A DNA stretch of 64,000 bases from Phycisphaerae bacterium (GTDB lineage: Bacteria; Planctomycetota; Phycisphaerae; UBA1845; Fen-1342), in contig JAJVHV010000003.1 in the NCBI GenBank assembly GCA_022072445.1, positions 73,204 through 137,203 on the forward strand. Reading direction: 5' to 3'. Each line of letters begins with the position of its first letter. Position 1 is the stretch's first letter. Below the pieces are notes generated by a model, which searched no databases, had not been told where the DNA came from, and saw only the letters and a list, made by a program, of their open reading frames with translations. A program made the translations under genes and the position numbers. Of the stretch, positions 1 through 64,000 are shown in pieces.

Positions 1-501
1 TTTTTCGAGCAGGATGGGCCGGATGTGCTGGTCGTAGTTGATGCGCGGCTTGGCGTCGGCCGCGGCGACGACCGTCATCGTGGCGGGTGGTGTCGCGGTT
101 GCCGCCATGGCGGGCGTGGCGCCGGCGGGAGAATTCTCGGCGGCCGGAGGCTGATCGGTGCGGGCCAGCAGGACCTTGAGCAGCTCGACACGCCGGCGGA
201 TGGCGGCGGCCTGGGCGTCGAGTTCGTCGGCCTGTTTTCGCAGCGCCGCGGCCTGATCGGCGAGCGGCTGAATCTGGGCCTGGTAGCGATTCAGGTGTTC
301 CTGAAGCGCGGCCTTGTCGAGCTTCGAGAGCTGATCGAGCAATGCATCGACGGATGGGGGCGCCGGCTGTGTGGTCGGGGCGTCCTGAGCGACGGCCGGA
401 GCGCCCAGCAACGGCACCAGGCATAGAAGCAGTGCCGACGCCGCGCGGCGGCGGGGGCGCGCTGCGAGCGGGTGCGGCGTGAGGCTTGCGGTCAATGGCA
501 T
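1..501 (-). CDS. Exported planctomycete protein with coiled coil and start of a PSCyt1-like cytochrome domain (3' end outside window)
   Basis: The reading frame opens at the ATG at 501 and runs open for 167 codons to the left edge, so the C-terminus is missing. Seen: an N-terminal Arg-rich region and hydrophobic stretch ending in APAVAQ, a likely signal peptide. Next is a Gln/Ala/Leu-rich segment (about residues 45-105) with heptad-like spacing that looks like a coiled coil, then a low-complexity Ala/Thr/Pro linker. The last residues read INYDQHIRPILLEK, which matches the usual opening of planctomycete cytochrome C domains (PSCyt1) just before the CxxCH haem site. It lies 23 bp after the DUF1549/DUF1553 gene on the same strand, so it is probably the third gene of that operon. 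Family assignment rests on a short motif; the haem site itself is not visible. Confidence 0.75.
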   Translation of the reverse strand, partial: MPLTASLTPHPLAARPRRRAASALLLCLVPLLGAPAVAQDAPTTQPAPPSVDALLDQLSKLDKAALQEHLNRYQAQIQPLADQAAALRKQADELDAQAAAIRRRVELLKVLLARTDQPPAAENSPAGATPAMAATATPPATMTVVAAADAKPRINYDQHIRPILLEK

Positions 502-524
502 CGTCGGCTCCCTGGCGCTGTTTG

Positions 525-2729
525 TCAGTGCTGAAAGACGAACTCGTTGGAATTCAGCAGCGCCCAGCACAGGTCTTCAAGTCCCTTGCGCGCATCGCCG
601 GCGGTGGCGAGATAGGCCGCTGCGGCGGTGCGTTCGGCGTCGGTCGGGCGGCGCGTCAGCGTCGCGACGTACAACTCGTCGACGATCTTCTCGGTCGGCG
701 TCTGCGCGTTCAGCAGGCGCGTCAGGCGGCCGCCGGGGGCGCGAATCTTGTCCCAGACGGTGGCGCCGTTCATGAGATGCAGCGCCTGCGACAGGCTGGG
801 CTCGTCGCGGCGCTCGCAGGTGCAGGGCGTCTGGCGCGCGGGGCGGCCGAAGGTCTCGAGAAAGTAACTGCCGCTGCGCGCGTCGGAGACCTGCACGGCG
901 CGGGCCCCGAGCGGAAGGCCCGCGAATTTCTCGGCAGTCTCCGTCGCCGTGGAAACCGCGTCGAGAAGTTGCTCGGCCGGCAGCCGGCGCAGCGTGGCAG
1001 CGGCGAAATTGCGGCGGTCGTGCGCGGCGGTTTCATGGGGGACGGTCGAGAGCTGGTAAGTGCGCGAGGCGCAGATGTCGCGGACCAGCGCGCGGATGTC
1101 GTAATTCCGCTCGACGAATTGCCGGGCGAGCGCGTCGAGCAGCTCGGGATGCGACGCGGGGTTGGTGACGCGCACGTCGTCGGGCGGGTCGACGATGCCG
1201 CGGCCGAAGAAATGCGCCCAGACGCGGTTGACGAAGCAGCGCGCGAACCAGGGATTCTCCGGGGCCGCGAGCCAGTCGGCGAAAACGGCGCGGCGATCGG
1301 CGCCGGGCGGAATGTCGGGCGTCGCACCGCCGAGGAATTTCGGCCGGGCGGGCTTTCCGGTGCGCGGGTGGGTGACTTCGCCGCTGGCGCTGTTGAAGAC
1401 GATGGTTTCGCGCGGGTCTTCGGCGCGCTTGCGTCCGATCTGGGGAAAGAAGGCGGCGAAGGCGTAGTAGTCGTCCTGCGTCCAGCGCTCGAAGGGGTGA
1501 TTGTGACACTGGGCGCACTGGATGCGGATGCCGAGGAATGCCTGCGCGACGTTTTCGGCGACCAGCAGCGGGTCGCTCTCGACAATGTAGAAATTCGCCG
1601 GCGGGACGTGGTAGTTGCCGCCCGTGCCGGTCAGGAGCTGCCGCGCGATCTGGTTCAGCGGGACGTTCCGCTGGACGGCGTCGCGCAAATACGCGCTGTA
1701 GATCTCGACGCCCTTGGTGTTCAGGCGGGTCGACTCGACGCGCAGGATTTCGGCCAGCTTCATGGCCCAGAGCTCGGGGAATTCAGGCCGGCCGAGCAAT
1801 TCGTCGATCAGCCGGGCGCGCTTGTCCGCCGCGCCGTCGGCCATGAAGCGCTCGAACTCGGCCGGCGTCGGCAGCAGACCGACGACGTCGAGATAGGCGC
1901 GGCGGACGAAGATCTCGTCGCTACAGCGCTCGGCCGGCAGCATCTGGAGCTTGCGGAGTTTGGCGAAGACGGCCTGGTCGATGAAGTTGGACGGGGCGAT
2001 GGAAGCGGGCCACTCGAACGGCTGGTCGGCGACGACGATGACCTGCGAGACAACGGCGAACGTGCCGAAGCGGGCCATGACGAAAGCCTCGCCGGCATTC
2101 TTCGACGTGACCAGCCCGAGCGGCGCGACGACGGCGGAGTGATCGTTGAGCGATTCGTAGACGGCCAGCGACGAGACGTCGCGCGTGCTGCCGTCCGCGT
2201 AGCGGGCGGTGGCGCTGAGCTGCACGCTCGCGCCGCCGGCTTTCAGCAGCGCTTCGGCCGGGGCGAGATCGACGCCGACCAGCGCGGGCGGCGGGGCTGG
2301 GTCGTTGGGGGCGCCGCTCGCGATCCAGTCGCGCAGCGCCTGGTAGAGCGGGTCGCCGGGCGTGATGCGCGTTCCGCCGCCGTGTGTGACGGCGCCGGTG
2401 GCCTTCTGGAGCAGAAGGCTGGCGTCGGGGCGGGCGGGGTCAACGCGGCGAGCGCGGAGATCGCGGGAGATGGTGCGATGGTCGAGGTCCGGGTCGAAGC
2501 CGAAGAGCGAGAGGCGGAAGCCCTCCTGTCCACGAGCGTTGCCATGGCAGGTGCCGCTGTTGCAGCCGGCTTTCATCAGCACCGGCTCGATGTCGTTTCG
2601 CATGCTGAGCACGCGCGGCGGCGGGTCTTCGCCGCGCGCGGGCAGGGCCGCGACCACGCACGTGAAGGCGACCAGCACGGCGCGTGCGCGGCGGGGCATC
2701 GAAGGCGGTGCGGCGGTCATGGAGTTCAT
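525..2729 (-). CDS. DUF1549/DUF1553 domain-containing cytochrome-like exported protein
   Basis: 734 residues, with the ATG at 2729 chosen because it overlaps the upstream stop as ATGA and begins a signal peptide (Arg-Arg-Ala-Arg, then a hydrophobic core to LPARG). Domains in order: a cytochrome-like segment with CNSGTCHG (a CX4CH spacing rather than classic CXXCH), a BIG2-like beta domain, DUF1549 (around FIDQAVFAKLRKL), a classic haem site CAQCH, and DUF1553 towards the C-terminus (NPWFARCFVNRVWAHFFGRG). This architecture is characteristic of Planctomycetota, where such proteins are exported or periplasmic and co-occur with DUF1501 proteins. Their biochemical role is not firmly known; redox or polymer-degradation roles have been suggested. 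The neighbours, a PPC protein upstream and DUF1501 divergent, fit that usual context. Confidence 0.92.
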   Translation of the reverse strand: MNSMTAAPPSMPRRARAVLVAFTCVVAALPARGEDPPPRVLSMRNDIEPVLMKAGCNSGTCHGNARGQEGFRLSLFGFDPDLDHRTISRDLRARRVDPARPDASLLLQKATGAVTHGGGTRITPGDPLYQALRDWIASGAPNDPAPPPALVGVDLAPAEALLKAGGASVQLSATARYADGSTRDVSSLAVYESLNDHSAVVAPLGLVTSKNAGEAFVMARFGTFAVVSQVIVVADQPFEWPASIAPSNFIDQAVFAKLRKLQMLPAERCSDEIFVRRAYLDVVGLLPTPAEFERFMADGAADKRARLIDELLGRPEFPELWAMKLAEILRVESTRLNTKGVEIYSAYLRDAVQRNVPLNQIARQLLTGTGGNYHVPPANFYIVESDPLLVAENVAQAFLGIRIQCAQCHNHPFERWTQDDYYAFAAFFPQIGRKRAEDPRETIVFNSASGEVTHPRTGKPARPKFLGGATPDIPPGADRRAVFADWLAAPENPWFARCFVNRVWAHFFGRGIVDPPDDVRVTNPASHPELLDALARQFVERNYDIRALVRDICASRTYQLSTVPHETAAHDRRNFAAATLRRLPAEQLLDAVSTATETAEKFAGLPLGARAVQVSDARSGSYFLETFGRPARQTPCTCERRDEPSLSQALHLMNGATVWDKIRAPGGRLTRLLNAQTPTEKIVDELYVATLTRRPTDAERTAAAAYLATAGDARKGLEDLCWALLNSNEFVFQH

Positions 2730-5134
2730 GTGCCACCGCCTGCACCGCCTGGGGCAAATTCGGGACGGCGCGCGGGGCGCGAGCGGCGGCCGGGGTCGGA
2801 GGGCGGCTGGCCGGGCGGTGGCGGCGGCGCGGCGGCCTGGGGCGCTTCGGGCGGCAGCGGCGCATCGACGAAAAGCTGATTGGCCGGCGAAGCAAACGCG
2901 ATCGCGCCGCCCTCCAGCGGAATCGTCACCGCCACGTAGACCCCGTCGTAACGGCCGACCGGCGCGTCGGCCGCGGCGGAGAGCGCGAAACGCCACTCGG
3001 CGGCGTCCGCCGTGACCTGAAGCGGCGGCGCGGAGACGTTCTTGGGAAGGCCGCGCAGCTCGGCGGTGGCGGTTCCGGCGAATCCGGCCTTCCGCTTGGC
3101 TTTGACCAGCATTTCGCCCTGGGCGCCCTGCGTGAGGCGGGCGCGCTCCAGCGCGAGATCGAGCTGTGCCTCGGCGACCTGGAGATGCGCGTATTGCGAG
3201 GCGACTTGCAGCGGGCCGTCGACGTTCGCGACGGCGACGACGACCAGCGGCCATGAGCCGAGCGCGGCGCCGTCGTTGGCGTCCAGCGCGATGGTGGCGT
3301 CGGTCTTGTCCGCGGGGATGGTGGCCGTGCCCGATCCAACACCCGGCGGCGTCCACAGCACGCGCAGCGGGATCGGCTCGGCGAATCCGTCGGCGCGCTG
3401 CGCGACAACGCGAATGTCGACGCGCCCGCGGCGCACGAGCGGCACACGCGGCTCGTCAAGCTGGATCGAGAACGGCGCGCGGCGGGTAACCGCGACGGGC
3501 AGCCGCGACAGCTCGGCCGCCGCCATCGTGTTGTCCATGAATTCGGTGAGCCGGACGGTCTGGGCGAAGGCGGCCGTGGGAGTGGCGGCGCCGTCGGCGG
3601 GCCGCGCGACGAAGTCACAGAGCGCGGCGGCGAGCGGCGCGTCGGCGGCGGCTTCGAGCACAATCGGCATGGTATTCAGCGACGCGGGCATCTCGACGCC
3701 AGCCGGCCCCTCAGCGACGGCGCCGAGTAGCGTGACACCGGCCGGCGGCTGCCCGATCGCGAGGCGCAGCGCGCCGCCATAGTCCTGTCGCGCCAGCGAA
3801 ACAACCATGGCATTGCGATTAGCCTGCGGGACGGCCAGATGCTGAAACTCAGGCGGGGCGGAAAGCTGGAGCCGCGGCACGACCGGCGAGATCTCGACGC
3901 GGTAGGTGTACAGCTCGCCGCCGCCACGCAGCAGGTCGTGGATGTAGAGCGCGCACTGGCCGTCGTCGGTGGCGGTGAAGCGCAGGGCACTGTCCGGGCC
4001 GGCCGCATCGTCGTTATCGGCGGATTGATCTCCGCCGACGCGACGCACGCCGATGACCGAGTCGATCGGCGAGCGGAGCGAGCGGCCCTGAACGCGGATG
4101 TCGTAGCCCTGTCCCTTGACCACGGAGAACCGATACCAGTCCACGTCGCCGGGCGCCTGAAGGACGCCCGCCAGCGCGCCGGGTGCGGCGGCCGGCGTGG
4201 CGGTGTCGATGGCGTCGTTGGGCTCGACTTCGAGCGTCTGGGCGAGTACGTCGACGCGGAACGGAACGCCCGACGGAGCGACACCCGCCGGTGTGCACGG
4301 GAACAGAGCGAAGTCGCCGGCGGCGGTTTCGGGAATCGTGACGCGTTCCGTCGAGCAGGCGGGGTCGCCCAGCCAACGCACGTCAACGGCTGCGCCGGGC
4401 GCGCCGCCGGGCGGATAGACTCCCTGCGGGCGCGGGAATTCGCCCACGTGCAACCGATAGCGGCAGTTGCCGTCGCCGCGGAACGACGCTTCGCGGACGG
4501 CGACGGTGTATGGGCCGGCCTGCGCGAAGACGTGACTGATGACGCAGTCCTGCCGCACGAGCATGGTGTCGTCGGCGCTGGCCACGACGGCGCCGGCGGC
4601 GTCGAACACGGACAGGTGCGGGTCGAACACGCTGTCGCCGAGACGCATGGCTTCGATTTCGAAGTTGAGCCGCTGGCCCGCGGCGGCGTCGAAGGCGAAA
4701 TAGTCGACGTCTTCGGCGTCGATCGTGCCGTTGATCGTTGTGGGAAGTGTGACGCGCTGCGGGGTCCGGCGGTCGCTGTTCGGCTCGGCCTCGGCGATCT
4801 CGGGGCAATTGCCGACCGCGAACAGCCGCACGTGCGAGATGCCCGAGCTGGTGACCAGACGGATGGGGTGCAGTCCGAGCGGGCAATCGGGCGCCAGCGT
4901 CAGCGTGGCGCGAACGTGGCCCGCGTTGACGCTTTCGAGCGATTTGAGCGAAATGCCCGGGCGATAGAACAACAGCGTCTGCGGCTCGGCGAGGCGCTCG
5001 CCATGTAGGTTGACGAGCAGCTCGGTGCCGCGCTGCGCGCCGCGCGGCAGGATCAGGTTGAGGGCCGGCGAGCCGGCGAGGGCGGCGTGCGGCATGAGCA
5101 AGAGCAGCGCGAGCAGAGCGCGCCGCGCGAACAT
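2726..5134 (-). CDS. Exported protein with two PPC (pre-peptidase C-terminal) domains
   Basis: 802 residues from the ATG at 5134, which starts a clear signal peptide (MFARRALLALLLLMPHAALAG). Reading further upstream gives Arg-rich sequence overlapping the divergent gene and is rejected. Two PPC-like beta domains are visible, each opening with EPN(S/D): about residues 115-205 (IDAEDVDYFAFDAAAGQRL) and 275-365 (GDVDWYRFSVVKGQGYDI). More beta-rich Ig-like sequence follows, then a Pro-rich tail. PPC domains are secreted beta-sandwich modules often found in planctomycete exported proteins. No catalytic domain is recognisable. It is the first gene of the operon, coupled by ATGA overlap to the DUF1549/DUF1553 gene. 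Confidence 0.85.
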   Translation of the reverse strand: MFARRALLALLLLMPHAALAGSPALNLILPRGAQRGTELLVNLHGERLAEPQTLLFYRPGISLKSLESVNAGHVRATLTLAPDCPLGLHPIRLVTSSGISHVRLFAVGNCPEIAEAEPNSDRRTPQRVTLPTTINGTIDAEDVDYFAFDAAAGQRLNFEIEAMRLGDSVFDPHLSVFDAAGAVVASADDTMLVRQDCVISHVFAQAGPYTVAVREASFRGDGNCRYRLHVGEFPRPQGVYPPGGAPGAAVDVRWLGDPACSTERVTIPETAAGDFALFPCTPAGVAPSGVPFRVDVLAQTLEVEPNDAIDTATPAAAPGALAGVLQAPGDVDWYRFSVVKGQGYDIRVQGRSLRSPIDSVIGVRRVGGDQSADNDDAAGPDSALRFTATDDGQCALYIHDLLRGGGELYTYRVEISPVVPRLQLSAPPEFQHLAVPQANRNAMVVSLARQDYGGALRLAIGQPPAGVTLLGAVAEGPAGVEMPASLNTMPIVLEAAADAPLAAALCDFVARPADGAATPTAAFAQTVRLTEFMDNTMAAAELSRLPVAVTRRAPFSIQLDEPRVPLVRRGRVDIRVVAQRADGFAEPIPLRVLWTPPGVGSGTATIPADKTDATIALDANDGAALGSWPLVVVAVANVDGPLQVASQYAHLQVAEAQLDLALERARLTQGAQGEMLVKAKRKAGFAGTATAELRGLPKNVSAPPLQVTADAAEWRFALSAAADAPVGRYDGVYVAVTIPLEGGAIAFASPANQLFVDAPLPPEAPQAAAPPPPPGQPPSDPGRRSRPARRPEFAPGGAGGGT

Positions 5135-5188
5135 TTTGATTGCCGCGGCGCGTCGATTTCGCGTAAGCTGAGTCCTATGAACCACTGA

Positions 5189-5246
5189 CAGAACCCACCA
5201 CGCGAGTGGTGGGTCCAGCCGTCCCGCGCTCGCGTGCGGGGTTCTG
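5189..5246. repeat. Palindromic REP-like element in the divergent intergenic region
   Basis: A perfect 9-bp stem ACCCACCAC / GTGGTGGGT (5193-5201 and 5206-5214, loop GCGA) is followed by a second hairpin, CCCGC / GCGGG (5223-5227 and 5236-5240, extendable by a G-T pair). The pair is bracketed by an outer inverted repeat, CAGAACCC (5189-5196) with GGGTTCTG (5238-5245). The nested structure resembles REP/BIME-type intergenic elements. Because it lies between two divergent start codons it could also be regulatory. Only one copy occurs in the window, so the repeat assignment is inference. Confidence 0.5.
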
Positions 5247-5306
5247 ATAGCCGTTCTAAGTCGATGATCTGCCACAATCTGCAACGATAGCCAACGCCCG
5301 CGAGCC

Positions 5307-6647
5307 ATGTCCAGATATTTTGACCCACTTTGTGTCGGTTGGAACGACGATCCGGCGCATTTCGCGCGGCCCACGCGCCGCGAACTGATCCGCGTCGGCT
5401 TTCTCAGCGGCGTGGGGCTGAGCCTCGGCCGTTTCCTGGCGCTGCGCTCGGCGGCGGCGCAGGAGAGTCCGCAAACGCCCACGCCGGCGGCCGACGCCGT
5501 GATTCAGATTTTCCTCGACGGCGGCATGAGCCACATCGACACGTTCGACCCGAAGCCGGACGCGGCGATCGAAATCCGCGGCGAGCTGGGCGTGGTCAAG
5601 ACCGCGACCGGTGAGCATTTCGGCGGGCTGCTGAAGCGGACGGCGGGCGTGGCGGACAAGTTGAGCGTCATACGGTCCTTCACGCACACCGAAGCCGCAC
5701 ACGAGCGCGGGCAGCACAGCATGCTGACCGGCTACAAGCCCAGCCCGGCGGTCGAGTATCCGGCGATGGGCGCGGTGGTGTCGCACGAGCTGGGGCCGCG
5801 GCGCGACCTTCCGTGCTACGTGTGCGTGCCGTCGGCGAGCAGCCCGTATCACGGCACGGGCTATCTGAGTTCGGCATATGGGCCGTTCAGCCTCGGAGCA
5901 GACCCGGCCAGCCAGGGATTCACCGTGCGCGACCTGTCCAGTCCGGCGGACGTGGACGAGCCGCGCGGCGCGCGGCGGCGCTCGCTGCTCGACGCGATCA
6001 ACTCCCACTTTCGCGCGACCGAGCGGTCCGATCGTCTCGACGCCATGGATACGTTCTACCAGCGTGCGTACAGCCTGGTTTCGTCGCCCGCGGCACGCGG
6101 CGCGTTCGACATCAACGCCGAGCCGGCCGCGGTGCGCGACGCGTATGGGCGGCATGAGATCGGGCAGCGCCTGCTGATGGCGCGGCGGCTGGTCGAGGCC
6201 GGCGTGCGCTTTGTGACCGTGATGCACGGCGGCTGGGATCATCACAAGGGCATCCGCGACGCGATGAACGGCTTGATGCCGCCGGTGGACCAGGCGTTTG
6301 CGGCGCTGATCGCCGATCTTGAGCAGCGCGGGTTGCTGGCGCGGACGCTGGTGGTGCTGAGTACGGAGTTTGGGCGCACGCCGCGGCTGAACCGCGACGC
6401 CGGCCGCGATCACTGGCCCAAGGTGTTCTCCATCGCGATGGCCGGTGGAGGATTAAAGGGCGGCCGGATCGTGGGGCGTTCCGATCCGAGCGGCTCGGAG
6501 CCGGCCGACTCGCCGATCGGCCCGGCCGATTTTGCCGCGACGATCTTCACGCAGCTCGGCATCGACCCTGAGAAGGAGCTGCTGAGCCCGGGGAACCGGC
6601 CGATCGAGCTGGTGCGGCAGGGGCGCGTCATTCGCGCCCTGCTGTAG
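5307..6647 (+). CDS. DUF1501 domain-containing exported protein
   Basis: 446 residues with a Tat-like N-terminus (TRRELIRVGFLSGVGLSLGRF, about residues 24-44). The body is a DUF1501/sulfatase-like fold: IQIFLDGGMSHIDTFDPKP near residue 68, an HERGQHSMLTGY segment, and the C-terminal GGWDHHKG and LSTEFGRTPRLN motifs. These carry the Asp/His residues that resemble alkaline-phosphatase-superfamily metal ligands. Catalytic activity of DUF1501 proteins is unproven. It is divergent from the DUF1549/DUF1553 operon; pairing of DUF1501 with DUF1549/1553 genes is a hallmark of Planctomycetota. Start chosen at the only ATG giving the full Tat-like leader. Confidence 0.93.
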   Translation: MSRYFDPLCVGWNDDPAHFARPTRRELIRVGFLSGVGLSLGRFLALRSAAAQESPQTPTPAADAVIQIFLDGGMSHIDTFDPKPDAAIEIRGELGVVKTATGEHFGGLLKRTAGVADKLSVIRSFTHTEAAHERGQHSMLTGYKPSPAVEYPAMGAVVSHELGPRRDLPCYVCVPSASSPYHGTGYLSSAYGPFSLGADPASQGFTVRDLSSPADVDEPRGARRRSLLDAINSHFRATERSDRLDAMDTFYQRAYSLVSSPAARGAFDINAEPAAVRDAYGRHEIGQRLLMARRLVEAGVRFVTVMHGGWDHHKGIRDAMNGLMPPVDQAFAALIADLEQRGLLARTLVVLSTEFGRTPRLNRDAGRDHWPKVFSIAMAGGGLKGGRIVGRSDPSGSEPADSPIGPADFAATIFTQLGIDPEKELLSPGNRPIELVRQGRVIRALL

Positions 6648-6689
6648 CGCTTCCGCGGGCCCGATTCGAATGGGGGGAGCGCGTCGCCC

Positions 6690-6718
6690 TTTCGTCGATC
6701 GATCCGGGCGTGGATAAT
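6690..6718 (+). promoter_or_regulatory. Possible sigma70-type promoter upstream of the SpoIIE phosphatase
   Basis: GATAAT at 6713-6718 is a good -10 match standing out from GC-rich surroundings. The -35 candidate, TTTCGT at 6690-6695 with 17-bp spacing, is weak. It lies about 50 bp before the start codon at 6770. This is a tentative reading of one AT-richer hexamer. Confidence 0.3.
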
Positions 6719-6769
6719 GCGGTGTTGGGGCCGCGTTGACTGCTGGAGGCCCGCGCCGCGGACCGGGCC

Positions 6770-8614
6770 ATGCTCCGAGACCTGATCGACACACACGCAC
6801 TCGAAGAAGTCGTCGTCAGCCTGGCGCACGCTTGTGGCCAGAGTCTGACGGTCTACGACGCCGACAGCCAGCCGCTGGTCACCTCGGCTCCGATGAGCGA
6901 TTTCGGCCGGCTGACCAGCGTGCGGCCCGCGGCCCTGTCGGCCGACGTCACGAGCGCCCTGCGCGGCGCGCCGGATCGGCCGACACAATCCGTTGAATTC
7001 TTCGAGATCGGGGGCGTGTGGCGGCTGCTGGCGCCGGTGCTGCTGAACGCCGACGTGGTGGGTTTCGTCAGTGTGGGGGAATTCGCCGACGCCGAGCTCT
7101 CGCCCGAGCGCCTGCGGAAGCTGGCGCGGGTGCACGAGGTCGAAGCGGCGCGGCTGCGGAGCGCGTGGGAGCGGCTGCCGAAGATCGACCGCTCGAATGC
7201 GGCTCATCCGGTCACGTCGGCACATTGGGTGGCGCGGACGCTGGGGCAGTGGTGCCGGCGCGAGTCGCAGACGCGCATGATGCGCGAGAAGCTCTGGCTG
7301 GTGGGCAGCATTGCCGAACTGATGACCGGCGAAGACGATCTGACGACCATCCTGAACCACATCGTGGCCGAGACCGCCCGCGTCATGCACTGCCGGTATT
7401 GCAGCATCCGGCTCTACGACGCGGAGAGCGGCGAGCTGTCGGTGGCGGCGGTGCATCACCTGACGGATCGTTATCTGGGCAAAGGCCGGATTCTGCGCAG
7501 CGAGAATCCGATCGACGACGCGGCGTTGAACGGGGAGGTGATCTACGTCGAGGACGCGCGGAAGGACCCGCGCGTGCGCTTCCGCGAGGAGGCGCGGCGC
7601 GAGGGAATCATCAGCGGGCTGTGCACGGGCATGATCTACCGCGGGCGGCCGGTCGGAGTGCTGCGGGTCTATTCGAATCAGCATCTGCGATTCTTCCGCT
7701 TCCAGCAGGACCTGCTCCGCGCCGTCGCGTCGCAGGCCGCGGCCGCTGTCGTTCACGCCCAGCTCGCCGAGCAGCGGCTGCACGACGCGGACGTGAACCG
7801 CCAGCTTCAGCTCGCCGGCGAACTCCAGCGGCGGCTGGTGCCGCAGGCGGCGCCGGCCCACCCGGGTCTCGACATCGCGCTGTCGTTCGAGACCAGCTAC
7901 CAGGTCGGCGGCGACCTGGCCGACTTCATCACGCTGGCCGACGGCCGCACGGCGTTCGTCATCGCCGACGTGGTCGGTAAGGGGATTCCGGCCTCGCTGC
8001 TGATGGCGTCCGTCCGCGCCACCGTCCGCGCGCTGGCCGACGTCTGTCAGAGCCCCAGCGAGCTGATGACCCGCCTCAATCGCCAGGTCTGCCGCGACAT
8101 GGCGCCCGGCGAATTCGTCACGCTGCTGCTCGTCGCCGTCGACCGCGACGCCGGCGGAATTTGCATCTGCAACGCCGGTCACGAGCCGCCGCTGCTGCTG
8201 CGCGACGGCGCCGTACGCACGATCGACGAGGGCGGCTCGGTACTGGGGCTCGATCCGGCGGCGGCGTACGACGAGGTGCGCGTGGCGCTGAAGCCGGCCG
8301 ACCTGGTGCTGCTCTACACGGACGGCGCGGTTGAGGCCTTCAACTTCGACGGTCGGCAGTTTGGACGCGAGAGCTTGCGCAAGTCGCTCGCGGCCTACGG
8401 CGCCGAGCCGCCGCAGCAACTGCTGCGGAACATACTCTGGGACATTCGGCGATTCACCGGTCTGGCCGAGCAGTCGGACGATCAGACGCTTATCGCGTTG
8501 CGCGTCGTGCAACCCGCGGCGACGGGCCGGGCGGCGCCGCGCGGGGCGGCCCGGGCCGGTCGGGCGGCGCCGCCGCGTGAAATCGCCCCATCGCGCGCGG
8601 AGGAGCCAGCGTGA
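6770..8614 (+). CDS. PocR-like/GAF/SpoIIE (PP2C-type) serine phosphatase
   Basis: 614 residues. N-terminal region (about 1-175) resembles a PocR-type ligand-sensing domain, followed by a GAF domain (about 185-345, including DDLTTILNHIVAETARVM) and a SpoIIE/RsbU-type phosphatase domain (about 385-585). The phosphatase domain has GGDLADF, IADVVGKGIPASLLMA, NAGHEPPLLL and LYTDGAVEAFN; its Asp residues are the expected metal ligands. Such proteins dephosphorylate anti-sigma-factor antagonists or other phosphoserine targets in response to a signal. The C-terminal 30 residues are Arg/Ala/Pro-rich. No anti-sigma or STAS partner is adjacent. Its stop overlaps the GTG start of the Rieske gene, implying translational coupling. 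Confidence 0.9.
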   Translation: MLRDLIDTHALEEVVVSLAHACGQSLTVYDADSQPLVTSAPMSDFGRLTSVRPAALSADVTSALRGAPDRPTQSVEFFEIGGVWRLLAPVLLNADVVGFVSVGEFADAELSPERLRKLARVHEVEAARLRSAWERLPKIDRSNAAHPVTSAHWVARTLGQWCRRESQTRMMREKLWLVGSIAELMTGEDDLTTILNHIVAETARVMHCRYCSIRLYDAESGELSVAAVHHLTDRYLGKGRILRSENPIDDAALNGEVIYVEDARKDPRVRFREEARREGIISGLCTGMIYRGRPVGVLRVYSNQHLRFFRFQQDLLRAVASQAAAAVVHAQLAEQRLHDADVNRQLQLAGELQRRLVPQAAPAHPGLDIALSFETSYQVGGDLADFITLADGRTAFVIADVVGKGIPASLLMASVRATVRALADVCQSPSELMTRLNRQVCRDMAPGEFVTLLLVAVDRDAGGICICNAGHEPPLLLRDGAVRTIDEGGSVLGLDPAAAYDEVRVALKPADLVLLYTDGAVEAFNFDGRQFGRESLRKSLAAYGAEPPQQLLRNILWDIRRFTGLAEQSDDQTLIALRVVQPAATGRAAPRGAARAGRAAPPREIAPSRAEEPA

Positions 8615-9690
8615 GATTCGACGTTGATCCGGACATCCGTCGGGCGACGACGCCCGACACGGCTCTGTACACCGATCCGGCCGTGTGGGCCGCGCAGCGC
8701 GGCAGTATTTTCGCGCGCAGCTGGCAACTCGTGGGTCATGCCGACCAGGTTCGCGTTCCCGGACAGGTTCAGCCGCTGACGCTGCTGGAGGGCTGCCTGG
8801 ACGAACCGTTGCTGCTGACGCGCGACCACCAGGACCGGCGGCACTGCCTCTCCAACGTCTGCACGCACCGCGGCACGCTGGTGTGCGAGCACGGCGGCGT
8901 GGAGCGCAGCCTGCGCTGCCGCTACCACGGCCGGCGCTTCGCGCTGGACGGTACGTTTCAGCACATGCCGGAGTTTGAAGGCGCGGTTGGTTTCCCGAGC
9001 GAAGCGGACAATCTGCCGCGCTTGGCGCTCGAGGCGTTTGGCCCGTTGCTGTTCACCTCGCTACAGCCGGCCGTGGAATTCAGCGCTTGGATGGAGCCCG
9101 TGCGGCAGCGCGTCGGCTGGCTGCCGCTCGACGCGGCCCGCTTCGACGCGTCCCGCTCGCGCGACTATCTGGTCGGCGCGAACTGGGCGCTCTACTGCGA
9201 GAATTATCTGGAGGGGTTTCACATCCCGTTCGTGCACGCCGGCCTGGCCGAGGCGCTCGACTACGGCGCGTACCGCACGGAGCTGTTCCGCTACTGCAAC
9301 CTCCAGGTCGGCGTGGGGCGCGGCGGCGAGGCGGTGTTTGAACTGCCGCGTTCAAGCCCGGACCATGGGCAGGCGATCGTCGGCTACTACTTCTGGCTCT
9401 TCCCGAATCTGATGCTGAACTTCTATCCGTGGGGGCTTTCGGTCAACGTAGTCAAGCCGCTGACGACCGACCGCACGCGCGTCTCGTTTCTCAGCTACGT
9501 CTGGGACGAGTCCAAGCTCGAGCTCGGAGCCGGAGCCCAGCTCGACCGCGTCGAGCGCGAAGACGAATCGGTCGTCGAATCGGTGCAGCGCGGCGTCCGG
9601 GCGCGGCTCTACCGTCACGGGCGCTACTCTCCCACGCGCGAGCAGGGCACGCATCACTTTCACCGTCTGCTGGCCGAGTTCATGAGCTGA
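8611..9690 (+). CDS. Rieske [2Fe-2S] aromatic ring-hydroxylating oxygenase, alpha-subunit type
   Basis: 359 residues starting at GTG 8611, with a GGAGG-like site at 8599-8603 and a GTGA overlap with the upstream stop. Rieske ligands are visible as C84-T-H86 and C103-R-Y-H106. The catalytic domain has the ENYLEGFHIPFVH segment with H204 and H209 as probable mononuclear iron ligands; a later Asp/Glu-rich segment could supply the acidic ligand. The layout fits alpha subunits of the CntA/choline-monooxygenase-like branch, which hydroxylate quaternary amines or aromatic substrates. Substrate cannot be read from sequence. No reductase or ferredoxin gene is next to it, so electrons must come from elsewhere. 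Confidence 0.92.
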   Translation: MRFDVDPDIRRATTPDTALYTDPAVWAAQRGSIFARSWQLVGHADQVRVPGQVQPLTLLEGCLDEPLLLTRDHQDRRHCLSNVCTHRGTLVCEHGGVERSLRCRYHGRRFALDGTFQHMPEFEGAVGFPSEADNLPRLALEAFGPLLFTSLQPAVEFSAWMEPVRQRVGWLPLDAARFDASRSRDYLVGANWALYCENYLEGFHIPFVHAGLAEALDYGAYRTELFRYCNLQVGVGRGGEAVFELPRSSPDHGQAIVGYYFWLFPNLMLNFYPWGLSVNVVKPLTTDRTRVSFLSYVWDESKLELGAGAQLDRVEREDESVVESVQRGVRARLYRHGRYSPTREQGTHHFHRLLAEFMS

Positions 9691-9768
9691 AGCCGCGGCC
9701 GGCGCGGAGTGCTTGATTCAGCGCCGGACCGAACATACGCTCCACCCGCAGGCGCAGGAGATCCGTGA

Positions 9769-10308
9769 GTGTCCAGGGAGTGGCAGGTATCGCGGCATGG
9801 CGAGCGCTGCGTGGCGTGTGGCCGGCAGTTCGCCGACGACGAGACCTTTCAGGCGCGGCTCTACGAGTCGGCGGCCGAAGGGTACGAACGGCGTGACTAC
9901 TGCCTCGCTTGCCCGGCGCAGGAACCGACACCCGCCGTGGGCACGTGGAAAACAAAGCGCCCGCCGCGCAGCGCACCGCGGCCGCAGCCCTTCGACCGCG
10001 AGGCGATATTTGATTTCTTCGTGCGGCTGGAGGGCGCGGACTCACCCGAGAAAGTCCAGTTGCGCTTCGCCCTGGCGCTGTTCTTGTGGCGGAAGAAACT
10101 CCTGCGCTTCGAGCGCACGCACGACGCACAAGGCGGCGAGGAGTGGCATTTCAGTCAGACCGGCACCGACGCCACGTTCGTGGTCGCGCGGCCGGCCCTG
10201 GATGAAGACGAAATCGAGCGGCTCAGCCAACAGCTCGAACAGCTCATGGCGGGCGAACTGGCGCGCCCCGGCGAGACCGTCAGCTCGGTGGACCCGGCGA
10301 ATGCGTAG
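9769..10308 (+). CDS. Small Cys-rich protein of unknown function
   Basis: 179 residues starting at GTG 9769, 8 nt after an AGGAG site. An N-terminal four-cysteine element (CVACG near residue 16, CLAC near 46) probably binds zinc. The middle has a helical FDREAIFDFFVRLEGADSP segment and the C-terminal part is acidic. I do not recognise a named family, although short proteins with this Cys arrangement, SPEKVQLRFALALFLWRKK and a WHFS-type ending are reminiscent of conserved planctomycete hypotheticals. Its stop overlaps the start of the downstream lipoprotein gene. Confidence 0.8.
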   Translation: MSREWQVSRHGERCVACGRQFADDETFQARLYESAAEGYERRDYCLACPAQEPTPAVGTWKTKRPPRSAPRPQPFDREAIFDFFVRLEGADSPEKVQLRFALALFLWRKKLLRFERTHDAQGGEEWHFSQTGTDATFVVARPALDEDEIERLSQQLEQLMAGELARPGETVSSVDPANA

Positions 10309-11221
10309 CCCGCCTCCAGCGCGCCCGCGATCGTCACATCCATGCCGGTACACGCTCGCCGTCGCCGCCGGCGCGGCATTGCTCGCGGCGCTGTGCGGCT
10401 GCAACGGGTCGTCGGTCGAGGCGATTCCGCCGCGCGACGTGGGCGAAGCCCTGCGGCGGATCAATGAGAATTTCGCGCGCCTCGACCAGCCGTTGCTGTG
10501 CCGATCGGCGCTGGTCAGCTTCAGCTACCGCGATCCGGCGGGGCAGGCGCGGCGCTACATTGCGCAGCCCGCCGCGCTGATCTACCGCGCGCCGCGCTGC
10601 CTCTATTTTGACATCAAGGGGATCGGCGGAAGTGTGGCGCGGGTCGGGTCGAACGACGAGCGCTATTGGCTCTGGGTCGAGCCCGAAGTCAGCACGATGT
10701 GGTGGGGCACGTGGGCCGACGCGGGCGGCGCGCCGCCGGCAGAGCTGCCTTTGCCGCCCGATCAGCTCTTCGACGCGCTCATGCTTCGGCCGCTCAGCGC
10801 GGAGCTGCCCGATTCGCTGGCGGCGCTGCTGCGGCTGCGCGGCGAAGATCATCGGCTGATCTATGTTCGCGTTGACGACGACGGCCGCACCAGCGTGGCC
10901 CGCGAGATCGTTCTGTCGCCGAAGTTCCCCTATCTTCCGACCCAGATCGCCGACTGGGACGCGGACGGGCGGCAAACGATGCGGGCCGAGCTGGGCGAGT
11001 ACAAGCGGGTCGGACCGGATGGCCCTTACACCGCGCGGCGCTACGTCGTCCGCTGGCCGGCCAACGCCGCCGAGTTGCGGCTCGACCTGCCCAGTGCCAT
11101 CTTCCGCCCCGACCAGCCCGAATTCTCCGACTTTCCCGCGCGGCCCCCGGTGGCCCGCGTTGAGCGGCTGACGCCGGCGGTGCGGCCCACGGGCAGTGAG
11201 GAAGCGACGGACGCACCTTGA
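10301..11221 (+). CDS. Lipoprotein, possibly LolA/LolB-like fold
   Basis: 306 residues from ATG 10301, overlapping the previous stop by 8 nt. The open frame extends further upstream, but only as a shadow of the previous gene. The N-terminus is Arg/Pro-rich, then a hydrophobic stretch ends in LAALCGC, a lipobox. The mature part starts with an amphipathic helix (VGEALRRINENFARLDQPL) followed by strands (ALVSFSYRDPAGQARRYI, RCLYFDIKGIGGSVARVG, RYWLWVEPEVSTMWWG). That pattern is similar to LolA/LolB-type periplasmic lipid-binding proteins; this is inferred from pattern only. The next gene starts at or just after its stop. Confidence 0.75.
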   Translation: MRSPPPARPRSSHPCRYTLAVAAGAALLAALCGCNGSSVEAIPPRDVGEALRRINENFARLDQPLLCRSALVSFSYRDPAGQARRYIAQPAALIYRAPRCLYFDIKGIGGSVARVGSNDERYWLWVEPEVSTMWWGTWADAGGAPPAELPLPPDQLFDALMLRPLSAELPDSLAALLRLRGEDHRLIYVRVDDDGRTSVAREIVLSPKFPYLPTQIADWDADGRQTMRAELGEYKRVGPDGPYTARRYVVRWPANAAELRLDLPSAIFRPDQPEFSDFPARPPVARVERLTPAVRPTGSEEATDAP

Positions 11222-12948
11222 CAGTCACCATGGCGGCAACGGGTGAACGCGGGCGGCCGCGCAGTCGGGCCGCGCGAGCCGTGCTCTTGCTGGCGGGGCT
11301 GAACGGCGCCGCGCTTCTTCCATCCTGGGCCGGCGCGGCTCAGGAGGTCGCCAGCCGACCGGCGCGGACGCTCGAAGTGCGGGTCGGCGCCGCCGAGCGC
11401 TTCCTGTGGCTGTCGCTGCGCGACGCCGCCGGTTCGCACCTCTTCGGCCGCGAGGTCAATCGGCCGTTCAGCCCAGGGCTTCCGCTCCAGCGCGGCGTCA
11501 AGGCGCTTCAGCCGGTCGGCGACGGGCGGGAAGTGCTGGTTTTCTTCGACGATCATTCGTTGCATCGCTTCCGTGACGGAGACTTCAGCGCCGAGCGCGA
11601 TCTGCCGGCGCGCGACCTGCCGCTTGCGCTCGCCGCCGATGGCTCCGGCCTGTATGCGATCGTGCGGGCCGCGACCGCCGCCGCCATTCGAGTCCCGATC
11701 GTCCCCGAGAGCGATGCCGCCACGCCGACGCAGCCCTTCGAAGATCCGTTCGATCCCGGCGAGAGCCCGCTGGCGCTGGTCGCGTACCGGCGCGGCGTCT
11801 GGCGTCCGCTGGCCCGGCTCCCCGCCGATCTCGATGCGCCCGATGCGCCACGGCTCGGCGTGCTGGATGACGCCGCGGCGATCTTCCTGCTCGCCGAACG
11901 CGGCGTGTCGAGCCAGACGCTGCGGCGCGACGGGAGCTGGTCGCAACGGGAGGAACTGTTCGCCTGCAGCGCGCTGGGCGCCTGGCCGCTGCTGTTCGAT
12001 CAGGTGCCCTACCTCGCGACCGTCGAGCGCGGCGCCGACGGCGCGCCGCAGTTGCACGCGTATCGGCGGCTCGGGGGTGCTTGGCTGCCGGCGTCGCTTG
12101 AGGGCTCGCCGCTTCCCGTCGGCGTCAAGCCCGAGCGTATCGAGCACCCGTTCGCCTTCAATCAGCACGTCGGCGCGCTCGTCCGCGACGAAGCCGACCA
12201 CGCGTATCTCCAGTTCTACCGCGTGGGCGAACCGGTCAGCATGCCGACCGTCACCATCGCCGACCTGCTCAGCCAGCGCCCGCCGACCTCCTGGGTGCCG
12301 TTTCAGACGCTGATGCTGGTCGTGCTGTTCGGCGTGTTCGCGACGTTGTTTGTATTCCGGCGCGACAGCATGGTCGCGACCATCCCCCTGCCCGCCGAGT
12401 GGGAGCTGGCGCTCACCTCGCGGCGGGTGGGCGCGTGGCTCGTCGATGCATTCCCGTTCACGGTCGGCGCAACGTTTGCGCTCCGCACGGCCGGTGGGCT
12501 TCACGCGTCGCTTCTCGACCCCGACCTGTGGCGCGAGTGGGCCGCCGTCCTCCAGGCACTCACGAAATGGGCCATCGTCGGCGACATCGCACAGATTGCG
12601 CCGCTGCCGGGCAACCCGCTGCTGTGGTGGGCACTCAGCGCCGGCGGCTTCACAGCCTACGCGCTGATCATGGAGCTCATCGCCGGGCGCACGATCGGAA
12701 AGCTGCTCTTCGGCGTCCACGTCATCAGCTCGCACGGCGGCCGGCCGCGACTGGGGCAGGTCTTCATCCGCAACGTCGCGCGGCTGCTGGAACTGGTGCC
12801 GCCGCTGTGGGCGATCAGCTTCCTGGCGGTGCTGACGCGCAATCGCCAGCGACTGGGCGACATTTTCGCACGGACCGTCTGCGTCCAACGCGCGACGATC
12901 GCCCCGGACTCATCCGGCAGCGACCCGCCCAACGCCGATCCGCCCTGA
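11218..12948 (+). CDS. RDD family membrane protein with large N-terminal extracytoplasmic region
   Basis: 576 residues. A TTG at 11218 overlaps the upstream stop; an ATG at 11230 is an equally possible start four codons later. An N-terminal signal-like segment (AVLLLAGLNGAALLPSWAGA) is followed by about 330 residues of repetitive beta-type sequence that could form a propeller. A membrane segment follows near residue 365 (FQTLMLVVLFGVFATLFVF). The C-terminal RDD domain starts at SRRVGAWLVDAFPF and ends with GRTIGKLLFGVHVI and NRQRLGDIFARTVCVQR. RDD proteins are small membrane proteins of uncertain transport role. The extra N-terminal region is unusual for RDD families of about 150-300 residues. 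Confidence 0.8.
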   Translation: MTVTMAATGERGRPRSRAARAVLLLAGLNGAALLPSWAGAAQEVASRPARTLEVRVGAAERFLWLSLRDAAGSHLFGREVNRPFSPGLPLQRGVKALQPVGDGREVLVFFDDHSLHRFRDGDFSAERDLPARDLPLALAADGSGLYAIVRAATAAAIRVPIVPESDAATPTQPFEDPFDPGESPLALVAYRRGVWRPLARLPADLDAPDAPRLGVLDDAAAIFLLAERGVSSQTLRRDGSWSQREELFACSALGAWPLLFDQVPYLATVERGADGAPQLHAYRRLGGAWLPASLEGSPLPVGVKPERIEHPFAFNQHVGALVRDEADHAYLQFYRVGEPVSMPTVTIADLLSQRPPTSWVPFQTLMLVVLFGVFATLFVFRRDSMVATIPLPAEWELALTSRRVGAWLVDAFPFTVGATFALRTAGGLHASLLDPDLWREWAAVLQALTKWAIVGDIAQIAPLPGNPLLWWALSAGGFTAYALIMELIAGRTIGKLLFGVHVISSHGGRPRLGQVFIRNVARLLELVPPLWAISFLAVLTRNRQRLGDIFARTVCVQRATIAPDSSGSDPPNADPP

Positions 12949-13013
12949 GCAGGCGAGTTATTTGAGGACCCAACCCGACGAGCCGATGGTCCCAGAGAGA
13001 CTGAGAGTCTTTC

Positions 13014-13078
13014 GGGTGGAGCGGGCATCCTGCCCGCTCTTGCAGTGCCGCTCGGCAGGCACGATGCCTGCCCCACCC
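13014..13078. repeat. Dispersed palindromic repeat, copy 1
   Basis: Two hairpins sit in tandem: GAGCGGGCA-TCC-TGCCCGCTC (13019-13039) and GGCAGGCA-CGA-TGCCTGCC (13054-13072). They are enclosed by the terminal inverted repeat GGGTGG (13014-13019) and CCACCC (13073-13078). The core GGGTGGAGCGGGCATCCTGC recurs with few changes at 23502 and 25709. All copies are intergenic. Confidence 0.65.
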
Positions 13079-13162
13079 CATTCTTTCTCAGCCTCGCAGG
13101 CGCGGGGCGTCGCTCGGCGCAGTTTCGGCCGGTGGCGGCGGCGCGGTTTCGACGGAGCGCGC

Positions 13163-14188
13163 GTGAACTACTACGGACAGTTCGGCCTGGATCGACCGCC
13201 CTTCGACGCGCGCGTCGAGCCGGACGTATTCTTCCGCGGTCCGGCTCAGGAGGCCGCGCTGGCAACGGCGCTCTTCGTCATTCGCGCGCGCAAAGGCGTC
13301 GGCGTGATCATCGGCGAACCGGGCTGCGGCAAGACGACACTGCTGCAAACGGTCGCACGGTTGATCGCCGACGAGGTTCACGTGCTCAGGCACCCGCGTG
13401 TGGGGGGCGGGCAGGTCGACGTGCTGGACGATGACCGATGGCCGTGGGCGACGCGCGAAGGCGACGCGCCGGCCCGGCGCGCCGTCGCCGTGCTTGTTGA
13501 CGGCGCCGAGCATCTGGCGCCCGGCGCGATTCGGCGCATCGGCGAGATCGCTTCATGGATATCGGACGCTCCCGGCGCCGACGCCACACTCCTGCTGGCC
13601 GGCGGCGCGTGCTTTGAGACGATGTTGGGCACACCGCAATGGCAGCGCCTGGCGCGGCGCGTCTTCCGCGTGACGCATCTCCAACCGCTGCCGGCAACGA
13701 TCGTGCCGGAGTACGTCGCGGCGCGGCTCTCCGCCGCGGGCGGCGGGCAGAGACCGGTTTTCTCGGCCGACGCGCTCGCGCTGCTCGCCCGGGTCTCGTG
13801 CGGCACGCCCGGCGAGATCAACCGGCTGTGCGATAACGCACTGATCGAAGCCTACGGCGAAGGAGCGACACAGGTGGCGACGCGGCACGTGCGGGCTGCC
13901 TCGCGACACCTCGGCGAGACACGTATGGTCCGCCGCGACGAGGCTGCGCGCGAGGGTTTGGCCGGCAGTCTTCGGTTCGAGCGTGCGGATCGGCCGCCCG
14001 CGCCCGACGGGCCGGGCGCCAGCCGGCGGGCGATCGGGCTCACGGATGACACACAGCGACGTTTGACCGCGCTGGCGACGCGCATGTCGCGGCTGACGGC
14101 GCCCTCGTGCCGCGTGGAGCTGAGCCAGTCCGCGGCGGGGCCGGGCCGAACCGGGGCGGAGCTGCGCCTCGCCGGGGCGGGCGATTGA
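13163..14188 (+). CDS. GspA/ExeA-type AAA ATPase
   Basis: 341 residues from GTG 13163, chosen because the family opening (NYYGQFGLDRPPFDARVEPDVFF) begins there; sequence upstream in frame is intergenic repeat. Walker A GEPGCGKT lies at residues 51-58, a VLVDGAEHL Walker B-like strand near 115, and a helical C-terminal region ends GTPGEINRLCDNALIEAYGEG, the AAA_22/ExeA lid. In type II secretion loci GspA/ExeA helps assemble the secretin; stand-alone versions have unknown roles. Here no secretin genes are adjacent. The last 90 residues are Arg/Ala/Gly-rich without a peptidoglycan-binding domain. Confidence 0.85.
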   Translation: MNYYGQFGLDRPPFDARVEPDVFFRGPAQEAALATALFVIRARKGVGVIIGEPGCGKTTLLQTVARLIADEVHVLRHPRVGGGQVDVLDDDRWPWATREGDAPARRAVAVLVDGAEHLAPGAIRRIGEIASWISDAPGADATLLLAGGACFETMLGTPQWQRLARRVFRVTHLQPLPATIVPEYVAARLSAAGGGQRPVFSADALALLARVSCGTPGEINRLCDNALIEAYGEGATQVATRHVRAASRHLGETRMVRRDEAAREGLAGSLRFERADRPPAPDGPGASRRAIGLTDDTQRRLTALATRMSRLTAPSCRVELSQSAAGPGRTGAELRLAGAGD

Positions 14189-14279
14189 CGCCGTCGCCGG
14201 CGACCGGCAGGATGGTCGCGGCGTTGGGTTTCCAGCGGCAGCCGCGAGGGCGCGCATCCATCGGCGAGGACGCACATCG

Positions 14280-14603
14280 ATGCCCAAGACAATCATGATC
14301 GACCTGGACGGAGTGATCTGCTCGGAAGAGCGCGCGTTCGAGCGGCCGCTGGCGACGCCGATCGCCGGGGCGCGCGAAGCGCTCGAAGCGCTGCGGAAAG
14401 AGGGTCACACGATCGTGATCTACACGGCCCGCGGCTGGCCCGAGTTTCGCGTGACGGCGCAGTGGCTTGCGCAGCACGGCATTCCCTATGACGGCCTGCA
14501 CATGGGCAAGCCGATCGCCGACCTGTGGATTGACGACCGGGCCGTGCGGTTCACAGGCTGGGAACAGACGCTGGGCGACGTGCGGACGATTCTGGGGCGG
14601 TAG
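14280..14603 (+). CDS. Small HAD-family phosphatase
   Basis: 107 residues, complete. HAD motif I is DLDGVIC (residues 8-14), motif II the Thr of IVIYTARG (46-53), the motif III lysine in HMGKPIADL, and motif IV the DD of WIDDRAVRF. The nucleophile and acid/base aspartates are both in place (D8 and D10). Short cap-less HADs of this length occur as capsule-biosynthesis or sugar-phosphate phosphatases and as uncharacterised hydrolases; the substrate is not clear. It stands between the ATPase upstream and the ATPase/DUF4276 pair downstream with separate intergenic gaps. Confidence 0.88.
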   Translation: MPKTIMIDLDGVICSEERAFERPLATPIAGAREALEALRKEGHTIVIYTARGWPEFRVTAQWLAQHGIPYDGLHMGKPIADLWIDDRAVRFTGWEQTLGDVRTILGR

Positions 14604-14724
14604 GATCAGCGCAGCCAATCGGGGCGCGGCGGTCGAAACCATCCCGACGTGGTATCATGCCAAGCTGTCGGCGGCGCATTGGGACTCGCGTCGAGCGCTC
14701 CGGCGGCCGACCGAGGTGCGCCAG

Positions 14725-15897
14725 GTGATCGAGTCGATTTCGCTTCAAAACGTGCTCTCGTTCGGCCCCGCGGAGAACACACTCGAACTCAGGCCGCTCA
14801 ATGTCCTGATCGGCGCCAACGGCTCCGGTAAGTCCAATGTGCTGGAGGTGTTGTACCTCTTGAGTCGGCTTCCGGCCGCGGGCCCTGAGGTGTCGTTGCC
14901 AATTGTGGATTGGATTTGGAAGGGTGGCGCGCCCGACGCGTTGGGCCGAGTCGAAGTGCTGCTGAGGGGAATCGAGTCATCGCGTTCGCCGTTCCTTCGG
15001 CATCGGCTTAGTTTTCACGCGGTCGCGCAGAGATTTACGGTGGACGACGAAGCGATCGAGAACTCAGAGATCACGGACCCGCGCGCGACGCGACCGTTTT
15101 TCTTCTTCAAGTATGACCATGGAAAAGCCCTGTTTGCCGGCCCGGGTGATGACCAGCAACCGAAGCGCACGCTTCGCCGCGAGGACCTTGATTCCGAGCG
15201 ATCCGTGCTCGCGCAACGCAATGACCCGGACGAGTATCCGGAGATTGCGCACGTGCGGGCATTGTACGAGGGCATTCGTGTTTATCGCGACATCAGCTTC
15301 GGGCCGCGCTCACCCACCCGGCAGCCGCAACGGACAGACCTGTCGGCCCGAGCGTTGCTGGAGGACGGCTCAAACCTGGGGCTGATTCTGAGCCGACTCC
15401 GGGCTCACGCGCCGTCGCGAAAGCGGCTCGAAAGCCTGTTGAAGCAGTTCTATGAGTCGGCGGATGGCGTCGACGTCCAGATCGAAGGCGGAACCGCCCA
15501 AATCTACCTGGCCGAGTCGAACTGGACTACGCCCGCGACGCGCCTTTCCGACGGCACGATGCGCTGGCTGACGCTGCTCGCCATCCTGCTTGATCCGACG
15601 CCGCCGAAAGTCGTGTGTCTCGACGAGCCCGATCTCGGACTTCACCCCGACATCATCCCTGCGCTCGCCGATCTGCTGCTCGAAGCGAGTGAGCGGATGC
15701 AGGTCGTCGTGACGACCCACTCAGACGAATTGGTGGATGCACTTAGCGCGCGTCCGGAGTGCATCGTCGTCTGCGAGCGCGTCGACGGGGCAACCGTGAC
15801 GCGCCGACTCAATCCGGGCGAACTGAAGACCCGGTTGGAGAAGTACTCGCTCGGCGAATTGTGGAACAGCGGCGAGATCGGGGGGCGGCGGTTTTGA
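14725..15897 (+). CDS. RecF/OLD-like AAA ATPase (AAA_15/AAA_21), first gene of a DUF4276 pair
   Basis: 390 residues from GTG 14725, preceded by GAGG at 14713-14716 with 8-nt spacing; GTG 14716 is an alternative. The N-terminus is the SMC/RecF-like strand-loop (ISLQNVLSFGPAENTLEL) running into Walker A GANGSGKS (30-37). The ABC-type signature region (LSDGTMRWLTLLAILL) precedes Walker B CLDEPDLGLHPD (about 298-309). An H-loop TTHSDELVDAL follows. This fold appears in OLD, GajA, AriA, AbiL and other defence ATPases as well as in RecF-like housekeeping proteins. It lacks a fused TOPRIM domain; the partner DUF4276 protein, translated from an overlapping TTGA, may supply one. Function inferred, not shown. 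Confidence 0.88.
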   Translation: MIESISLQNVLSFGPAENTLELRPLNVLIGANGSGKSNVLEVLYLLSRLPAAGPEVSLPIVDWIWKGGAPDALGRVEVLLRGIESSRSPFLRHRLSFHAVAQRFTVDDEAIENSEITDPRATRPFFFFKYDHGKALFAGPGDDQQPKRTLRREDLDSERSVLAQRNDPDEYPEIAHVRALYEGIRVYRDISFGPRSPTRQPQRTDLSARALLEDGSNLGLILSRLRAHAPSRKRLESLLKQFYESADGVDVQIEGGTAQIYLAESNWTTPATRLSDGTMRWLTLLAILLDPTPPKVVCLDEPDLGLHPDIIPALADLLLEASERMQVVVTTHSDELVDALSARPECIVVCERVDGATVTRRLNPGELKTRLEKYSLGELWNSGEIGGRRF

Positions 15898-16517
15898 GCT
15901 GGACGGTGTACGTCGAGGGCGGCGGGCAGAGCAAGGACCTTCGCACGCGCTGCCGCGAGGGGTTTCATCAGTTCCTCAAGCTCGTGGCCACATCGCGACA
16001 GCCGAAAATCGTCGCCTGCGGCAGCCGCCGTGACGCGTTTGATCGGTTCCGAATGGCGCTTTCGATTAACCCCAGCGGCGCGTGTCTGCTCCTGGTAGAC
16101 TCGGAGGAGGCAGTCACACACGGCGTTGATCCCTGGCAGCACGTCGCGCAACGCGAGGGCGATCGGTGGACCCGCCCGGAACGCGCCGCCGACGAACACC
16201 TGCACTTCATGGCGGTCTGCATGGAATCATGGCTCGTGGCCGACCCTGAGTCGCTCGCGCGCTTCTTCGGCCAGGATTCTCAAGCGAGTGCGATTCCGAA
16301 CAACGCCGATCTTGAATCACTTGATCGAGTGACGGTATTCAACGCGCTTCGAGCCGCGACGCGCGATACAACCAAGGGCGAGTTCACCAAGGGCAAGCTC
16401 TCGTTCGCCGCCCTGGGAGCCATCAGCGTCCAGGCCGTTCGCAAGCGCATGTCCTACTGCGAGCGATTCGTCAGCAGATTGACGTCGGAGGCACAAGTGC
16501 AGGTACGAAAGGACTGA
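15894..16517 (+). CDS. DUF4276 family protein (TOPRIM-like), partner of the ATPase
   Basis: 207 residues from a TTG at 15894 overlapping the upstream TGA, with a G-rich stretch (15881-15889) as a possible ribosome site. Family features seen: VYVEGGGQSKDLRTRCREGF at the N-terminus, VACGSRRDAFDRF, an acidic LLLVDSEEAV strand near residue 65, and HLHFMAVCMESWLVADPESLARFF. The conserved Glu of VEG and the DSE cluster fit a TOPRIM-like metal site. DUF4276 proteins are typically encoded next to AAA ATPases and are suspected nuclease effectors like RloB or AbiLii. The tight overlap argues for a stoichiometric complex. Length is normal for the family. Confidence 0.88.
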   Translation: MSWTVYVEGGGQSKDLRTRCREGFHQFLKLVATSRQPKIVACGSRRDAFDRFRMALSINPSGACLLLVDSEEAVTHGVDPWQHVAQREGDRWTRPERAADEHLHFMAVCMESWLVADPESLARFFGQDSQASAIPNNADLESLDRVTVFNALRAATRDTTKGEFTKGKLSFAALGAISVQAVRKRMSYCERFVSRLTSEAQVQVRKD

Positions 16518-16546
16518 ACGCACACGTCTGCGTCATGGAGGATGGC

Positions 16547-17401
16547 ATGAATCGTCAACCCGTCGCTGTCTTTGATTCCGGCCTGGGCGGCCTTTCCGTC
16601 GTGCGGCATCTGCGGCGGTTGCTGCCGCACGAGGACATCGTCTATTTCGGCGACACCGCGCGCGTGCCCTACGGCATCAAGTCTCAGCCGCCTGTCGTGC
16701 ACTTCGCGCTCGAGAACGCGCGGTTCCTTCAGCAGTTCGACCCGAAGCTCATCGCCGTCGCCTGCAACACCGTCAGCGCCCTGGCGCTGCCCGAGGTGGC
16801 CGAGGCGGTCGGCGTGCCGGTGGTCGGCGTGCTCGAGCCGGGGGCAAGAGCCGCCGCGACGCTGGCGGTCCGCGGCGGCGCGATCCTGCTGCTCGGCACC
16901 GAGGCGACCGTGTCGAGCGGCGCGTACGAGGCGGCTCTGACGCGGCTGGCGCCGGGGGTGCGCGTCATCGGCGTGCCGTGCCCGCTCTTCGTGCCGCTGG
17001 TGGAGGAGGGCCGCGTCGCGAGCGACCCGATAGTTGCGGCCGTGGCGCGCGAGTACCTCGCGCCGCTGCGCGGGCAGGACGTGCGCGTCGCAATCCTGGG
17101 CTGCACGCACTACCCGCTGCTGCGCGACGCGATCAGCGCCGCGCTGGGGGTCGGCGTCGAGATCGTGGACAGCGGACGCGAAACTTCGCACGCCATCCGC
17201 GACGCGCTGGCCGCGGCCGACGCCTTGAGCGACCCGCAGCACGTCGGTAGCATCCGCTGCTTCGTGAGCGACAACCCGGCGCGGTTCGGGCGGATCGGCT
17301 CGCGATTTCTCGAAGAGCCGATCGATGCCGTCGAACTCGTGCCACCCGAAGCCTACGTCGCCGCCGCCCTCGACGCCGCGCGCCAGGAACTCGGCCTGTA
17401 G
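16547..17401 (+). CDS. murI: Glutamate racemase
   Basis: 284 residues from ATG 16547, preceded by GGAGG at 16537-16541; an ATG at 16535 is in frame but leaves no ribosome site. Converts L-glutamate to D-glutamate for peptidoglycan. The catalytic pair is visible: C73 in VACNTVSA and C186 in GCTHYPLL, with D10 in FDSGLGGLSV and H188. The family motif YFGDTARVPYG is intact. It is followed by an overlapping HEAT-like lipoprotein gene and then pgeF, another peptidoglycan-linked gene. Confidence 0.96.
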   Translation: MNRQPVAVFDSGLGGLSVVRHLRRLLPHEDIVYFGDTARVPYGIKSQPPVVHFALENARFLQQFDPKLIAVACNTVSALALPEVAEAVGVPVVGVLEPGARAAATLAVRGGAILLLGTEATVSSGAYEAALTRLAPGVRVIGVPCPLFVPLVEEGRVASDPIVAAVAREYLAPLRGQDVRVAILGCTHYPLLRDAISAALGVGVEIVDSGRETSHAIRDALAAADALSDPQHVGSIRCFVSDNPARFGRIGSRFLEEPIDAVELVPPEAYVAAALDAARQELGL

Positions 17402-18176
17402 CGCCGTCGCCGCGATTCTCCTTGCAACGCTCGTCTCGGTCTTCGGCTGCCGCGGCGCCGCGGGCCCTTCCGACATGACGCGCGCCGTCTCCGCCGAACG
17501 CGCCGACCAGCGGCGGGCGGCCCTCCTGCGCGTAGTGCGAAGCGAACGCTGCGGCGAACCGTGGGCTATCGAAGGGCTGACCGCCATCGCGCTGCTCGAT
17601 AGGGACGCGCCGACGCGTTGTGTCGCGCTGCGCGGCCTGCGACGCAGCGGCGATGGGCGGGCCGCCGACGTGTGTCTGAAGATTCTCGCCGCCGCGCCCG
17701 CCGCCCCGAGCGGCGAGGTCTGGCCGGCGGGCGACGACGTGCGGACCGAAGCCGCCGACCTGCTGGCGGCGCTGGTCGCGGCGGGGGCCGTGCCGGCGGA
17801 CCGACGCGCCGACGCCCGTGCCGCCGCCCTGGGCCTTCTGGCGGCTGATTCCTGCGCGGCGGTGCGCATCGCCGCGGCGCGCTGCCTTGCGCGGAGTCGG
17901 GACATGGACGCGATGCGGGCGCTGGTGGCGGGACTGCGCGACACGAATTTCGCGGTGGTCGACGCGTGCGAGGATTCGCTGGTGGCGCTAACCGGTCACA
18001 CCGAAAACGCCGTCGCCGGCGCGTGGGAGAAGTGGCTGGCGGCTCATCCGGACGACGTATTCGCCCATGCCGGCGAGGTTCCGCCGACGCGCCGCCCGCC
18101 CTATGCCGGTGCGTGGGGCAAGATGCGGCACGACGCGCGTACCTGGTGGGAGTGGCTCGTTCCGCCGGCCAAGTGA
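17325..18176 (+). CDS. HEAT-repeat-like lipoprotein
   Basis: 283 residues. The only in-frame start before the signal is ATG 17325, so the gene overlaps the end of murI by 77 nt in another frame. A Pro/Ser/Thr-rich leader precedes the hydrophobic stretch AVAAILLATLVSVFGC, whose cysteine fits a lipobox. The mature protein is Ala/Arg-rich with repeated helical units (CVALRGLRRSGDGRAADVCL, AVRIAAARCLARSRDMDAMR, AVVDACEDSLVALTGH), consistent with HEAT or armadillo repeats used for protein contacts. No enzyme motif is seen. It ends with a Trp-rich segment (AGAWGKMRHDARTWWEWL). Confidence 0.72.
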   Translation: MPSNSCHPKPTSPPPSTPRARNSACSAVAAILLATLVSVFGCRGAAGPSDMTRAVSAERADQRRAALLRVVRSERCGEPWAIEGLTAIALLDRDAPTRCVALRGLRRSGDGRAADVCLKILAAAPAAPSGEVWPAGDDVRTEAADLLAALVAAGAVPADRRADARAAALGLLAADSCAAVRIAAARCLARSRDMDAMRALVAGLRDTNFAVVDACEDSLVALTGHTENAVAGAWEKWLAAHPDDVFAHAGEVPPTRRPPYAGAWGKMRHDARTWWEWLVPPAK

Positions 18177-18233
18177 TGGCGCCCACGCGAAGGCTCCGCC
18201 GGCGGCTGCGGACAGATCGGGCACGAGTTTCCA

Positions 18234-18983
18234 ATGCGATGGATCACGATTAACGGTCGGCGCTATGCACAGTTCGAGCAATTCGCCGACCGCGGAGACG
18301 TCGTACACGCCTTCGCGACGCGGCCGCTCGACGTCGCGGCGCGCAGCGACGGGCGCGCGGCGGAGCGCGCCGCCAACCGCGCGACGATGACCAGCGACCT
18401 GGGGTTGGATCCGCAGCGCCTCTGCCACTGCGTTCAGGTTCACGAGCCGACGATCGAAGTCGTCACGCAGCCGCGCTGCGGCGCGCTCGACGGGCGCGAC
18501 GGCATCATCACCGATCAACCCGGCCAGCCCATCATGACCTTCTCGGCCGACTGCCCACTCTTGCTCGCGTACGATCCGCGTGCCGGTGTGCTGGGCATGG
18601 TGCACGCGAGCTGGCGCTGCACCGTCGCCGGCGCCGCGCTGCGGCTGATCGAGCAGATGCGAGCCGACTTCGGCTGCGACCCGCGGCTGATGCTCGCCGG
18701 AGTCGGACCTTCCGCCGGCCCGTGCTGCTATGCAGTCAAGCGCGACGTGTACGACGCCGCCGGCGAGTTCGCACAGCGCGACGCCTGGTTCCGGAAGAAT
18801 GGCGAGCGGATGACCTTCGATCTGTGGCGGGCCAACCACGATCAGTTGATCGCCGCCGGGCTTCCCGCCCGGTCGATTGAGTCCGCCGCGTGGTGCACGA
18901 TCTGCGGCGGCGATGCGTTCTACTCGTTCCGCCGCGAGGGTGCCGGCTGCGGTCATTTCGGCCTGCTGGCTGCGATGATTTGA
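18234..18983 (+). CDS. pgeF: YfiH/PgeF multicopper-laccase-fold protein (peptidoglycan editing factor)
   Basis: 249 residues. The family's metal ligands are kept: His in CVQVHEPT, Cys in SADCPLLLAYD and His in VHASWR. The GPSAGPCCYAV segment and the C-terminal FYSFRRE element also match. Family members remove or avoid mis-incorporated residues in peptidoglycan precursors and show purine nucleoside phosphorylase or adenosine deaminase activity. Two departures from consensus are seen: HAGWRG reads HASWRC, and the terminal TGR is replaced by GCGHFG. It lies near murI, fitting a cell-wall role. Start ATG 18234 gives the usual length. Confidence 0.9.
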   Translation: MRWITINGRRYAQFEQFADRGDVVHAFATRPLDVAARSDGRAAERAANRATMTSDLGLDPQRLCHCVQVHEPTIEVVTQPRCGALDGRDGIITDQPGQPIMTFSADCPLLLAYDPRAGVLGMVHASWRCTVAGAALRLIEQMRADFGCDPRLMLAGVGPSAGPCCYAVKRDVYDAAGEFAQRDAWFRKNGERMTFDLWRANHDQLIAAGLPARSIESAAWCTICGGDAFYSFRREGAGCGHFGLLAAMI

Positions 18984-19021
18984 GCGCGCACCGGCGTGTC
19001 GGAAGCCGGACCTGCGCGCAA

Positions 19022-20344
19022 TCAGAAGCGCGTCACGCTGCTGAAGTTGAAATCGCGGACGCGCATCGCCGGTAGCAGCATCTTGTCGCGCTCCATCGTG
19101 ATTGCGTCGAGCGGCGCGGTAAACGCGTCGACGGCGTCGAGGACGCGCAGCGGGCTGTCGTGCCAGCGGAAGTTGATCAACCCGCCGCTGATTTGCCCAT
19201 CTTCGACCATGAAGGTGCCGTCGCGCGTCATGCCGGTGAGCGTCAGGTCGGTCGGATTCACTGTGCGGATGTACCAGAAATTGGTGACCAGGATGCCGCG
19301 TTGCGTCGTGCGGATCAAATCGTCGACCGATTCGCCGATCGGATTCTCGCCCGACAGGTGCACCGCGTCGGGCGCGTACGACGGCGAGGTGTTGTGCTGC
19401 TGTGCCGTGAAGCGGTCGTAATTGAGCTGTCGCAGCACGCCATGGTCGATCCACGTACGGCTGTCGCTGGGCAAACCGCTTCCGTCGAAACCGTCGCCGA
19501 GCAAACTCGGGTGGTCCGGCCGGTTCTGAAGCGTCAGCCGCGCGTCCATGATGCGCTGCCCGAGCTTCCCGGCCAGTGCGCTGGTGCCTTTGTAATAGCC
19601 CTTGGCGTTCAGCGGCCAGAGCAGCGCGCCCAGCAGCCCCGCCACCGCCGCCGGCTCAAGGACCACCGTATACCGGCCGGCGGGCAGCTCGCGCGGCTTG
19701 GCCGAGCGCAGCGCCTTGTCGATCGCGACACGCGTCCGATCATCGATCCGCAGATCGTCGATCGACCGATTCTGATCGTTCACCCACCCGGATGAATCCT
19801 CCCCCGTCGCCGTCAGGCTGAATTGAGCGCTGCTGCGCTGCTCGTACGCGAACAGCCCGCTGCTGGCCGCGACGCCTTCGGCGCTCGCATACGCCGACAC
19901 GATCCCCGCCGCCTGCAAACCCGCCTCGCGGCACTGCCGGATCGCGCGGCCCGCCTCCGTCGCCCGACGGGCCGGCCCGCAACGCGCCGTCTCCCAGCGC
20001 AGACTCGCCAGGATCGGATAAACCTGCGGCGGCAGCGGCGGCAGATACTCCGGGTCTTCGGGCACCAGCCGGGCGCTGGCCTCGGCCCGCCGGACGCACT
20101 CCTTGACGCTCTCGTCCGACAGGTCGGTCGTGCTGGCGTTGCCGCGCTGCTTTCCGAACGCGACCGAAGCCGAGAACGACAGCCGCCGCGAATTCACGTT
20201 CTGTGTGATCTGGTTGTTGGCGAAGCGCGTCGTCCCGCCGGTCGCGTCGCTGAGCGAGATGTGCGTGTGCTCGGCGGTGGCGGCTTTGATGGCGAGGTTG
20301 GAGATGCGCTCGAAGTCGCCGCGACTCAGAAGCTGATCGCTCAT
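19022..20344 (-). CDS. TldD/PmbA (TldE) family protein
   Basis: 440 residues from ATG 20344. Features: N-terminal RFANNQITQNVNSRRLSFSASVAFGKQRGNASTTDLS and C-terminal SGENPIGESVDDLIRTTQRGILVTNFWYIRTVNPTDLTLTGMTRDGTFMVEDGQISGG blocks (in part), typical of the TldD/PmbA family. No HExxxH zinc motif is visible, so it is a TldE/PmbA-type subunit rather than the catalytic TldD. TldD/TldE complexes degrade unfolded peptides and process modified peptides such as microcin B17. No TldD partner is adjacent in the window. Gene order is convergent with pgeF. Confidence 0.9.
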   Translation of the reverse strand: MSDQLLSRGDFERISNLAIKAATAEHTHISLSDATGGTTRFANNQITQNVNSRRLSFSASVAFGKQRGNASTTDLSDESVKECVRRAEASARLVPEDPEYLPPLPPQVYPILASLRWETARCGPARRATEAGRAIRQCREAGLQAAGIVSAYASAEGVAASSGLFAYEQRSSAQFSLTATGEDSSGWVNDQNRSIDDLRIDDRTRVAIDKALRSAKPRELPAGRYTVVLEPAAVAGLLGALLWPLNAKGYYKGTSALAGKLGQRIMDARLTLQNRPDHPSLLGDGFDGSGLPSDSRTWIDHGVLRQLNYDRFTAQQHNTSPSYAPDAVHLSGENPIGESVDDLIRTTQRGILVTNFWYIRTVNPTDLTLTGMTRDGTFMVEDGQISGGLINFRWHDSPLRVLDAVDAFTAPLDAITMERDKMLLPAMRVRDFNFSSVTRF

Positions 20345-20449
20345 CGGGTGGTGCTCCGGTTCGGTTCGTCGGTGGGCGGCATGATACTCAGCGGTCGCGG
20401 CTTTGTCTGGTAGATGCGCGACATCCGCGCGCTGGCGGTCGGGCTGAGT

Positions 20450-23323
20450 TTACGGACGAGACGTTGCTTGAGAAGCCGGAGCGCCCAGCTTTTCCTGCCA
20501 GCGAGCCGCTTCGTCGCTGCGACCCGTCGCCCGGTACAGGTCGACGAGACACACGATCGGCTGCCGGCGAGCCTGAGCGGGTGCACGTGCGTCGGCACTC
20601 AGTGCCTCAAATGCGGCCAGGAGCATCTGCTCAGCCTCAGCGTGTCGCTCGCGTTTGAGCAGCGTCCGCCCCAGTGCGGTTTGCGCATTGGCCACCATCC
20701 AGTGCCCGGGAACCTGCCGCCCCAGCAACTCGACCGCCTCTCGCAGCATCCGCTCAGAGTCGTCGAGGGCCCCGCGATGCATCTTCAGAACACCGAGATT
20801 GTGCAGAACGATCGGCAGCAGGGAGTGATTCGGATCGACGCGCCGAGCCGTTTCAGCCACGTTGACGAGCAACGTTTCAGCTTCATCCTCGCGATGCGTT
20901 TCCTGAAGCAGCCGCGCCAGCGAGTTCTCCACTTGCAGCCGGACCATGTTCCCGGCGTCCAGGCTGCTCTGTGCCCGTTCCAGCGATTGGCGGAGCAGTT
21001 CTTCGGCGGGCGCGAGCTGGCCGCGATCCTGCAACAGTCTTGCCAGGTTGTGCGCCGCGCCAAGTGTCTGCGCGTGCCCCGGCCCCAGAACCGCCTCGAG
21101 GCCCGCCATCGATCGGCGATAGAGCCGTTCGGCTTCATCCAGCCGGCCAGCGGTCTTGAGCACGAGCCCGAGATTCATGAGCAGTTGCAGTTGCTTGGGA
21201 TGGTTGGTCTCAAACTGCCCCTCGCCCGTCTCGAGCAGTTCGCGCGCGATCTCGAGCGCCTCATCCACGCGGCCACGCTGGCAGACCAGCGTCGCCAGAT
21301 TCGCACGCGTAGTCATGGCCCTTCGATCGGCAGGATTCCGTTCGAGAATCGTCAAGGCGTCGCGGTAATATTGTTCAGCCGCATCCAGCTTGCCGGTCGT
21401 CTGTTGGAGCACCCCCAGGTTCGTCAATTCCGTCGCGATGCGCGGGTCGTCAGCGCCCGACAAACCGCGCTGCAGGTCGAGAACTTCGAGAAACAGCCGT
21501 TCAGCTTCGGCGTAGTTGCTGCTTTCCTGCTCCGTCGTCGCCAGCTCAGAAAGGGTCGTGATCAGTTCCTGTGTCGGTTCCGCGGAATTGCCGCGCTGCA
21601 GCTTCACGCTGGCCTGAAGGTGCATCTTGGCCTGCTCGAGCCGCCCCATCCCCTGATACGCCGTGCCCAGTATCCGCCGGGCCGTAGCCTCGACTGCCGG
21701 TTGGGTAATCTGGCGCAGCTCCCGGCCGGCCTTGTCCAGCACCTCGCGAACCGTCACCTCGCGGCCGCGGGACTGCTCCGGATCAATGGAACCCAGCAGC
21801 TCCTGCAGAAAACTGCTGACCGCCTCGGCCTTGGCTTGTTCCAGCCTGGCTCGCTGCGCCTCACCCTCCGCTCGTCGCCGCTCGCTGGCTTCGCCCGATC
21901 GCGCCAGCTCCGCCGCGTCACGCTGTGCCGTTGCCTGCCGCCAGAATGTCAGCGACGCGATCAGCCCGCCCAGGATGCTCAAGGCAAACGCTGAGGCCAC
22001 CGCAGCCGGGAGCTTGTACCGCCGAATCTGCTTCCGGAGCACATACCCGAACGAATCCCGCTTCGCCTCGATCGGCTGGCCCGCCAGATAGCGCTCAATG
22101 TCACGCCCCAGCTCGCCGGCGGTCTGATAACGCCGCTCGCGCTCCTTGGCCAGGCATTTCAGAATGATCGTCTCGACTTCGTCGTTGATCTGCCGGCGGA
22201 TGGTGCTGGGCCGCGCCGGCGCGGCGCGCATGATGTTGTCCAGCACGTCGCGGAGCTGGCCCGCAACCTCGTACGGAAACCGCCGCGTCAGCATCTGATA
22301 GAGAATCACGCCCAGCGAATACACGTCCGTCCGCATGTCCACCCGGTCCGGCGCGCCCTCGGCCTGCTCCGGGCTGGCCCACGGCAGCGAACCGACGAAC
22401 TGCCCAGTCATCGTCATGGCCCCGCCGCCGGCGTCCGCACCCGCAACCTTCGCCAGACCGAAGTCCAGAATGTGCGGTCGCCCGTCGGCGTCGACGCGGA
22501 TGTTCGTCGGCTTCAGGTCGCGATGAATGATGCCGCGGACGTGTGCCGCGTTCACCGCGTCGCAGATTCGCGCAAACAGCCGCAGCGTCTCGTCGATCGC
22601 CAGCGCACCGGCGCCCTTCGCCGGTTTTCCCGCTTCCGAGTCCCGCGCACCCGCCGGCGCGCCAGCCTCGGCGGCCGGAGCAACTTCGCCGGACCCGCGA
22701 ACCGCGCCGCGACGCCCCGCCCCGCCCCGCGATCCACGCGACGACTGCTCCGCGATCCACGCGTCCAGCGCCATGCCCGAGATGTAGTCCATCACGAAGT
22801 AGTGCGTCCCCGCGTACACACCGCTTTCATGGATGGCCACAATGTTCGGATGCTTCAGCGCCGCCAGCACCTGAACCTCGCGCTCGAAGCGCGCCCGCTC
22901 GCCGGGGCTGGCAAACGGCCCCTCGCGCATCACCTTGATGGCCACCTTCCGGCGCGTCGTCTTCTGAATCGCCTGGTAGACAACCCCCTGCCCGCCGCGG
23001 TGAATCTCCCCGCTGATCTCGTACCCGGGAATCGTCTCCATCCGCGGCGGTTCGCCAGGCTGCATCGCCGACGGCAGAACCGCCGCCTTTCCCGCGGCCA
23101 GCGCGTCACGCGCCGCGGGCGCGTCCACCTCGCCAATCGCCGCCCGCACGAGCGACAGCTCCCGCAGCCGGGCCGCCAATTCCGGCAGCAGGTCCGCGTG
23201 CGCCGCGATGACCTCCGCGCTGTCGACGCGCTCTCCAGCGGCCTCGCGCCGAATACACTCGTCGATCATCGACTGAATCCGCGCGGCCCGGGCCGCTTCG
23301 GCACTCCCGACTTCGTCGCTCAT
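20450..23323 (-). CDS. Transmembrane Ser/Thr protein kinase with C-terminal TPR repeats
   Basis: 957 residues from ATG 23323, with GGAG seven bases ahead; the longer frame adds 21 residues. The kinase domain (about 100-390) has the Gly-rich loop HRGGQGVVY, Lys in VAIK (K130), HRDLKPTN (267-274) and DFG (287-289), and an activation segment with MTGQFVGSLPWASPEQ. An Arg/Gly/Ala-rich insert at about 193-240 lies between the N-lobe hinge region and helix E. One transmembrane segment (KLPAAVASAFALSILGGLIA) follows, then a coiled coil and many TPR units (YRDALTILERNP, ERLYRRSMAGLEAVLGPGH). Kinases of this build are abundant in Planctomycetota. Targets unknown. Confidence 0.94.
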   Translation of the reverse strand: MSDEVGSAEAARAARIQSMIDECIRREAAGERVDSAEVIAAHADLLPELAARLRELSLVRAAIGEVDAPAARDALAAGKAAVLPSAMQPGEPPRMETIPGYEISGEIHRGGQGVVYQAIQKTTRRKVAIKVMREGPFASPGERARFEREVQVLAALKHPNIVAIHESGVYAGTHYFVMDYISGMALDAWIAEQSSRGSRGGAGRRGAVRGSGEVAPAAEAGAPAGARDSEAGKPAKGAGALAIDETLRLFARICDAVNAAHVRGIIHRDLKPTNIRVDADGRPHILDFGLAKVAGADAGGGAMTMTGQFVGSLPWASPEQAEGAPDRVDMRTDVYSLGVILYQMLTRRFPYEVAGQLRDVLDNIMRAAPARPSTIRRQINDEVETIILKCLAKERERRYQTAGELGRDIERYLAGQPIEAKRDSFGYVLRKQIRRYKLPAAVASAFALSILGGLIASLTFWRQATAQRDAAELARSGEASERRRAEGEAQRARLEQAKAEAVSSFLQELLGSIDPEQSRGREVTVREVLDKAGRELRQITQPAVEATARRILGTAYQGMGRLEQAKMHLQASVKLQRGNSAEPTQELITTLSELATTEQESSNYAEAERLFLEVLDLQRGLSGADDPRIATELTNLGVLQQTTGKLDAAEQYYRDALTILERNPADRRAMTTRANLATLVCQRGRVDEALEIARELLETGEGQFETNHPKQLQLLMNLGLVLKTAGRLDEAERLYRRSMAGLEAVLGPGHAQTLGAAHNLARLLQDRGQLAPAEELLRQSLERAQSSLDAGNMVRLQVENSLARLLQETHREDEAETLLVNVAETARRVDPNHSLLPIVLHNLGVLKMHRGALDDSERMLREAVELLGRQVPGHWMVANAQTALGRTLLKRERHAEAEQMLLAAFEALSADARAPAQARRQPIVCLVDLYRATGRSDEAARWQEKLGAPASQATSRP

Positions 23324-23675
23324 GACCGAACTCCGGCGAATTGCGCGCCCAGATTCATGCGACGGCCCACCCCCGTGACTGGCCATCCATCATCACCTCA
23401 ACGTGAACCCGGCTCAAGCGTCACGCCTCGGGCGCGATTTTTCTGTCGCACGGCCTCCCAGGCGGTGCGGGCGGTGCGATCGACTTTGGCCCCTTCTGCC
23501 AGGGTGGAGCGGGCATTCTGTCCGCCGAGCGCCGCCTTCCAGGCGGCGCGGCGGGGTAGGGCCGGTCGCTGTTGGGCGACCTGCCGGGGCAGGTCGCCCG
23601 CGCCGGCTTGCCGCTGCCCGCGACGGCGCATAGAGTCTCTGGACAGGCAACGCGGGAATACTCGCAGGCGACTCC
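23324..23675. other. Intergenic region with stacked inverted repeats
   Basis: 352 bp without a credible gene between the divergent kinase and TatT genes. It contains copy 2 of the dispersed repeat (GGGTGGAGCGGGCATTCTGT, 23502-23521), a hairpin GCCGCC-TTCCA-GGCGGC (23531-23547), and a perfect 12-bp stem GGGCGACCTGCC / GGCAGGTCGCCC with a 2-nt loop at 23574-23599. The rest must also carry the promoters of both flanking genes; I see no convincing -35/-10 pair. Confidence 0.65.
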
Positions 23676-24653
23676 ATGCGGAAAACTGATCCAGCCGAAC
23701 GATCGAAGCGCATCCTCGACCGGCCGCTCGCCGTGTTCCCGACAGCGGCCGTCCTGCTCGGCCTCCTCCTGCTCGCGGCGACAGGTTGCAGCGTGCGGCA
23801 GCTCGCGATCACGTCGCTGGCCGACGCGCTCTCAGGCAGCGGAAGCACGTTCGCCTCCGACGACGACCCCGAGCTGATCCGCCAGGCTGTGCCCTTCAGC
23901 CTGAAGCTGATCGAAAGCCTGCTGGAAGAAACGCCGCAGCATCGCGGCCTGCTGTCGGCGGCGTGCAGCGGGTTCACGCAGTACGCCTACGCGTTTGTCC
24001 AGCTCGACGCGGACGAAATCGAGCCGACGAGCCTGCACGCGGCCGAGCAATTGCGCGACCGTGCCCGAAAGCTCTACCTTCGCGCCAGGGACTACGGCCT
24101 GCGCGGCCTCGACGCGGCCCATCCCGGCCTCACCGAGCGGCTCCGCGCCAAACCGCGCGCAGCCCTCGCCCGGACGCGCCGCGACGACGTGCCGCTGCTC
24201 TACTGGCTGGCCTCCGCCTGGGGCGCGGCGATCACGATCTCGAAGGACGACCCGGAGCTGATCGCCGACCAGCCGGTCGTCGAAGCGCTCATCGACCGCG
24301 CTCTGGCCCTCGACGAGCGCTTTCAGCACGGCGCTATCCATGCCTTTCTGGTGCTCTACGAGCCGGCCCGCCCCGGCGCCTCGCCCCGCGCCGCCGAGGC
24401 CAGCGCCCGCCAGCACTTCGACCGAGCTGTCGCGCTCAGCGGCGGCCGGCTGGCCGCGCCCTTCGTCGCACTGGCCGAGTCGGTCGCGATCCAGCGGCAG
24501 GACCGCGCCGAATTCGAACGCCTCTTGAATGACGCGCTGCGGATCGACGTCAATGGTATGCCCGAGGCGCGCTTGCTCAACCTCGTCACGCAGCGCCGGG
24601 CGCGCTGGCTGCTGGCGCGCGCCGCTGAACTCTTTGTGGAATCAACGCCATGA
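23676..24653 (+). CDS. TatT family TRAP-transporter-associated TPR lipoprotein
   Basis: 325 residues. Signal with lipobox: LGLLLLAATGC, Cys near residue 38. The mature part is helical with TPR-like organisation: SVRQLAITSLADALSGSGSTF, PFSLKLIESLLEETPQHRGL, then YAFVQLDADE and ARKLYLRARDYGLRGLD. This matches TatT (T component of TRAP transporters, first described in Treponema), which trimerises and docks the substrate-binding P component, probably to carry hydrophobic ligands. Coupled to the next gene by ATGA overlap (24650-24653), and that gene is a TRAP binding protein, which fits the assignment well. Confidence 0.9.
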   Translation: MRKTDPAERSKRILDRPLAVFPTAAVLLGLLLLAATGCSVRQLAITSLADALSGSGSTFASDDDPELIRQAVPFSLKLIESLLEETPQHRGLLSAACSGFTQYAYAFVQLDADEIEPTSLHAAEQLRDRARKLYLRARDYGLRGLDAAHPGLTERLRAKPRAALARTRRDDVPLLYWLASAWGAAITISKDDPELIADQPVVEALIDRALALDERFQHGAIHAFLVLYEPARPGASPRAAEASARQHFDRAVALSGGRLAAPFVALAESVAIQRQDRAEFERLLNDALRIDVNGMPEARLLNLVTQRRARWLLARAAELFVESTP

Positions 24654-25702
24654 GTTTCGCTCTGTTGGGCCGCTTTCTCCTCGGCGGCGTGCTCCTCGCC
24701 TCCGCCCCGGCCACGCCAGCCGGTGAGCCGGCTTCCGACGCCGCTGCCGCCGGCGTGCGGATCAAGCTCGCCACGCTCGCGCCCAAGGGAACCTCGTTCC
24801 ACAAAACGCTCATCGCCATGGGTGAGAAGTGGGCGGCGGCTCCCGGCGGCGGCGCCGCGCTCACCATCTACACCGACGGCACCATGGGCGGCGAAGGCGA
24901 CATGGTCCGCCGCATGCGCGTCGGCCAGATTCAGGCCGCCATGCTGACCATCACTGGCCTGAGCGAAATCGACGACTCCGTGGCCGCCCTGCAGAACATG
25001 CCGATGATGTTCCGCTCGCTCGACGAGGTCGACTACGTTCGCGAAAAGTTGCAGCCCGTCCTCGAGAAGAAACTCGAAGAGAAGGGCTTCATCGTGCTGT
25101 TCTGGGGAGATGCCGGCTGGGTCCGCTTCTTTTCCGCCACACCCGCCACACGGCCCGACGACTTCAAGAGGATGAAGATATTCTCCTGGTCGGGCGATCC
25201 GACTGCGACCGAACTCTGGAAGACCGCCGGCTACCAGCCCGTACCGCTCGAATTCACCGACATCCTCACCGGTCTCAAAACCGGTCTGATCGACGCGGTC
25301 GCCACCACGCCGTCCTACGCCCTGGCCGGGCAGTTCTACGGCTCGGTACCGCACATGCTGAACCTCAACTGGGCGCCGCTGGTCGGCGCGACCATCGTCA
25401 CCAGGCAGAGCTGGGAGCAGGTGCCCCAGGAGGCGCGTGAGGCGATGCTCGCCGCCGCCCGCGACTCCGGCAAGGAGATCAAGCTCCGCAGCCGCCAGGA
25501 AAATAAAGAATCCGTCGAGGCGATGAAGAAACGCGGCCTGACCGTCCACGAAGTCCCGCCCGACGTCGAGAACATCTGGCGGCAGCGGGCCGAGGAATAC
25601 TATCCCAAGATCCGCGGCTCGATCGTCCCGGAGCCGATGTTCGACCGCGTCGTCGATCTGCTCAAGGAATTCCGGGACCGCGCGCCGTCGGGCGGCCCGT
25701 AA
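24650..25702 (+). CDS. TRAP transporter substrate-binding protein (DctP family)
   Basis: 350 residues with a signal peptide (LLGRFLLGGVLLASAPATPAG). Family features: IKLATLAPKGTSFHKTLIAMGE, YTDGTMGGEGDMVRRMRVGQIQ, and the ligand-cleft segment AGYQPVPLEFTDILTGLKTGLIDAV. The conserved Arg that binds carboxylates in most DctP proteins would lie near FKRMKIFSW but cannot be confirmed by eye. Paired with TatT, so it is a TatP-type protein that may bind hydrophobic ligands. Membrane Q and M subunits are missing from the window; the next gene is gap. Confidence 0.93.
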   Translation: MSFALLGRFLLGGVLLASAPATPAGEPASDAAAAGVRIKLATLAPKGTSFHKTLIAMGEKWAAAPGGGAALTIYTDGTMGGEGDMVRRMRVGQIQAAMLTITGLSEIDDSVAALQNMPMMFRSLDEVDYVREKLQPVLEKKLEEKGFIVLFWGDAGWVRFFSATPATRPDDFKRMKIFSWSGDPTATELWKTAGYQPVPLEFTDILTGLKTGLIDAVATTPSYALAGQFYGSVPHMLNLNWAPLVGATIVTRQSWEQVPQEAREAMLAAARDSGKEIKLRSRQENKESVEAMKKRGLTVHEVPPDVENIWRQRAEEYYPKIRGSIVPEPMFDRVVDLLKEFRDRAPSGGP

Positions 25703-25708
25703 AAGACC

Positions 25709-25733
25709 GGGCGGAGCGGGCATCTTGCCTGCT
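25709..25733. repeat. Dispersed palindromic repeat, copy 3
   Basis: GGGCGGAGCGGGCATCTTGCC and following bases match the core of the copies at 13014 and 23502 with about four differences. It starts six bases after the stop of the TRAP gene. Its imperfect stem AGCGGGCA / TGCCTGCT could also act as a weak transcription terminator for that operon, although no T-run follows. Confidence 0.5.
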
Positions 25734-25756
25734 GTTTGGGTTCAGCCGCGGCGTAC

Positions 25757-25785
25757 TTGACACTGCCGTGTCGGCGGGCAAAGCT
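25757..25785 (+). promoter_or_regulatory. Weak candidate promoter upstream of gap
   Basis: TTGACA at 25757-25762 matches the -35 consensus exactly. A -10 at standard spacing is poor (AAAGCT, 25780-25785). The same bases form a small hairpin GACAC-TGCC-GTGTC, so the TTGACA may be coincidental. Confidence 0.25.
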
Positions 25786-25855
25786 AGCTGGCCCTCGCGC
25801 CCGGCGCCGCCAGCCGCGACGCCGCGCACCGCGTGATACCCGGTTCGGAGCTTGA

Positions 25856-26878
<1,023 letters not shown>

Positions 26879-26957
26879 CAGACCCAGGCCGTACCATAGT
26901 TGGCTGCGGGGTGTGCCGGCCGTCGGCAACCCGACCGGGGACGATCCGGAGCACCGG

Positions 26958-28208
26958 ATGCCGAAAAAATCCGTAGCCGACCTCGTCTGCGCGGGACGGC
27001 GCATCTTCATTCGCGCCGATTTCAACGTACCCTTCGACGCCAACCGCCAGATCACGGACGATCGACGAATCCAGCAATGCCTGCCCACGATCCGCCACGT
27101 GATCAACCATCGCGGCCGCGCCATTCTCACCAGCCATCTCGGACGGCCGACGGGCGATAAGAAAACCGATCGGGAATTCTCGCTCCAACCCGTCGCCGAC
27201 CGCCTGCGCGACCTGCTCGAACGCCCGGTCGCCTTCTGCGCCGAGTGCGTCGGACCGAAAGCCGACGCGGCCGTCGCGGCGATGAAGGACGGCGACGTGC
27301 TGCTGCTGGAAAACCTGCGTTTCCACCCCGAAGAGACGATGATCGACCTGGCCAAAAAAAACCCGGACAAGAAGTTGACCGCCGAGCAGGACGCCCGGCG
27401 GGACACCTTCGCCCGCGGGCTGGCGCGGCACGCGGAGATGTACGTCAATAACGCTTTCGGGACCTGTCACCGCAAGCACGTCAGCATGTACGACGTGCCG
27501 GCGCTGCTGCCGTCCGGAAACCGCGTGCTCGGCTTCCTGGTCGAACGCGAGCTGCAATATCTGGGGGAGGCGCTGCGCTCGCCAAAACGGCCTTTCGTCG
27601 CCGTGCTCGGCGGCGCGAAGGTCAGCGACAAAATCGGGGTGATCCGCAGCCTGCTCGACGTCGCCGACCGGATTCTGATCGGCGGTGCGATGACCTATAC
27701 ATTCTGGGCCGCCCGCGGCCAGGGCGTGGGCACGAGCCTGTGCGAGCGCGATAAGCTCGATCTGGCGCGCGAGCTGATCGCGCAGGCCGGCGACAAGCTG
27801 GTGCTGCCGGGCGATTCGGTCGCCGCCGCCGAGCTCCGCGCCGGCGTCGCGACGCGGACGGTCGAGGGCCCGCTGCCTGATAACCTCATGGGTCTGGATA
27901 TCGGCCCGCAGTCGGTCGAGCGCTTCACCTCCATCATCGCCACCGCACGCACGATCCTCTGGAACGGCCCCGTCGGCGCCTTTGAGACGCCCCCCTTCGA
28001 CGCCGGCACGACCGCGGTCGCGCGGGCCATCGCGGCGGCCAGCGGGCAGGGCGCGATTTCGATCGTGGGCGGCGGGGATAGCGCGGCGGCGGTGGAGCAG
28101 GCCGGGTTAGCCGAGAGATTCACGCACATCAGCACCGGAGGCGGCGCGTCGCTTGAGTTCCTCGAAAAGCGCAAGTTCGCCACCATCGACATTTTGGATG
28201 ACGCGTGA
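26958..28208 (+). CDS. pgk: Phosphoglycerate kinase
   Basis: 416 residues from ATG 26958 with CCGGAG six bases upstream; earlier in-frame codons lack a ribosome site. Transfers phosphate from 1,3-bisphosphoglycerate to ADP. Family blocks: RIFIRADFNVPFD, TSHLGRPTGDKK, VLLLENLRFHPEE, VNNAFGTCHRKHVSMYDV, and the ATP-site GGGDSAAAVEQAG and STGGGASLEFLE. A charged insert (LAKKNPDKKLTAEQDARRDTF) follows the ENLRFHPEE block. It lies between gap and rpe. Confidence 0.98.
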   Translation: MPKKSVADLVCAGRRIFIRADFNVPFDANRQITDDRRIQQCLPTIRHVINHRGRAILTSHLGRPTGDKKTDREFSLQPVADRLRDLLERPVAFCAECVGPKADAAVAAMKDGDVLLLENLRFHPEETMIDLAKKNPDKKLTAEQDARRDTFARGLARHAEMYVNNAFGTCHRKHVSMYDVPALLPSGNRVLGFLVERELQYLGEALRSPKRPFVAVLGGAKVSDKIGVIRSLLDVADRILIGGAMTYTFWAARGQGVGTSLCERDKLDLARELIAQAGDKLVLPGDSVAAAELRAGVATRTVEGPLPDNLMGLDIGPQSVERFTSIIATARTILWNGPVGAFETPPFDAGTTAVARAIAAASGQGAISIVGGGDSAAAVEQAGLAERFTHISTGGGASLEFLEKRKFATIDILDDA

Positions 28209-28218
28209 GCCCGACTGC

Positions 28219-28911
28219 ATGAGCCGCGCCCGGTCGATCCGAATCGCGCCGTCGCTCCTGGCGGCGGACTTCGCGCAACTGGCGGCCGAAGTCCGAAAAG
28301 TCGAGGCCGCCGCCGCCGACCTGCTGCACGTCGACGTCATGGACGGGCACTTCGTCCCCAACCTTGCCATTGGCGTACCGGTGGTCCAGTCGCTGGCCCG
28401 CTGCACCGATCTGCTGCTCGACACGCACCTGATGGTCGAGGACCCCGCCCGGCTCGCGCCAGCCTTCGTCAAGGCCGGCGCCGGAACCATTACGTTTCAC
28501 GTCGAGGTCGCGCCGCGGCCGGAAGAGCTCGTGCGGCGGATTCGCGACCTGGGCGTCAAGGTCGGCATCGCGCTCAATCCCGACACGCCCGCCGACGCCG
28601 TCTTCTCCATCATCGACGCGGTGGACATCGTCTGCGTAATGACGGTCTGGCCGGGTTTCGGCGGCCAGTCGTTCATGCACGAGTGCATGTCGAAAGTCGA
28701 GATTTTGGCCGAGCGGCTCGCACCGCAGCAGTGGCTGGAGGTCGACGGAGGCATCGGCTTGGAAACGGTGCGCACCGCGGTCGAGGCCGGGGCCGACACG
28801 CTGATCGCCGGCACGAGCGTTTTCGGGGCGGGGGACGCGGGCCGTGCGGTCGGCGAGCTGCGCGCCATCGCCCTTGAGGCGGCGGCGAGCCGCGCCGGGA
28901 GCCGGGCATGA
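28219..28911 (+). CDS. rpe: Ribulose-phosphate 3-epimerase
   Basis: 230 residues from ATG 28219; an ATG at 28198 overlapping the pgk stop is a possible longer start. Interconverts ribulose 5-phosphate and xylulose 5-phosphate. Motifs: IAPSLLAADFAQL, DVMDGHFVPNLAIGVPVV with the catalytic Asp and His, DTHLMVEDP, TVWPGFGGQSF and EVDGGIGLETV with the second catalytic Asp. The C-terminus overlaps the next gene as ATGA. Confidence 0.97.
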   Translation: MSRARSIRIAPSLLAADFAQLAAEVRKVEAAAADLLHVDVMDGHFVPNLAIGVPVVQSLARCTDLLLDTHLMVEDPARLAPAFVKAGAGTITFHVEVAPRPEELVRRIRDLGVKVGIALNPDTPADAVFSIIDAVDIVCVMTVWPGFGGQSFMHECMSKVEILAERLAPQQWLEVDGGIGLETVRTAVEAGADTLIAGTSVFGAGDAGRAVGELRAIALEAAASRAGSRA

Positions 28912-29498
28912 AGGTGGCGCTGATACCAGTGGGCGCCTCGGAATGGGGCGAAGCGGGCCGGCTGCTGGGCCGGGCGGAGGTGTCGCTGACCAGCCGCGGG
29001 CGCAAGAGCTGCGCCGACTGGGCTCGGACGCTCCGCAGCCTGCACCCGTCGCGCGTGTACCATTCATCGGACGATCTGGCGGCGCAGACCGCCGGCCTGA
29101 TCGCCGACGCGATCGACGCCCCGGTGAAGGAGGTCCGCGACCTGGACGAGGTGGACGTGGGACTCTGGGCCGGGTTGACCGAGGCTCAGTTGAAGCAGCG
29201 CTACACCAGCGCCTACCGCCAACTGTGCGACGCGCCGCTCGGTGTTCGCGCGCCGGAGGGCGAGGATTTCGACGAAGCCAGCCGGCGGCTGGTTGACGGC
29301 ATCACGCGCCTCGTGCGAAAAAACGGCGCCCCGGCCGTCGCCGTCGTCTTGCGGCCGCTGGCGCTGACGATGGTGCGCTGCGCCCTGGAGGGCCGGCGGC
29401 CCCAGGATCTGCTGTCGGCCGTGCGTGACCACGCCGCGCCGATCGTGATCGACATGGAAGCGACCGGCCCGCGTGCGCCGGCCCAGGAGAAGGCATGA
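28908..29498 (+). CDS. Histidine-phosphatase-fold protein lacking the catalytic residues
   Basis: 196 residues. The overall pattern is that of the histidine phosphatase (phosphoglycerate-mutase-like) superfamily: an N-terminal strand and loop leading to GRLLGRAEVSLTSRGRKSC, SSDDLAAQTAGLIADAI, LDEVDVGLWAGLTEAQL, then a C-terminal strand. The diagnostic RHG is replaced by P7-V8-G9, the Arg of the SSPLxRAxQTA block is absent (Asp/Ala there), and the second catalytic His (SHG) reads L-R-P near 148-150. If the fold call is right the protein is a pseudo-enzyme. It sits between rpe and accD with ATGA overlaps on both sides. Confidence 0.8.
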   Translation: MKVALIPVGASEWGEAGRLLGRAEVSLTSRGRKSCADWARTLRSLHPSRVYHSSDDLAAQTAGLIADAIDAPVKEVRDLDEVDVGLWAGLTEAQLKQRYTSAYRQLCDAPLGVRAPEGEDFDEASRRLVDGITRLVRKNGAPAVAVVLRPLALTMVRCALEGRRPQDLLSAVRDHAAPIVIDMEATGPRAPAQEKA

Positions 29499-30352
29499 CA
29501 CGCCGATCGAAAGAGAGCAGCAGCGCGGCGGGCGACGCGAGCGCTCCGCCGCGGCGCGGCGTCGAGGTTCCCGAGGGGATGTGGATCAGTTGCGAGAAGT
29601 GCAAGCGGATGATCTACCGCGGCATCCTGGAGGAAGAGCTGTTCGTCTGCAACGAGTGCGATCATCACTACCGCGTCGACGCCCGCAGGCGCATCGCGCA
29701 GTTGAACGACGCCGGCACGTTTGAGGAGATGCTGCCCGACCTGGTGTCGACCGACCCGCTCGAATTCACCGACAGCGTGCCCTACCGCGAGCGTCTGGCG
29801 GCGGTTCAGAAGAAGAGCGGCGAACACGAGGCGATCATCGTCGGCAAGGGCTTCATCAAGGGCCGCCCGCTGATCATGGGGGCCATGAACCCGAACTTCA
29901 TCATGGGCTCGATGGGCGCCGTGGTCGGCGAAAAGGTCGCCGCCGCCGCCGAACGGGCCGCCGACGAGGGCCTGCCGCTGCTGATGGTGACGTGCAGCGG
30001 CGGGGCGCGGATGATGGAGGGCATGGTCTCGCTGGTGCAGATGGCCAAGACGTCGGCGGCGATCCGCCGCCTCGACCAGGCCGGCGGCCTCTACATCGTC
30101 GTCATGGCCGATCCGACCACCGCGGGCGTGGCCGCGTCATTCGCGTTTCTGGGCGACGTGATCGTCGCCGAGCCCGGCGCGCTGATCGGTTTCGCCGGGC
30201 CGCGCGTCATCGCCAACACGATCCGCGCGACGCTGCCCGAGGGCTTTCAGCGGGCGGAGTTCATGCTCGAACACGGCTTCATCGACCGCATCGTCCATCG
30301 CCGCGACCTGCGCAGCGAGATCGCGCGGTTGATCGACTTCTGCAACAAGTAG
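29495..30352 (+). CDS. accD: Acetyl-CoA carboxylase carboxyltransferase beta subunit
   Basis: 285 residues. The N-terminal zinc ribbon is visible as CEKC and CNEC. The carboxyltransferase core has the expected IVGKGFIKGRPLIMGAMN, FIMGSMGAVVGEK, GLPLLMVTCSGGARMMEGM and TTAGVAASFAFLGDV blocks, and the FAGPRVIANTIR segment. With AccA it transfers carboxyl groups from biotin to acetyl-CoA in fatty-acid synthesis. AccA is not in this window. Last gene of the gap-pgk-rpe run; its start overlaps the preceding stop (ATGA). Confidence 0.97.
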   Translation: MTRRSKESSSAAGDASAPPRRGVEVPEGMWISCEKCKRMIYRGILEEELFVCNECDHHYRVDARRRIAQLNDAGTFEEMLPDLVSTDPLEFTDSVPYRERLAAVQKKSGEHEAIIVGKGFIKGRPLIMGAMNPNFIMGSMGAVVGEKVAAAAERAADEGLPLLMVTCSGGARMMEGMVSLVQMAKTSAAIRRLDQAGGLYIVVMADPTTAGVAASFAFLGDVIVAEPGALIGFAGPRVIANTIRATLPEGFQRAEFMLEHGFIDRIVHRRDLRSEIARLIDFCNK

Positions 30353-30379
30353 CCGCCGCCGCCGCGGGCTTTCCGGCTG

Positions 30380-30898
30380 CTACGGCTGGCGCCAGCCGCT
30401 TCCCAGCCACGGAATGTCCGCGCCGCAGTCCAGCCGCAGGCGCAGGCTGAGCTGCGCCGCGTGATGCTGGATGTGCCTGATGTTGTAGATGTACAGCTCG
30501 GCTCGCGAGAAGGTCTTGCGCGGGAATCCGCACGGGCCGCTCAGCGACGCCGACGTCTCGGCCGCGAGCGCGTCGGCCGCCTTGGCGCGGCAGTGCTGAA
30601 CGTAGGCGCGGATCGCCGGCCGGTCATAGAGCAGCCGCTGCGGCCGATCCTCCATCTCCTCGTAGTCGCGGAAAATCTCAGGGTGCGTGCGATGGAACGG
30701 CTGCGACTTGAGTTCGGCGGGACTGCGACCCAGATAAACATCCGCGAAAAAGAGCGTGTGAAACGCGACCTGGCAGAACTTGAGCGATCCGACGCGCTCG
30801 TTCCACGCTTCGTCCGGGCAGCGCTCGATGCACAAGTTGAGCGTGGCCAGCGCCGCATCGAACTGACCCGCGAGAAGCTGCTTGAGCGCCTCGACCAT
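30380..30898 (-). CDS. DinB-like (DfsB) family protein
   Basis: 172 residues, four-helix-bundle type. Probable metal-binding histidines are H47 in VAFHTLFFADVYLG and those in IYNIRHIQHHAAQLSLRL. This places it in the DinB/YfiT-like group, which includes metal-dependent thiol transferases and uncharacterised stress proteins. Substrate unknown. A perfect 16-bp palindrome, CGGCTGGCGCCAGCCG at 30383-30398, covers the last codons and could serve as a terminator signal shared with the convergent accD. Confidence 0.85.
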   Translation of the reverse strand: MVEALKQLLAGQFDAALATLNLCIERCPDEAWNERVGSLKFCQVAFHTLFFADVYLGRSPAELKSQPFHRTHPEIFRDYEEMEDRPQRLLYDRPAIRAYVQHCRAKAADALAAETSASLSGPCGFPRKTFSRAELYIYNIRHIQHHAAQLSLRLRLDCGADIPWLGSGWRQP

Positions 30899-30931
30899 GC
30901 CCGCGCCTCCCGCGACGGTGTGCCGCGCTCG

Positions 30932-31837
30932 CTACATGCCAGGCTTGCGCGGCGGATCTTCGTCCAGACCCGTTCCGCTGAAGAGCTGGTTGCTCGGCGG
31001 GTCCGCCACCGTCTCCAGGTCGACGTATGTTCCGTCGCCCAGCGTGCGATAGCCCAGTTTCTCAGCGGAGCGCGTCTCGGCATGGCCGTCGCAGAAGAGC
31101 GCGTTGACGCGCCGCGCATGCCGCGGGTCGACCGCGGTCCGCGGGCTGCCGGCGTCGCCGCTGCCGCGGTCGGAAACGGCGGTCAGGCGCGGCGGATCGA
31201 GCGACCAGGAGTGATTGCCCAGCTCGGCGTAGTCCGTCCCGTTGTTGCTGTAGTCGCGGCGCTGGCTGGTGGGAAATCCCGCGGCGGTGCCGATGGAATC
31301 CGCGCCGAGCACGGTGTTCGCGAAGTTCCGGATGCGCGTGCGGTTCACCGGCCAGTTGTGCGACACACCATTCGTCCGGCGGCAGTTACCCAGGAACTGG
31401 TAGTTGTAGCCGTAGGCGTGGTTGCGCTCGTCGACCCATTCGGGCGCGGTCGGGCAGCGATAGACTTTGCCGTCGTAGTCCTGCCGCTCGTCGCTGGTGC
31501 TGGGGTGTTCGAAGGCGAACAGACCGACGTATTTGCCCATGGTGGCGATCCAGCGCGGGCGATACTTCAGCCCGTTGCCGACTTCGTACCAGTTCGACGG
31601 GTTGCTCGTCCCGCCCGACTCCTTGGGAAACACGCCTGGCACGGAGATGTCGTTGTTCTCGTCGGCGTACATGTGCCAGCCATGCGCCACCTGCCGCAGA
31701 TTCGACCGGCAGACCGTGGTTTTCGCCTGATTCCGCGCGCCCTGCAACGAGGGCAGGAAGAGCGCGATCAGCAGCGCGATAATCGCGACGACCACGAGCA
31801 GCTCGATCAGCGTGAATCCACGGCGGAGGGAAGACAT
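30932..31837 (-). CDS. Type II secretion-like pseudopilin, H-X9-DG (DUF1559 type) protein
   Basis: 301 residues from ATG 31837; the frame extends 13 residues upstream without a ribosome site. Prepilin motif [27 protein letters not shown] starts at residue 5, with cleavage expected before Phe. The C-terminal [12 protein letters not shown] stretch is the H-X9-DG motif. Planctomycetes encode very many such proteins, thought to be secreted or surface pseudopilins of unknown partner. No assembly genes nearby. It shares strand with the membrane glycosyltransferase upstream (76-bp gap). Confidence 0.94.
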
Positions 31838-31913
31838 CAGCGTGATCCTCGGAATGTAACGCAGCTCTTCGGCCAAGCGGACGTTGGAAACGTACCGGCT
31901 GGCCCTGAACGCG

Positions 31914-33863
31914 TCAATCGCGGCGCGCTGATCCGGACGATGCCTCGGATTCGGATGGACGCAGTTCGGCGATCAGCACGCAGCCGTACGAGATGAACTC
32001 GATCCCGCGCGCTCCAAACGACTCTTGATGAAATTGCATCCGCACGTCGCTGGCCACGATCACGTCGGGCTGCTCCGCCTCCGGCTCGCAGCGCTGCGAT
32101 TCGTTATCGACGCCGACGTGGAACAGCCGGAGATCGCGCCCGCTGGGCGCCAGCAGCACCCAGAGCACGTACTCCCAGTCATCCACGAACAGCTCCAGGC
32201 CGACGCGCCGGGCGGCGCTGCTGCGAATCCGCTCGCACGCCGCCCGGAACCCGCGCTCGGAATCCGGCTGCATGATGAAGAACTGACTCTCGCGCGGGAT
32301 GAGCAGGCAGCTTCGGCTGGTGAGCAGCGGACGGTTCACGCTGACGAACAGCGCCGGCAGCGCAAAAAAGAACAGCGCCGCGCCGGCCAGCCAGTGTGCG
32401 ACGCGCGCCGGCCAGCGCTGTGCGTCGCCAGGCGCCAGCAACGCCGCGCTGCATACCAGCGCGAGGATCATCCCCGGCAGATGCAGGCGCGTCGTCCAGA
32501 CCTGCCAGCGCAGCAAAGCCACATAGAACGCCGCACCCGCGAGCGTGACGAGCATCAGCGCCAGCAGCCGCCGCGCGCGCACGCGCCGCAGCCGGAAGGG
32601 CGCGGCCAGAAAACCGGCCAGTGCCACGCACGTGTGCAGCGGACTCGACGCCGTATCCTCGTTCGCGTCGCCGCGCGGCAGCTCGAAGTCGCCCGACGAA
32701 ATCGGGCCTTCGCTGATGCGCATTCCGGCGGCGGCGTGCAGCGACAGAATGCCGCGCTCCAGCGCCGCGTTCGCGCCCGGGATGTTCGTGGCAAGCTGCA
32801 TCGCGAGGTTGCGCACCAGATTCGATGCGAACAGCAGCGGCGTCATCCGATCGTTGGTCAGTTTGAAGTTCTGAATGCCGTAGCTCTGCGGACTGAGCGG
32901 ATCGCCGAACAAGCGGTAGTTTCGCAGCCAATGCGGCCCACACAGCACGAGCGCCGCCGCGAGGCCGGCTGTCGCGGCCGTCAGCGTCGGACGCCATCCG
33001 CTTCGCGCGCAGCGCGCCAGCATCCAGAGCATCAGCCCCGACACCCAGAAGACGGCCGTGGCCTTGGTCGCCACGGCCAGGGCCATCGCCCCGGCGAAAA
33101 GCACGACCTCGCCGCGGGTGCACGTCCGGTCGCCGTCGCGGCCGACCAGCGCTTGAACGCCGCACAGCAGCCAGAACGCGACGATGTAGTTGTTCTGCGT
33201 GCCGCTGGCCTGAAGCACGCCCATCGGCACGGTACCGATCAGCAGCACCGCCGCATGCGAGGCCCACGTGCTCCGCGCCAGCCGGCCGGCGATGCTGCCG
33301 CCCAGCACCAGGCAGCCGCACATCGCGAACCACTGCACCAGGTTCGCGAAGCGGTCGCCGCCCGACAGCGCGTGCAGATGCAGAAAGGCGTACTCGCTCC
33401 AGGGTGCGTTCCAGAGCTGTCGGAGGATGTTGGTCGGGTAATGCCGCAGCGAGCCATTCTGCAGCCAGTGCATCACACGCGGCATGTGATAGGTCAGCGT
33501 GTCCCACGTGTTCGGCGGCGCCGCCAGCGCCACCAGCAGGAGCGCGCTGCACAACAGGACGGCGGCGCCCACCACTGCATGGCGCGGCAGGGTCGGTCGC
33601 GGCCACGCCGGCCGCACGCCGGCCGGTCGATGCGCCAGCAGCACAACGAGCGTGAGCAGCAGCCACGCGCCAGCCAGCGCCTCCCAGCGCAGCAGGTGCA
33701 GCGCGCTGAGCGCCTCGCTGACCAGCGTCAGCGCCGCGCCCCACGCGACGCATGAGGCCGCCAGGACGCGCGGCCACTCGACCGGCGCGCGGCGCGGGCT
33801 GTGCTCAGCCCGAAACAGGCTGACCAGCGCGATCCAGCAGGCGATGGGAAGCAGGACGAGCAA
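31914..33863 (-). CDS. Polytopic membrane protein, GT-C/glycosyltransferase-39-like
   Basis: 649 residues from TTG 33863, the first possible start in this frame. At least ten hydrophobic segments are visible. The first luminal-type loop has [23 protein letters not shown], with an Asp placed like the catalytic Asp of GT-C enzymes; DTLTYH is common in dolichyl-phosphate-sugar-type glycosyltransferases. A soluble C-terminal region (about 540-649) follows the last membrane helix. Substrate and donor are unknown. Exact start is uncertain. Confidence 0.75.
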
Positions 33864-33948
33864 CGCGTCAACCCCCGCAAGTCGCAGCCGTGTTCGCCGC
33901 CCGCCCGCCGGCGCGACGCGTCCCGGTTGGCCAGGCGCGCTGCCGCAT

Positions 33949-34701
33949 TCAGGCGTGCCCCGTCACTTCGAAATCGGCGATCACGGGAAGATGATCGCTC
34001 GCGACGCGCGCCACGTCCAGCCGGCTGCGGTGCACGTGCAGCAGCCGCAGCGAGCCGCGGTAGAACACCTTGTCCAGCCCGCTCGTAGGCGCGAAGCTGG
34101 GATACGTCTTGATCGACCAGCGCGAGCCGGGACGGTGCGTCGTCGCGCACTCGAAGCCCGCCGGCCTGAAGTGGAACCGCCGCAGAATCCCCGGCCAGTC
34201 GTTCATGTCGCCCGCGATGATGCACGGATGCGACGGGCCGAGCTGCTGCACGTCCGGCGACGCGAGCAGCCGCGAAATCTGCCGGGCGCGCACCGTCGCG
34301 GCCAGGCCCAGGTGAATGTTGAAGATGTCCAACGTGACCGGACGGTGATGGTTCGAGATGACGATCCGCGTGTGCTGCGCGCCGCGCCGTTTGCGCCAAG
34401 CGATCGTCAGATCGAGGTTGTGCTGACGCCCGATCGGAAAGCGCGACAGCGTCGCGTTGCCGTACTTGCCCTTCTTCATGAACACGTTCATGCCGACCGC
34501 GCGGTACTGGTAGCTCAGCCGCCGCGCAAAGTAACTGGCCAGATCGAGGTGCTCCGAACGCGGATGGGCACGGTCAACCTCCTGAAGCAGCACGATGTCG
34601 GCGCTGTGATGCTCTAGCACCCGCTCGATTCGCTCCGGGTCAAACCGCCGGTCGACGCCGATCGCCTTATGAATGTTGTACGTCAAAACCCGAAAACGCA
34701 T
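33949..34701 (-). CDS. Endonuclease/exonuclease/phosphatase family protein
   Basis: 250 residues. Catalytic blocks of the EEP superfamily are clear: LTYNIHKAIGVD (N for metal), IVLLQEVDRAHPRS (E), NIHLG, IIAGDMNDWPG (D and N) and the terminal SDHLPVIADF (D and H). These enzymes act on phosphodiesters in nucleic acids, phospholipids or sugar phosphates; this sequence does not resolve which. It precedes the GT-C-like gene by 85 bp on the same strand. Start ATG 34701 fits the family N-terminus. Confidence 0.94.
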   Translation of the reverse strand: MRFRVLTYNIHKAIGVDRRFDPERIERVLEHHSADIVLLQEVDRAHPRSEHLDLASYFARRLSYQYRAVGMNVFMKKGKYGNATLSRFPIGRQHNLDLTIAWRKRRGAQHTRIVISNHHRPVTLDIFNIHLGLAATVRARQISRLLASPDVQQLGPSHPCIIAGDMNDWPGILRRFHFRPAGFECATTHRPGSRWSIKTYPSFAPTSGLDKVFYRGSLRLLHVHRSRLDVARVASDHLPVIADFEVTGHA

Positions 34702-34981
34702 GGCACTCGATGACGCTCGTCCCCATCCGCCGACCGCCGGCCAACCCGTACGGCACGCGGCGGGCGGAATTGCGGATCATACCGCCGCGACGACGCCGGA
34801 GTGAGCGCCGTACCCCCGAAGAATCCAAGCCCCAAGCGCCAGCGCGCGGGCATTACTTAAGACCCGCCCCGTCTTCGCGCACCGACCCGCCCGCGCCATC
34901 GCGCGCATTCGCGCACCACAGCCCGTCGCATCCGCGACAGGGTCCTTGTCCCGCCCCCCAGTTCAAGCGACCATCTGCGCC

Positions 34982-35875
34982 ATGCATCCGATCATCGACA
35001 CACCCGCCAAGCTCCCCGCCAATCTGCTCGCCGGCTGCCGCACGATGCCGCTGCCAGCCCGGCTGCTGATGTGCCCGCCCGAGCACTTCGACGTGATCGA
35101 CGTCAAGAACCCGCACATGGCGGGAAACATCGGACGCGTCGACCACCCGCTGGCCGCACAACAATGGGCCGCGGTGGGCCGCGCGTTTGAGGCCGCCGGG
35201 GCGCGCGTCGAGCAGATCGCGCCGGTGGCGGGCTGCGAAGACATGGTCTTCTGCGCCAATCAGACGCTGGTCGGGCTCGACCCCGCCGGCCGGCCGCTCT
35301 GCCTGCTCAGCCGCATGCGCTACCCGTCACGCCAGCGCGAGGTGGCGGCGTTCGGCGCGTGGTTCGCCGCCGCCGGCTATCGCGTCCTCGAAATGCCGGA
35401 CGATCGGCTCTTCGAGGGCAGCGGCGATGCCATCTGGCACCCGGGCCGCGGGCTGATCTGGGGCGGCTACGGCCACAGGACCGAGCCGCCGGTGTACGAG
35501 CACGTCAGCCGCGAGTTCGGCGTCCCGGTTATTCGGCTGCGGCTGCTCTCCGAGCGCTTCTACCACCTCGACACGTGTTTCTGCGCGATCGACGAATCGA
35601 CGGTGCTGATCAACCCGAAGTCGCTCGAGCCCGCGGGTGTGGAGATCATCCGCCGGGTCTTCGCTCGCGTCATCGAGTGCCCGGCCGACGAGGCCGACGG
35701 GGCGATGGCCTGCAACGCGACGGCGCTTCTGGGGCGGACGGTGGTGATCCAGCGCGGTGCCCCGCGTGTCTGTGCGGCGCTGCGCGCTTGCGGCTATCAG
35801 GTGATTGAAGTGGAAACCTCGGAGTTTCTGAAATCCGGCGGCAGCGTGTTCTGCATGAAGATGTACGTATTCTAG
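34982..35875 (+). CDS. Amidinotransferase/DDAH-like guanidino-group enzyme
   Basis: 297 residues from ATG 34982; in-frame sequence upstream is not family-like. Features of the pentein fold: LMCPPEHFDVID near residue 29, NPHMAG, FEGSGDAIWHPGRGLIWGGYGHR, FYHLDTCFCAID with the catalytic His, and the terminal SGGSVFCMKMYVF carrying the nucleophilic Cys (C291). Members hydrolyse or transfer amidino groups (dimethylarginine dimethylaminohydrolase, arginine deiminase-like, or ornithine-forming enzymes). The C-terminal Cys position fits DDAH. The upstream 280 bp show no gene and no clear promoter. Confidence 0.92.
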   Translation: MHPIIDTPAKLPANLLAGCRTMPLPARLLMCPPEHFDVIDVKNPHMAGNIGRVDHPLAAQQWAAVGRAFEAAGARVEQIAPVAGCEDMVFCANQTLVGLDPAGRPLCLLSRMRYPSRQREVAAFGAWFAAAGYRVLEMPDDRLFEGSGDAIWHPGRGLIWGGYGHRTEPPVYEHVSREFGVPVIRLRLLSERFYHLDTCFCAIDESTVLINPKSLEPAGVEIIRRVFARVIECPADEADGAMACNATALLGRTVVIQRGAPRVCAALRACGYQVIEVETSEFLKSGGSVFCMKMYVF

Positions 35876-35989
35876 AACTGCGTGCAGGCACCGTCGCGAA
35901 TGCCGTGTGTATGCACCGTCGCGGGGAGCATCGGCCTGGCCGGTGCGAATACGTGCCGTCACATCGGGCGTTCGTTCAACGCTCCGTCG

Positions 35990-38245
35990 CTACGCGCTCG
36001 GCGGCGTCTCCGTGCCCTTCTGCTCGCCCTCCGGCAGCTCGCGCGGCGGCGCCTCCTCGGCCACGTAATCGTAGAAGTCGCGGTATTGCCGCTTGAAGTA
36101 ACCGCCGGAGCGCGTCTGAGCGCTGTTGAGAATCCCGCCCAGCACGCGGGCGCCCACCTTGGCGAGCTGCTCGCGGGCGCGGCGCAGCGCGCCTTTCGAG
36201 TTCGACACGGCACGCGTCACCAGAATGGTGCCGTCCACCATCGTCGCCAGCACCAGCGCGTCGCTCACCAGCAGCACCGGAGGGCCGTCGATGATCACCC
36301 GGTCGTAGCGCTTGACCGTCTCGGTCAGCAGCTCGCGCATGTAACGCGTACCCAGCAACTCGGCCGGCGTCGGCGGCAATGGCCCGCTGCACAGCACGTC
36401 GAGGTTCGGCATGTCGGTGCGGCAGACCACCTGGTCGAGCGTCATCTGACCGACCAGCACGTTGCTCAAGCCCTCGGTGCGCGTCTGACCGAACGCGTCG
36501 CGGACGGACGGCCGGCGGAAGTTCGCGTCGATCAGCAGCACGCGCTGATTGCTCCGCGCCAGCGACACCGCCAGATTGATCGCCACCGCCGATTTGCCGT
36601 CGCCCGGGCTCGGGCTGGTCAACAGCAGGCTGCGCTGCGCCTCGACCGGCCCGCTGAACAGCAGGGCCGTGCGGACCTGACGGAATGCCTCGGCCACCAG
36701 CGATTGCGGCGCCGTACGCACCGCCGTCTCGATCTGCTCGATCTCCGTCTCCGTGTCGTCGTCCAGCAGCGGAATGCAGCCCAGCACCGAGATGCGCGCG
36801 TGGCGCGAGACGTCGTGCGGCGTGCGGACGGCGGTGTCGGTGAATTCGCGCAGGAAGGCGAGGCCGACGCTGGCCAGCACGGAGAGGATGAAACCGCCGC
36901 CCAGGAACAGCGGCAGGTTGGGGCGGCTGGGCTTGTGCGGCAGCTCGGGATACTGGGCGATGCGCAGACGGACGCGGCTGTCGTCCTTGAGGGCGAATTC
37001 GGCCTCGCGGACCTTGCCGTCGATTTCGGTCAACTCCTCGAGCAGGCGCGTGCGCGTGTCGTCCATGTCGAGGAATTCCTGGATGCTCTTATCCAGGTCG
37101 CGCTGCTCGGCCAACTTCTCCTGGTAGTTCTCGCGCAGCCGCGCCAGCACGCGCTGCGTCGAGGCGACACTCTGGTCGAGGTTCTGCAACTCGCGGTCGC
37201 GCAGGTCGCTGATCAGCTCCTCGCGCTTGCCCGACTCGGCCTCGGTGTATCCGCGGTAGCGGTTCTGGTAGACACGGTACTGCCGGTGCGAAGGGCCGAT
37301 CACGTTGTCGAGCATCGCCGACATCTCGATCGCCAGCGATTCGGACTGCTGCCGCCAGAAGCGCAGGATCGGATCGCTCTCGACGATGATCTTCATCTCG
37401 GGCGTGACGGGCATCTGCGAGCCCATCCGGCGGACCGAATCGAGATTGCCTTCGAGCTGCGCCAGGTGGGCTTCGTAGAGCGTGATTTCGTTGCTGAGGC
37501 TGGCGAGCGCGTCGGCCACGACGCTGCGCTGCGATTCGAGCTGCGGGATGTTGCGCGTCTCGCGGAAGGTTGTCATCCGCTTCTGCAGATCCTGCAGCTC
37601 CGACTCGAGCTTAGTCTTCAGATCGCCCAGTGTCTTGTTCTGGTTGCTGTAGTGCCGCAGCGACTGGTCGCGGTAATACGCCTGGTACTGCTTGAGCAGC
37701 GTATCGACGATCAGCTTGGCTTCCTCGGGTGCCTGGCACGAAAGCCGCACGCGAATCAGGCTCGTGTCGGGCACCGCCGTCGAGGCCACCATCGACTCAA
37801 ACTCGTACAGGCACTCCTGAAAGTCCTCCTGATACCAGCGATAGAACTGTGTCTGCTTGATCTCCGGCAGCTTCAGCACCGTCGTCAGAATGCTCAGGCT
37901 CTTGAGCTTGCGGGCCTCCGACTCCAACTGCAGCTTCATCATGTCCGGATCGACCAGCTTCGGGTCGATCTGGTAGGTCTCGTCACGCGGTGGATCGAGC
38001 TCCACCCAGCCCTCCGCCGTGTACGCCGGAAAGAACTTGTAGACGACGACGGTCGCGACGCCGACCAGGAAATAGAAGATCAGGAACGCGGTGATGATGG
38101 TGAAGCGGTGCTGCTTGATGATGCGCCAGACTTCGGCGGCGCCCATGCCCCCGGCTTCGAGCTGCGCCGGCGCGGGCAGGATGCGCTGCGTGTCGGCCGG
38201 TTGCGGTACGGCCAGCATGTCACCGGGATTGGCAATCGTGCTCAT
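35990..38245 (-). CDS. Wzc-like polysaccharide co-polymerase with tyrosine autokinase domain
   Basis: 751 residues. N-terminal Wzz-type region with a transmembrane helix near residue 48 (FTIITAFLIFYFLVGVATVVV), a long periplasmic coiled coil (about 130-430), and a second helix (LPLFLGGGFILSVLASVGLA). The C-terminal BY-kinase domain has Walker A SPGDGKSAVA, Walker A' VLLIDANFRRP and Walker B VIIDGPPVLL. The tail contains several tyrosines (YFKRQYRDFYDYVAEE) suitable for autophosphorylation. It would control chain length in exopolysaccharide export. Downstream gene of the exosortase locus, separated from the TPR gene by 175 bp. Confidence 0.95.
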   Translation of the reverse strand: MSTIANPGDMLAVPQPADTQRILPAPAQLEAGGMGAAEVWRIIKQHRFTIITAFLIFYFLVGVATVVVYKFFPAYTAEGWVELDPPRDETYQIDPKLVDPDMMKLQLESEARKLKSLSILTTVLKLPEIKQTQFYRWYQEDFQECLYEFESMVASTAVPDTSLIRVRLSCQAPEEAKLIVDTLLKQYQAYYRDQSLRHYSNQNKTLGDLKTKLESELQDLQKRMTTFRETRNIPQLESQRSVVADALASLSNEITLYEAHLAQLEGNLDSVRRMGSQMPVTPEMKIIVESDPILRFWRQQSESLAIEMSAMLDNVIGPSHRQYRVYQNRYRGYTEAESGKREELISDLRDRELQNLDQSVASTQRVLARLRENYQEKLAEQRDLDKSIQEFLDMDDTRTRLLEELTEIDGKVREAEFALKDDSRVRLRIAQYPELPHKPSRPNLPLFLGGGFILSVLASVGLAFLREFTDTAVRTPHDVSRHARISVLGCIPLLDDDTETEIEQIETAVRTAPQSLVAEAFRQVRTALLFSGPVEAQRSLLLTSPSPGDGKSAVAINLAVSLARSNQRVLLIDANFRRPSVRDAFGQTRTEGLSNVLVGQMTLDQVVCRTDMPNLDVLCSGPLPPTPAELLGTRYMRELLTETVKRYDRVIIDGPPVLLVSDALVLATMVDGTILVTRAVSNSKGALRRAREQLAKVGARVLGGILNSAQTRSGGYFKRQYRDFYDYVAEEAPPRELPEGEQKGTETPPSA

Positions 38246-38420
38246 GATGCTACCTTTTCTCGGTTCATCGACCGTACGGGGGTTCGCTGACGGGCGGCGC
38301 GCGTCGGCGGCGTGCGGCGCGGAGCGGTCGCTCGCCGGCCACCGCGTGGCGCGAGCCTGGATCGACCCGTGTCGCGGGCCCCTCGTGTGTCAGGTTTGTA
38401 ACCCATGGATAGATTATCGG

Positions 38421-41400
38421 CTACTTCAGCTCTCGGATCGCCGCCTCGATCTTCTCGACATAGGACGCAAATTCGGCACGTCGGCGGGCCGTCCGCAGGG
38501 CCTTCTCATAGGCATCGCGGGCCTGCGGTGCCCGGCCAAGCTTCGCGAAGACCTGCCCGAGATGGAACCGGGCGGGAACGTTTTCGGCGTCAATTCGGAC
38601 CGCGTCCGACAGCGTCTTCTCCGCCGCGGCACTGTCGCCCGCCAGAAACTGCACCCACCCCAGCGTGTCCAGCACGTTGGGGTCCTCGGGCTTCAGCTCC
38701 GCGGCTCGCGTCGCGTATCGGACGCCTTCCGCGGCGCGGCTCAGCTCGTCGGCCAGCGTATACGCGATGTTGTTGAGCACCGCCGGATTGTTCTCGTCTT
38801 CCATCAGAATCTGCTCGTAGACGCGCACGCGCTCGGCGGGGTCGACGATGGCTTCCGACTTGATCTCCAGCGCCGCGACGCGCAGGGCCTTTTCGAGCTG
38901 CGCGTTCTGAATGATCGGTTCGATAACCTTGAGCCCCTCGTCGCGCCGGCCGGCCCGCACCAGCTCCTGCGCCAGCACGCTGTTGAGCCGGACGCCCTGA
39001 GGCGTCTCGATCGATTCGGCCGCGGCGACCTTCTGCATGACGGCGAGCTGCTCGTCGGGTTGCAGCAGTTCGCGGCTGATGGTGACCACGCTGATCAGGA
39101 ACGGCCAGCCGGCCAGCGCCGCGCCGCGGATCGACTCCTCGGCCGTAGCAATCCCTTCGGCCCGCCGATTCGCCCGTAGATACGCCTCGGCGCCTCGCGC
39201 CCGCAGGCCGGGCAACCGGAGCGGCTCCTCGAGCGACTCGTAGATCTTCACGGCTTCGGCTGCGCGGTTCGCGCGATTCAGCGCGATCAGCAGGTCGGCA
39301 TACATGGCGGCGAGCGCCTCGGGCCGCATTTCGCGCTGCCGCCCGAGCCGGATGGCGTTTTGAAGCGGATCAACCGCTGACGAGAACTCCTGGCGGAACA
39401 TGAGCTGCCGGCCGAGCAAGTACGGCCAGTAGGCATTCTCGGGTTGCTTGGCCATGAACTCGCGCGCCAGGGCCTCGGCGCGGTCGGCCTTGTCGTGCCG
39501 CGAGTAGAGCTGGACGAGCCGTTCGGCGGCGCGGCTGTCGCCCGGGTTCATTTCGAGCAGTCCGCGCAGCTCGGTCTCCGCCGCCGCTACTTGCCCGTCG
39601 GCTTCATAGGCCGTGGCCAGTGCGAACAGATGTTCGAGGGCGAAGTCCTTCGGCGCCAGGCGCTTGGCCTCGGCCAGGTCGGTGCGGGCGGCGGAGAAGT
39701 CGCGTGTGTCCAGATTCGCCAGGCCGCGCAGGTAATACGCCAGCGCGTTATTCGGCTCGCTCTGCAGCACGCGGGTGTAGACCTCACGCGCCTTGTCAAA
39801 CTGCCGCGTCGTGGCCAGGAACTTGCCCTGAAGCAGCAGGCCGCGCGTCTCGGTCGGGAAATCCTTGACGTACGCACTGACTTCCTTCTCCGTGTCGCCG
39901 AACCGCCGCGCGTTCAGCAGCCCCTCGATGATCGCCAGCCGGGCGCGCTGAATGTGCTGGATTTCCTCGGGCTTGAGCTTCTCCAGCACGCGCCGCTGCG
40001 CGTCGACCATCTTGAGCGGCTGGCCGGTGACCAGGTAGAAGCGCGCCAGTTGAAAGCGCGCGTCGGCCTGCGCGATGCGCCGCTGCTCGGGGTCGGCGAT
40101 CTGGCTTTCCGCCAGGCGGTCGGCCTGGGCGTACGCCTCCACCGCCGCCGTCTCGTCCCCGCGCCGCTCGCACAGCTTGGCCCGCAGAAACTCGGCCTGC
40201 ACCTTGTCGATCCCCTGGACGGCGTTCTGGAAGGCGGTGATGGCCTGCTCGCCCTCGTCAAAGCGCCCGGTCTTGCCGTAGTGCCGCGCGGCCAGGCGCA
40301 GCACCTCGATGTTGGTCGGCGCGAGGGCCTGGGCCGCCTTGATCGTCTCCTCGGCCTTCGTCATGTCTTCGGCCTTCGTGTAGAGCTCGATCAGGCGGAC
40401 CAGATTCTCGATGTCGTTGGGATTCTTCTGCCGTTCAGCCTCGCGCCGCGCGATGCCGACTTTGGGACTCTGCTCTTCCTCGACGATCTGCTTGCGCTCC
40501 TGCACCCAGACGTCGCGCGGCTCGATCTTGGCCGCCTCCATCAGGTGCTTGACCGAATCCTCGCGCCGCTCCAGCGCGCCGTACACCGAATAGAGCAGCT
40601 TGTGAGCGCCAAAATTCTGCGGGTTGATCTGCAGCGACTCTTCCAGCTTCGCCGCCACCTCCTCCAGGTTCGGCCGGCTGGTGCGCATCAGCGCGTCGGC
40701 CAGAAACGTCTTGAGCGACGAGTCGCCCGGCAGCGCCTGCTCGGCCGCCCGAAACTCCGTCACCGCCGCCGCGAAGTTCCCCCGCGCCCCTTCCAACCGC
40801 CCGCGAAACACCGCACCGTGCGCATTGTCCGCGTTCATCTCCGCCAGCCGCACGGCGGCCTTCTCGGCCGCGGCGAAGTCGCGCCGCGACAACGCCATCG
40901 AAAAGTCCTTTTCCAGCACGTTCGGATCGTCCGGCTTCAGCCGGACCAGTTCCGCCAGGTGCTTGGTAGCCTGATCCTGGTCGTTACGCTCGACGTAAAA
41001 ATTGAACAGGTCGGCCTCGCGGGCCACGGCGTCCGGATTCCCCTGGATCAGCTCCAGCAGCTTGGCGTCGCGCTCCTTCACGTCCGCCGTGGAGAGAATC
41101 ACGTCGACGCTGCGCAGATAGCGGGAGTAGGCCTCGTCCGAGCCGGCCTTGGCCGCCAGGGAGGCGACGATCGCGCGGGCATCTTCCTGCCGCTTGCCGG
41201 TGGTGGCGACGCGCACCAGTGTGCCGATCGCCGCGATGTTCCTGGGTTCGCGCTCCAGCAGCTCGCGCAGTTTCTGAATCGCCGAGCCGTAATTCTCAAG
41301 CTGCGCGTCGAGGACCGCCGCACCCAGCGCGAGCCGGCTGCTCTGCTCGGGGGCGGCCGCGATGGCCGCCTTGGCCTCTTCGACGCGCCCAAGCTGCCGC

Positions 41401-42992
41401 AGGGCCTCGGCCTTCGCCGCCAGCAGCTCCTCATCCTTGGGGCTGCGCCGCAGCATGTCGTCGCTCAGGTTCAACGCCTCCTGCGAGCGCTTCAGGCTGT
41501 TGAGCACGCGCAGCTTGCAGACCAGAATCTCGCGCGGCGCGTCCTGGCTGGAGCGGCGGTAGTTGTCGATGACCGAATCGCACATCGTCAATGCTCGGCC
41601 GTATTCGCGCTCCTGCTCGTAGAGCCGCGCCAGGCGCTCGATGGCGGGCGTCCAGTTGCCGCGCGCGAACGCCTCGTTCGATTTCTCAAAGCACTGGATT
41701 GCCGCCCGGTAGTTCCCGTCGATCACCGCCAGGCTGCCCTGCATGTAGGGCGTCACGTGCCAGGTGGGAAAAGCCGCCGCCGCCTTGTCGTAGTAGCCGC
41801 GAATCCGTGTCAGAACGTCCTTGCGCTCGTCGGCGTTGCGCGTCTCGCCGAAGTAGCGCAGGCCGAGCTGGAAGGCCTCGAAGTGCATCAGGGCGCGGCC
41901 CTCGAAGTTCATGCGGGCGCGGACGCTCTTGAGCCCGACGGTCCGCTCGAGCCCGTCGTCGAAGACGCTCAGGGCCGACTTGCCGCGCCGCGTCAGGTCC
42001 GCCGCCGGGTCGGCGCTCTGCTCGACGTTGGCCCAGTAGAGCGCGGCCAGTTCGCTGTAGCTCTGGTACATGCCGGGCTCGATCTCCAGGGAGCGCATCA
42101 GGGCCTGCTTGGCGTCGTCGAACAGCTTGGCGCGCTGCTCGGCCGGCATCTTGTCGTCGGCCTCGCGGAACAGCCGGCCCAGAAAGTTGCCCATTGCCAG
42201 GTGCAGTTCGGGGTCGTCCGCCTTGGCCTCGATGCTCTTCTGAATCACCGCCCGCGCTTCGTCGTTCTTGCCGGCGAACGAGAGCAGCGCCGACGCCCGG
42301 ATCGTCACGCCGGGGTGGCCCGGCTGCTTGGCCAGCGACCCCTGCAGGTATTGCAGGGCCTGCGCCCGATGTTGGCTGGCCTTGGCTTCCGAGTCGGCCT
42401 GCGAAGCGGTCCGCAGCTCGCGCTCGCTCCGCAGCAGCGCCACCTCCGGATTGTCCGGGTCCCGTTGTACGGCACGATCCAGTTGCTGCCGCGACTTCTC
42501 GGCGAACGAGGCATCTTGCGACACCAGTGCGTCGAGCGCCTGCGAGTTGCACACCAGCGCGAACACGTCGTCGGGCTTGAGCACCAGCAGCTCATCCGAG
42601 TACTTGCGCAGATCGGCCCAGACCGGCTGGCGGTTCCGCAGCTCCCACAGGTATCCCAGCAGCTTGCTCAGCACGGCGTCGTCGTTGGGCGTCTGCGAGT
42701 TGGCCGCGATCAGGAAGCGCACCGCGTCGACGATCTCGCCGATCTCATACGCGCAGCGCGACGCGTCGACGAGATACTTCACCTCCTTGCGCACGTCGTA
42801 GGCCTTGCGGTAGCGGTCGATGGCGCGCTCCTTGTCCCCCGCCGCCTCGAGCTCGCGCCCGGCCTTGGCGAACACCTCCGGGTCGCGGTTCGCCTGCCGG
42901 TACGCCGCCATCGCGAAAATGCCCACCGACAGCACCATCCCCACGATCGTGAGTGCCGCCACCAGTCCCTTGTTGACCCGACGTTGTGCCAT
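38421..42992 (-). CDS. Very large TPR-repeat protein of the exosortase/EPS locus
   Basis: 1523 residues. An N-terminal hydrophobic segment (LVAALTIVGMVLSVGIFAMAAY, about 9-30) is a membrane anchor or uncleaved signal. The rest is TPR and TPR-like helical hairpins almost to the end (for example YRKAYDVRKEVKYLVDASRC, ARTDLAEAKRLAPKDFALE, VRYATRAAELKPEDPNVLD). It resembles the PrsT-type TPR proteins found beside PEP-CTERM/exosortase systems, although PrsT is usually shorter and a lipoprotein. Likely a periplasmic scaffold for polysaccharide machinery. It follows the EpsI-like gene by 18 bp. Confidence 0.85.
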   Translation of the reverse strand: MAQRRVNKGLVAALTIVGMVLSVGIFAMAAYRQANRDPEVFAKAGRELEAAGDKERAIDRYRKAYDVRKEVKYLVDASRCAYEIGEIVDAVRFLIAANSQTPNDDAVLSKLLGYLWELRNRQPVWADLRKYSDELLVLKPDDVFALVCNSQALDALVSQDASFAEKSRQQLDRAVQRDPDNPEVALLRSERELRTASQADSEAKASQHRAQALQYLQGSLAKQPGHPGVTIRASALLSFAGKNDEARAVIQKSIEAKADDPELHLAMGNFLGRLFREADDKMPAEQRAKLFDDAKQALMRSLEIEPGMYQSYSELAALYWANVEQSADPAADLTRRGKSALSVFDDGLERTVGLKSVRARMNFEGRALMHFEAFQLGLRYFGETRNADERKDVLTRIRGYYDKAAAAFPTWHVTPYMQGSLAVIDGNYRAAIQCFEKSNEAFARGNWTPAIERLARLYEQEREYGRALTMCDSVIDNYRRSSQDAPREILVCKLRVLNSLKRSQEALNLSDDMLRRSPKDEELLAAKAEALRQLGRVEEAKAAIAAAPEQSSRLALGAAVLDAQLENYGSAIQKLRELLEREPRNIAAIGTLVRVATTGKRQEDARAIVASLAAKAGSDEAYSRYLRSVDVILSTADVKERDAKLLELIQGNPDAVAREADLFNFYVERNDQDQATKHLAELVRLKPDDPNVLEKDFSMALSRRDFAAAEKAAVRLAEMNADNAHGAVFRGRLEGARGNFAAAVTEFRAAEQALPGDSSLKTFLADALMRTSRPNLEEVAAKLEESLQINPQNFGAHKLLYSVYGALERREDSVKHLMEAAKIEPRDVWVQERKQIVEEEQSPKVGIARREAERQKNPNDIENLVRLIELYTKAEDMTKAEETIKAAQALAPTNIEVLRLAARHYGKTGRFDEGEQAITAFQNAVQGIDKVQAEFLRAKLCERRGDETAAVEAYAQADRLAESQIADPEQRRIAQADARFQLARFYLVTGQPLKMVDAQRRVLEKLKPEEIQHIQRARLAIIEGLLNARRFGDTEKEVSAYVKDFPTETRGLLLQGKFLATTRQFDKAREVYTRVLQSEPNNALAYYLRGLANLDTRDFSAARTDLAEAKRLAPKDFALEHLFALATAYEADGQVAAAETELRGLLEMNPGDSRAAERLVQLYSRHDKADRAEALAREFMAKQPENAYWPYLLGRQLMFRQEFSSAVDPLQNAIRLGRQREMRPEALAAMYADLLIALNRANRAAEAVKIYESLEEPLRLPGLRARGAEAYLRANRRAEGIATAEESIRGAALAGWPFLISVVTISRELLQPDEQLAVMQKVAAAESIETPQGVRLNSVLAQELVRAGRRDEGLKVIEPIIQNAQLEKALRVAALEIKSEAIVDPAERVRVYEQILMEDENNPAVLNNIAYTLADELSRAAEGVRYATRAAELKPEDPNVLDTLGWVQFLAGDSAAAEKTLSDAVRIDAENVPARFHLGQVFAKLGRAPQARDAYEKALRTARRRAEFASYVEKIEAAIRELK

Positions 42993-43010
42993 GATCTCGG
43001 TTCCCAGTCC

Positions 43011-43859
43011 TCACGCCGGCGGCACAGCCGTGCCGCGCGCGTTCAGTTCGTTCCAATCCGCCACGTGGTCCTTCAGCAGCAGCGGCAGGATCTTCCGCAG
43101 CAGCGGCCCGACCGCCTCCGCCGACGCCTGCCGGTCTGCCTGGCGCCGCATGCTGTAGTCCGTGAAGCGTATCTCGATCTTTGCGTAATACGCGTACTTG
43201 TCGAAGAGATTGGCCTGAATCAGCCGCACCTCGTCGCGCGTCACCGCGTAGCGCCCGTTGCACAGGAAAAAATACATCACGTGCGTCGCCGCGTCATGCG
43301 GATTCTGGCCGCGCAGCGTCGCCCCCGACGGCACAAAACCCAGCAGCCGCACCCCCACGCGGTCGCGCGGCGCACCCACCTCCGGAACGGGGACCTCGAT
43401 CGTCTCGGCCGAGAGGCAATCGTAGCCGCCCGCCAGGTAGCATTCGTCGGGCACGTGCGGCACCATGTCGGGCTTGCCGGTGTAGTACGTGATGAACAGG
43501 TGCGCGGTGTTCACGGCGTCCGCGCGGTCGTGGCGCGTGTCGACCACGCGCCACGACAGATACTCGCGCGTCCCGAGCCACTCGATCATCTCCTCGGGCA
43601 GCGCCGCCGGCGGCTCGATGTGCAGCGTGTACTCCGGCGCCAGCTTGTAGCGGTCCATCGCCGCCAGCGGGCGCTTCAGCGGCACCGCCGCCTTGCGGAA
43701 GTGATTCCCCAGCAGTTGCGCCACCGTCTGCATGGTCAGCGCGCAAACCAGCAGCACGCCGACGCAGACGTAGTAGCGCGCGCTGGTCCGCGCCGCGCCG
43801 GCTGAAACCCCGTCGCGCGCCGCCAGCCCGATGCCCGTGGATGCGGGTGCCTCGCTCAT
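43011..43859 (-). CDS. EpsI-like exosortase-associated protein
   Basis: 282 residues. One transmembrane segment near residue 30 (YYVCVGVLLVCALTMQTVAQLL), then a periplasmic domain with SWRVVDTRHDRADAV, TYYTGKPDMVPHVPDECYLAGG, VGVRLLGFVPSG, YFFLCNGRYAVTRDEVRLI. This matches the EpsI domain found fused to or next to exosortases; the PHVPDECY segment is its signature. Function is unknown, but the association with exosortase is consistent. It lies between the exosortase (70 bp away) and the TPR gene. Confidence 0.9.
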   Translation of the reverse strand: MSEAPASTGIGLAARDGVSAGAARTSARYYVCVGVLLVCALTMQTVAQLLGNHFRKAAVPLKRPLAAMDRYKLAPEYTLHIEPPAALPEEMIEWLGTREYLSWRVVDTRHDRADAVNTAHLFITYYTGKPDMVPHVPDECYLAGGYDCLSAETIEVPVPEVGAPRDRVGVRLLGFVPSGATLRGQNPHDAATHVMYFFLCNGRYAVTRDEVRLIQANLFDKYAYYAKIEIRFTDYSMRRQADRQASAEAVGPLLRKILPLLLKDHVADWNELNARGTAVPPA

Positions 43860-43929
43860 GCGTCTCCCAGGGCGCTTCCGCGCCGCGCGCTGCGGCCACG
43901 CCGGACGGCTCGCCGCCCGGCCGTCAGCC

Positions 43930-44847
43930 TCACGCCGGCGTGAGCGCCGAATCCTCCTCGGCGGGGGCCTCGACCACCAGATTGCTGAGGATCCAGCCCA
44001 ATCCGCTGAACAGCCCGAATGCGATCAGCAGCAGCAGCAGCCCCAGGATCGTGTGGTACGTCCCCTGGGCATACTTCGCGTCAACGAAGATGAACAAGTA
44101 GGTCGTCACCGTCACGCGCAGGATGTTGCAGAACACGGCGATCGGCACGCACGCCGCCACCATCACCGCCCGCTGCCACGCCGGCCGGTTCGACAAGAAG
44201 GCGACCGCCACGCCCAGCGCGCACAGCGTCATCAGCATCCGCATCCCGCTGCACGCGTCCTCCACGCCGATCACCTGCAAGCGTCCCTGATACATGCACT
44301 CCAGCATCGAACCCGTCCGCTGGATGTCCAGGCCCGGTATCAGCCCCATGACGCTCGAGGTCACCGTCGCCGCCAGCCGGCGCAGCGGATCGGTCAGTTG
44401 GAAATAGTGCCGCTTCGGCAGCGGGATCGCGAAAAAGAGGTACATCCACGGCAGCCAGGCGTAACGCATCACCGGCAGCCCGCACAGCAGGATGATCACC
44501 CCCAGCAGCGTGATCATCATCGCCAGCGGCCGGACGTAGCCGATCTGCACGCCCCACAACGACCACTGATACAGCCCCAGCCCGGCCAGCAACACCGGCA
44601 GCCCTACCCACGCCCGCCGCACCGGAGCCTGGCGGATCTTCTCCCAGTGATAGTAAACAAACCAGCCGCTGAAGAGCGGGATGATCCAGCCGTGGGACCA
44701 GTTCGGATCGTGGCTCCACGTGTACTGAAGCTCGTACAGAACGTTGTAAAACACCGCCCCGAAGCACACCGCGATCAGGGCCGACTTCAACTGGGCCGGC
44801 GTGTCGAAGCGGATGCGCCAGTCTGTCGGTGCCGCGGCTACGGTCAT
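43930..44847 (-). CDS. Exosortase/archaeosortase family transpeptidase-like membrane protein
   Basis: 305 residues with about eight transmembrane helices. The active-site triad is visible: C199 in EDACSGMRML, R244 in NILRVT and H265 in GTYHTILGL. N-terminal SHDPNWSHGWIIPLFSGWFVYYHW is typical of exosortases. These enzymes cleave a C-terminal sorting signal and are thought to attach proteins to a surface glycan or lipid. The subtype cannot be fixed by eye. It follows the SLBB export gene by 12 bp and precedes the EpsI-like gene. Confidence 0.96.
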   Translation of the reverse strand: MTVAAAPTDWRIRFDTPAQLKSALIAVCFGAVFYNVLYELQYTWSHDPNWSHGWIIPLFSGWFVYYHWEKIRQAPVRRAWVGLPVLLAGLGLYQWSLWGVQIGYVRPLAMMITLLGVIILLCGLPVMRYAWLPWMYLFFAIPLPKRHYFQLTDPLRRLAATVTSSVMGLIPGLDIQRTGSMLECMYQGRLQVIGVEDACSGMRMLMTLCALGVAVAFLSNRPAWQRAVMVAACVPIAVFCNILRVTVTTYLFIFVDAKYAQGTYHTILGLLLLLIAFGLFSGLGWILSNLVVEAPAEEDSALTPA

Positions 44848-44859
44848 GCACGGCGCTCG

Positions 44860-46464
44860 CTAGAAGGGCAGGCCGCGCTGCTGCCGGCGCTGCCGCGCCA
44901 GATCCGACGGGTTCGCCTGCACCGAATACGAGTCCCGGTCCGCGAAGTTGCGGTCATACACAAACCCGAATCCATACGTAAACCTGAACGAATTACGTAT
45001 GACAAACAGGAACGGTGCGACCGCATCCGACCCGACGTTCACAATATCCTCGTCCCGCAGCAGAACGTCGCTCTCCACCCCCGCGAAGATCGCGTCCAGA
45101 TTCACCGAAATGATGATCTGCTTATCGGTCCCAGGCTCCCGGCGGATAATCTCACACCGCGCCGGCCACGCCAGCGGCGAGAATCCCGCCCCCAACGCCA
45201 CCGCCTGCTTGATGGTGATTTCACGATTCCCGAAGCCGTAAACCCCGGGGCGGTTGATTTCGCCCATCAGGTAGAACACGCCCGCGTCCACCGGAACTTC
45301 GATCACGTCCCGATTCCGGACCACGATGTTGTAACGCGCGTCGCCCGACCGCAGCGCCGCCACGTCGATCGCGATCACACGCTGCGCCTGCCCCTCGTCC
45401 GGAAGCTTGCTCCAGTCGAACTCGTTCTTCGGCTGACCGGTCTCCTCTGGCGGCATCTCCTCCACCGGTGCTTCCTCTTCGGTTTGCGTCTCGCGAATCT
45501 GCTTGGTGTCCGGATCGTAGATCAGTGGGGCGAACGGCTTGTCCGAGGCCCGCTTCACGTCGCGGCGCGGCTTTTCTTCCTGGCGCCGCGGGCCGAGCAG
45601 CTCCATCAGCTCTTCGACTTCCTTGTCCGGCTTCTGCTCCTGCTCCTGGGCGCGCGCACCCGCCTTGCGGCTGGCGGCCGGCCGCGACTCTTGCGGCCCC
45701 GTCCCAGTCCCGCCGAACGCCGAAAAGTTCGCATACTCCGAGTCGGAGTCCGGCTCGGTTGGTGGCGGAATGACCAGCCCGTTCTCGCCCGTGGTTGGCG
45801 CCTCACCCGGCTGCGAGGCCGCGTTCGCGTCCTCGGGCCGGCGGATGATGTACAGGCGCTTCACCTCCGCGCCGATGTCGCTGGCCTGACCGATCGCCTC
45901 GAGCAGGCGCAGGTCGGGATCGATGATCGGATACTGCCCCGCGCGGCCGACCGCGCCGAGAATGCTGAACGTCCGCTGGTTCGAGCGGATCACCAGCACG
46001 CGCACCTGCGGATCAGGCAGAATGCCCGCCTGCTTGAGCTGGGCCTTCAACTCGCTCTCGAGCTCCGCTTCCGTCAGCCCCGTCACCTTCACCGAACCCA
46101 GCATCGGCAGCCGGATGAACCCGTTCGGTGCAACCAGCAGGTTCGCGACTTCCTGGCTCCCCTCGCGCAGCAGATCGTCGATCACAATCGAAAGCTGATC
46201 CGACGGCCCAATCCGCACGTCTTCCAGATCGGGCTTGAGGTCGTCCGGCGTCGGGTCGGAGGCATTCTGGCGTTGCGTCGGGCTGTCGTGTGCGGTGAGC
46301 ACGCGCCGGATACCGACCTCGCGCGTGCCAATCGGAAACGCCCCGACTTTCGTCGGATCGAGAAACCCGTTGAACAACGCGCAGCCGCTCGTCAACGACA
46401 ACGTCAGGCCGAATGCGATGACGAGACTCGCGGGCGGGAGGCGCAGAATCCGCCGACAGCTCAT
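44860..46464 (-). CDS. Wza-like polysaccharide export outer-membrane lipoprotein with SLBB domains
   Basis: 534 residues from ATG 46464, preceded by GAGGAG. Signal and lipobox: LTLSLTSGC. The polysaccharide-export domain (about 85-165) has VRIGPSDQLSIVIDDLLRE and IRLPMLGSVKVTGLTEAELES. A first SLBB-like unit follows (TFSILGAVGRAGQYPI). A 120-residue Glu/Pro/Gln-rich low-complexity insert (about 215-335) separates it from a second SLBB (FYLMGEINRPGVYGFGN). It forms the outer-membrane exit channel for exopolysaccharide. First gene of the locus. Confidence 0.93.
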   Translation of the reverse strand: MSCRRILRLPPASLVIAFGLTLSLTSGCALFNGFLDPTKVGAFPIGTREVGIRRVLTAHDSPTQRQNASDPTPDDLKPDLEDVRIGPSDQLSIVIDDLLREGSQEVANLLVAPNGFIRLPMLGSVKVTGLTEAELESELKAQLKQAGILPDPQVRVLVIRSNQRTFSILGAVGRAGQYPIIDPDLRLLEAIGQASDIGAEVKRLYIIRRPEDANAASQPGEAPTTGENGLVIPPPTEPDSDSEYANFSAFGGTGTGPQESRPAASRKAGARAQEQEQKPDKEVEELMELLGPRRQEEKPRRDVKRASDKPFAPLIYDPDTKQIRETQTEEEAPVEEMPPEETGQPKNEFDWSKLPDEGQAQRVIAIDVAALRSGDARYNIVVRNRDVIEVPVDAGVFYLMGEINRPGVYGFGNREITIKQAVALGAGFSPLAWPARCEIIRREPGTDKQIIISVNLDAIFAGVESDVLLRDEDIVNVGSDAVAPFLFVIRNSFRFTYGFGFVYDRNFADRDSYSVQANPSDLARQRRQQRGLPF

Positions 46465-46820
46465 GCCGAACTCCTCGACGACGGCCGGATTTCCTGATCT
46501 CACTCGTCGCAGACGGGTGAAGTCACGACGAATCGTGGGGGCAGTCCAAACCGTTCCCGAAGGTCGCACCCACTCGACGGCCGGGAATGTAACGTCGCTA
46601 AGCCGCTCGTGTCAAACACGTTCGGACACGACCGGACGGCGCGCCGTCGACCGCGACGGACACGCCCCGGACATTATCGGCTGCGCGCATCCGGTCTCTT
46701 GCGACTGTATTCCCGGGCTCGCGCACGGGTTCGCCGATTTCTGCCCAACATGCGCCTCATCCCCCACACCTCTCCCCAGCGCTGCCGATAGGAACCGCTG
46801 CCTCACGCTCGGAGCCGATC
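46465..46820. promoter_or_regulatory. Divergent promoter region of the EPS/exosortase locus
   Basis: 356 bp without a credible gene, between the divergent SLBB and acetyltransferase starts. It holds a perfect 14-bp palindrome GACGGCGCGCCGTC (46635-46648). Just upstream are CGTGT-CAA-ACACG (46608-46620) and a GTGTC/GACAC pair (46609-46613 and 46625-46629). These are plausible operator sites. No -35/-10 pair is convincing. Confidence 0.45.
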
Positions 46821-47495
46821 ATGCGCACGCTTATCCTTGGAGCCGGGGGACACGGCCGCGTCGTCCTGGACATCCTGCTCCTCAGCCAGCAGTACGAGGT
46901 CGTCGGCTTCCTCGACAACAACGCTTCCATCCACGGCCGCCGCATCGACGGAATCCCCGTCCTCGGTCCCATCGACGACCAACTCCGCCTCGCGCAGCAG
47001 CACGCCGCGCCGGCGGCCGTTGTCGCCATCGGCGATAACGGCGTCCGCCGGGGGCTCGCCCGCCGGCTGGAGCGCGGCGGCGCGACGCTCGTCAGCGCGA
47101 TCCACCCCTCAGCCAGCGTCTCGCCGAACGCCACCATCGGCCGCAACGTCGTCATCGCCGCCGGCGCTGTGATCTGTGCCCACTGCCAGATTGCCGATTC
47201 CGTCATCCTTAACACCGGCTGCATCGTCGACCACCAGTCGGCGATCGGCGAAGGCTGCCACATCTGCCCGGGCGTGCGCATCGCCGGCCGCGCCGTGATT
47301 GAGCCGGGCGCGTTCGTCGGCATCGGTGCCACCGTCGTGCCACGCGTCCGCATCGGCTGCGAGGCGATCGTCGGCGCCGGTGCCGTCGTCATCGAGGACG
47401 TACCGCCGATGGCCACCGTCGTCGGCGTCCCGGCCCGCGTCATCAAGGCCAGTGCCGCCAGCGAAGAGCACGCCGAAATGCTCATGCCGACGTAG
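46821..47495 (+). CDS. NeuD/PglD-type sugar O- or N-acetyltransferase
   Basis: 224 residues. The N-terminal Rossmann-like nucleotide-sugar pocket starts LILGAGGHGRVVLDILLL. Left-handed beta-helix hexapeptide repeats run from about 100 to 190 (VSPNATIGRNVVIAAGAV, GAFVGIGATVVPRVRIG). H138 in IVDHQSAIG is the likely catalytic base. It acetylates a nucleotide sugar with acetyl-CoA, probably for the glycan exported by the divergent locus. The C-terminal VVGVPARVIK is the usual ending. Confidence 0.93.
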   Translation: MRTLILGAGGHGRVVLDILLLSQQYEVVGFLDNNASIHGRRIDGIPVLGPIDDQLRLAQQHAAPAAVVAIGDNGVRRGLARRLERGGATLVSAIHPSASVSPNATIGRNVVIAAGAVICAHCQIADSVILNTGCIVDHQSAIGEGCHICPGVRIAGRAVIEPGAFVGIGATVVPRVRIGCEAIVGAGAVVIEDVPPMATVVGVPARVIKASAASEEHAEMLMPT

Positions 47496-47611
47496 CACAC
47501 CGCGAAAATTGCACCATCCCTGGCATCGTTCGTGCTAGGCATCCGCGTGCCCGGCGGGCCAGACCGCCGGTGCGGCCGCGTACCGGTCGCAACTCCTGTC
47601 GCGGAAAGCAG

Positions 47612-48751
47612 ATGCGCGAGTTCATCACCGGCAATCAGGCGGCGGTCCGCGGCGCCATCCGCGCCGGCTGCGATTACTTCGCCGGTTACCCCATCACACC
47701 CGCCAGCTCAATCCTGACCGAGTTTGTCCGTGAATTCAGCAATGGGAGCGGCATCGCCGTTCAGACCGAGGACGAGATCGCCGCTATCGGACAGTGCATC
47801 GGCGCCGCGATGGCCGGCGCGCGGGCGCTCACCGCCACTTCCGGTCCGGGAATGAGTCTCTATAGCGAGAATATCGGCCTGGCGCAGATGGGCGAGGTCC
47901 CGCTCGTCATCATCGACTGCCAGCGCCTCCCGCCGGCAACCGGCGGCGCCACCGCGACCGGCGAGGGCGATGTCGTGTTCGCGCGCCACGTCACCGCGGG
48001 CGGGTTTCCGCTGCCGGTCCTGGCGGCGTCCGACGCGGCCTCCGTTTATCGGCTCACGTATCGCGCGTTCGACATCGCCGAGCGGCTCCGTACGCCGGTG
48101 ATCGTCCTCAGCTCCAAGGACATTGCCCTGACGCGTCAGACTGTCAATCTCGACCTGGTGGAACTCGCGCCGCTGACCGCGCGCCGCCGTCACGCTGGCG
48201 AGCGCACTTTCAGACCCTACGCCGTCGATCGCCCGGCCGACGTGCCGGCATTCGAACCGATCGGCGGCGCGACGCGCGTCCGATTCACGGGCTCGATTCA
48301 CGACGAGGACGGTCTGCTGACGATCGACCGGGCCCGCATCGCGCGAAAACTCACGCACCTGCGCGAGAAGGTCGTGGCCAACGCGGCGTTGATCGAGGAT
48401 GTCGATGCGGACCTGGACGAGAAGGCCGACACGCTGATCGTCTCCTATGGGACCGCCGACGGCGCCGCCCGCGACGCCGTCCGGCGCCTCCGCGCCGCCG
48501 GCGAGCACATCTCGCACCTCACGCTCTACAGCCTCTGGCCGATACCGGAAAAGGCGCTGGCGGCGGCGGCCGGCGGGCGCATGCGGCGCGTCATCGTTCC
48601 GGAGCTGAATATCGGGCTGTACGCCGACGAGCTGCGGCGCGTCGTGCGCGGCGCGGCGGTCGAATCGGTCGTCCGATACGACGGCGGACTGATCTCTCCG
48701 CAGGCGCTGATCGAACACTTCCGAGACCGGAACGCGGAGGCGGTGCGATGA
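47612..48751 (+). CDS. 2-oxoacid:ferredoxin oxidoreductase, alpha subunit
   Basis: 379 residues from ATG 47612; the frame extends 14 residues upstream. The pyrimidine-binding domain opens with FITGNQAAVRGAIRAGCDYFAGYPITPAS and has ALTATSGPGMSLYSENIGLAQMGEVPLVIID. Domain II is recognisable near VSYGTADGAARDAVRRLRAAG and the terminal VPELNIGLYADELRRVV. The family (pyruvate, 2-oxoglutarate, 2-oxoisovalerate:ferredoxin oxidoreductases) makes acyl-CoA and CO2 with ferredoxin reduction; the substrate is not fixed by sequence, but the KorA layout is the closest. Overlaps the beta gene by ATGA. Confidence 0.95.
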   Translation: MREFITGNQAAVRGAIRAGCDYFAGYPITPASSILTEFVREFSNGSGIAVQTEDEIAAIGQCIGAAMAGARALTATSGPGMSLYSENIGLAQMGEVPLVIIDCQRLPPATGGATATGEGDVVFARHVTAGGFPLPVLAASDAASVYRLTYRAFDIAERLRTPVIVLSSKDIALTRQTVNLDLVELAPLTARRRHAGERTFRPYAVDRPADVPAFEPIGGATRVRFTGSIHDEDGLLTIDRARIARKLTHLREKVVANAALIEDVDADLDEKADTLIVSYGTADGAARDAVRRLRAAGEHISHLTLYSLWPIPEKALAAAAGGRMRRVIVPELNIGLYADELRRVVRGAAVESVVRYDGGLISPQALIEHFRDRNAEAVR

Positions 48752-50109
48752 GTCTGCTGACCGCGGTCCGAAACGACATGTGCTACTGCCCGGGTTGCTC
48801 GCACGGGCTGGTTCTCGAACAACTCGCCCAGGCGATCGCCCGGCTCGCGCTGCCCCCGCCGCGCGTCTGCCTGGTATCGGACATCGGCTGCATCGGCACC
48901 GCCGACCGCTATTTCACCTGCCACACGTTCCACGGGCTGCACGGCCGCTCGTTCACCTACGCCGAGGGCATCCAGCGCGTGCGTCCCGACGTTCTGACGA
49001 TCGTGCTGGTGGGCGACGGCGGCTGTGGGATCGGGACGGCGCACCTGGTGCACGCGGCACGGCGTGGCGTGCCGATCAAGGTGATCGTCTGCAATAATTT
49101 CAACTTCGGCATGACGGGCGGACAGCACTCGCCCACGACGCCGGCCGACGCGCTGACGCCGACCACGCCGGCCGGCTTTCACGAGCGGCCGTTCGATATT
49201 GCCGAGACGGCCCGCATCAGCGGCGCATCCTTCGTGGCGCGTGCCAGCGCTTACGACGCCGGTCTGCCCGGTCTGCTGGAACGCGGCCTGCGCGCTCCGG
49301 GCTTCGCGCTGCTGGAGGTCTGGGAGCTCTGCTCGGCGTACTTCGTGCAGAGCAACAAACTCACGCCCGCCCGGCTGAATGAGTTGGCGGCGCGCGGCGG
49401 AATGCCCTTCGGCGTGCTGGCCGAGCCGCCCGCCGGCGACGCACGTCCGGCGGCGCCGTCGTCGCCTGCGGATACCGGGAAGGCCGCATCCGACGAAACT
49501 GTGCCGCAGCCGCGGGGCCCGAAACTCCCGTGGCCGGGCCGCCGCGAGATCACGCTGGCTGGCTCGGCCGGGCAGCACATCCGCACGGCGGTCGGGGCGC
49601 TGGGCGAGATCGCCGTAGCTTGCGGGCTGCACGCGGCGGAGCACGACGACTACCCGATCACGGTACGCAAGGGTCACTCGATTTCGAACCTGGTCGTCGA
49701 CGCGCGGCCGATCCTGTTCGCCGGCGTCGAAGCGCCGGCACTGGTCATCATCATGAGCGCCGATGGAGCGGCGCGCGTCGGCGATCTGTCACACCTGCCG
49801 AGCTCGTCGCAGGTCATCGTCGCCAGCGACCTGCCGCCGCCGGCAACGCCCGCCACGGTGCACGTCGTCGACCTGGACGCCTTCGCGCGGGCCGCGACGC
49901 GCGCCGGAGTCGCCCTGGCGCTGCTGGCGTACGGAGTGGTGCGGGCCGGGTGGGTCGAAAGTGAAGCACTGTGCGCCGCCGCAGACGCCGTCCTGAGCGG
50001 TCGGCACCGCGAGTCAAACCTGAGCGCGCTGCGCGCCGGCGTGGCGGCCGCGGCCGCCCAAAGTCCGGCGTGTGCAGCATCAACCGCGGGAGGAAGGCAT
50101 GATCCGTGA
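48748..50109 (+). CDS. 2-oxoacid:ferredoxin oxidoreductase, fused beta and gamma subunits
   Basis: 453 residues. Beta part (1 to about 235): CPGCSHG near residue 14, a possible Fe-S or TPP-domain Cys cluster, and the TPP motif GDGG (89-92) with the NNFNFGMTGGQ loop (116-126). A Pro/Ala/Ser-rich linker (about 225-255) leads to a gamma-type domain (about 260-440): ITLAGSAGQHIRTAVGALGE, RKGHSISNLVVDARPILFAGVE, ALVIIMSADGA. In most organisms gamma is a separate gene. Partner of the upstream alpha gene; overlaps the SUKH gene by 11 nt. Confidence 0.92.
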   Translation: MSLLTAVRNDMCYCPGCSHGLVLEQLAQAIARLALPPPRVCLVSDIGCIGTADRYFTCHTFHGLHGRSFTYAEGIQRVRPDVLTIVLVGDGGCGIGTAHLVHAARRGVPIKVIVCNNFNFGMTGGQHSPTTPADALTPTTPAGFHERPFDIAETARISGASFVARASAYDAGLPGLLERGLRAPGFALLEVWELCSAYFVQSNKLTPARLNELAARGGMPFGVLAEPPAGDARPAAPSSPADTGKAASDETVPQPRGPKLPWPGRREITLAGSAGQHIRTAVGALGEIAVACGLHAAEHDDYPITVRKGHSISNLVVDARPILFAGVEAPALVIIMSADGAARVGDLSHLPSSSQVIVASDLPPPATPATVHVVDLDAFARAATRAGVALALLAYGVVRAGWVESEALCAAADAVLSGRHRESNLSALRAGVAAAAAQSPACAASTAGGRHDP

Positions 50110-50707
50110 AACCACCATCGACTCGTCGCTCAATCGCCTGATGCGGCACTTCGGCCACCGCATCGTCGCGCGTCCGCCGGCGCGGCCCAGTGTGCTGGCG
50201 GGAATCGAGCAGGTGACCGGGGCGCTGCCGCGCGACCTGGTGATCTTCCTTTCGACCTGCGACGGCTTCCATCTCGACGTCCCCGAAACGCCGCTCGAAA
50301 CACGCTTCTGCACCAGCGAGGACATCCTTCGGCAGATCAGCGACCCCGACCCGCCCGCCGCCCCGCAGAATTTCGTCCCCGTCCGCTGCGACCGGGCCGG
50401 CCAGGACTGGCTCGTGCTCGACGAGCCACCTATGCATGGCCTCGTGCTGCGCTGGGACCCGGGCACGCACGGCGGGCAAGTGGTCGCATCGTGCTTCGGG
50501 GCGTATCTGGATGCCTGGTCGCGCTACCTGGTCGAGGCGCTCCCGCCGGCCGGCAAGCGTCCGGCTCGCAAGCGACTCGCAAAATTCGACAGTGCCTACG
50601 TGGCGCAATTCGACCCCGAAGTCCGCCGCCTGGCCCGATTGACCCGCGTACGCCGGTATGTCGCCGAACTGGAAGTTTCGGCGGCGTGCGGCGACGATTT
50701 CGAGTGA
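50099..50707 (+). CDS. SMI1/KNR4 (SUKH) family protein
   Basis: 202 residues from ATG 50099, with GGGAGG upstream. Family pattern: VTGALPRDLVIFLSTCDGFHLDV near residue 36, an acidic middle region, and FVPVRCDRAGQDWLVLDEPP followed by YLDAWSRYLVEALPP. SUKH proteins are immunity proteins of toxin systems or of unrelated regulatory roles. Here the gene sits inside a metabolic operon, between the oxidoreductase and the thiolase-fold gene, not beside a toxin. Role unknown. Confidence 0.75.
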   Translation: MIRETTIDSSLNRLMRHFGHRIVARPPARPSVLAGIEQVTGALPRDLVIFLSTCDGFHLDVPETPLETRFCTSEDILRQISDPDPPAAPQNFVPVRCDRAGQDWLVLDEPPMHGLVLRWDPGTHGGQVVASCFGAYLDAWSRYLVEALPPAGKRPARKRLAKFDSAYVAQFDPEVRRLARLTRVRRYVAELEVSAACGDDFE

Positions 50708-50756
50708 AGTCCGCCGCAGGTACCTTGACGCTGCACGGCTGGCAGGAGAGAAACCC

Positions 50757-52127
50757 ATGATCCGCTTTTCCGCGGGCAATCTTCGAATTCCGCGTTTCGA
50801 GCGACCGGTTTACGTGGTGGCCGGCGGCCTGACCGACTATCGCAAGCGCTACCCTGAGAAGAACACCTGCCAGCTCTGCACCGAAGCGCTGCGCATGACC
50901 GTCGAGGAGAACGACCTGAAGGTCGATCCCGAGCAGGTCCGCCGAAGCGTCAACTGGTGTGTCTATTCCCAGTTCGCCGACCACTTCGGCGACCAGCTCC
51001 TGGCGGCCGCCAAAGTGCACGACTATCTGGGCTTCGATCCGCTGGGCAACGTCGAGGTGAAGACGGGCGGCGCGACGGGCGGGTCGGCGGTGCTGGCCGC
51101 GGCGCAGGCGATCGCCAGCGGATACGCCTCGTGCGTGCCCGTCGTCGGCTGGGAGCGGATGGACGAAGTCAGCACGAAGGTGGGCAACTCGTACATCGCC
51201 AGCGCCGCCTGCAAGGACTTCGAGAGCGAGCTGGGCTGGATGTACGCGGCCTATTACGCGCTGATGGCGCAGCGCTACCAGTACGAAAACGACGTGCCGC
51301 GCGAGACGCTGGCCCGCATCGCCTGCAAGAACCACGAATACGCCTACTACTCGCCTTACTCGCAGAATCCGGGCAAGTACGCCATCAAGGACATTCTCGA
51401 AAACGAGATCGTCTCCCACCCGCTGGCCTATCTCGAATGCTGCGTGATGAGCGTCGGCGCCGCGGTGCTGCTGCTGTGCGACGAGGAAACCGCATTCCGG
51501 CTTTCCGACCAGCCGGTGCAGCTCAAGGCGATCTGCGGCGGCTCGCACACGCTGCGCACCGCTGACCGGCGGCACATGCCGATCCTGCTGTTGCCCAACG
51601 AGAACGAGCGGACGTACAAGGACTACTTCACGCACAAGCGCGAGGACTGGCCGGGTTTCAGTTCATTCATGGCGTCGCGGATGGCCGCCTACCTGGCCTA
51701 CAACATGGCTGGCATCAAGGACCCGGTCGAGGACTTCGACGTCCTCGAGACGCACGACGCCTTCACCATCAGCGACGTGCAGACCTACGAGGACATCGGC
51801 CTGCGGCCCTACGGACGCGGACGCGAGTTTATCGAGAGCGGCGACGCTTACTTCGAAGGGCGGCTGCCGACGAACCTCTCCGGCGGGCTGATCGGCACCA
51901 TGCACGCCGTCGGTGCCACCGGCATCTTCCAGATCGTCGAGCTGCTCTGGCAGCTCCAGGGCAAGTATGACAAGTTCCACGGCGAGCCGCAGCGCTGGGA
52001 GCGCTACGGCAAGAAGAAGCCGGCCGACTGGCGCAGCCTGCAAGTCAGGAATGCCCGGCGCGGCTGCGCGATCAGCCACGCGGGGACCGGAAGTCACGTG
52101 ACGTGTGCGATACTTGAAAGGCAATAG
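50757..52127 (+). CDS. Thiolase-fold (SCPx/lipid-transfer type) protein with the nucleophilic Cys replaced
   Basis: 456 residues from ATG 50757. The fold is clear: N-terminal thiolase domain with VKTGGATGGSAVLAAAQAIASG (positions about 101-122), C-terminal FDVLETHDAFTISDVQTYEDIGL and GTMHAVGATGIFQIVELLWQLQG. In thiolases the nucleophile lies in C-A-(S/T)-G; here that position is G105, so a normal Claisen-type acyl transfer is not expected. Cysteine-less members that pair with DUF35 proteins, such as the Ltp2-type aldolases of steroid degradation, cleave C-C bonds by retro-aldol chemistry. A DUF35 gene follows by 100 bp. Confidence 0.9.
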   Translation: MIRFSAGNLRIPRFERPVYVVAGGLTDYRKRYPEKNTCQLCTEALRMTVEENDLKVDPEQVRRSVNWCVYSQFADHFGDQLLAAAKVHDYLGFDPLGNVEVKTGGATGGSAVLAAAQAIASGYASCVPVVGWERMDEVSTKVGNSYIASAACKDFESELGWMYAAYYALMAQRYQYENDVPRETLARIACKNHEYAYYSPYSQNPGKYAIKDILENEIVSHPLAYLECCVMSVGAAVLLLCDEETAFRLSDQPVQLKAICGGSHTLRTADRRHMPILLLPNENERTYKDYFTHKREDWPGFSSFMASRMAAYLAYNMAGIKDPVEDFDVLETHDAFTISDVQTYEDIGLRPYGRGREFIESGDAYFEGRLPTNLSGGLIGTMHAVGATGIFQIVELLWQLQGKYDKFHGEPQRWERYGKKKPADWRSLQVRNARRGCAISHAGTGSHVTCAILERQ

Positions 52128-52227
52128 CGAATAGCGATTGGCGAAGAGCGAATTGGCGCAAGCGACAAGCAGGTCGCGCTGCTCCGTAAGGACTCGTCTA
52201 TTCGCCATTCAACATCGGGAGTCTGTC

Positions 52228-52701
52228 ATGTCGATCGCTTGGCCCACAACCGTCATTGAGCGTGAAGGGCACGGTCCTTTCGTCATCCGCAATCCCAAGA
52301 CCTGGTCGCACTTCCACAGCTACGGCGGCTGGGGCCGGTTCTTCGAGGGCCTGCGCCACAGCAAGCTGCTCGCGACGCGCTGCACGCACGCGGCCTGCGG
52401 CGAGAAGCGGCTCTGGCTGCCGCCGCGCTGCGACTGCCCTGACTGCTGGCATGAGATGGAGTGGGTCGAGGCGCCGCAGGCCGGACGAATCTACACCTGG
52501 AGCGTCGTGAAATACCCCGGCGAGCTCTTCAAGCTCCCCGCCGGCACGCCGCTCATCAGCGTGGAGCTCAAGGGCGTGTGCACGAAGCTGATGAGCTGGC
52601 TCAAGGAGGGCGAGCCCCGGATCGGCCTGCCGGTGCGGGCGGTGTTCAATACGCAGCGGCCGACGAACACGATTCTCGATCTGGCGTGGGTGCCGGCGTA
52701 G
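52228..52701 (+). CDS. DUF35 family Zn-ribbon OB-fold protein, partner of the thiolase-fold protein
   Basis: 157 residues from ATG 52228, with GGAG six bases ahead. N-terminal region contains a zinc ribbon: C52, C57, C68, C70 and C73. The OB-fold part has IYTWSVVKYPGELFKLPAGTP, VELKGVCTKLMSWL and VRAVFNTQRPTNTILDLAWV. DUF35 proteins bind acyl-CoA and deliver it to partner thiolases or aldolases (ChsH2-type). The pair with the upstream gene is conserved in archaea and many bacteria. The 100 bp in front carry degenerate repeats of GCGAATxG. Confidence 0.9.
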   Translation: MSIAWPTTVIEREGHGPFVIRNPKTWSHFHSYGGWGRFFEGLRHSKLLATRCTHAACGEKRLWLPPRCDCPDCWHEMEWVEAPQAGRIYTWSVVKYPGELFKLPAGTPLISVELKGVCTKLMSWLKEGEPRIGLPVRAVFNTQRPTNTILDLAWVPA

Positions 52702-52880
52702 TCACGCCGTCGTGCGTGGCGGCGAATCAGGCGTCCACAGGAGCCGCGGCCATCCGATCCCGCCCCCGAGCCGCAGCGCTGAGAAGCCCGGATGCGGCGC
52801 TGCGACACCTGGACCCGCACTGCGACGCTTCGACCTGCACCGCGAGGCTTGGACGCGCGACGATACGACGCTGGCGCGGC

Positions 52881-52908
52881 TTGACCGCGCTGCGGCGCGC
52901 GGTACACT
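52881..52908 (+). promoter_or_regulatory. Sigma70-type promoter of the tRNA-Arg gene
   Basis: TTGACC at 52881-52886 and TACACT at 52903-52908, 16-bp spacer. The -10 ends ten bases before the first tRNA base. The position and the match to consensus make this the most convincing promoter in the window. Confidence 0.7.
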
Positions 52909-52917
52909 GCGCGCTAC

Positions 52918-52991
52918 GTCCCTGTAGCTCAACTGGATAGAGCGTCGGCCTCCGGAGCCGAAGGTTGTGGGTTCGAATCCCGCCGGGGACG
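52918..52991 (+). tRNA. tRNA-Arg (anticodon CCG)
   Basis: 74 nt. The acceptor stem GTCCCTG pairs with CGGGGAC at 52984-52990, with discriminator G at 52991. Anticodon stem TCGGC / GCCGA closes the loop CTCCGGA, giving anticodon CCG and decoding CGG. The T arm has GGGTTCGAATCCC. No CCA is encoded in the DNA. A promoter and a terminator hairpin flank it, so it is probably a single-gene transcript. Confidence 0.95.
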
Positions 52992-53014
52992 CTTCCCGCC
53001 CGCAGAAACGCCGC

Positions 53015-53037
53015 GGACCGGCGCGCCGCGCCGGTCC
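53015..53037. terminator. Terminator hairpin downstream of tRNA-Arg
   Basis: Perfect 10-bp stem GGACCGGCGC / GCGCCGGTCC with loop GCC. No T-run follows on either strand. It lies between the tRNA and the stop of the convergent minus-strand gene, so it may act in both directions. Confidence 0.6.
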
Positions 53038-53086
53038 GGGGTCTGCAAGCCTTGATTTCGGCCGAGCCGCATCGGGCGACGGGCGA

Positions 53087-54514
53087 TCAGCGCCCACGCC
53101 GGCGATACATGCCCAGGAGCGTCAGCGGCGTCAGCCCGAGGGGCAGGAGCCCGCCCGCGCCGCATCCCGACGTGCTGGTCGCCTCGCCCTCCGACGACGA
53201 TGAATCGCTTGCCGACGAGGCCGCCGCTCCGCCACGCGAGGCAAACGCGCCGGCCGCCGCTCCTTCGACCACTTCGACGGTGATGCGTTCGGCATCGACG
53301 AGCTCGCCGTCGTCGACCAGCAGGCGGAAATAGAACGTTCCGGCGGTAGTGGCCTGCCAAACGACGATGGGCTGTTCGAGGCCGGAGAGCGGCTGGAAGA
53401 AGCGGCCGAACTCGCTGGCGTCGATGCGCGCCCCGACTTCGTCGGTCTGCTGCCAGGTGAACGCGATGGCGTCGCCGTCGGGATCGAACGAGCGCGTGCC
53501 GTCGAGGATGATCGTCGAGCCGACTGTGACGCGGCTGCTCGGGCCCGTGGCCAAGGCGACCGGCGGACGGTTCGGCGGGATGGCGGCGACGACGGTGATG
53601 GCGACTTCGTCGCTGGACGGCAGTCCATCGGACGCGTTGTCGTCGACGGTCAGGCGATAGACGTAGGTGCCCAGCGCGTTGAGCGTGACCTGCGAGATGG
53701 GCGTCCGGTCGGTGGCGGTCGGCTCGACGCGTTCGGGTCCGGAGATCCACTCCCACGCGAATGTCAGCGTGTCCTTGTCAATGACGTTGTCGCTCTCGCT
53801 TCCAAACCCGACGTTCGTACCGTCGAATGTGCGGCTTCCGTCGAGCTTCACCGTCGTGCCGGCGGCGACCGTCTGGTCCGGGCCGGCATCGGCGAACGCG
53901 GGCGGATTGGGTTCGAGCATCGCCGGGTTCTCGATGCAGAAGATGTTCTCAGTCTCGCAGTTGATGATGGACTCTTCGCCTGGGTCCTGATCGTTGGTCA
54001 CGCAAAACTCGAACAGGAACCGAACATCAAAATCGATCAGGCCGCGCATGCGTGCCTGGTTACGTCCCGTCCAGCTCGGAATCTGAATCAGAAAATCCAG
54101 AAACAGGGTGTCGCCGGCGGGCGGGGAAAACCCGTCGCCGTCTTCCGGAAAGAAATTCTCCATTGCCTGGGTTACCGGACCGGGCTCTGGCGTGAGATAA
54201 CCGGGAACCGGCACCCAAAAGGCCTGAAAGCGGACGAAGACCTGGTCGTCGCCGCCCGCCGACCCGTCGCCCGAAAAATCCGGATCGAAGATTTCCAGTG
54301 TGGCCACCAGAAGGTCGAGCTCGTGTGCCAGATCGGTGTTCGGGTCGAACGTCGCAAAGCTCGTGTACGGCCCCTCGGGAACGCCGCCGATGTTCTCGGC
54401 GATCAGCCATGTGATGCTGACGATTTCGGGCGGCGTGTTATCGTCCTGGGCGCTCGCGATCCCGGCCTGGGCGAGTGCCAGAGAGAGGGCGGCAACAAAC
54501 GCTTGGGTCTTCAT
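53087..54514 (-). CDS. Exported PKD/cadherin-like protein with Cys-containing C-terminal sorting-like tail
   Basis: 475 residues from ATG 54514 (MKTQAFVAALSLALAQAGIASAQ, signal peptide). Two PKD-like Ig domains: about 200-310 (ADAGPDQTVAAGTTVKLDGSR) and 310-420 (ATGPSSRVTVGSTIILDGTR). The last 30 residues are Ser/Thr/Gly-rich, then GCGAGG, a hydrophobic stretch (LLPLGLTPLTLLGM) and YRRRGR. That three-part tail, with a small-residue/Cys motif, helix and Arg cluster, resembles GlyGly-CTERM, MYXO-CTERM or exosortase signals. It could be anchored by a protease such as the exosortase in this window, but the match is to a general pattern. Confidence 0.85.
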   Translation of the reverse strand: MKTQAFVAALSLALAQAGIASAQDDNTPPEIVSITWLIAENIGGVPEGPYTSFATFDPNTDLAHELDLLVATLEIFDPDFSGDGSAGGDDQVFVRFQAFWVPVPGYLTPEPGPVTQAMENFFPEDGDGFSPPAGDTLFLDFLIQIPSWTGRNQARMRGLIDFDVRFLFEFCVTNDQDPGEESIINCETENIFCIENPAMLEPNPPAFADAGPDQTVAAGTTVKLDGSRTFDGTNVGFGSESDNVIDKDTLTFAWEWISGPERVEPTATDRTPISQVTLNALGTYVYRLTVDDNASDGLPSSDEVAITVVAAIPPNRPPVALATGPSSRVTVGSTIILDGTRSFDPDGDAIAFTWQQTDEVGARIDASEFGRFFQPLSGLEQPIVVWQATTAGTFYFRLLVDDGELVDAERITVEVVEGAAAGAFASRGGAAASSASDSSSSEGEATSTSGCGAGGLLPLGLTPLTLLGMYRRRGR

Positions 54515-54620
54515 ATTCTCACCTGCGAACTTCGCATGCCCCGCACCATTATATCGGCTTCCCGGCAGTCCCCTGCACTCGTTCACCGCAGATCGGCAAC
54601 GGGCCGATTGCCCGCCGCGA

Positions 54621-55448
54621 CTACGGCGTTTCGTCGACCAGCGTCAGGTTTTCGCCAATCGTCACCTCGGCGAAGTCTCCGCTGGCATTCGGGGTGGGGT
54701 TGAACACAATACCCAGGTCCTCGCCCTCGAAGTACTCGTTGCCGCGCCGGCCCCCGCCGCCCAGCTTCAGGAAGAAGCCGGGCATGAACGGGTCGCACTG
54801 GTAACCATCGATCTGCGCCAGCGTTTTCTGCCCCCCCGCGCCGGTTGCGCCCTCGGTGAACCCGAGTCCGCCGGAGAGCGGCGGGCTGTAAACCAATTGG
54901 CCGTCCTGCGTGTAATAGAACGCGACGCTGTCGCAGGCGGTGGGTGGCTGCGTGAACACGAGAATCGCGTCGGGCGTCAGGAGTTCGAAGGTCGTGGTCG
55001 TCGGCAGGGGCGTGCTCCGGGCGGTGGGGCCGAGCCGGACCGTTGTCGCGCCGGCCACACCGGTTCCGTTGAAGACAAATGTGCCCGGCGGGAGCGTGAA
55101 AGCCGTTCCGATCCGGGTTTCCTCGAGCAGTTGCACGTAACCGTTGGACAGCAGCACGTCCTGCTGATCGGCAGAGCGGATGCTCCCGACGTTGACCCAG
55201 GCCGCAAACGTAAAGTTCAGCTCGTAGTCGGGGTGGTTATTCGCAAAGAGCAGCGCCATCTCGCGGCGAAAGCCACCGATCACCGGGCGGCGGCTGCCGG
55301 AACCGTTCGAACCCGTGTCATCGTCGCTCGAGGCCGTGAACCCCTCCGTGAATGTCAGGAAGGGATTGCGTTCGGTGGTGAACGTGGTCGTGCAACTCGC
55401 CGTGGCGCCGAGGACGCACAGCGCTGCGAGCATCGAGGTCAGTCTCAT
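54621..55448 (-). CDS. Probable lipoprotein of unknown function
   Basis: 275 residues. The N-terminal hydrophobic segment ends in LGATASC, a possible lipobox. The mature protein is Thr/Ser/Gly-rich with strands (AAWVNVGSIRSADQQDVLLSNGYVQLL, TFVFNGTGVAGATTVRLG). No family recognised. It is one of several exported proteins on this strand and may share an operon with the FG-GAP gene upstream (32-bp gap). Confidence 0.7.
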   Translation of the reverse strand: MRLTSMLAALCVLGATASCTTTFTTERNPFLTFTEGFTASSDDDTGSNGSGSRRPVIGGFRREMALLFANNHPDYELNFTFAAWVNVGSIRSADQQDVLLSNGYVQLLEETRIGTAFTLPPGTFVFNGTGVAGATTVRLGPTARSTPLPTTTTFELLTPDAILVFTQPPTACDSVAFYYTQDGQLVYSPPLSGGLGFTEGATGAGGQKTLAQIDGYQCDPFMPGFFLKLGGGGRRGNEYFEGEDLGIVFNPTPNASGDFAEVTIGENLTLVDETP

Positions 55449-55480
55449 GGGCAGATTCCTAGCTACGCGCCCGGGGCGCG

Positions 55481-58345
55481 TCAGTCGGCAATTCCGTAAA
55501 TCAGATAAGTCTCGCCGGCCCGGGCACGATCTCGCGGCGACGCCGCGACAGAACCCAGCAATAGATCGCGCACGCCGTCGCCGTCAACGTCGCCGGCCGA
55601 GCCGATGCCGAAGCTGCGATCTTCCTGCTCGCCGAGACCGGCGCCCAGGAAGTCGCCGCTGTTGCGACCCACGAAAACGGCGCCGGGCAAGCGCTCGGTG
55701 CCGATCTCAGATAGGTTGATCGTCCCGCTCAGCCGCGTGGAGCCGTAGATCAGATAGACGACCCCGCAGTTCTGCCGGTCGATTTCAAGTGTGCCGTCCA
55801 AGTCGGTATCAACGGTGATCGACCGGTTGGGGGCGGCGATGAGAATGTCGTCCACGCCGTCGCGATCGATGTCTCCGACGCCGGCGACGCGTGCTCCGGT
55901 GAAGTCGCCCTCGGTCTGGCCGACAAACACAACGCCCAAGCCGCGATCCGGGATTTCATTGAACGGGATTTCGTTCGTGGTGAGGTTGATGACTTCGCGC
56001 GAGCCGAAAAACACGGCGGCGCCACCCGAGCGATTGTTCACCAGCGGCGAACCAATCACCACGTCGCTGATTCCGTCGCCGTTGAAGTCTCCCGCGCTGT
56101 CCTGCGACTCGCCGAGCCGATCCCCGGGGTTTCCAATCACGCGGATGCCATCGAAAATGCGTGGCGTGCTGTCGGTGTTCATCGGCAGGCCTAGCTCCTC
56201 GATGGCCAGCTCTCCGCCCATGACGAGGCTTCTTACGCGGCCCAGCACAATGAAGCACGAGCCGCGCCCTTCATTGCTCAATGCGCTTCCAATCGCGAAG
56301 TCGTCCAGACCGTCAGCGTTGAAATCGCCCACCTCTTTGGCGTTTCCGATGCGCGCTCCGGCAAAGCCGCCCCAAATTCGGATTGTGCGGGCGGCGATGC
56401 AGATGTCACGATCGATCGCGGCACCGCACGGATCGGCGTCGTCCAGATCCACGTAATACCCCGGGCTGCCCTCGAAAAGAACCGTGGCGCCGTTGCCGAA
56501 GCCGGCGGGCTGCAATGCCAACTCATCGATGATGTAGTGGTACGGCCCGCCGTGCGGGAGCGAGTCCACGTGACCGAGCGGAGTGCCCGGGTAATTGAAC
56601 GCCGGGTTGGCCGGTGGTGCCTGGACACCGGTCCAGGGGAAGAAACCGGTATTCGCAAAGCAGAAGTAGGTGCTCACAACGCCCGCGCCGGGGAGGCTGC
56701 GTCCCGCGGCGATATTCTCAAACGTGTTGGCGATCGGATCGCGGTTGGGAATCGAGATGATAATGCTGTCAAAGTCGTAGGGCGATACGGTCTCGCCACA
56801 CTGATCGCCAAAGTCGTTGGTACTGAGCCGGCAGCCCAATCGAATCGAGCCCGCGTTGGGGGCGCCGACAACGTCGGCGATGTGCCGATAATAGTACGTC
56901 AGGCCGCCGGGGGCTGTCGGTGCCTTGGGGCCGTAGAACGTCTCGGGGCACGGCGCGTCGGTAAAGGGGACATGTGGAATGGTGCCGAACTCAGCCAACC
57001 CCAACACCTGCCTGCCGGGGAAGCCCAGGTCGGGCCGCAGCGACGAACCCGCCGCGACGACGACGGCACCTGTCCGGAAGTATCCATTCGCGTCCAGCGG
57101 CGCCAGAAAACCGGGGTCGTTTCCCGCGATCGAGTTCGAAAGCCCGAGAGAATCCACGAACGGCACACCGAACGCAAACTCGCGAATCCCGTCGCCGTCC
57201 CAATCCGACAGGACGGCGAAGCTGGTGATCCCGCGGCTCGGCCGGATCGGATCGGTCTGTTCGGGCACGCCGGCATAGATGTCGCCGCGGAACAACGTGC
57301 CGGTCGAGTTCAGGTTGATGACGCCGCTGAAACGGTCGCGACGGCCATAAACGAGATATCCCTCGCCGATGCCCGAGCGCTCAAGGTTGAATACGTACTG
57401 TGGCTTTCCGAACTGCGCGGCGATGAAAAAGTCGCCGAAACCGTCGCGATCGATGTCCATCGCGGAACCGACGAAGCTGCCGGCGTTGTCGCGCGGGTTG
57501 AAGCCCTCGAAGATGGCGCCGGAGATGCGGCCCTGCGGAATGCCGAGGTCGCGCAGGTCGACCAGCCCGGCCAGCCGGGCCCGCAGGCGGATCGATCCGG
57601 GAGCGTAGAACGAAAACGTGTCCACGCCGTCGCTGACGAGCGCCAGAATCCGATAAGTTCCGGCGGCGAAGTTGGCGGTCGGCAGGTCGAACGTAAATGT
57701 GTCGGTGGTCTGCGAGTTGCTCTCGCGCAGCAGCACCTCGTTGCCGTTCGGGAACTGGTCCGGATCGAGCAGAATCTGCACCGAGACGATGCTGTCCGGG
57801 TCGCTCACGCTCCAGGCCACGTCGAAACGCGGATTCACGGCCGTCGTGCGGTCGAAGGCGAAGTTGTCGCGCGGCGACGTGAAGAAGAGCCGCGGCCGCT
57901 GGTTGACCGTGATCCGGCCGCTGGCGTACTCGAAGGCCGCGATCTCGCCCGCCTCGATCAGCAGAACGCCCACGAAGTAGTCGCCCGCGTCCAGGTCGGT
58001 CGTGTCTAGCAGGGCGCTGCTCTGCGACAGCGGCAGGTTGTCCGCCGCGATGATCTCGTTGTCGTTCTCGGGGTTCTGATCGAGGTCGAAGATCACGTCG
58101 ATCAGCGCGCTGCGCGACGTGGCGACCGCCCGCCAGGTGGTTTCGATCTGCGTGCCGCCGGCGATCGAGAGATCGCTGACCGGCGCGAACACGTCGACCG
58201 AAGCCACGGTCGAGATCGTCGTCGTGTCGCCCGTGCCGCCGAGGATGAACTCGAGATCGGGCAGGCCCGTGGACGGGCAGCCGCCGACATTGGCCGCGAC
58301 GATCAGCGTCATGGCCGCTACGGTCGCGAAGATTCTGCGTGACAT
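55481..58345 (-). CDS. Large FG-GAP/integrin-alpha-like lipoprotein
   Basis: 954 residues from ATG 58345; lipobox LIVAANVGGC. N-terminal beta domains (about 40-245) precede seven or so FG-GAP units with Ca-binding-like DxDxDG loops: DIDRDGFGDF, DWDGDGIREF, DFNADGLDDF, DFNGDGISDV, DIDRDGVDDI, DVDGDGVRDL. The repeats would form a seven-bladed propeller similar to integrin alpha. Such proteins bind extracellular ligands or polysaccharides, but the ligand is unknown. A region about 430-640 without repeats interrupts the propeller. Confidence 0.87.
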   Translation of the reverse strand: MSRRIFATVAAMTLIVAANVGGCPSTGLPDLEFILGGTGDTTTISTVASVDVFAPVSDLSIAGGTQIETTWRAVATSRSALIDVIFDLDQNPENDNEIIAADNLPLSQSSALLDTTDLDAGDYFVGVLLIEAGEIAAFEYASGRITVNQRPRLFFTSPRDNFAFDRTTAVNPRFDVAWSVSDPDSIVSVQILLDPDQFPNGNEVLLRESNSQTTDTFTFDLPTANFAAGTYRILALVSDGVDTFSFYAPGSIRLRARLAGLVDLRDLGIPQGRISGAIFEGFNPRDNAGSFVGSAMDIDRDGFGDFFIAAQFGKPQYVFNLERSGIGEGYLVYGRRDRFSGVINLNSTGTLFRGDIYAGVPEQTDPIRPSRGITSFAVLSDWDGDGIREFAFGVPFVDSLGLSNSIAGNDPGFLAPLDANGYFRTGAVVVAAGSSLRPDLGFPGRQVLGLAEFGTIPHVPFTDAPCPETFYGPKAPTAPGGLTYYYRHIADVVGAPNAGSIRLGCRLSTNDFGDQCGETVSPYDFDSIIISIPNRDPIANTFENIAAGRSLPGAGVVSTYFCFANTGFFPWTGVQAPPANPAFNYPGTPLGHVDSLPHGGPYHYIIDELALQPAGFGNGATVLFEGSPGYYVDLDDADPCGAAIDRDICIAARTIRIWGGFAGARIGNAKEVGDFNADGLDDFAIGSALSNEGRGSCFIVLGRVRSLVMGGELAIEELGLPMNTDSTPRIFDGIRVIGNPGDRLGESQDSAGDFNGDGISDVVIGSPLVNNRSGGAAVFFGSREVINLTTNEIPFNEIPDRGLGVVFVGQTEGDFTGARVAGVGDIDRDGVDDILIAAPNRSITVDTDLDGTLEIDRQNCGVVYLIYGSTRLSGTINLSEIGTERLPGAVFVGRNSGDFLGAGLGEQEDRSFGIGSAGDVDGDGVRDLLLGSVAASPRDRARAGETYLIYGIAD

Positions 58346-58389
58346 CACGTACACCTCAGAAGCACATATTCCCGCGGCGCCCGCGAAGC

Positions 58390-58926
58390 TCAATCGCCGG
58401 TGCGCTGGATGAAAGCCACGATGCGATATCCTGACGCTGTGTCGCCCGAAGGCGTGACGGTAAAGGTCACCGAGTCGCCGCAGTTGTAATTGGCCGTGTT
58501 CCGCAGGAGCACCCCGAACGGCTCGACCTCGATGAAGGGGTCGTTCTCGGTCCCGCCGCCGAGCCGCACAATCGCCCCAATCTCATTGAGATTGGACACG
58601 TCGCCGAGCGTGATTTCCGTGACCGGGCAGTTGACCACCTGCCCGCTGCTGTCGCCCGGCGGCATCGTCGCGAAGAACGACTCGACCGTGTCGGAGCCGA
58701 GCCGGTACGACAGGTTCATCGTGACCACGCGGCTGGTTCGGTTCTCCATCGTGATCAGCACGGCCGGCGCGGTGCCGGGGATGGTCGCGGAGCGCTGCAC
58801 GAGGCCCGTCGCGTTCAGAAAATCCTCGCTGAAGAGCCCCTGAATCCCGGTACAGCCCGACGTGACCGCTCCGAGCAGCAGGACCGCCAGCACGCCGCCT
58901 GCGATGTTGCGATTCGACACGCTCAT
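58390..58926 (-). CDS. Lipoprotein, paralogue of the neighbouring 181-residue lipoprotein
   Basis: 178 residues with lipobox GAVTSGC. Mature domain: VLITMENRTSRVVTMNLSYR, then PPGDSSGQVVNCPVTEITLG and RNTANYNCGDSVTFTV. The same layout occurs in the gene upstream at 58948-59493, so the pair arose by duplication. Function unknown. It sits just upstream of the FG-GAP gene (44 bp). Confidence 0.78.
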   Translation of the reverse strand: MSVSNRNIAGGVLAVLLLGAVTSGCTGIQGLFSEDFLNATGLVQRSATIPGTAPAVLITMENRTSRVVTMNLSYRLGSDTVESFFATMPPGDSSGQVVNCPVTEITLGDVSNLNEIGAIVRLGGGTENDPFIEVEPFGVLLRNTANYNCGDSVTFTVTPSGDTASGYRIVAFIQRTGD

Positions 58927-58947
58927 ATTCTCCTGACCGCCCGCGGC

Positions 58948-59493
58948 CTACAGACCGGGCCGGACAATCACTTGCAGGATGAACGCTTCCTGTCCCTGGG
59001 CCGCGTTCGCGTCGCGCACCAGCCGAAACTCGATCAGATCGCCGCACGAGTAATCCAGCCCTTCGCGCAGCGGACTGCCCAGGTAGTTCACCGCGGTCCC
59101 CGCCGCGTTGGTGGTGGTATCCGTAAAGACCAGCGCCCCCACCTGGTTGGCCGCGAAGGCCGCGTCGATCTGCCCGAGCGAAACCAGCGTCGTCGGGCAG
59201 CGCAGCACTTCGTTCGACGTGGAGCCCGGCGGAACCGCCGCCTGAATCGTCTTCACCCCCGCCGCCAGCGAAGTCGCGTCGTCGGCCTGGTAGAACTGGA
59301 ACTCCGCCTGCCGGTTCGTGTCATTCACAAACACCACCACGACCGAGCCCGACGGCGGCTGAATCGTGTTGGGATCGAAGCCAAGCTGAAGAAGAAGATC
59401 GCGGTTGATCAGATCGGCGCCGACCAGGCAACCTGCCGAACCAAGCATGGCGATCCCCGCAAGTGCCGCCAGAACAGGTTTGAGATGTCGCAT
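58948..59493 (-). CDS. Lipoprotein, paralogue of the neighbouring 178-residue lipoprotein
   Basis: 181 residues from ATG 59493; lipobox AMLGSAGC. Mature domain: SVVVVFVNDTNRQAEFQFYQ, PPGSTSNEVLRCPTTLVSLG, GLDYSCGDLIEFRLV. The N-T-x-R strand, the PPGxxxxxxxxCPxTxxxLG block and the (N/D)YxCGDxxxF block are shared with the 178-residue protein. Both Cys positions are conserved, so a disulphide is likely. First gene of the exported-protein block; ends 21 bp before its paralogue. Confidence 0.78.
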   Translation of the reverse strand: MRHLKPVLAALAGIAMLGSAGCLVGADLINRDLLLQLGFDPNTIQPPSGSVVVVFVNDTNRQAEFQFYQADDATSLAAGVKTIQAAVPPGSTSNEVLRCPTTLVSLGQIDAAFAANQVGALVFTDTTTNAAGTAVNYLGSPLREGLDYSCGDLIEFRLVRDANAAQGQEAFILQVIVRPGL

Positions 59494-59693
59494 TTGGACG
59501 CTCCAGGCGCTGCGCGCCTGCCAATCGCTCGAGGCGTTTGCCCAGCCAGATTCAGCCGCGCCGCCTTGTTTGCAACTTCCTGCGCACACTCATTCTGCCG
59601 AGTGTGGCAACGATCCAGAGTGTCTGACCGCGGCCGAAACCGCTCCGGCCGATGATGGCACAATAACCGATGCTGCAACAGCGTGTTGCGCGG

Positions 59694-60245
59694 TCAGTCG
59701 TACTGAATGACGCTGACCACATGATAATCGGACAGCTTTTGTCGTCCATGAAGACTGAGCAGCTCAATCAGGATACTGACCGCCGACACCCGGCCGCCCA
59801 GCTCTCGCACGAGCTCGCAACACGCAACCAGCGTGCCGCCCGTTGCCAGAACGTCATCGACCACGAGCACGTCCTGCCCTGGCGCGATGGCGCCTTCCTG
59901 CATCTCAAAGGCGTCGGTCCCATATTCGAGCTTGAACTGACGCCGGCGCACCGGACCCGGCAACTTGCCGGCCTTACGCACCGGAACGAAACCAACCGAC
60001 AGCGCCTGCGCCACCGCCGCACCGAGCACGAACCCGCGCGACTCGGCCCCGACGACGAGCTTGATGCCCTTGCCGCGAAAGGGCTGCGCCATGAACTCGA
60101 CCGCGAGCGCCAGGCCGGCGGCGTCGGCCAGCAGCGGGGCAATGTCCTTGAAAATCACGCCCTTGAGCGGGAAATCGGGCACCTCGCGGATCAGGCTGCG
60201 CAGGCGGTGGACTCCCGGATACGTCTCAAGCTCGGACGCGCGCAT
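59694..60245 (-). CDS. apt: Adenine phosphoribosyltransferase
   Basis: 183 residues from ATG 60245. Salvages adenine to AMP using PRPP. Features: LRSLIREVPDFPLKGVIFKDIAPLL at the N-terminus, VVGAESRGFVLGAAVA, the flexible loop VRKAGKLPGP, and the PRPP loop VLVVDDVLATGGT. Length matches the family. The frame upstream to 60695 is a shadow of the plus-strand gene region and is not included. Confidence 0.96.
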   Translation of the reverse strand: MRASELETYPGVHRLRSLIREVPDFPLKGVIFKDIAPLLADAAGLALAVEFMAQPFRGKGIKLVVGAESRGFVLGAAVAQALSVGFVPVRKAGKLPGPVRRRQFKLEYGTDAFEMQEGAIAPGQDVLVVDDVLATGGTLVACCELVRELGGRVSAVSILIELLSLHGRQKLSDYHVVSVIQYD

Positions 60246-60431
60246 GAACCGCAGCCTTACCCGTTTTGCGCCGCGCGAAACCCTTTCGCGACGACCAGCG
60301 CGAATGGTAGTGGACGATTCTGCGCGTCGCAAGCGCAGGAGCGGCGCGGCGGGCGTGATGAAGGCGCCGGCAGCCCGCGCCGATAACGAACGTGTCGAGA
60401 CTCGCCAACTTGGGGGGCGCGGGCGTTGGGA

Positions 60432-60689
60432 ATGACGGGAATGCTGGTGCTCGGTGGCGGAGTGATCGCGGTGCTGCTCGTGCTGGACGTCGCGGCGCGC
60501 TGGCAGCGCGGCTACGACGAGGTTCTGGAGGGCTACAAGCGGCTGCTCCGCGACGCACGGGCGGATCGCATCCGGGCGATCGCCGAAGAACGCGAGATCG
60601 AGGAGCAGAAGCGGCGGGCGATGGAGGTTTATAGCCGCAGCGAGCAGCTCTCGGGTGGTGAAGCTCCGGCGGAGGAAGTGCTGGAGTAG
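60432..60689 (+). CDS. Small membrane-anchored coiled-coil protein
   Basis: 85 residues from ATG 60432 (a TTG at 60426 is in frame). One transmembrane helix (MLVLGGGVIAVLLVLDVAA) is followed by a charged, Arg/Glu-rich helix (YKRLLRDARADRIRAIAEER) that could form a coiled coil. No family recognised. It is divergent from apt and ends 12 bp before a strong inverted repeat. Confidence 0.6.
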   Translation: MTGMLVLGGGVIAVLLVLDVAARWQRGYDEVLEGYKRLLRDARADRIRAIAEEREIEEQKRRAMEVYSRSEQLSGGEAPAEEVLE

Positions 60690-60701
60690 GCGCAAGACAA
60701 G

Positions 60702-60727
60702 GCCGCGCCAGCAGTTCGGCGCGGCCC
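60702..60727. terminator. Inverted-repeat terminator
   Basis: Perfect 9-bp stem GGCCGCGCC / GGCGCGGCC with an 8-nt loop, 13 nt after the stop of the 85-residue gene. Flanks are not T-rich, so it is a rho-independent-like hairpin without the U-tract. It also lies downstream of the small minus-strand reading frame at 60807-60884. Confidence 0.6.
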
Positions 60728-60806
60728 TCAGACGATCGCTCTTGTGGTAGTCCGCCGGTGGGGCGCGACCCGAGGTCGGGCGCGCCGCCGTGCCGGCGTG
60801 CGTGTG

Positions 60807-60884
60807 CTATTGAAACAGAAACTGAAACAGCACGAAGAGCACGATGCCGACCACGACGATTCCGACCAATCCAAGATCAGCCAC
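60807..60884 (-). CDS. Possible 25-residue membrane peptide
   Basis: Starts at GTG 60884, seven bases after GGGAGA, and encodes ADLGLVGIVVVGIVLFVLFQ and then FLFQ. It is almost entirely one transmembrane helix. Small hydrophobic proteins of this size are common in bacteria and usually missed. A perfect-stem hairpin lies just downstream. The reading frame could still be chance, since hydrophobic codons are not rare here. Confidence 0.4.
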   Translation of the reverse strand: MADLGLVGIVVVGIVLFVLFQFLFQ

Positions 60885-61064
60885 GACAGGTCTCCCTTCA
60901 AGAAGACTGTGACCGCGATGCGGCTCCCGCCGCGCCGACGGGACGAACAACCGAGTCGCAGGGGTGAATGCTAGGGTAGCGCCAGGCGGGACGCAAGGTG
61001 CGGGCTCGACGGGCTGCGGTACCGAAGGCCGATCGGGCCGCGACGTGGCGGCGTCACGCAACGG

Positions 61065-61805
61065 TCAGACGTGCAGGCCGCCGTCGACCAGAAAGACCTG
61101 CCCGGTGACGTAGGACGCGCCCGGGCCCGCCAGGAAGGCGACCATGGCGGCGATCTCCTCGGGTTTGCCGAAGCGCTGCAGCGGGATGTACTCCTTGACC
61201 TGCTCCTTGAGCTTGTCAGGCAGGCCGGCGGTCATGTCCGTTTCGATGAAGCCGGGCGCGACCACGTTGCAGGTGATGCCGCGCTTGCCGAACTCCTTGG
61301 CGACGGTCTTCGAAAGGCCGATCAAGCCGGCCTTGGCCGCGGCGTAATTGGCCTGGCCGGCGTTGCCAGCAACACCCGAAATGCTGGCGATGTTGATGAT
61401 CCGGCCGCGGCGGGCGCGAATCATGTGGCGGCTGGCGGCGCGGATCAGGCGGAAGGCGGCCCGCAGGTTCGTGTCGAGCACTTCGTCGAACTGCTCGTCG
61501 CTCATGCTCATCAGCAGGCCGTCCCGCGTGATGCCGGCATTGTTGACCAGAATGTCGATGCGGCCGTACTTCTCGATGGTCTGCTCGATCAGCCGGTCGA
61601 TGGCGGCGGCGTCGGTCACGTCGAGCGTCGTGGGGATGAGCCGGCCGGCGAGCTGCGGGTGATCGCCGAGCCAGGCGTGGAGATTCTCGGCACCGCGGGC
61701 GGCGGCCAGAACGGTGGCGCCCTGCTCGGCGAGCAGGCGGCACGTCGCCAGACCGATCCCGCGCGATCCGCCGGTGACGATCGCGACCTGATCCTGGAGT
61801 TGCAT
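61065..61805 (-). CDS. fabG: 3-oxoacyl-[acyl-carrier-protein] reductase
   Basis: 246 residues from ATG 61805, preceded by GGAGG (in AAGGAGGACG). NADPH-dependent short-chain dehydrogenase: TGGSRGIG at 11-18, NNAG at 88-91, catalytic S141, Y154 and K158 (YAAAKAG). The C-terminal [12 protein letters not shown] and the family segment [13 protein letters not shown] fit FabG. Reduces 3-oxoacyl-ACP in fatty-acid elongation. It stands alone, without other fab genes in the window. SDR specificity is hard to be certain of, but the match to FabG is close. Confidence 0.93.
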
Positions 61806-61959
61806 GCGGCCGTCCTCCTTCTTTGAGCCCGGCAGGTCAGCAACGCCAGCCGGCCCGCGCGGGACATAATAGCGGGGCGGCGGCGACAATTGAAATCGGG
61901 GCGGATCAAACGTGGCTCGCACGGCCGGGGAACGGTGCTGGTCGCGACGAGTGTGCGGC

Positions 61960-63573
61960 TCAGCCTTTGAGGCCGGTGGTGGCGACGCCGCGGATGAAGG
62001 TTCGCTGCGCGAGCAGGAAGAGGGCCAGCACGGGCAGGACGATGAGCGTGCTGGCGGCCATGAGCTGGTTCCAGGGCGTGTCGCCGGAGCGGCTCTGAAG
62101 GAACTGCAATCCCAGGGCGAGCGTGAACTGCTCCTGGTGCGAGAGGTAGATCAGGGGGCCGACGAGGTCGTTCCAGACGGCCAGGCAGTGGAAGAGGGCG
62201 ACGACGGCGAGGGCGGGCGTGCTGAGTGGGATGATGATCCGCCAGAAGCAGCCCCAGCGCGAGCAACCGTCGATCATCGCGGCTTCTTCGAGCTCTTTCG
62301 GAATGCCCATGAAGAACTGGCGCAGCAGGAATATGTTGAACGCGCCGCCGAACCAGGCGGGGACCCAGAGCGGCTTGAAGGATCCGATCCAGCCGAGGTT
62401 TTTGAAGATCATGTAGGTGGGGACCATGATGACGGGGAAGGGGATCATCATGGTGGCGAGGCAGGCGGCAAACATGAGGTTGCGGCCGCGGAACGGGATG
62501 CGGGCGAAGCCGTAGGCGGCGATGCTGCACGAGAGCATGACGCCGGCGAGGCTGAGCACCATGATGATGAGCGTGTTGCGCGTGTAGAGCAGAAAGTCGA
62601 ATTGCGGAGAGCGGATTATCTCGCGATAGGGGGCGTAGGTTTCCGGTCGCGTCAGCGAGGCGGGAAAGCCCGCGGCGCCGGGTTCGGCGGCGGGCAGGAA
62701 CGCCCTGGGCAGGAAGGTGGGCGCGAAGACTTCCGCTGGCGCTTTCAGGCTGACGCAGACCATCCACAGCAGCGGGATGAGGAACGCGACGGCGACCAGC
62801 GCGAGCGCGGCGTAGGCGGCGGCGCGTCCGAGTGCGCGGCGCGGCGCGCGGCGCTGCTGGAGGAGAATGACGAGGGCGGCGAGCACGGCGGCGACAAGGC
62901 AGACGAACTGCGAGGCGGTGAAACCGGCGATGTCGGGGACGCGCGGTCCGTCGCCGCGGAAGTGCTCGGTGAGCGGGCGGCCGAGGCCGTAGATGAGGGT
63001 AAACCAGGCGAGGCGCATTCCGTTGCCGCGCTGCCGGCGGAGCGCGGCGAAGACGAGCAGGATCAGGACGAGGACGAGAATTTCGTAAACGGGCGTGGGG
63101 TGTCGCGGAATGCCGGCCGGGGCTTCGGCGCCGGGCGGATAGGAGACTGCCCAGGCGAGGTCGCAGGGCGTGCCGTAGCAGCAGCCGTTGGCGAGACAGG
63201 CGAGCTTGGCGACGATCATGGCCCAGGGGAGGGACTCGGCGATGAGGTCGAGGCGGGCGCGCCAGTCGCGGCGTGCGAACGCGACGAGAGGCAGCGCGAG
63301 GGCGAGATAGGCCAGCGGGCCGCCCCACAGGCCGCCTTTCATGTAGTACGCGAGGCTGAGGTAGCTGGAAGCCGAGGGCAGACCGTGCTGCAGGTCGTAA
63401 AGCAGCTTGGCGCCGGGCACCATTCCGAGGACGTAGAGGAAGCACAGCGCGCTGGCGACGCGGCGCGGCACGTTCAGCCGCCGGCAGGAAAGGAGCGCGG
63501 CGGCGGGGAGCGCGAGCATGCTGAGCACGTAGACGAACGAGTAAGTGCGAAGGCCGAAGATCAGTGGCCACAT
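61960..63573 (-). CDS. Fusion of an Lgt-like domain with a carbohydrate ABC transporter permease
   Basis: 537 residues. The N-terminal half (about 1-245) is a polytopic Lgt-like (prolipoprotein diacylglyceryl transferase) domain: [68 protein letters not shown]. The second half (about 255-537) is a MalG/UgpE-type permease: [18 protein letters not shown], and the EAA loop [20 protein letters not shown]. The two parts are joined by hydrophobic sequence in one open frame without stops. Upstream, on the same strand, is the partner permease. It would form the membrane pore of a sugar importer; what the Lgt part does is unclear. Confidence 0.88.
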
Positions 63574-63607
63574 GATCGGATCTCGCGGGGGCGGCAGTGC
63601 GGCACGC

Positions 63608-64000
63608 TCAGGCTCCGCGGTAGTGAACCAGCCGGCGGCTGGCGAGGAAGATGAGAGCGGTCATGAGGAGGATGATGAGCAGTTGAATCCAGGCCATGGC
63701 GCTGGCGTAGCCCATCTTGAGGAATCGAAATGCGTTGTCGAAGAGGTACATGGTGTAGAAGTAGGCGCCGCCGTCGGGGCCGGGCTGACCGCGCCACAGG
63801 ATGTAGGGCAGGGCGAAGATCTGCCAGGCGGTGAGGATGGCGATGATGAGGTTGAAGAGCACGACGGGGCTGAGGGCGGGGAGCGTGACGTGCCAGAAGC
63901 GGCGCGGCGGGCCGGCTCCGTCGAGCATGGCGGCTTCGTAGAGCTCTTCGGGAATCTCCTGCAGTCCGGCCAGGAAGATGACGGTGGGCGAGCCGACGAA
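63608..64000 (-). CDS. Carbohydrate ABC transporter permease, MalF/UgpA type (5' end outside window)
   Basis: 131 residues are inside the window, running from the right edge to the stop at 63608. The EAA loop is visible (ELYEAAMLDGAGPPRRFWHV), preceded by SPTVIFLAGLQEIP and followed by TLPALSPVVLFNLIIAILTA and a final membrane helix (IQLLIILLMTALIFLASRRL). It pairs with the fused permease 34 bp downstream; the binding protein and ATPase should lie beyond the window edge. Substrate unknown. Confidence 0.93.
   Translation of the reverse strand, partial: FVGSPTVIFLAGLQEIPEELYEAAMLDGAGPPRRFWHVTLPALSPVVLFNLIIAILTAWQIFALPYILWRGQPGPDGGAYFYTMYLFDNAFRFLKMGYASAMAWIQLLIILLMTALIFLASRRLVHYRGA

What the first reader, a model, noticed from the sequence alone, without database searches (positions are those of the whole stretch)
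53087..53180. Cys-containing C-terminal sorting-like tail in a PKD protein
The C-terminus has GCGAGG, a hydrophobic helix, then RRRGR. This pattern of small-residue/Cys motif, TM helix and basic cluster matches several sorting-signal families. The exosortase at 43930-44847 is a candidate processing enzyme, but Cys-type tails are usually handled by other proteases. If the tail is common in this genome, the window would supply one enzyme/target pair.
Basis: inference. Interest (0 to 1): 0.5.

Follow-up and report, generated by a model that had tools for sequence, protein, structure and literature searches.

The report
Cysteine-type C-terminal protein sorting tail
A probably secreted bacterial protein ends in a short cysteine, membrane-helix and arginine tail that many otherwise different proteins of related planctomycetes share; it looks like an anchoring signal whose processing enzyme is not yet known.

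Summary
The frame at 53087-54586 (-) encodes a PKD-domain protein ending SGCGAGGLLPLGLTPLTLLGMYRRRGR. The tail is not chance: two other proteins of this genome carry it, and a 29-tail profile finds it in 76 of 114 genomes of the order at E<=0.001 (22 of 33 genomes new to that search), against 1 of 293 others in a phylum sample (fewer candidates scored there). It is absent at that threshold from 38 of 114. Of 50 Cys tails read by one rule, 46 have 18 residues after the Cys before the helix ends.

The enzyme/target pair is not supported. The genome has at least 19 PEP-CTERM tails, the exosortase's expected clients. One tail-bearing genome (G034, 94% complete) has no detectable exosortase, though the three other exosortase-less genomes lack the tail. 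Canonical myxosortase passes its cut-off in 1 of 114 genomes, rhombosortase in 7; neither does here.

Best reading: a Cys-type sorting signal, probably of Phycisphaerae, designed like MYXO-CTERM (the isolated tail passes TIGR03382, not TIGR03901). Lipidation at the Cys and cleavage by a divergent CPBP protease are inferred. New variant of a known kind, enzyme unknown.

The parts
53087..54514 (-). PKD-domain protein with signal-like N-terminus, 475 aa from the ATG (frame open from GTG at 54586)
54449..54514 (-). signal peptide MKTQAFVAALSLALAQAGIASA (by eye, AxA-like end)
   Evidence: sequence reading
53591..53887 (-). PKD domain (PF22352)
   Evidence: residues 234-332
53438..53572 (-). PKD domain (PF18911)
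   Evidence: residues 339-383
53150..53170 (-). signature SGCGAGG; Cys codon at 53162-53164
   Evidence: Cys invariant and Gly at least 90% in alignment A2
53105..53149 (-). hydrophobic segment LLPLGLTPLTLLGMY
53087..53104 (-). basic end RRRGR and stop
43930..44847 (-). exosortase (not judged part of this system)
   Evidence: two exosortases in the genome

Best explanation
The tail is a genuine C-terminal sorting/anchoring signal of the Cys type, frequent in one order that is probably of class Phycisphaerae (Planctomycetota). Proposed steps: (1) a Sec signal peptide takes the protein across the inner membrane; (2) the C-terminal helix with its cytoplasmic Arg cluster stops it there, leaving Cys-Gly at the outer end of the helix; (3) the Cys is lipidated by an unidentified acyltransferase; (4) an intramembrane protease, most likely a CPBP/Rce1-like one that is not a canonical myxosortase, cuts next to the Cys and removes helix and Arg tail, leaving a lipid-anchored surface protein. 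Shown here: the tripartite anatomy, its recurrence on proteins of different domain content, its spread over the order, and that no myxosortase or rhombosortase over its model's cut-off was found in this genome (96.7% complete). Inferred: lipidation, cleavage, the enzyme class and the final location. Split confidence: sorting signal about 0.85; not an exosortase client about 0.7; CPBP as the enzyme about 0.4.
For: Three tails in this genome on different proteins. 76 of 114 order genomes at E<=0.001, 22 of the 33 among them that were new to that search, against 1 of 293 non-own genomes in the phylum sample. In 60 fetched neighbourhoods one rule reads 50 frames with Cys tails, 46 of them with exactly 18 residues between the Cys and the end of the uncharged stretch. 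By a second rule 37 of 49 Cys-tail frames have a hydrophobic N-terminus, against 218 of 562 other frames. 48 tail proteins match 43 Pfam families in all, some overlapping, the commonest in 7 of 48, as expected of a sorting tag. The window tail alone scores 19.5 bits against the 15.85 cut-off of TIGR03382, a MYXO-CTERM model. The 8 tail-bearing genomes examined each have 4-7 CPBP proteases. The design parallels MYXO-CTERM, where MrtX cleavage of TraA needs the Cys (PMC11980579: abstract, introduction, part 1 of the discussion and passages seen).
Against: 38 of 114 order genomes, six of them in this genome's own family, show no tail at E<=0.001. No CPBP gene was seen beside a tail gene in 60 neighbourhoods of 4-20 kb, and no telling recurrent neighbour. 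No CPBP of this genome reaches a Mrt cut-off. Of its seven CPBPs only the ABC-permease/CPBP fusion has a reciprocal best hit in all 7 tail-bearing genomes compared; the Mrt-like L034 has one in 6 of 7, and similar proteins occur in genomes without a detected tail. The rules and profiles favour Cys-Gly and constant spacing, so those figures are partly circular. No lipidation or cleavage data exist.
Confidence: 0.5

Rival explanations
1. The tail is a divergent exosortase substrate, PEP-CTERM with Cys-Gly in place of Pro-Glu-Pro, processed by one of the genome's two exosortases.
For: Exosortase is found in 110 of 114 order genomes; of the four without it (G025, G027, G034, G038) three also lack a tail at E<=0.001. 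Helix length and Arg end resemble the genome's PEP tails (by eye). Two exosortases exist here, one about 8 kb from the gene.
Against: G034 (94% complete, 4% contamination) carries two neighbouring Cys-tail genes (L155) and no exosortase at E<=1e-5; the two other sampled genomes of its family also lack exosortase. No Pro-Glu-Pro. At least 19 PEP tails are at hand as expected clients.
Confidence: 0.18
2. The tail is a plain uncleaved C-terminal membrane anchor; the Cys serves for disulphide bonding or reversible acylation, and there is no sorting enzyme.
For: No cognate enzyme was found; a helix plus Arg cluster is enough to anchor a protein (general knowledge).
Against: The Cys motif at nearly fixed distance from the basic residues on proteins of different domain content is more than a plain anchor needs. 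In the homolog L195, 38% identical to the window protein, the GCGAGGLLPL stretch is identical while the linker before it differs (L195 was itself found by its tail).
Confidence: 0.22
3. It is an ordinary MYXO-CTERM processed by a canonical myxosortase.
For: TIGR03382 is passed by the isolated window tail; tripartite architecture with Cys.
Against: TIGR03901 lists none of the three Cys tails among its 27 matches in this genome at E<=10; its three hits over cut-off are PEP/PAP tails. Mrt_core passes its cut-off in 1 of 114 genomes, G001, not this one. The spacing is shorter than in the one MYXO-CTERM I counted, TraA (18-19 against 25 residues).
Confidence: 0.05
4. A rhomboid protease of rhombosortase type handles it.
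For: Rhomboid-like matches occur in 110 of 114 genomes.
Against: Rhombosortase passes its cut-off in 7 of 114 and not here (36.9 against 84 bits); the model also rings below cut-off in all 14 control genomes.
Confidence: 0.08

Closest known systems
MYXO-CTERM / myxosortase (TIGR03901, TIGR03382; MrtX)
   Same: Cys-containing signature, helix, Arg cluster at the extreme C-terminus, on proteins of many kinds; the isolated window tail passes TIGR03382.
   Different: Not matched by TIGR03901; tighter spacing than TraA; no canonical myxosortase over cut-off here; Planctomycetota rather than Myxococcota; 1-5 matches at E<=0.001 in positive genomes rather than dozens.
PEP-CTERM / exosortase
   Same: Similar helix length and Arg end; PEP-CTERM proteins coexist in the genome.
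   Different: Cys-Gly instead of Pro-Glu-Pro; one tail-bearing genome without detectable exosortase.
JDVT-CTERM, Synerg-CTERM, CGP-CTERM with MrtJ, MrtS, MrtA
   Same: Cys-type tails assigned to CPBP proteases (JDVT/MrtJ in the introduction of PMC11980579; MrtS and MrtA names; the rest recalled).
   Different: No NCBIfam family of these names matched the 29 tails of A2 or the 33 of A5 (whether NCBIfam holds such tail models was not checked); no CPBP gene adjacent in 60 neighbourhoods.
GlyGly-CTERM / rhombosortase
   Same: Gly-rich signature, short helix, Arg end.
   Different: Cys present; no rhombosortase over cut-off in this genome.

Membership tests
MYXO-CTERM | signature with Cys, then helix, then Arg cluster at the C-terminus of an exported protein | tested here: met
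   export by eye for the window protein
MYXO-CTERM | match to TIGR03901 over its cut-off | tested here: not met
   none of the three Cys tails among 27 listed matches; 2 of 29 tails (best E 0.16) and 3 of 33 (TraA control set aside) match at E<=10
MYXO-CTERM | match to the broader TIGR03382 over its cut-off | tested here: inconclusive
   window tail as a 29-mer 19.5 against 15.85 bits; not reported for the whole protein or a 57-mer; 9 of 29 and 10 of 33 tails match at E<=10
MYXO-CTERM | cognate myxosortase (Mrt_core) in the genome | tested here: not met
   1 of 114 genomes over cut-off, not this one (best here 8.7e-6)
MYXO-CTERM | Cys-dependent cleavage and surface anchoring | not testable with these tools
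   needs experiments
PEP-CTERM | Pro-Glu-Pro signature | tested here: not met
PEP-CTERM | exosortase in every tail-bearing genome | tested here: inconclusive
   none found in G034, which has Cys tails, but it is one genome, 94% complete; the other 75 tail-positive genomes have exosortase
GlyGly-CTERM | rhombosortase in the genome | tested here: not met
   36.9 against 84 bits
JDVT-CTERM | tail next to a MrtJ-like protease gene | tested here: not met
   no CPBP seen in 60 neighbourhoods; best MrtJ score 45.6 against 75

The most novel reading that the evidence does not exclude
A previously undescribed sorting system of Phycisphaerae: a short, fixed-register Cys-Gly tail recognised by an unidentified intramembrane enzyme that is neither exosortase, rhombosortase nor canonical myxosortase, giving C-terminally lipidated surface proteins in parallel with PEP-CTERM in the same cell.
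Probability: 0.42. Interest if true: 0.65.

Novelty: new variant of a known kind. Interest (0 to 1): 0.45.

Why it matters
It gives a defined, searchable orphan sorting signal with a phylogenetic profile, the kind of starting point from which sorting enzymes were found before (PEP-CTERM/EpsH, title; MYXO-CTERM/MrtX, introduction of PMC11980579). If confirmed it extends Cys-type C-terminal anchoring to Planctomycetota and points to a protease and a lipidating enzyme still to be named. It also warns that TIGR03901 in this genome scores three PEP/PAP-type tails above its cut-off and misses the three Cys tails.

Tried and rejected
Degenerate DNA pattern for the tail: 529 + 472 matches against 192 + 171 in the control; only the first places were listed, and I did not use it. 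MYXO-CTERM model on the genome: 27 matches, of which 19 read as PEP and 2 as PAP tails, 5 as neither, and one (L024) was not parsed by my script. CPBP gene next to the tail (phmmer with eight own proteins against 3755 frames): hits only to the TPR-like L039 and, in three loci, to L032, which I take to be its ABC-permease part (not aligned). Recurrent neighbour: the widest families are an ABC-ATPase-like frame (my reading) with relatives in 6 loci and the tail proteins themselves. A CPBP family common to tail-bearing genomes (reciprocal best hits in 7 genomes): L032 7, L034 6, L038 6, L036 5, L033, L035 and L037 0. Exosortase as partner: argued against by G034 only; three of the four exosortase-less genomes also lack the tail. 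On re-checking, that fact made me raise this rival from 0.15 to 0.18, lower 'not an exosortase client' from 0.75 to 0.7, and the novel case from 0.45 to 0.42. Papers, seen as listings unless said: 14 for myxosortase / MYXO-CTERM, none with a Planctomycetota title; 344 for other Cys-tail terms, 20 listed; 11 for planctomycetes with PEP-CTERM terms; 1 for Phycisphaerae + CTERM, whose two CTERM mentions lie in its reference list; 4 for the TIGRFAM numbers; none for Planctomycetota + C-terminal sorting + cysteine + transmembrane helix. The key paper, Haft 2024, is not held, so a description there cannot be excluded.

Limits: tails were found with profiles and rules that favour Cys-Gly and ungapped spacing; one of the 14 'other' tails (L201) is in fact a Cys-Asn tail of the same shape. 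Not every match was read. The phylum control scored at most 27 candidates per genome against up to 70 in the order; at E<=0.01 two more real Cys tails lie outside the order (G351, G184). Relatives are unnamed and many are fragmented. The ORF choice keeps the longest frames and can hide genes.

Full report
Observation. The - strand frame at 53087-54586 is open for 499 codons and ends TSTSGCGAGGLLPLGLTPLTLLGMYRRRGR. The likelier start is the ATG at 54514, which gives a signal-peptide-like N-terminus (by eye). Two PKD domains pass Pfam cut-offs. The window is C3:73204-137203 of a 5.25 Mb genome in 50 contigs, 96.7% complete. The seven named genomes with the closest relatives of one of its CPBP proteases are titled Phycisphaerae, Phycisphaerales or Planctomycetota, so the organism is probably of class Phycisphaerae; this is inference and the order could not be named.

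Is the tail shared? The window tail alone finds the C11 tail at E=0.02 and the C1 tail at E=1.25; a fourth hit, in C7, has no such tail on reading. C11 is a 573-aa open frame ending STCGVGTLGVMPLTLACLAGMRRRQRHSR; C1 is a 1731-aa open frame with PKD-like sequence (my reading) ending SRQLCGAFGFFPIMLTLAGMLALRRRRVL. A profile of the three (A1) finds nothing else below E=0.2 in the genome. In 81 genomes (own and relatives) 77 have an A1 match at E<=1, a loose threshold. I read 29 of these hits: L091 was misread because its contig is cut, L099 has no such tail, L102 is PEP-CTERM; the other 26 and the three own tails form alignment A2, with invariant Cys and at least 90% Gly after it.

Specificity. 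A2 over the whole order: 76 of 114 genomes at E<=0.001, 45 of 65 among those at least 90% complete and at most 5% contaminated; 38 have none, six of these in the own family. Of the 33 genomes that were not in the earlier search (G374-G406), 22 are positive. In the phylum sample 1 of 293 non-own genomes reaches E<=0.001 and 10 reach 0.01. All 11 matches of those 10 genomes were read: three are real Cys tails (G273, G351, G184), three genomes give PTP- or PAP-like tails (G278 twice, G114, G350), the rest are unrelated. The phylum search scored at most 27 candidates per genome, so it is less sensitive, though it recovered all three own tails.

Anatomy across the order. In 60 fetched neighbourhoods 611 frames of 150 aa or more were kept, and 70 end in helix plus basic residues: 50 of Cys type (2 of them own), 6 of PEP type, 14 others, mostly ordinary membrane proteins by eye, but one (L201) a Cys-Asn tail of the same shape. 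In 46 of the 50 the uncharged stretch after the Cys is exactly 18 residues (16 once, 19 twice, 20 once); the window tail has 19. By a second rule, 37 of 49 Cys-tail frames have a hydrophobic N-terminus against 218 of 562 others. The profile and the rule favour Cys-Gly and constant spacing, so these figures are partly circular. Four loci hold two Cys-tail genes (L154, L155, L173, L175). 48 tail proteins match 43 Pfam families in all, some overlapping, the commonest (DUF3466) in 7 of 48, with PKD, thrombospondin-3, FG-GAP, matrixin, trypsin and haem-peroxidase domains among them. The closest homolog read (L195) is 38% identical and keeps GCGAGGLLPL while the linker before it differs. These are the marks of a sorting tag on many clients.

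How common in this genome? An 841 kb sample (about 16%) scanned without a fixed spacing gave 5 candidates in 3207 frames, of which 2 are the known tails; three codon-shuffled copies gave 1, 2 and 2. So the signal is sparse here, about three proteins known, against 19 PEP and 2 PAP tails among the 27 hits (read, one not parsed); two further PEP tails turned up in the sample (L393).

Which enzyme? Exosortase: 2 in this genome, found in 110 of 114, not in G025, G027, G034 and G038. G034 has two neighbouring Cys-tail genes (L155), so exosortase is probably not required; but this is one genome, 94% complete and 4% contaminated, and the other three exosortase-less genomes have no tail at E<=0.001, which speaks for the rival. 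Myxosortase core: over cut-off in 1 of 114 (G001), best here 8.7e-6. Rhombosortase: over cut-off in 7 of 114, here 36.9 against 84 bits. CPBP/Rce1: 7 copies here over cut-off, none reaching a Mrt cut-off, the best being L034 with 45.6 against 75 bits for MrtJ. In 7 tail-bearing relatives L032, the ABC-permease/CPBP fusion, has reciprocal best hits in 7 of 7, L034 in 6, L038 in 6, L036 in 5, and L033, L035 and L037 in none. L034-like proteases also occur in genomes without a detected tail (for example G027 and G041). No CPBP gene was seen beside a tail gene in 60 neighbourhoods. The enzyme is therefore open; a CPBP remains the best guess by analogy with MrtX, whose cleavage of TraA needs the Cys (PMC11980579: abstract, introduction, part 1 of the discussion and passages seen).

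Known or new? The isolated window tail passes TIGR03382 (19.5 against 15.85 bits), so an annotator using that model on a short fragment could call it MYXO-CTERM; the whole protein and a 57-residue piece were not reported. TIGR03901, described when built as restricted to Myxococcales among 1460 reference genomes (PMC3325183, passages), does not list the three tails. TraA's tail, the positive control, passes it with 20.6 against 20 bits. The tail fails two tested features of MYXO-CTERM (the TIGR03901 match and a canonical myxosortase), so it is not filed as a member but as working like one. The listings of six literature searches showed no evident description in Planctomycetota in the held library; the key paper on Cys-type signals is not held.

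Verdict. The tail is real, frequent in an order and sorting-like. The enzyme/target pair in the window is not supported. The mechanism (lipidation at Cys, CPBP cleavage, surface anchoring) is inference by analogy.

Noticed in passing
L290 (G001:C80), 8760-9065 and 17295-17999: The only myxosortase core over cut-off in the order search (116.6 bits) shares its contig with a frame ending in a MYXO-like tail (GCCSGGGGAAGAGLGALVALVLGLRPRRR). Transfer from, or contamination by, a myxobacterium is possible (G001 has 7% contamination).
   Followed up: partly
window 38421-46569: The exosortase neighbours a large TPR-like protein (my reading), a 282-aa protein weakly like EpsI type V (0.071) and a 569-aa protein that reads like a polysaccharide-export protein (my reading, not searched). 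The exosortase scores 139.5 bits against XrtA, below its cut-off of 208.
   Followed up: partly
window 54621-55448 and 55481-58393: The two genes upstream on the same strand begin with lipoprotein-like signals (ATASC and NVGGC, by eye), so the Cys-tailed protein sits beside two likely N-terminal lipoproteins. The second has FG-GAP repeats.
   Followed up: no
G000:C4:272636, C25:76570, C5:108008 (L005-L007): TIGR03901 (MYXO-CTERM) scores three PEP/PAP-type tails above its cut-off in this genome, a likely source of wrong annotation.
   Followed up: yes
L245-L251: Seven genomes of the order have rhombosortase over the cut-off; their GlyGly-CTERM clients were not sought.
   Followed up: no
L201, 5674-10068: A 1464-aa frame ends RVCNVFGMAPLVLTFFGLVAMRGWRRRS: a Cys-Asn version of the tail with the same 18-residue spacing, missed by my rule.
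   Followed up: no
window 52918-52992: tRNA-Arg (anticodon CCG) about 95 bases beyond the stop of the PKD gene.
   Followed up: no
family f2: G027, G034, G038: No exosortase found in any of the three sampled genomes of this family; outside it only G025 lacks one.
   Followed up: no
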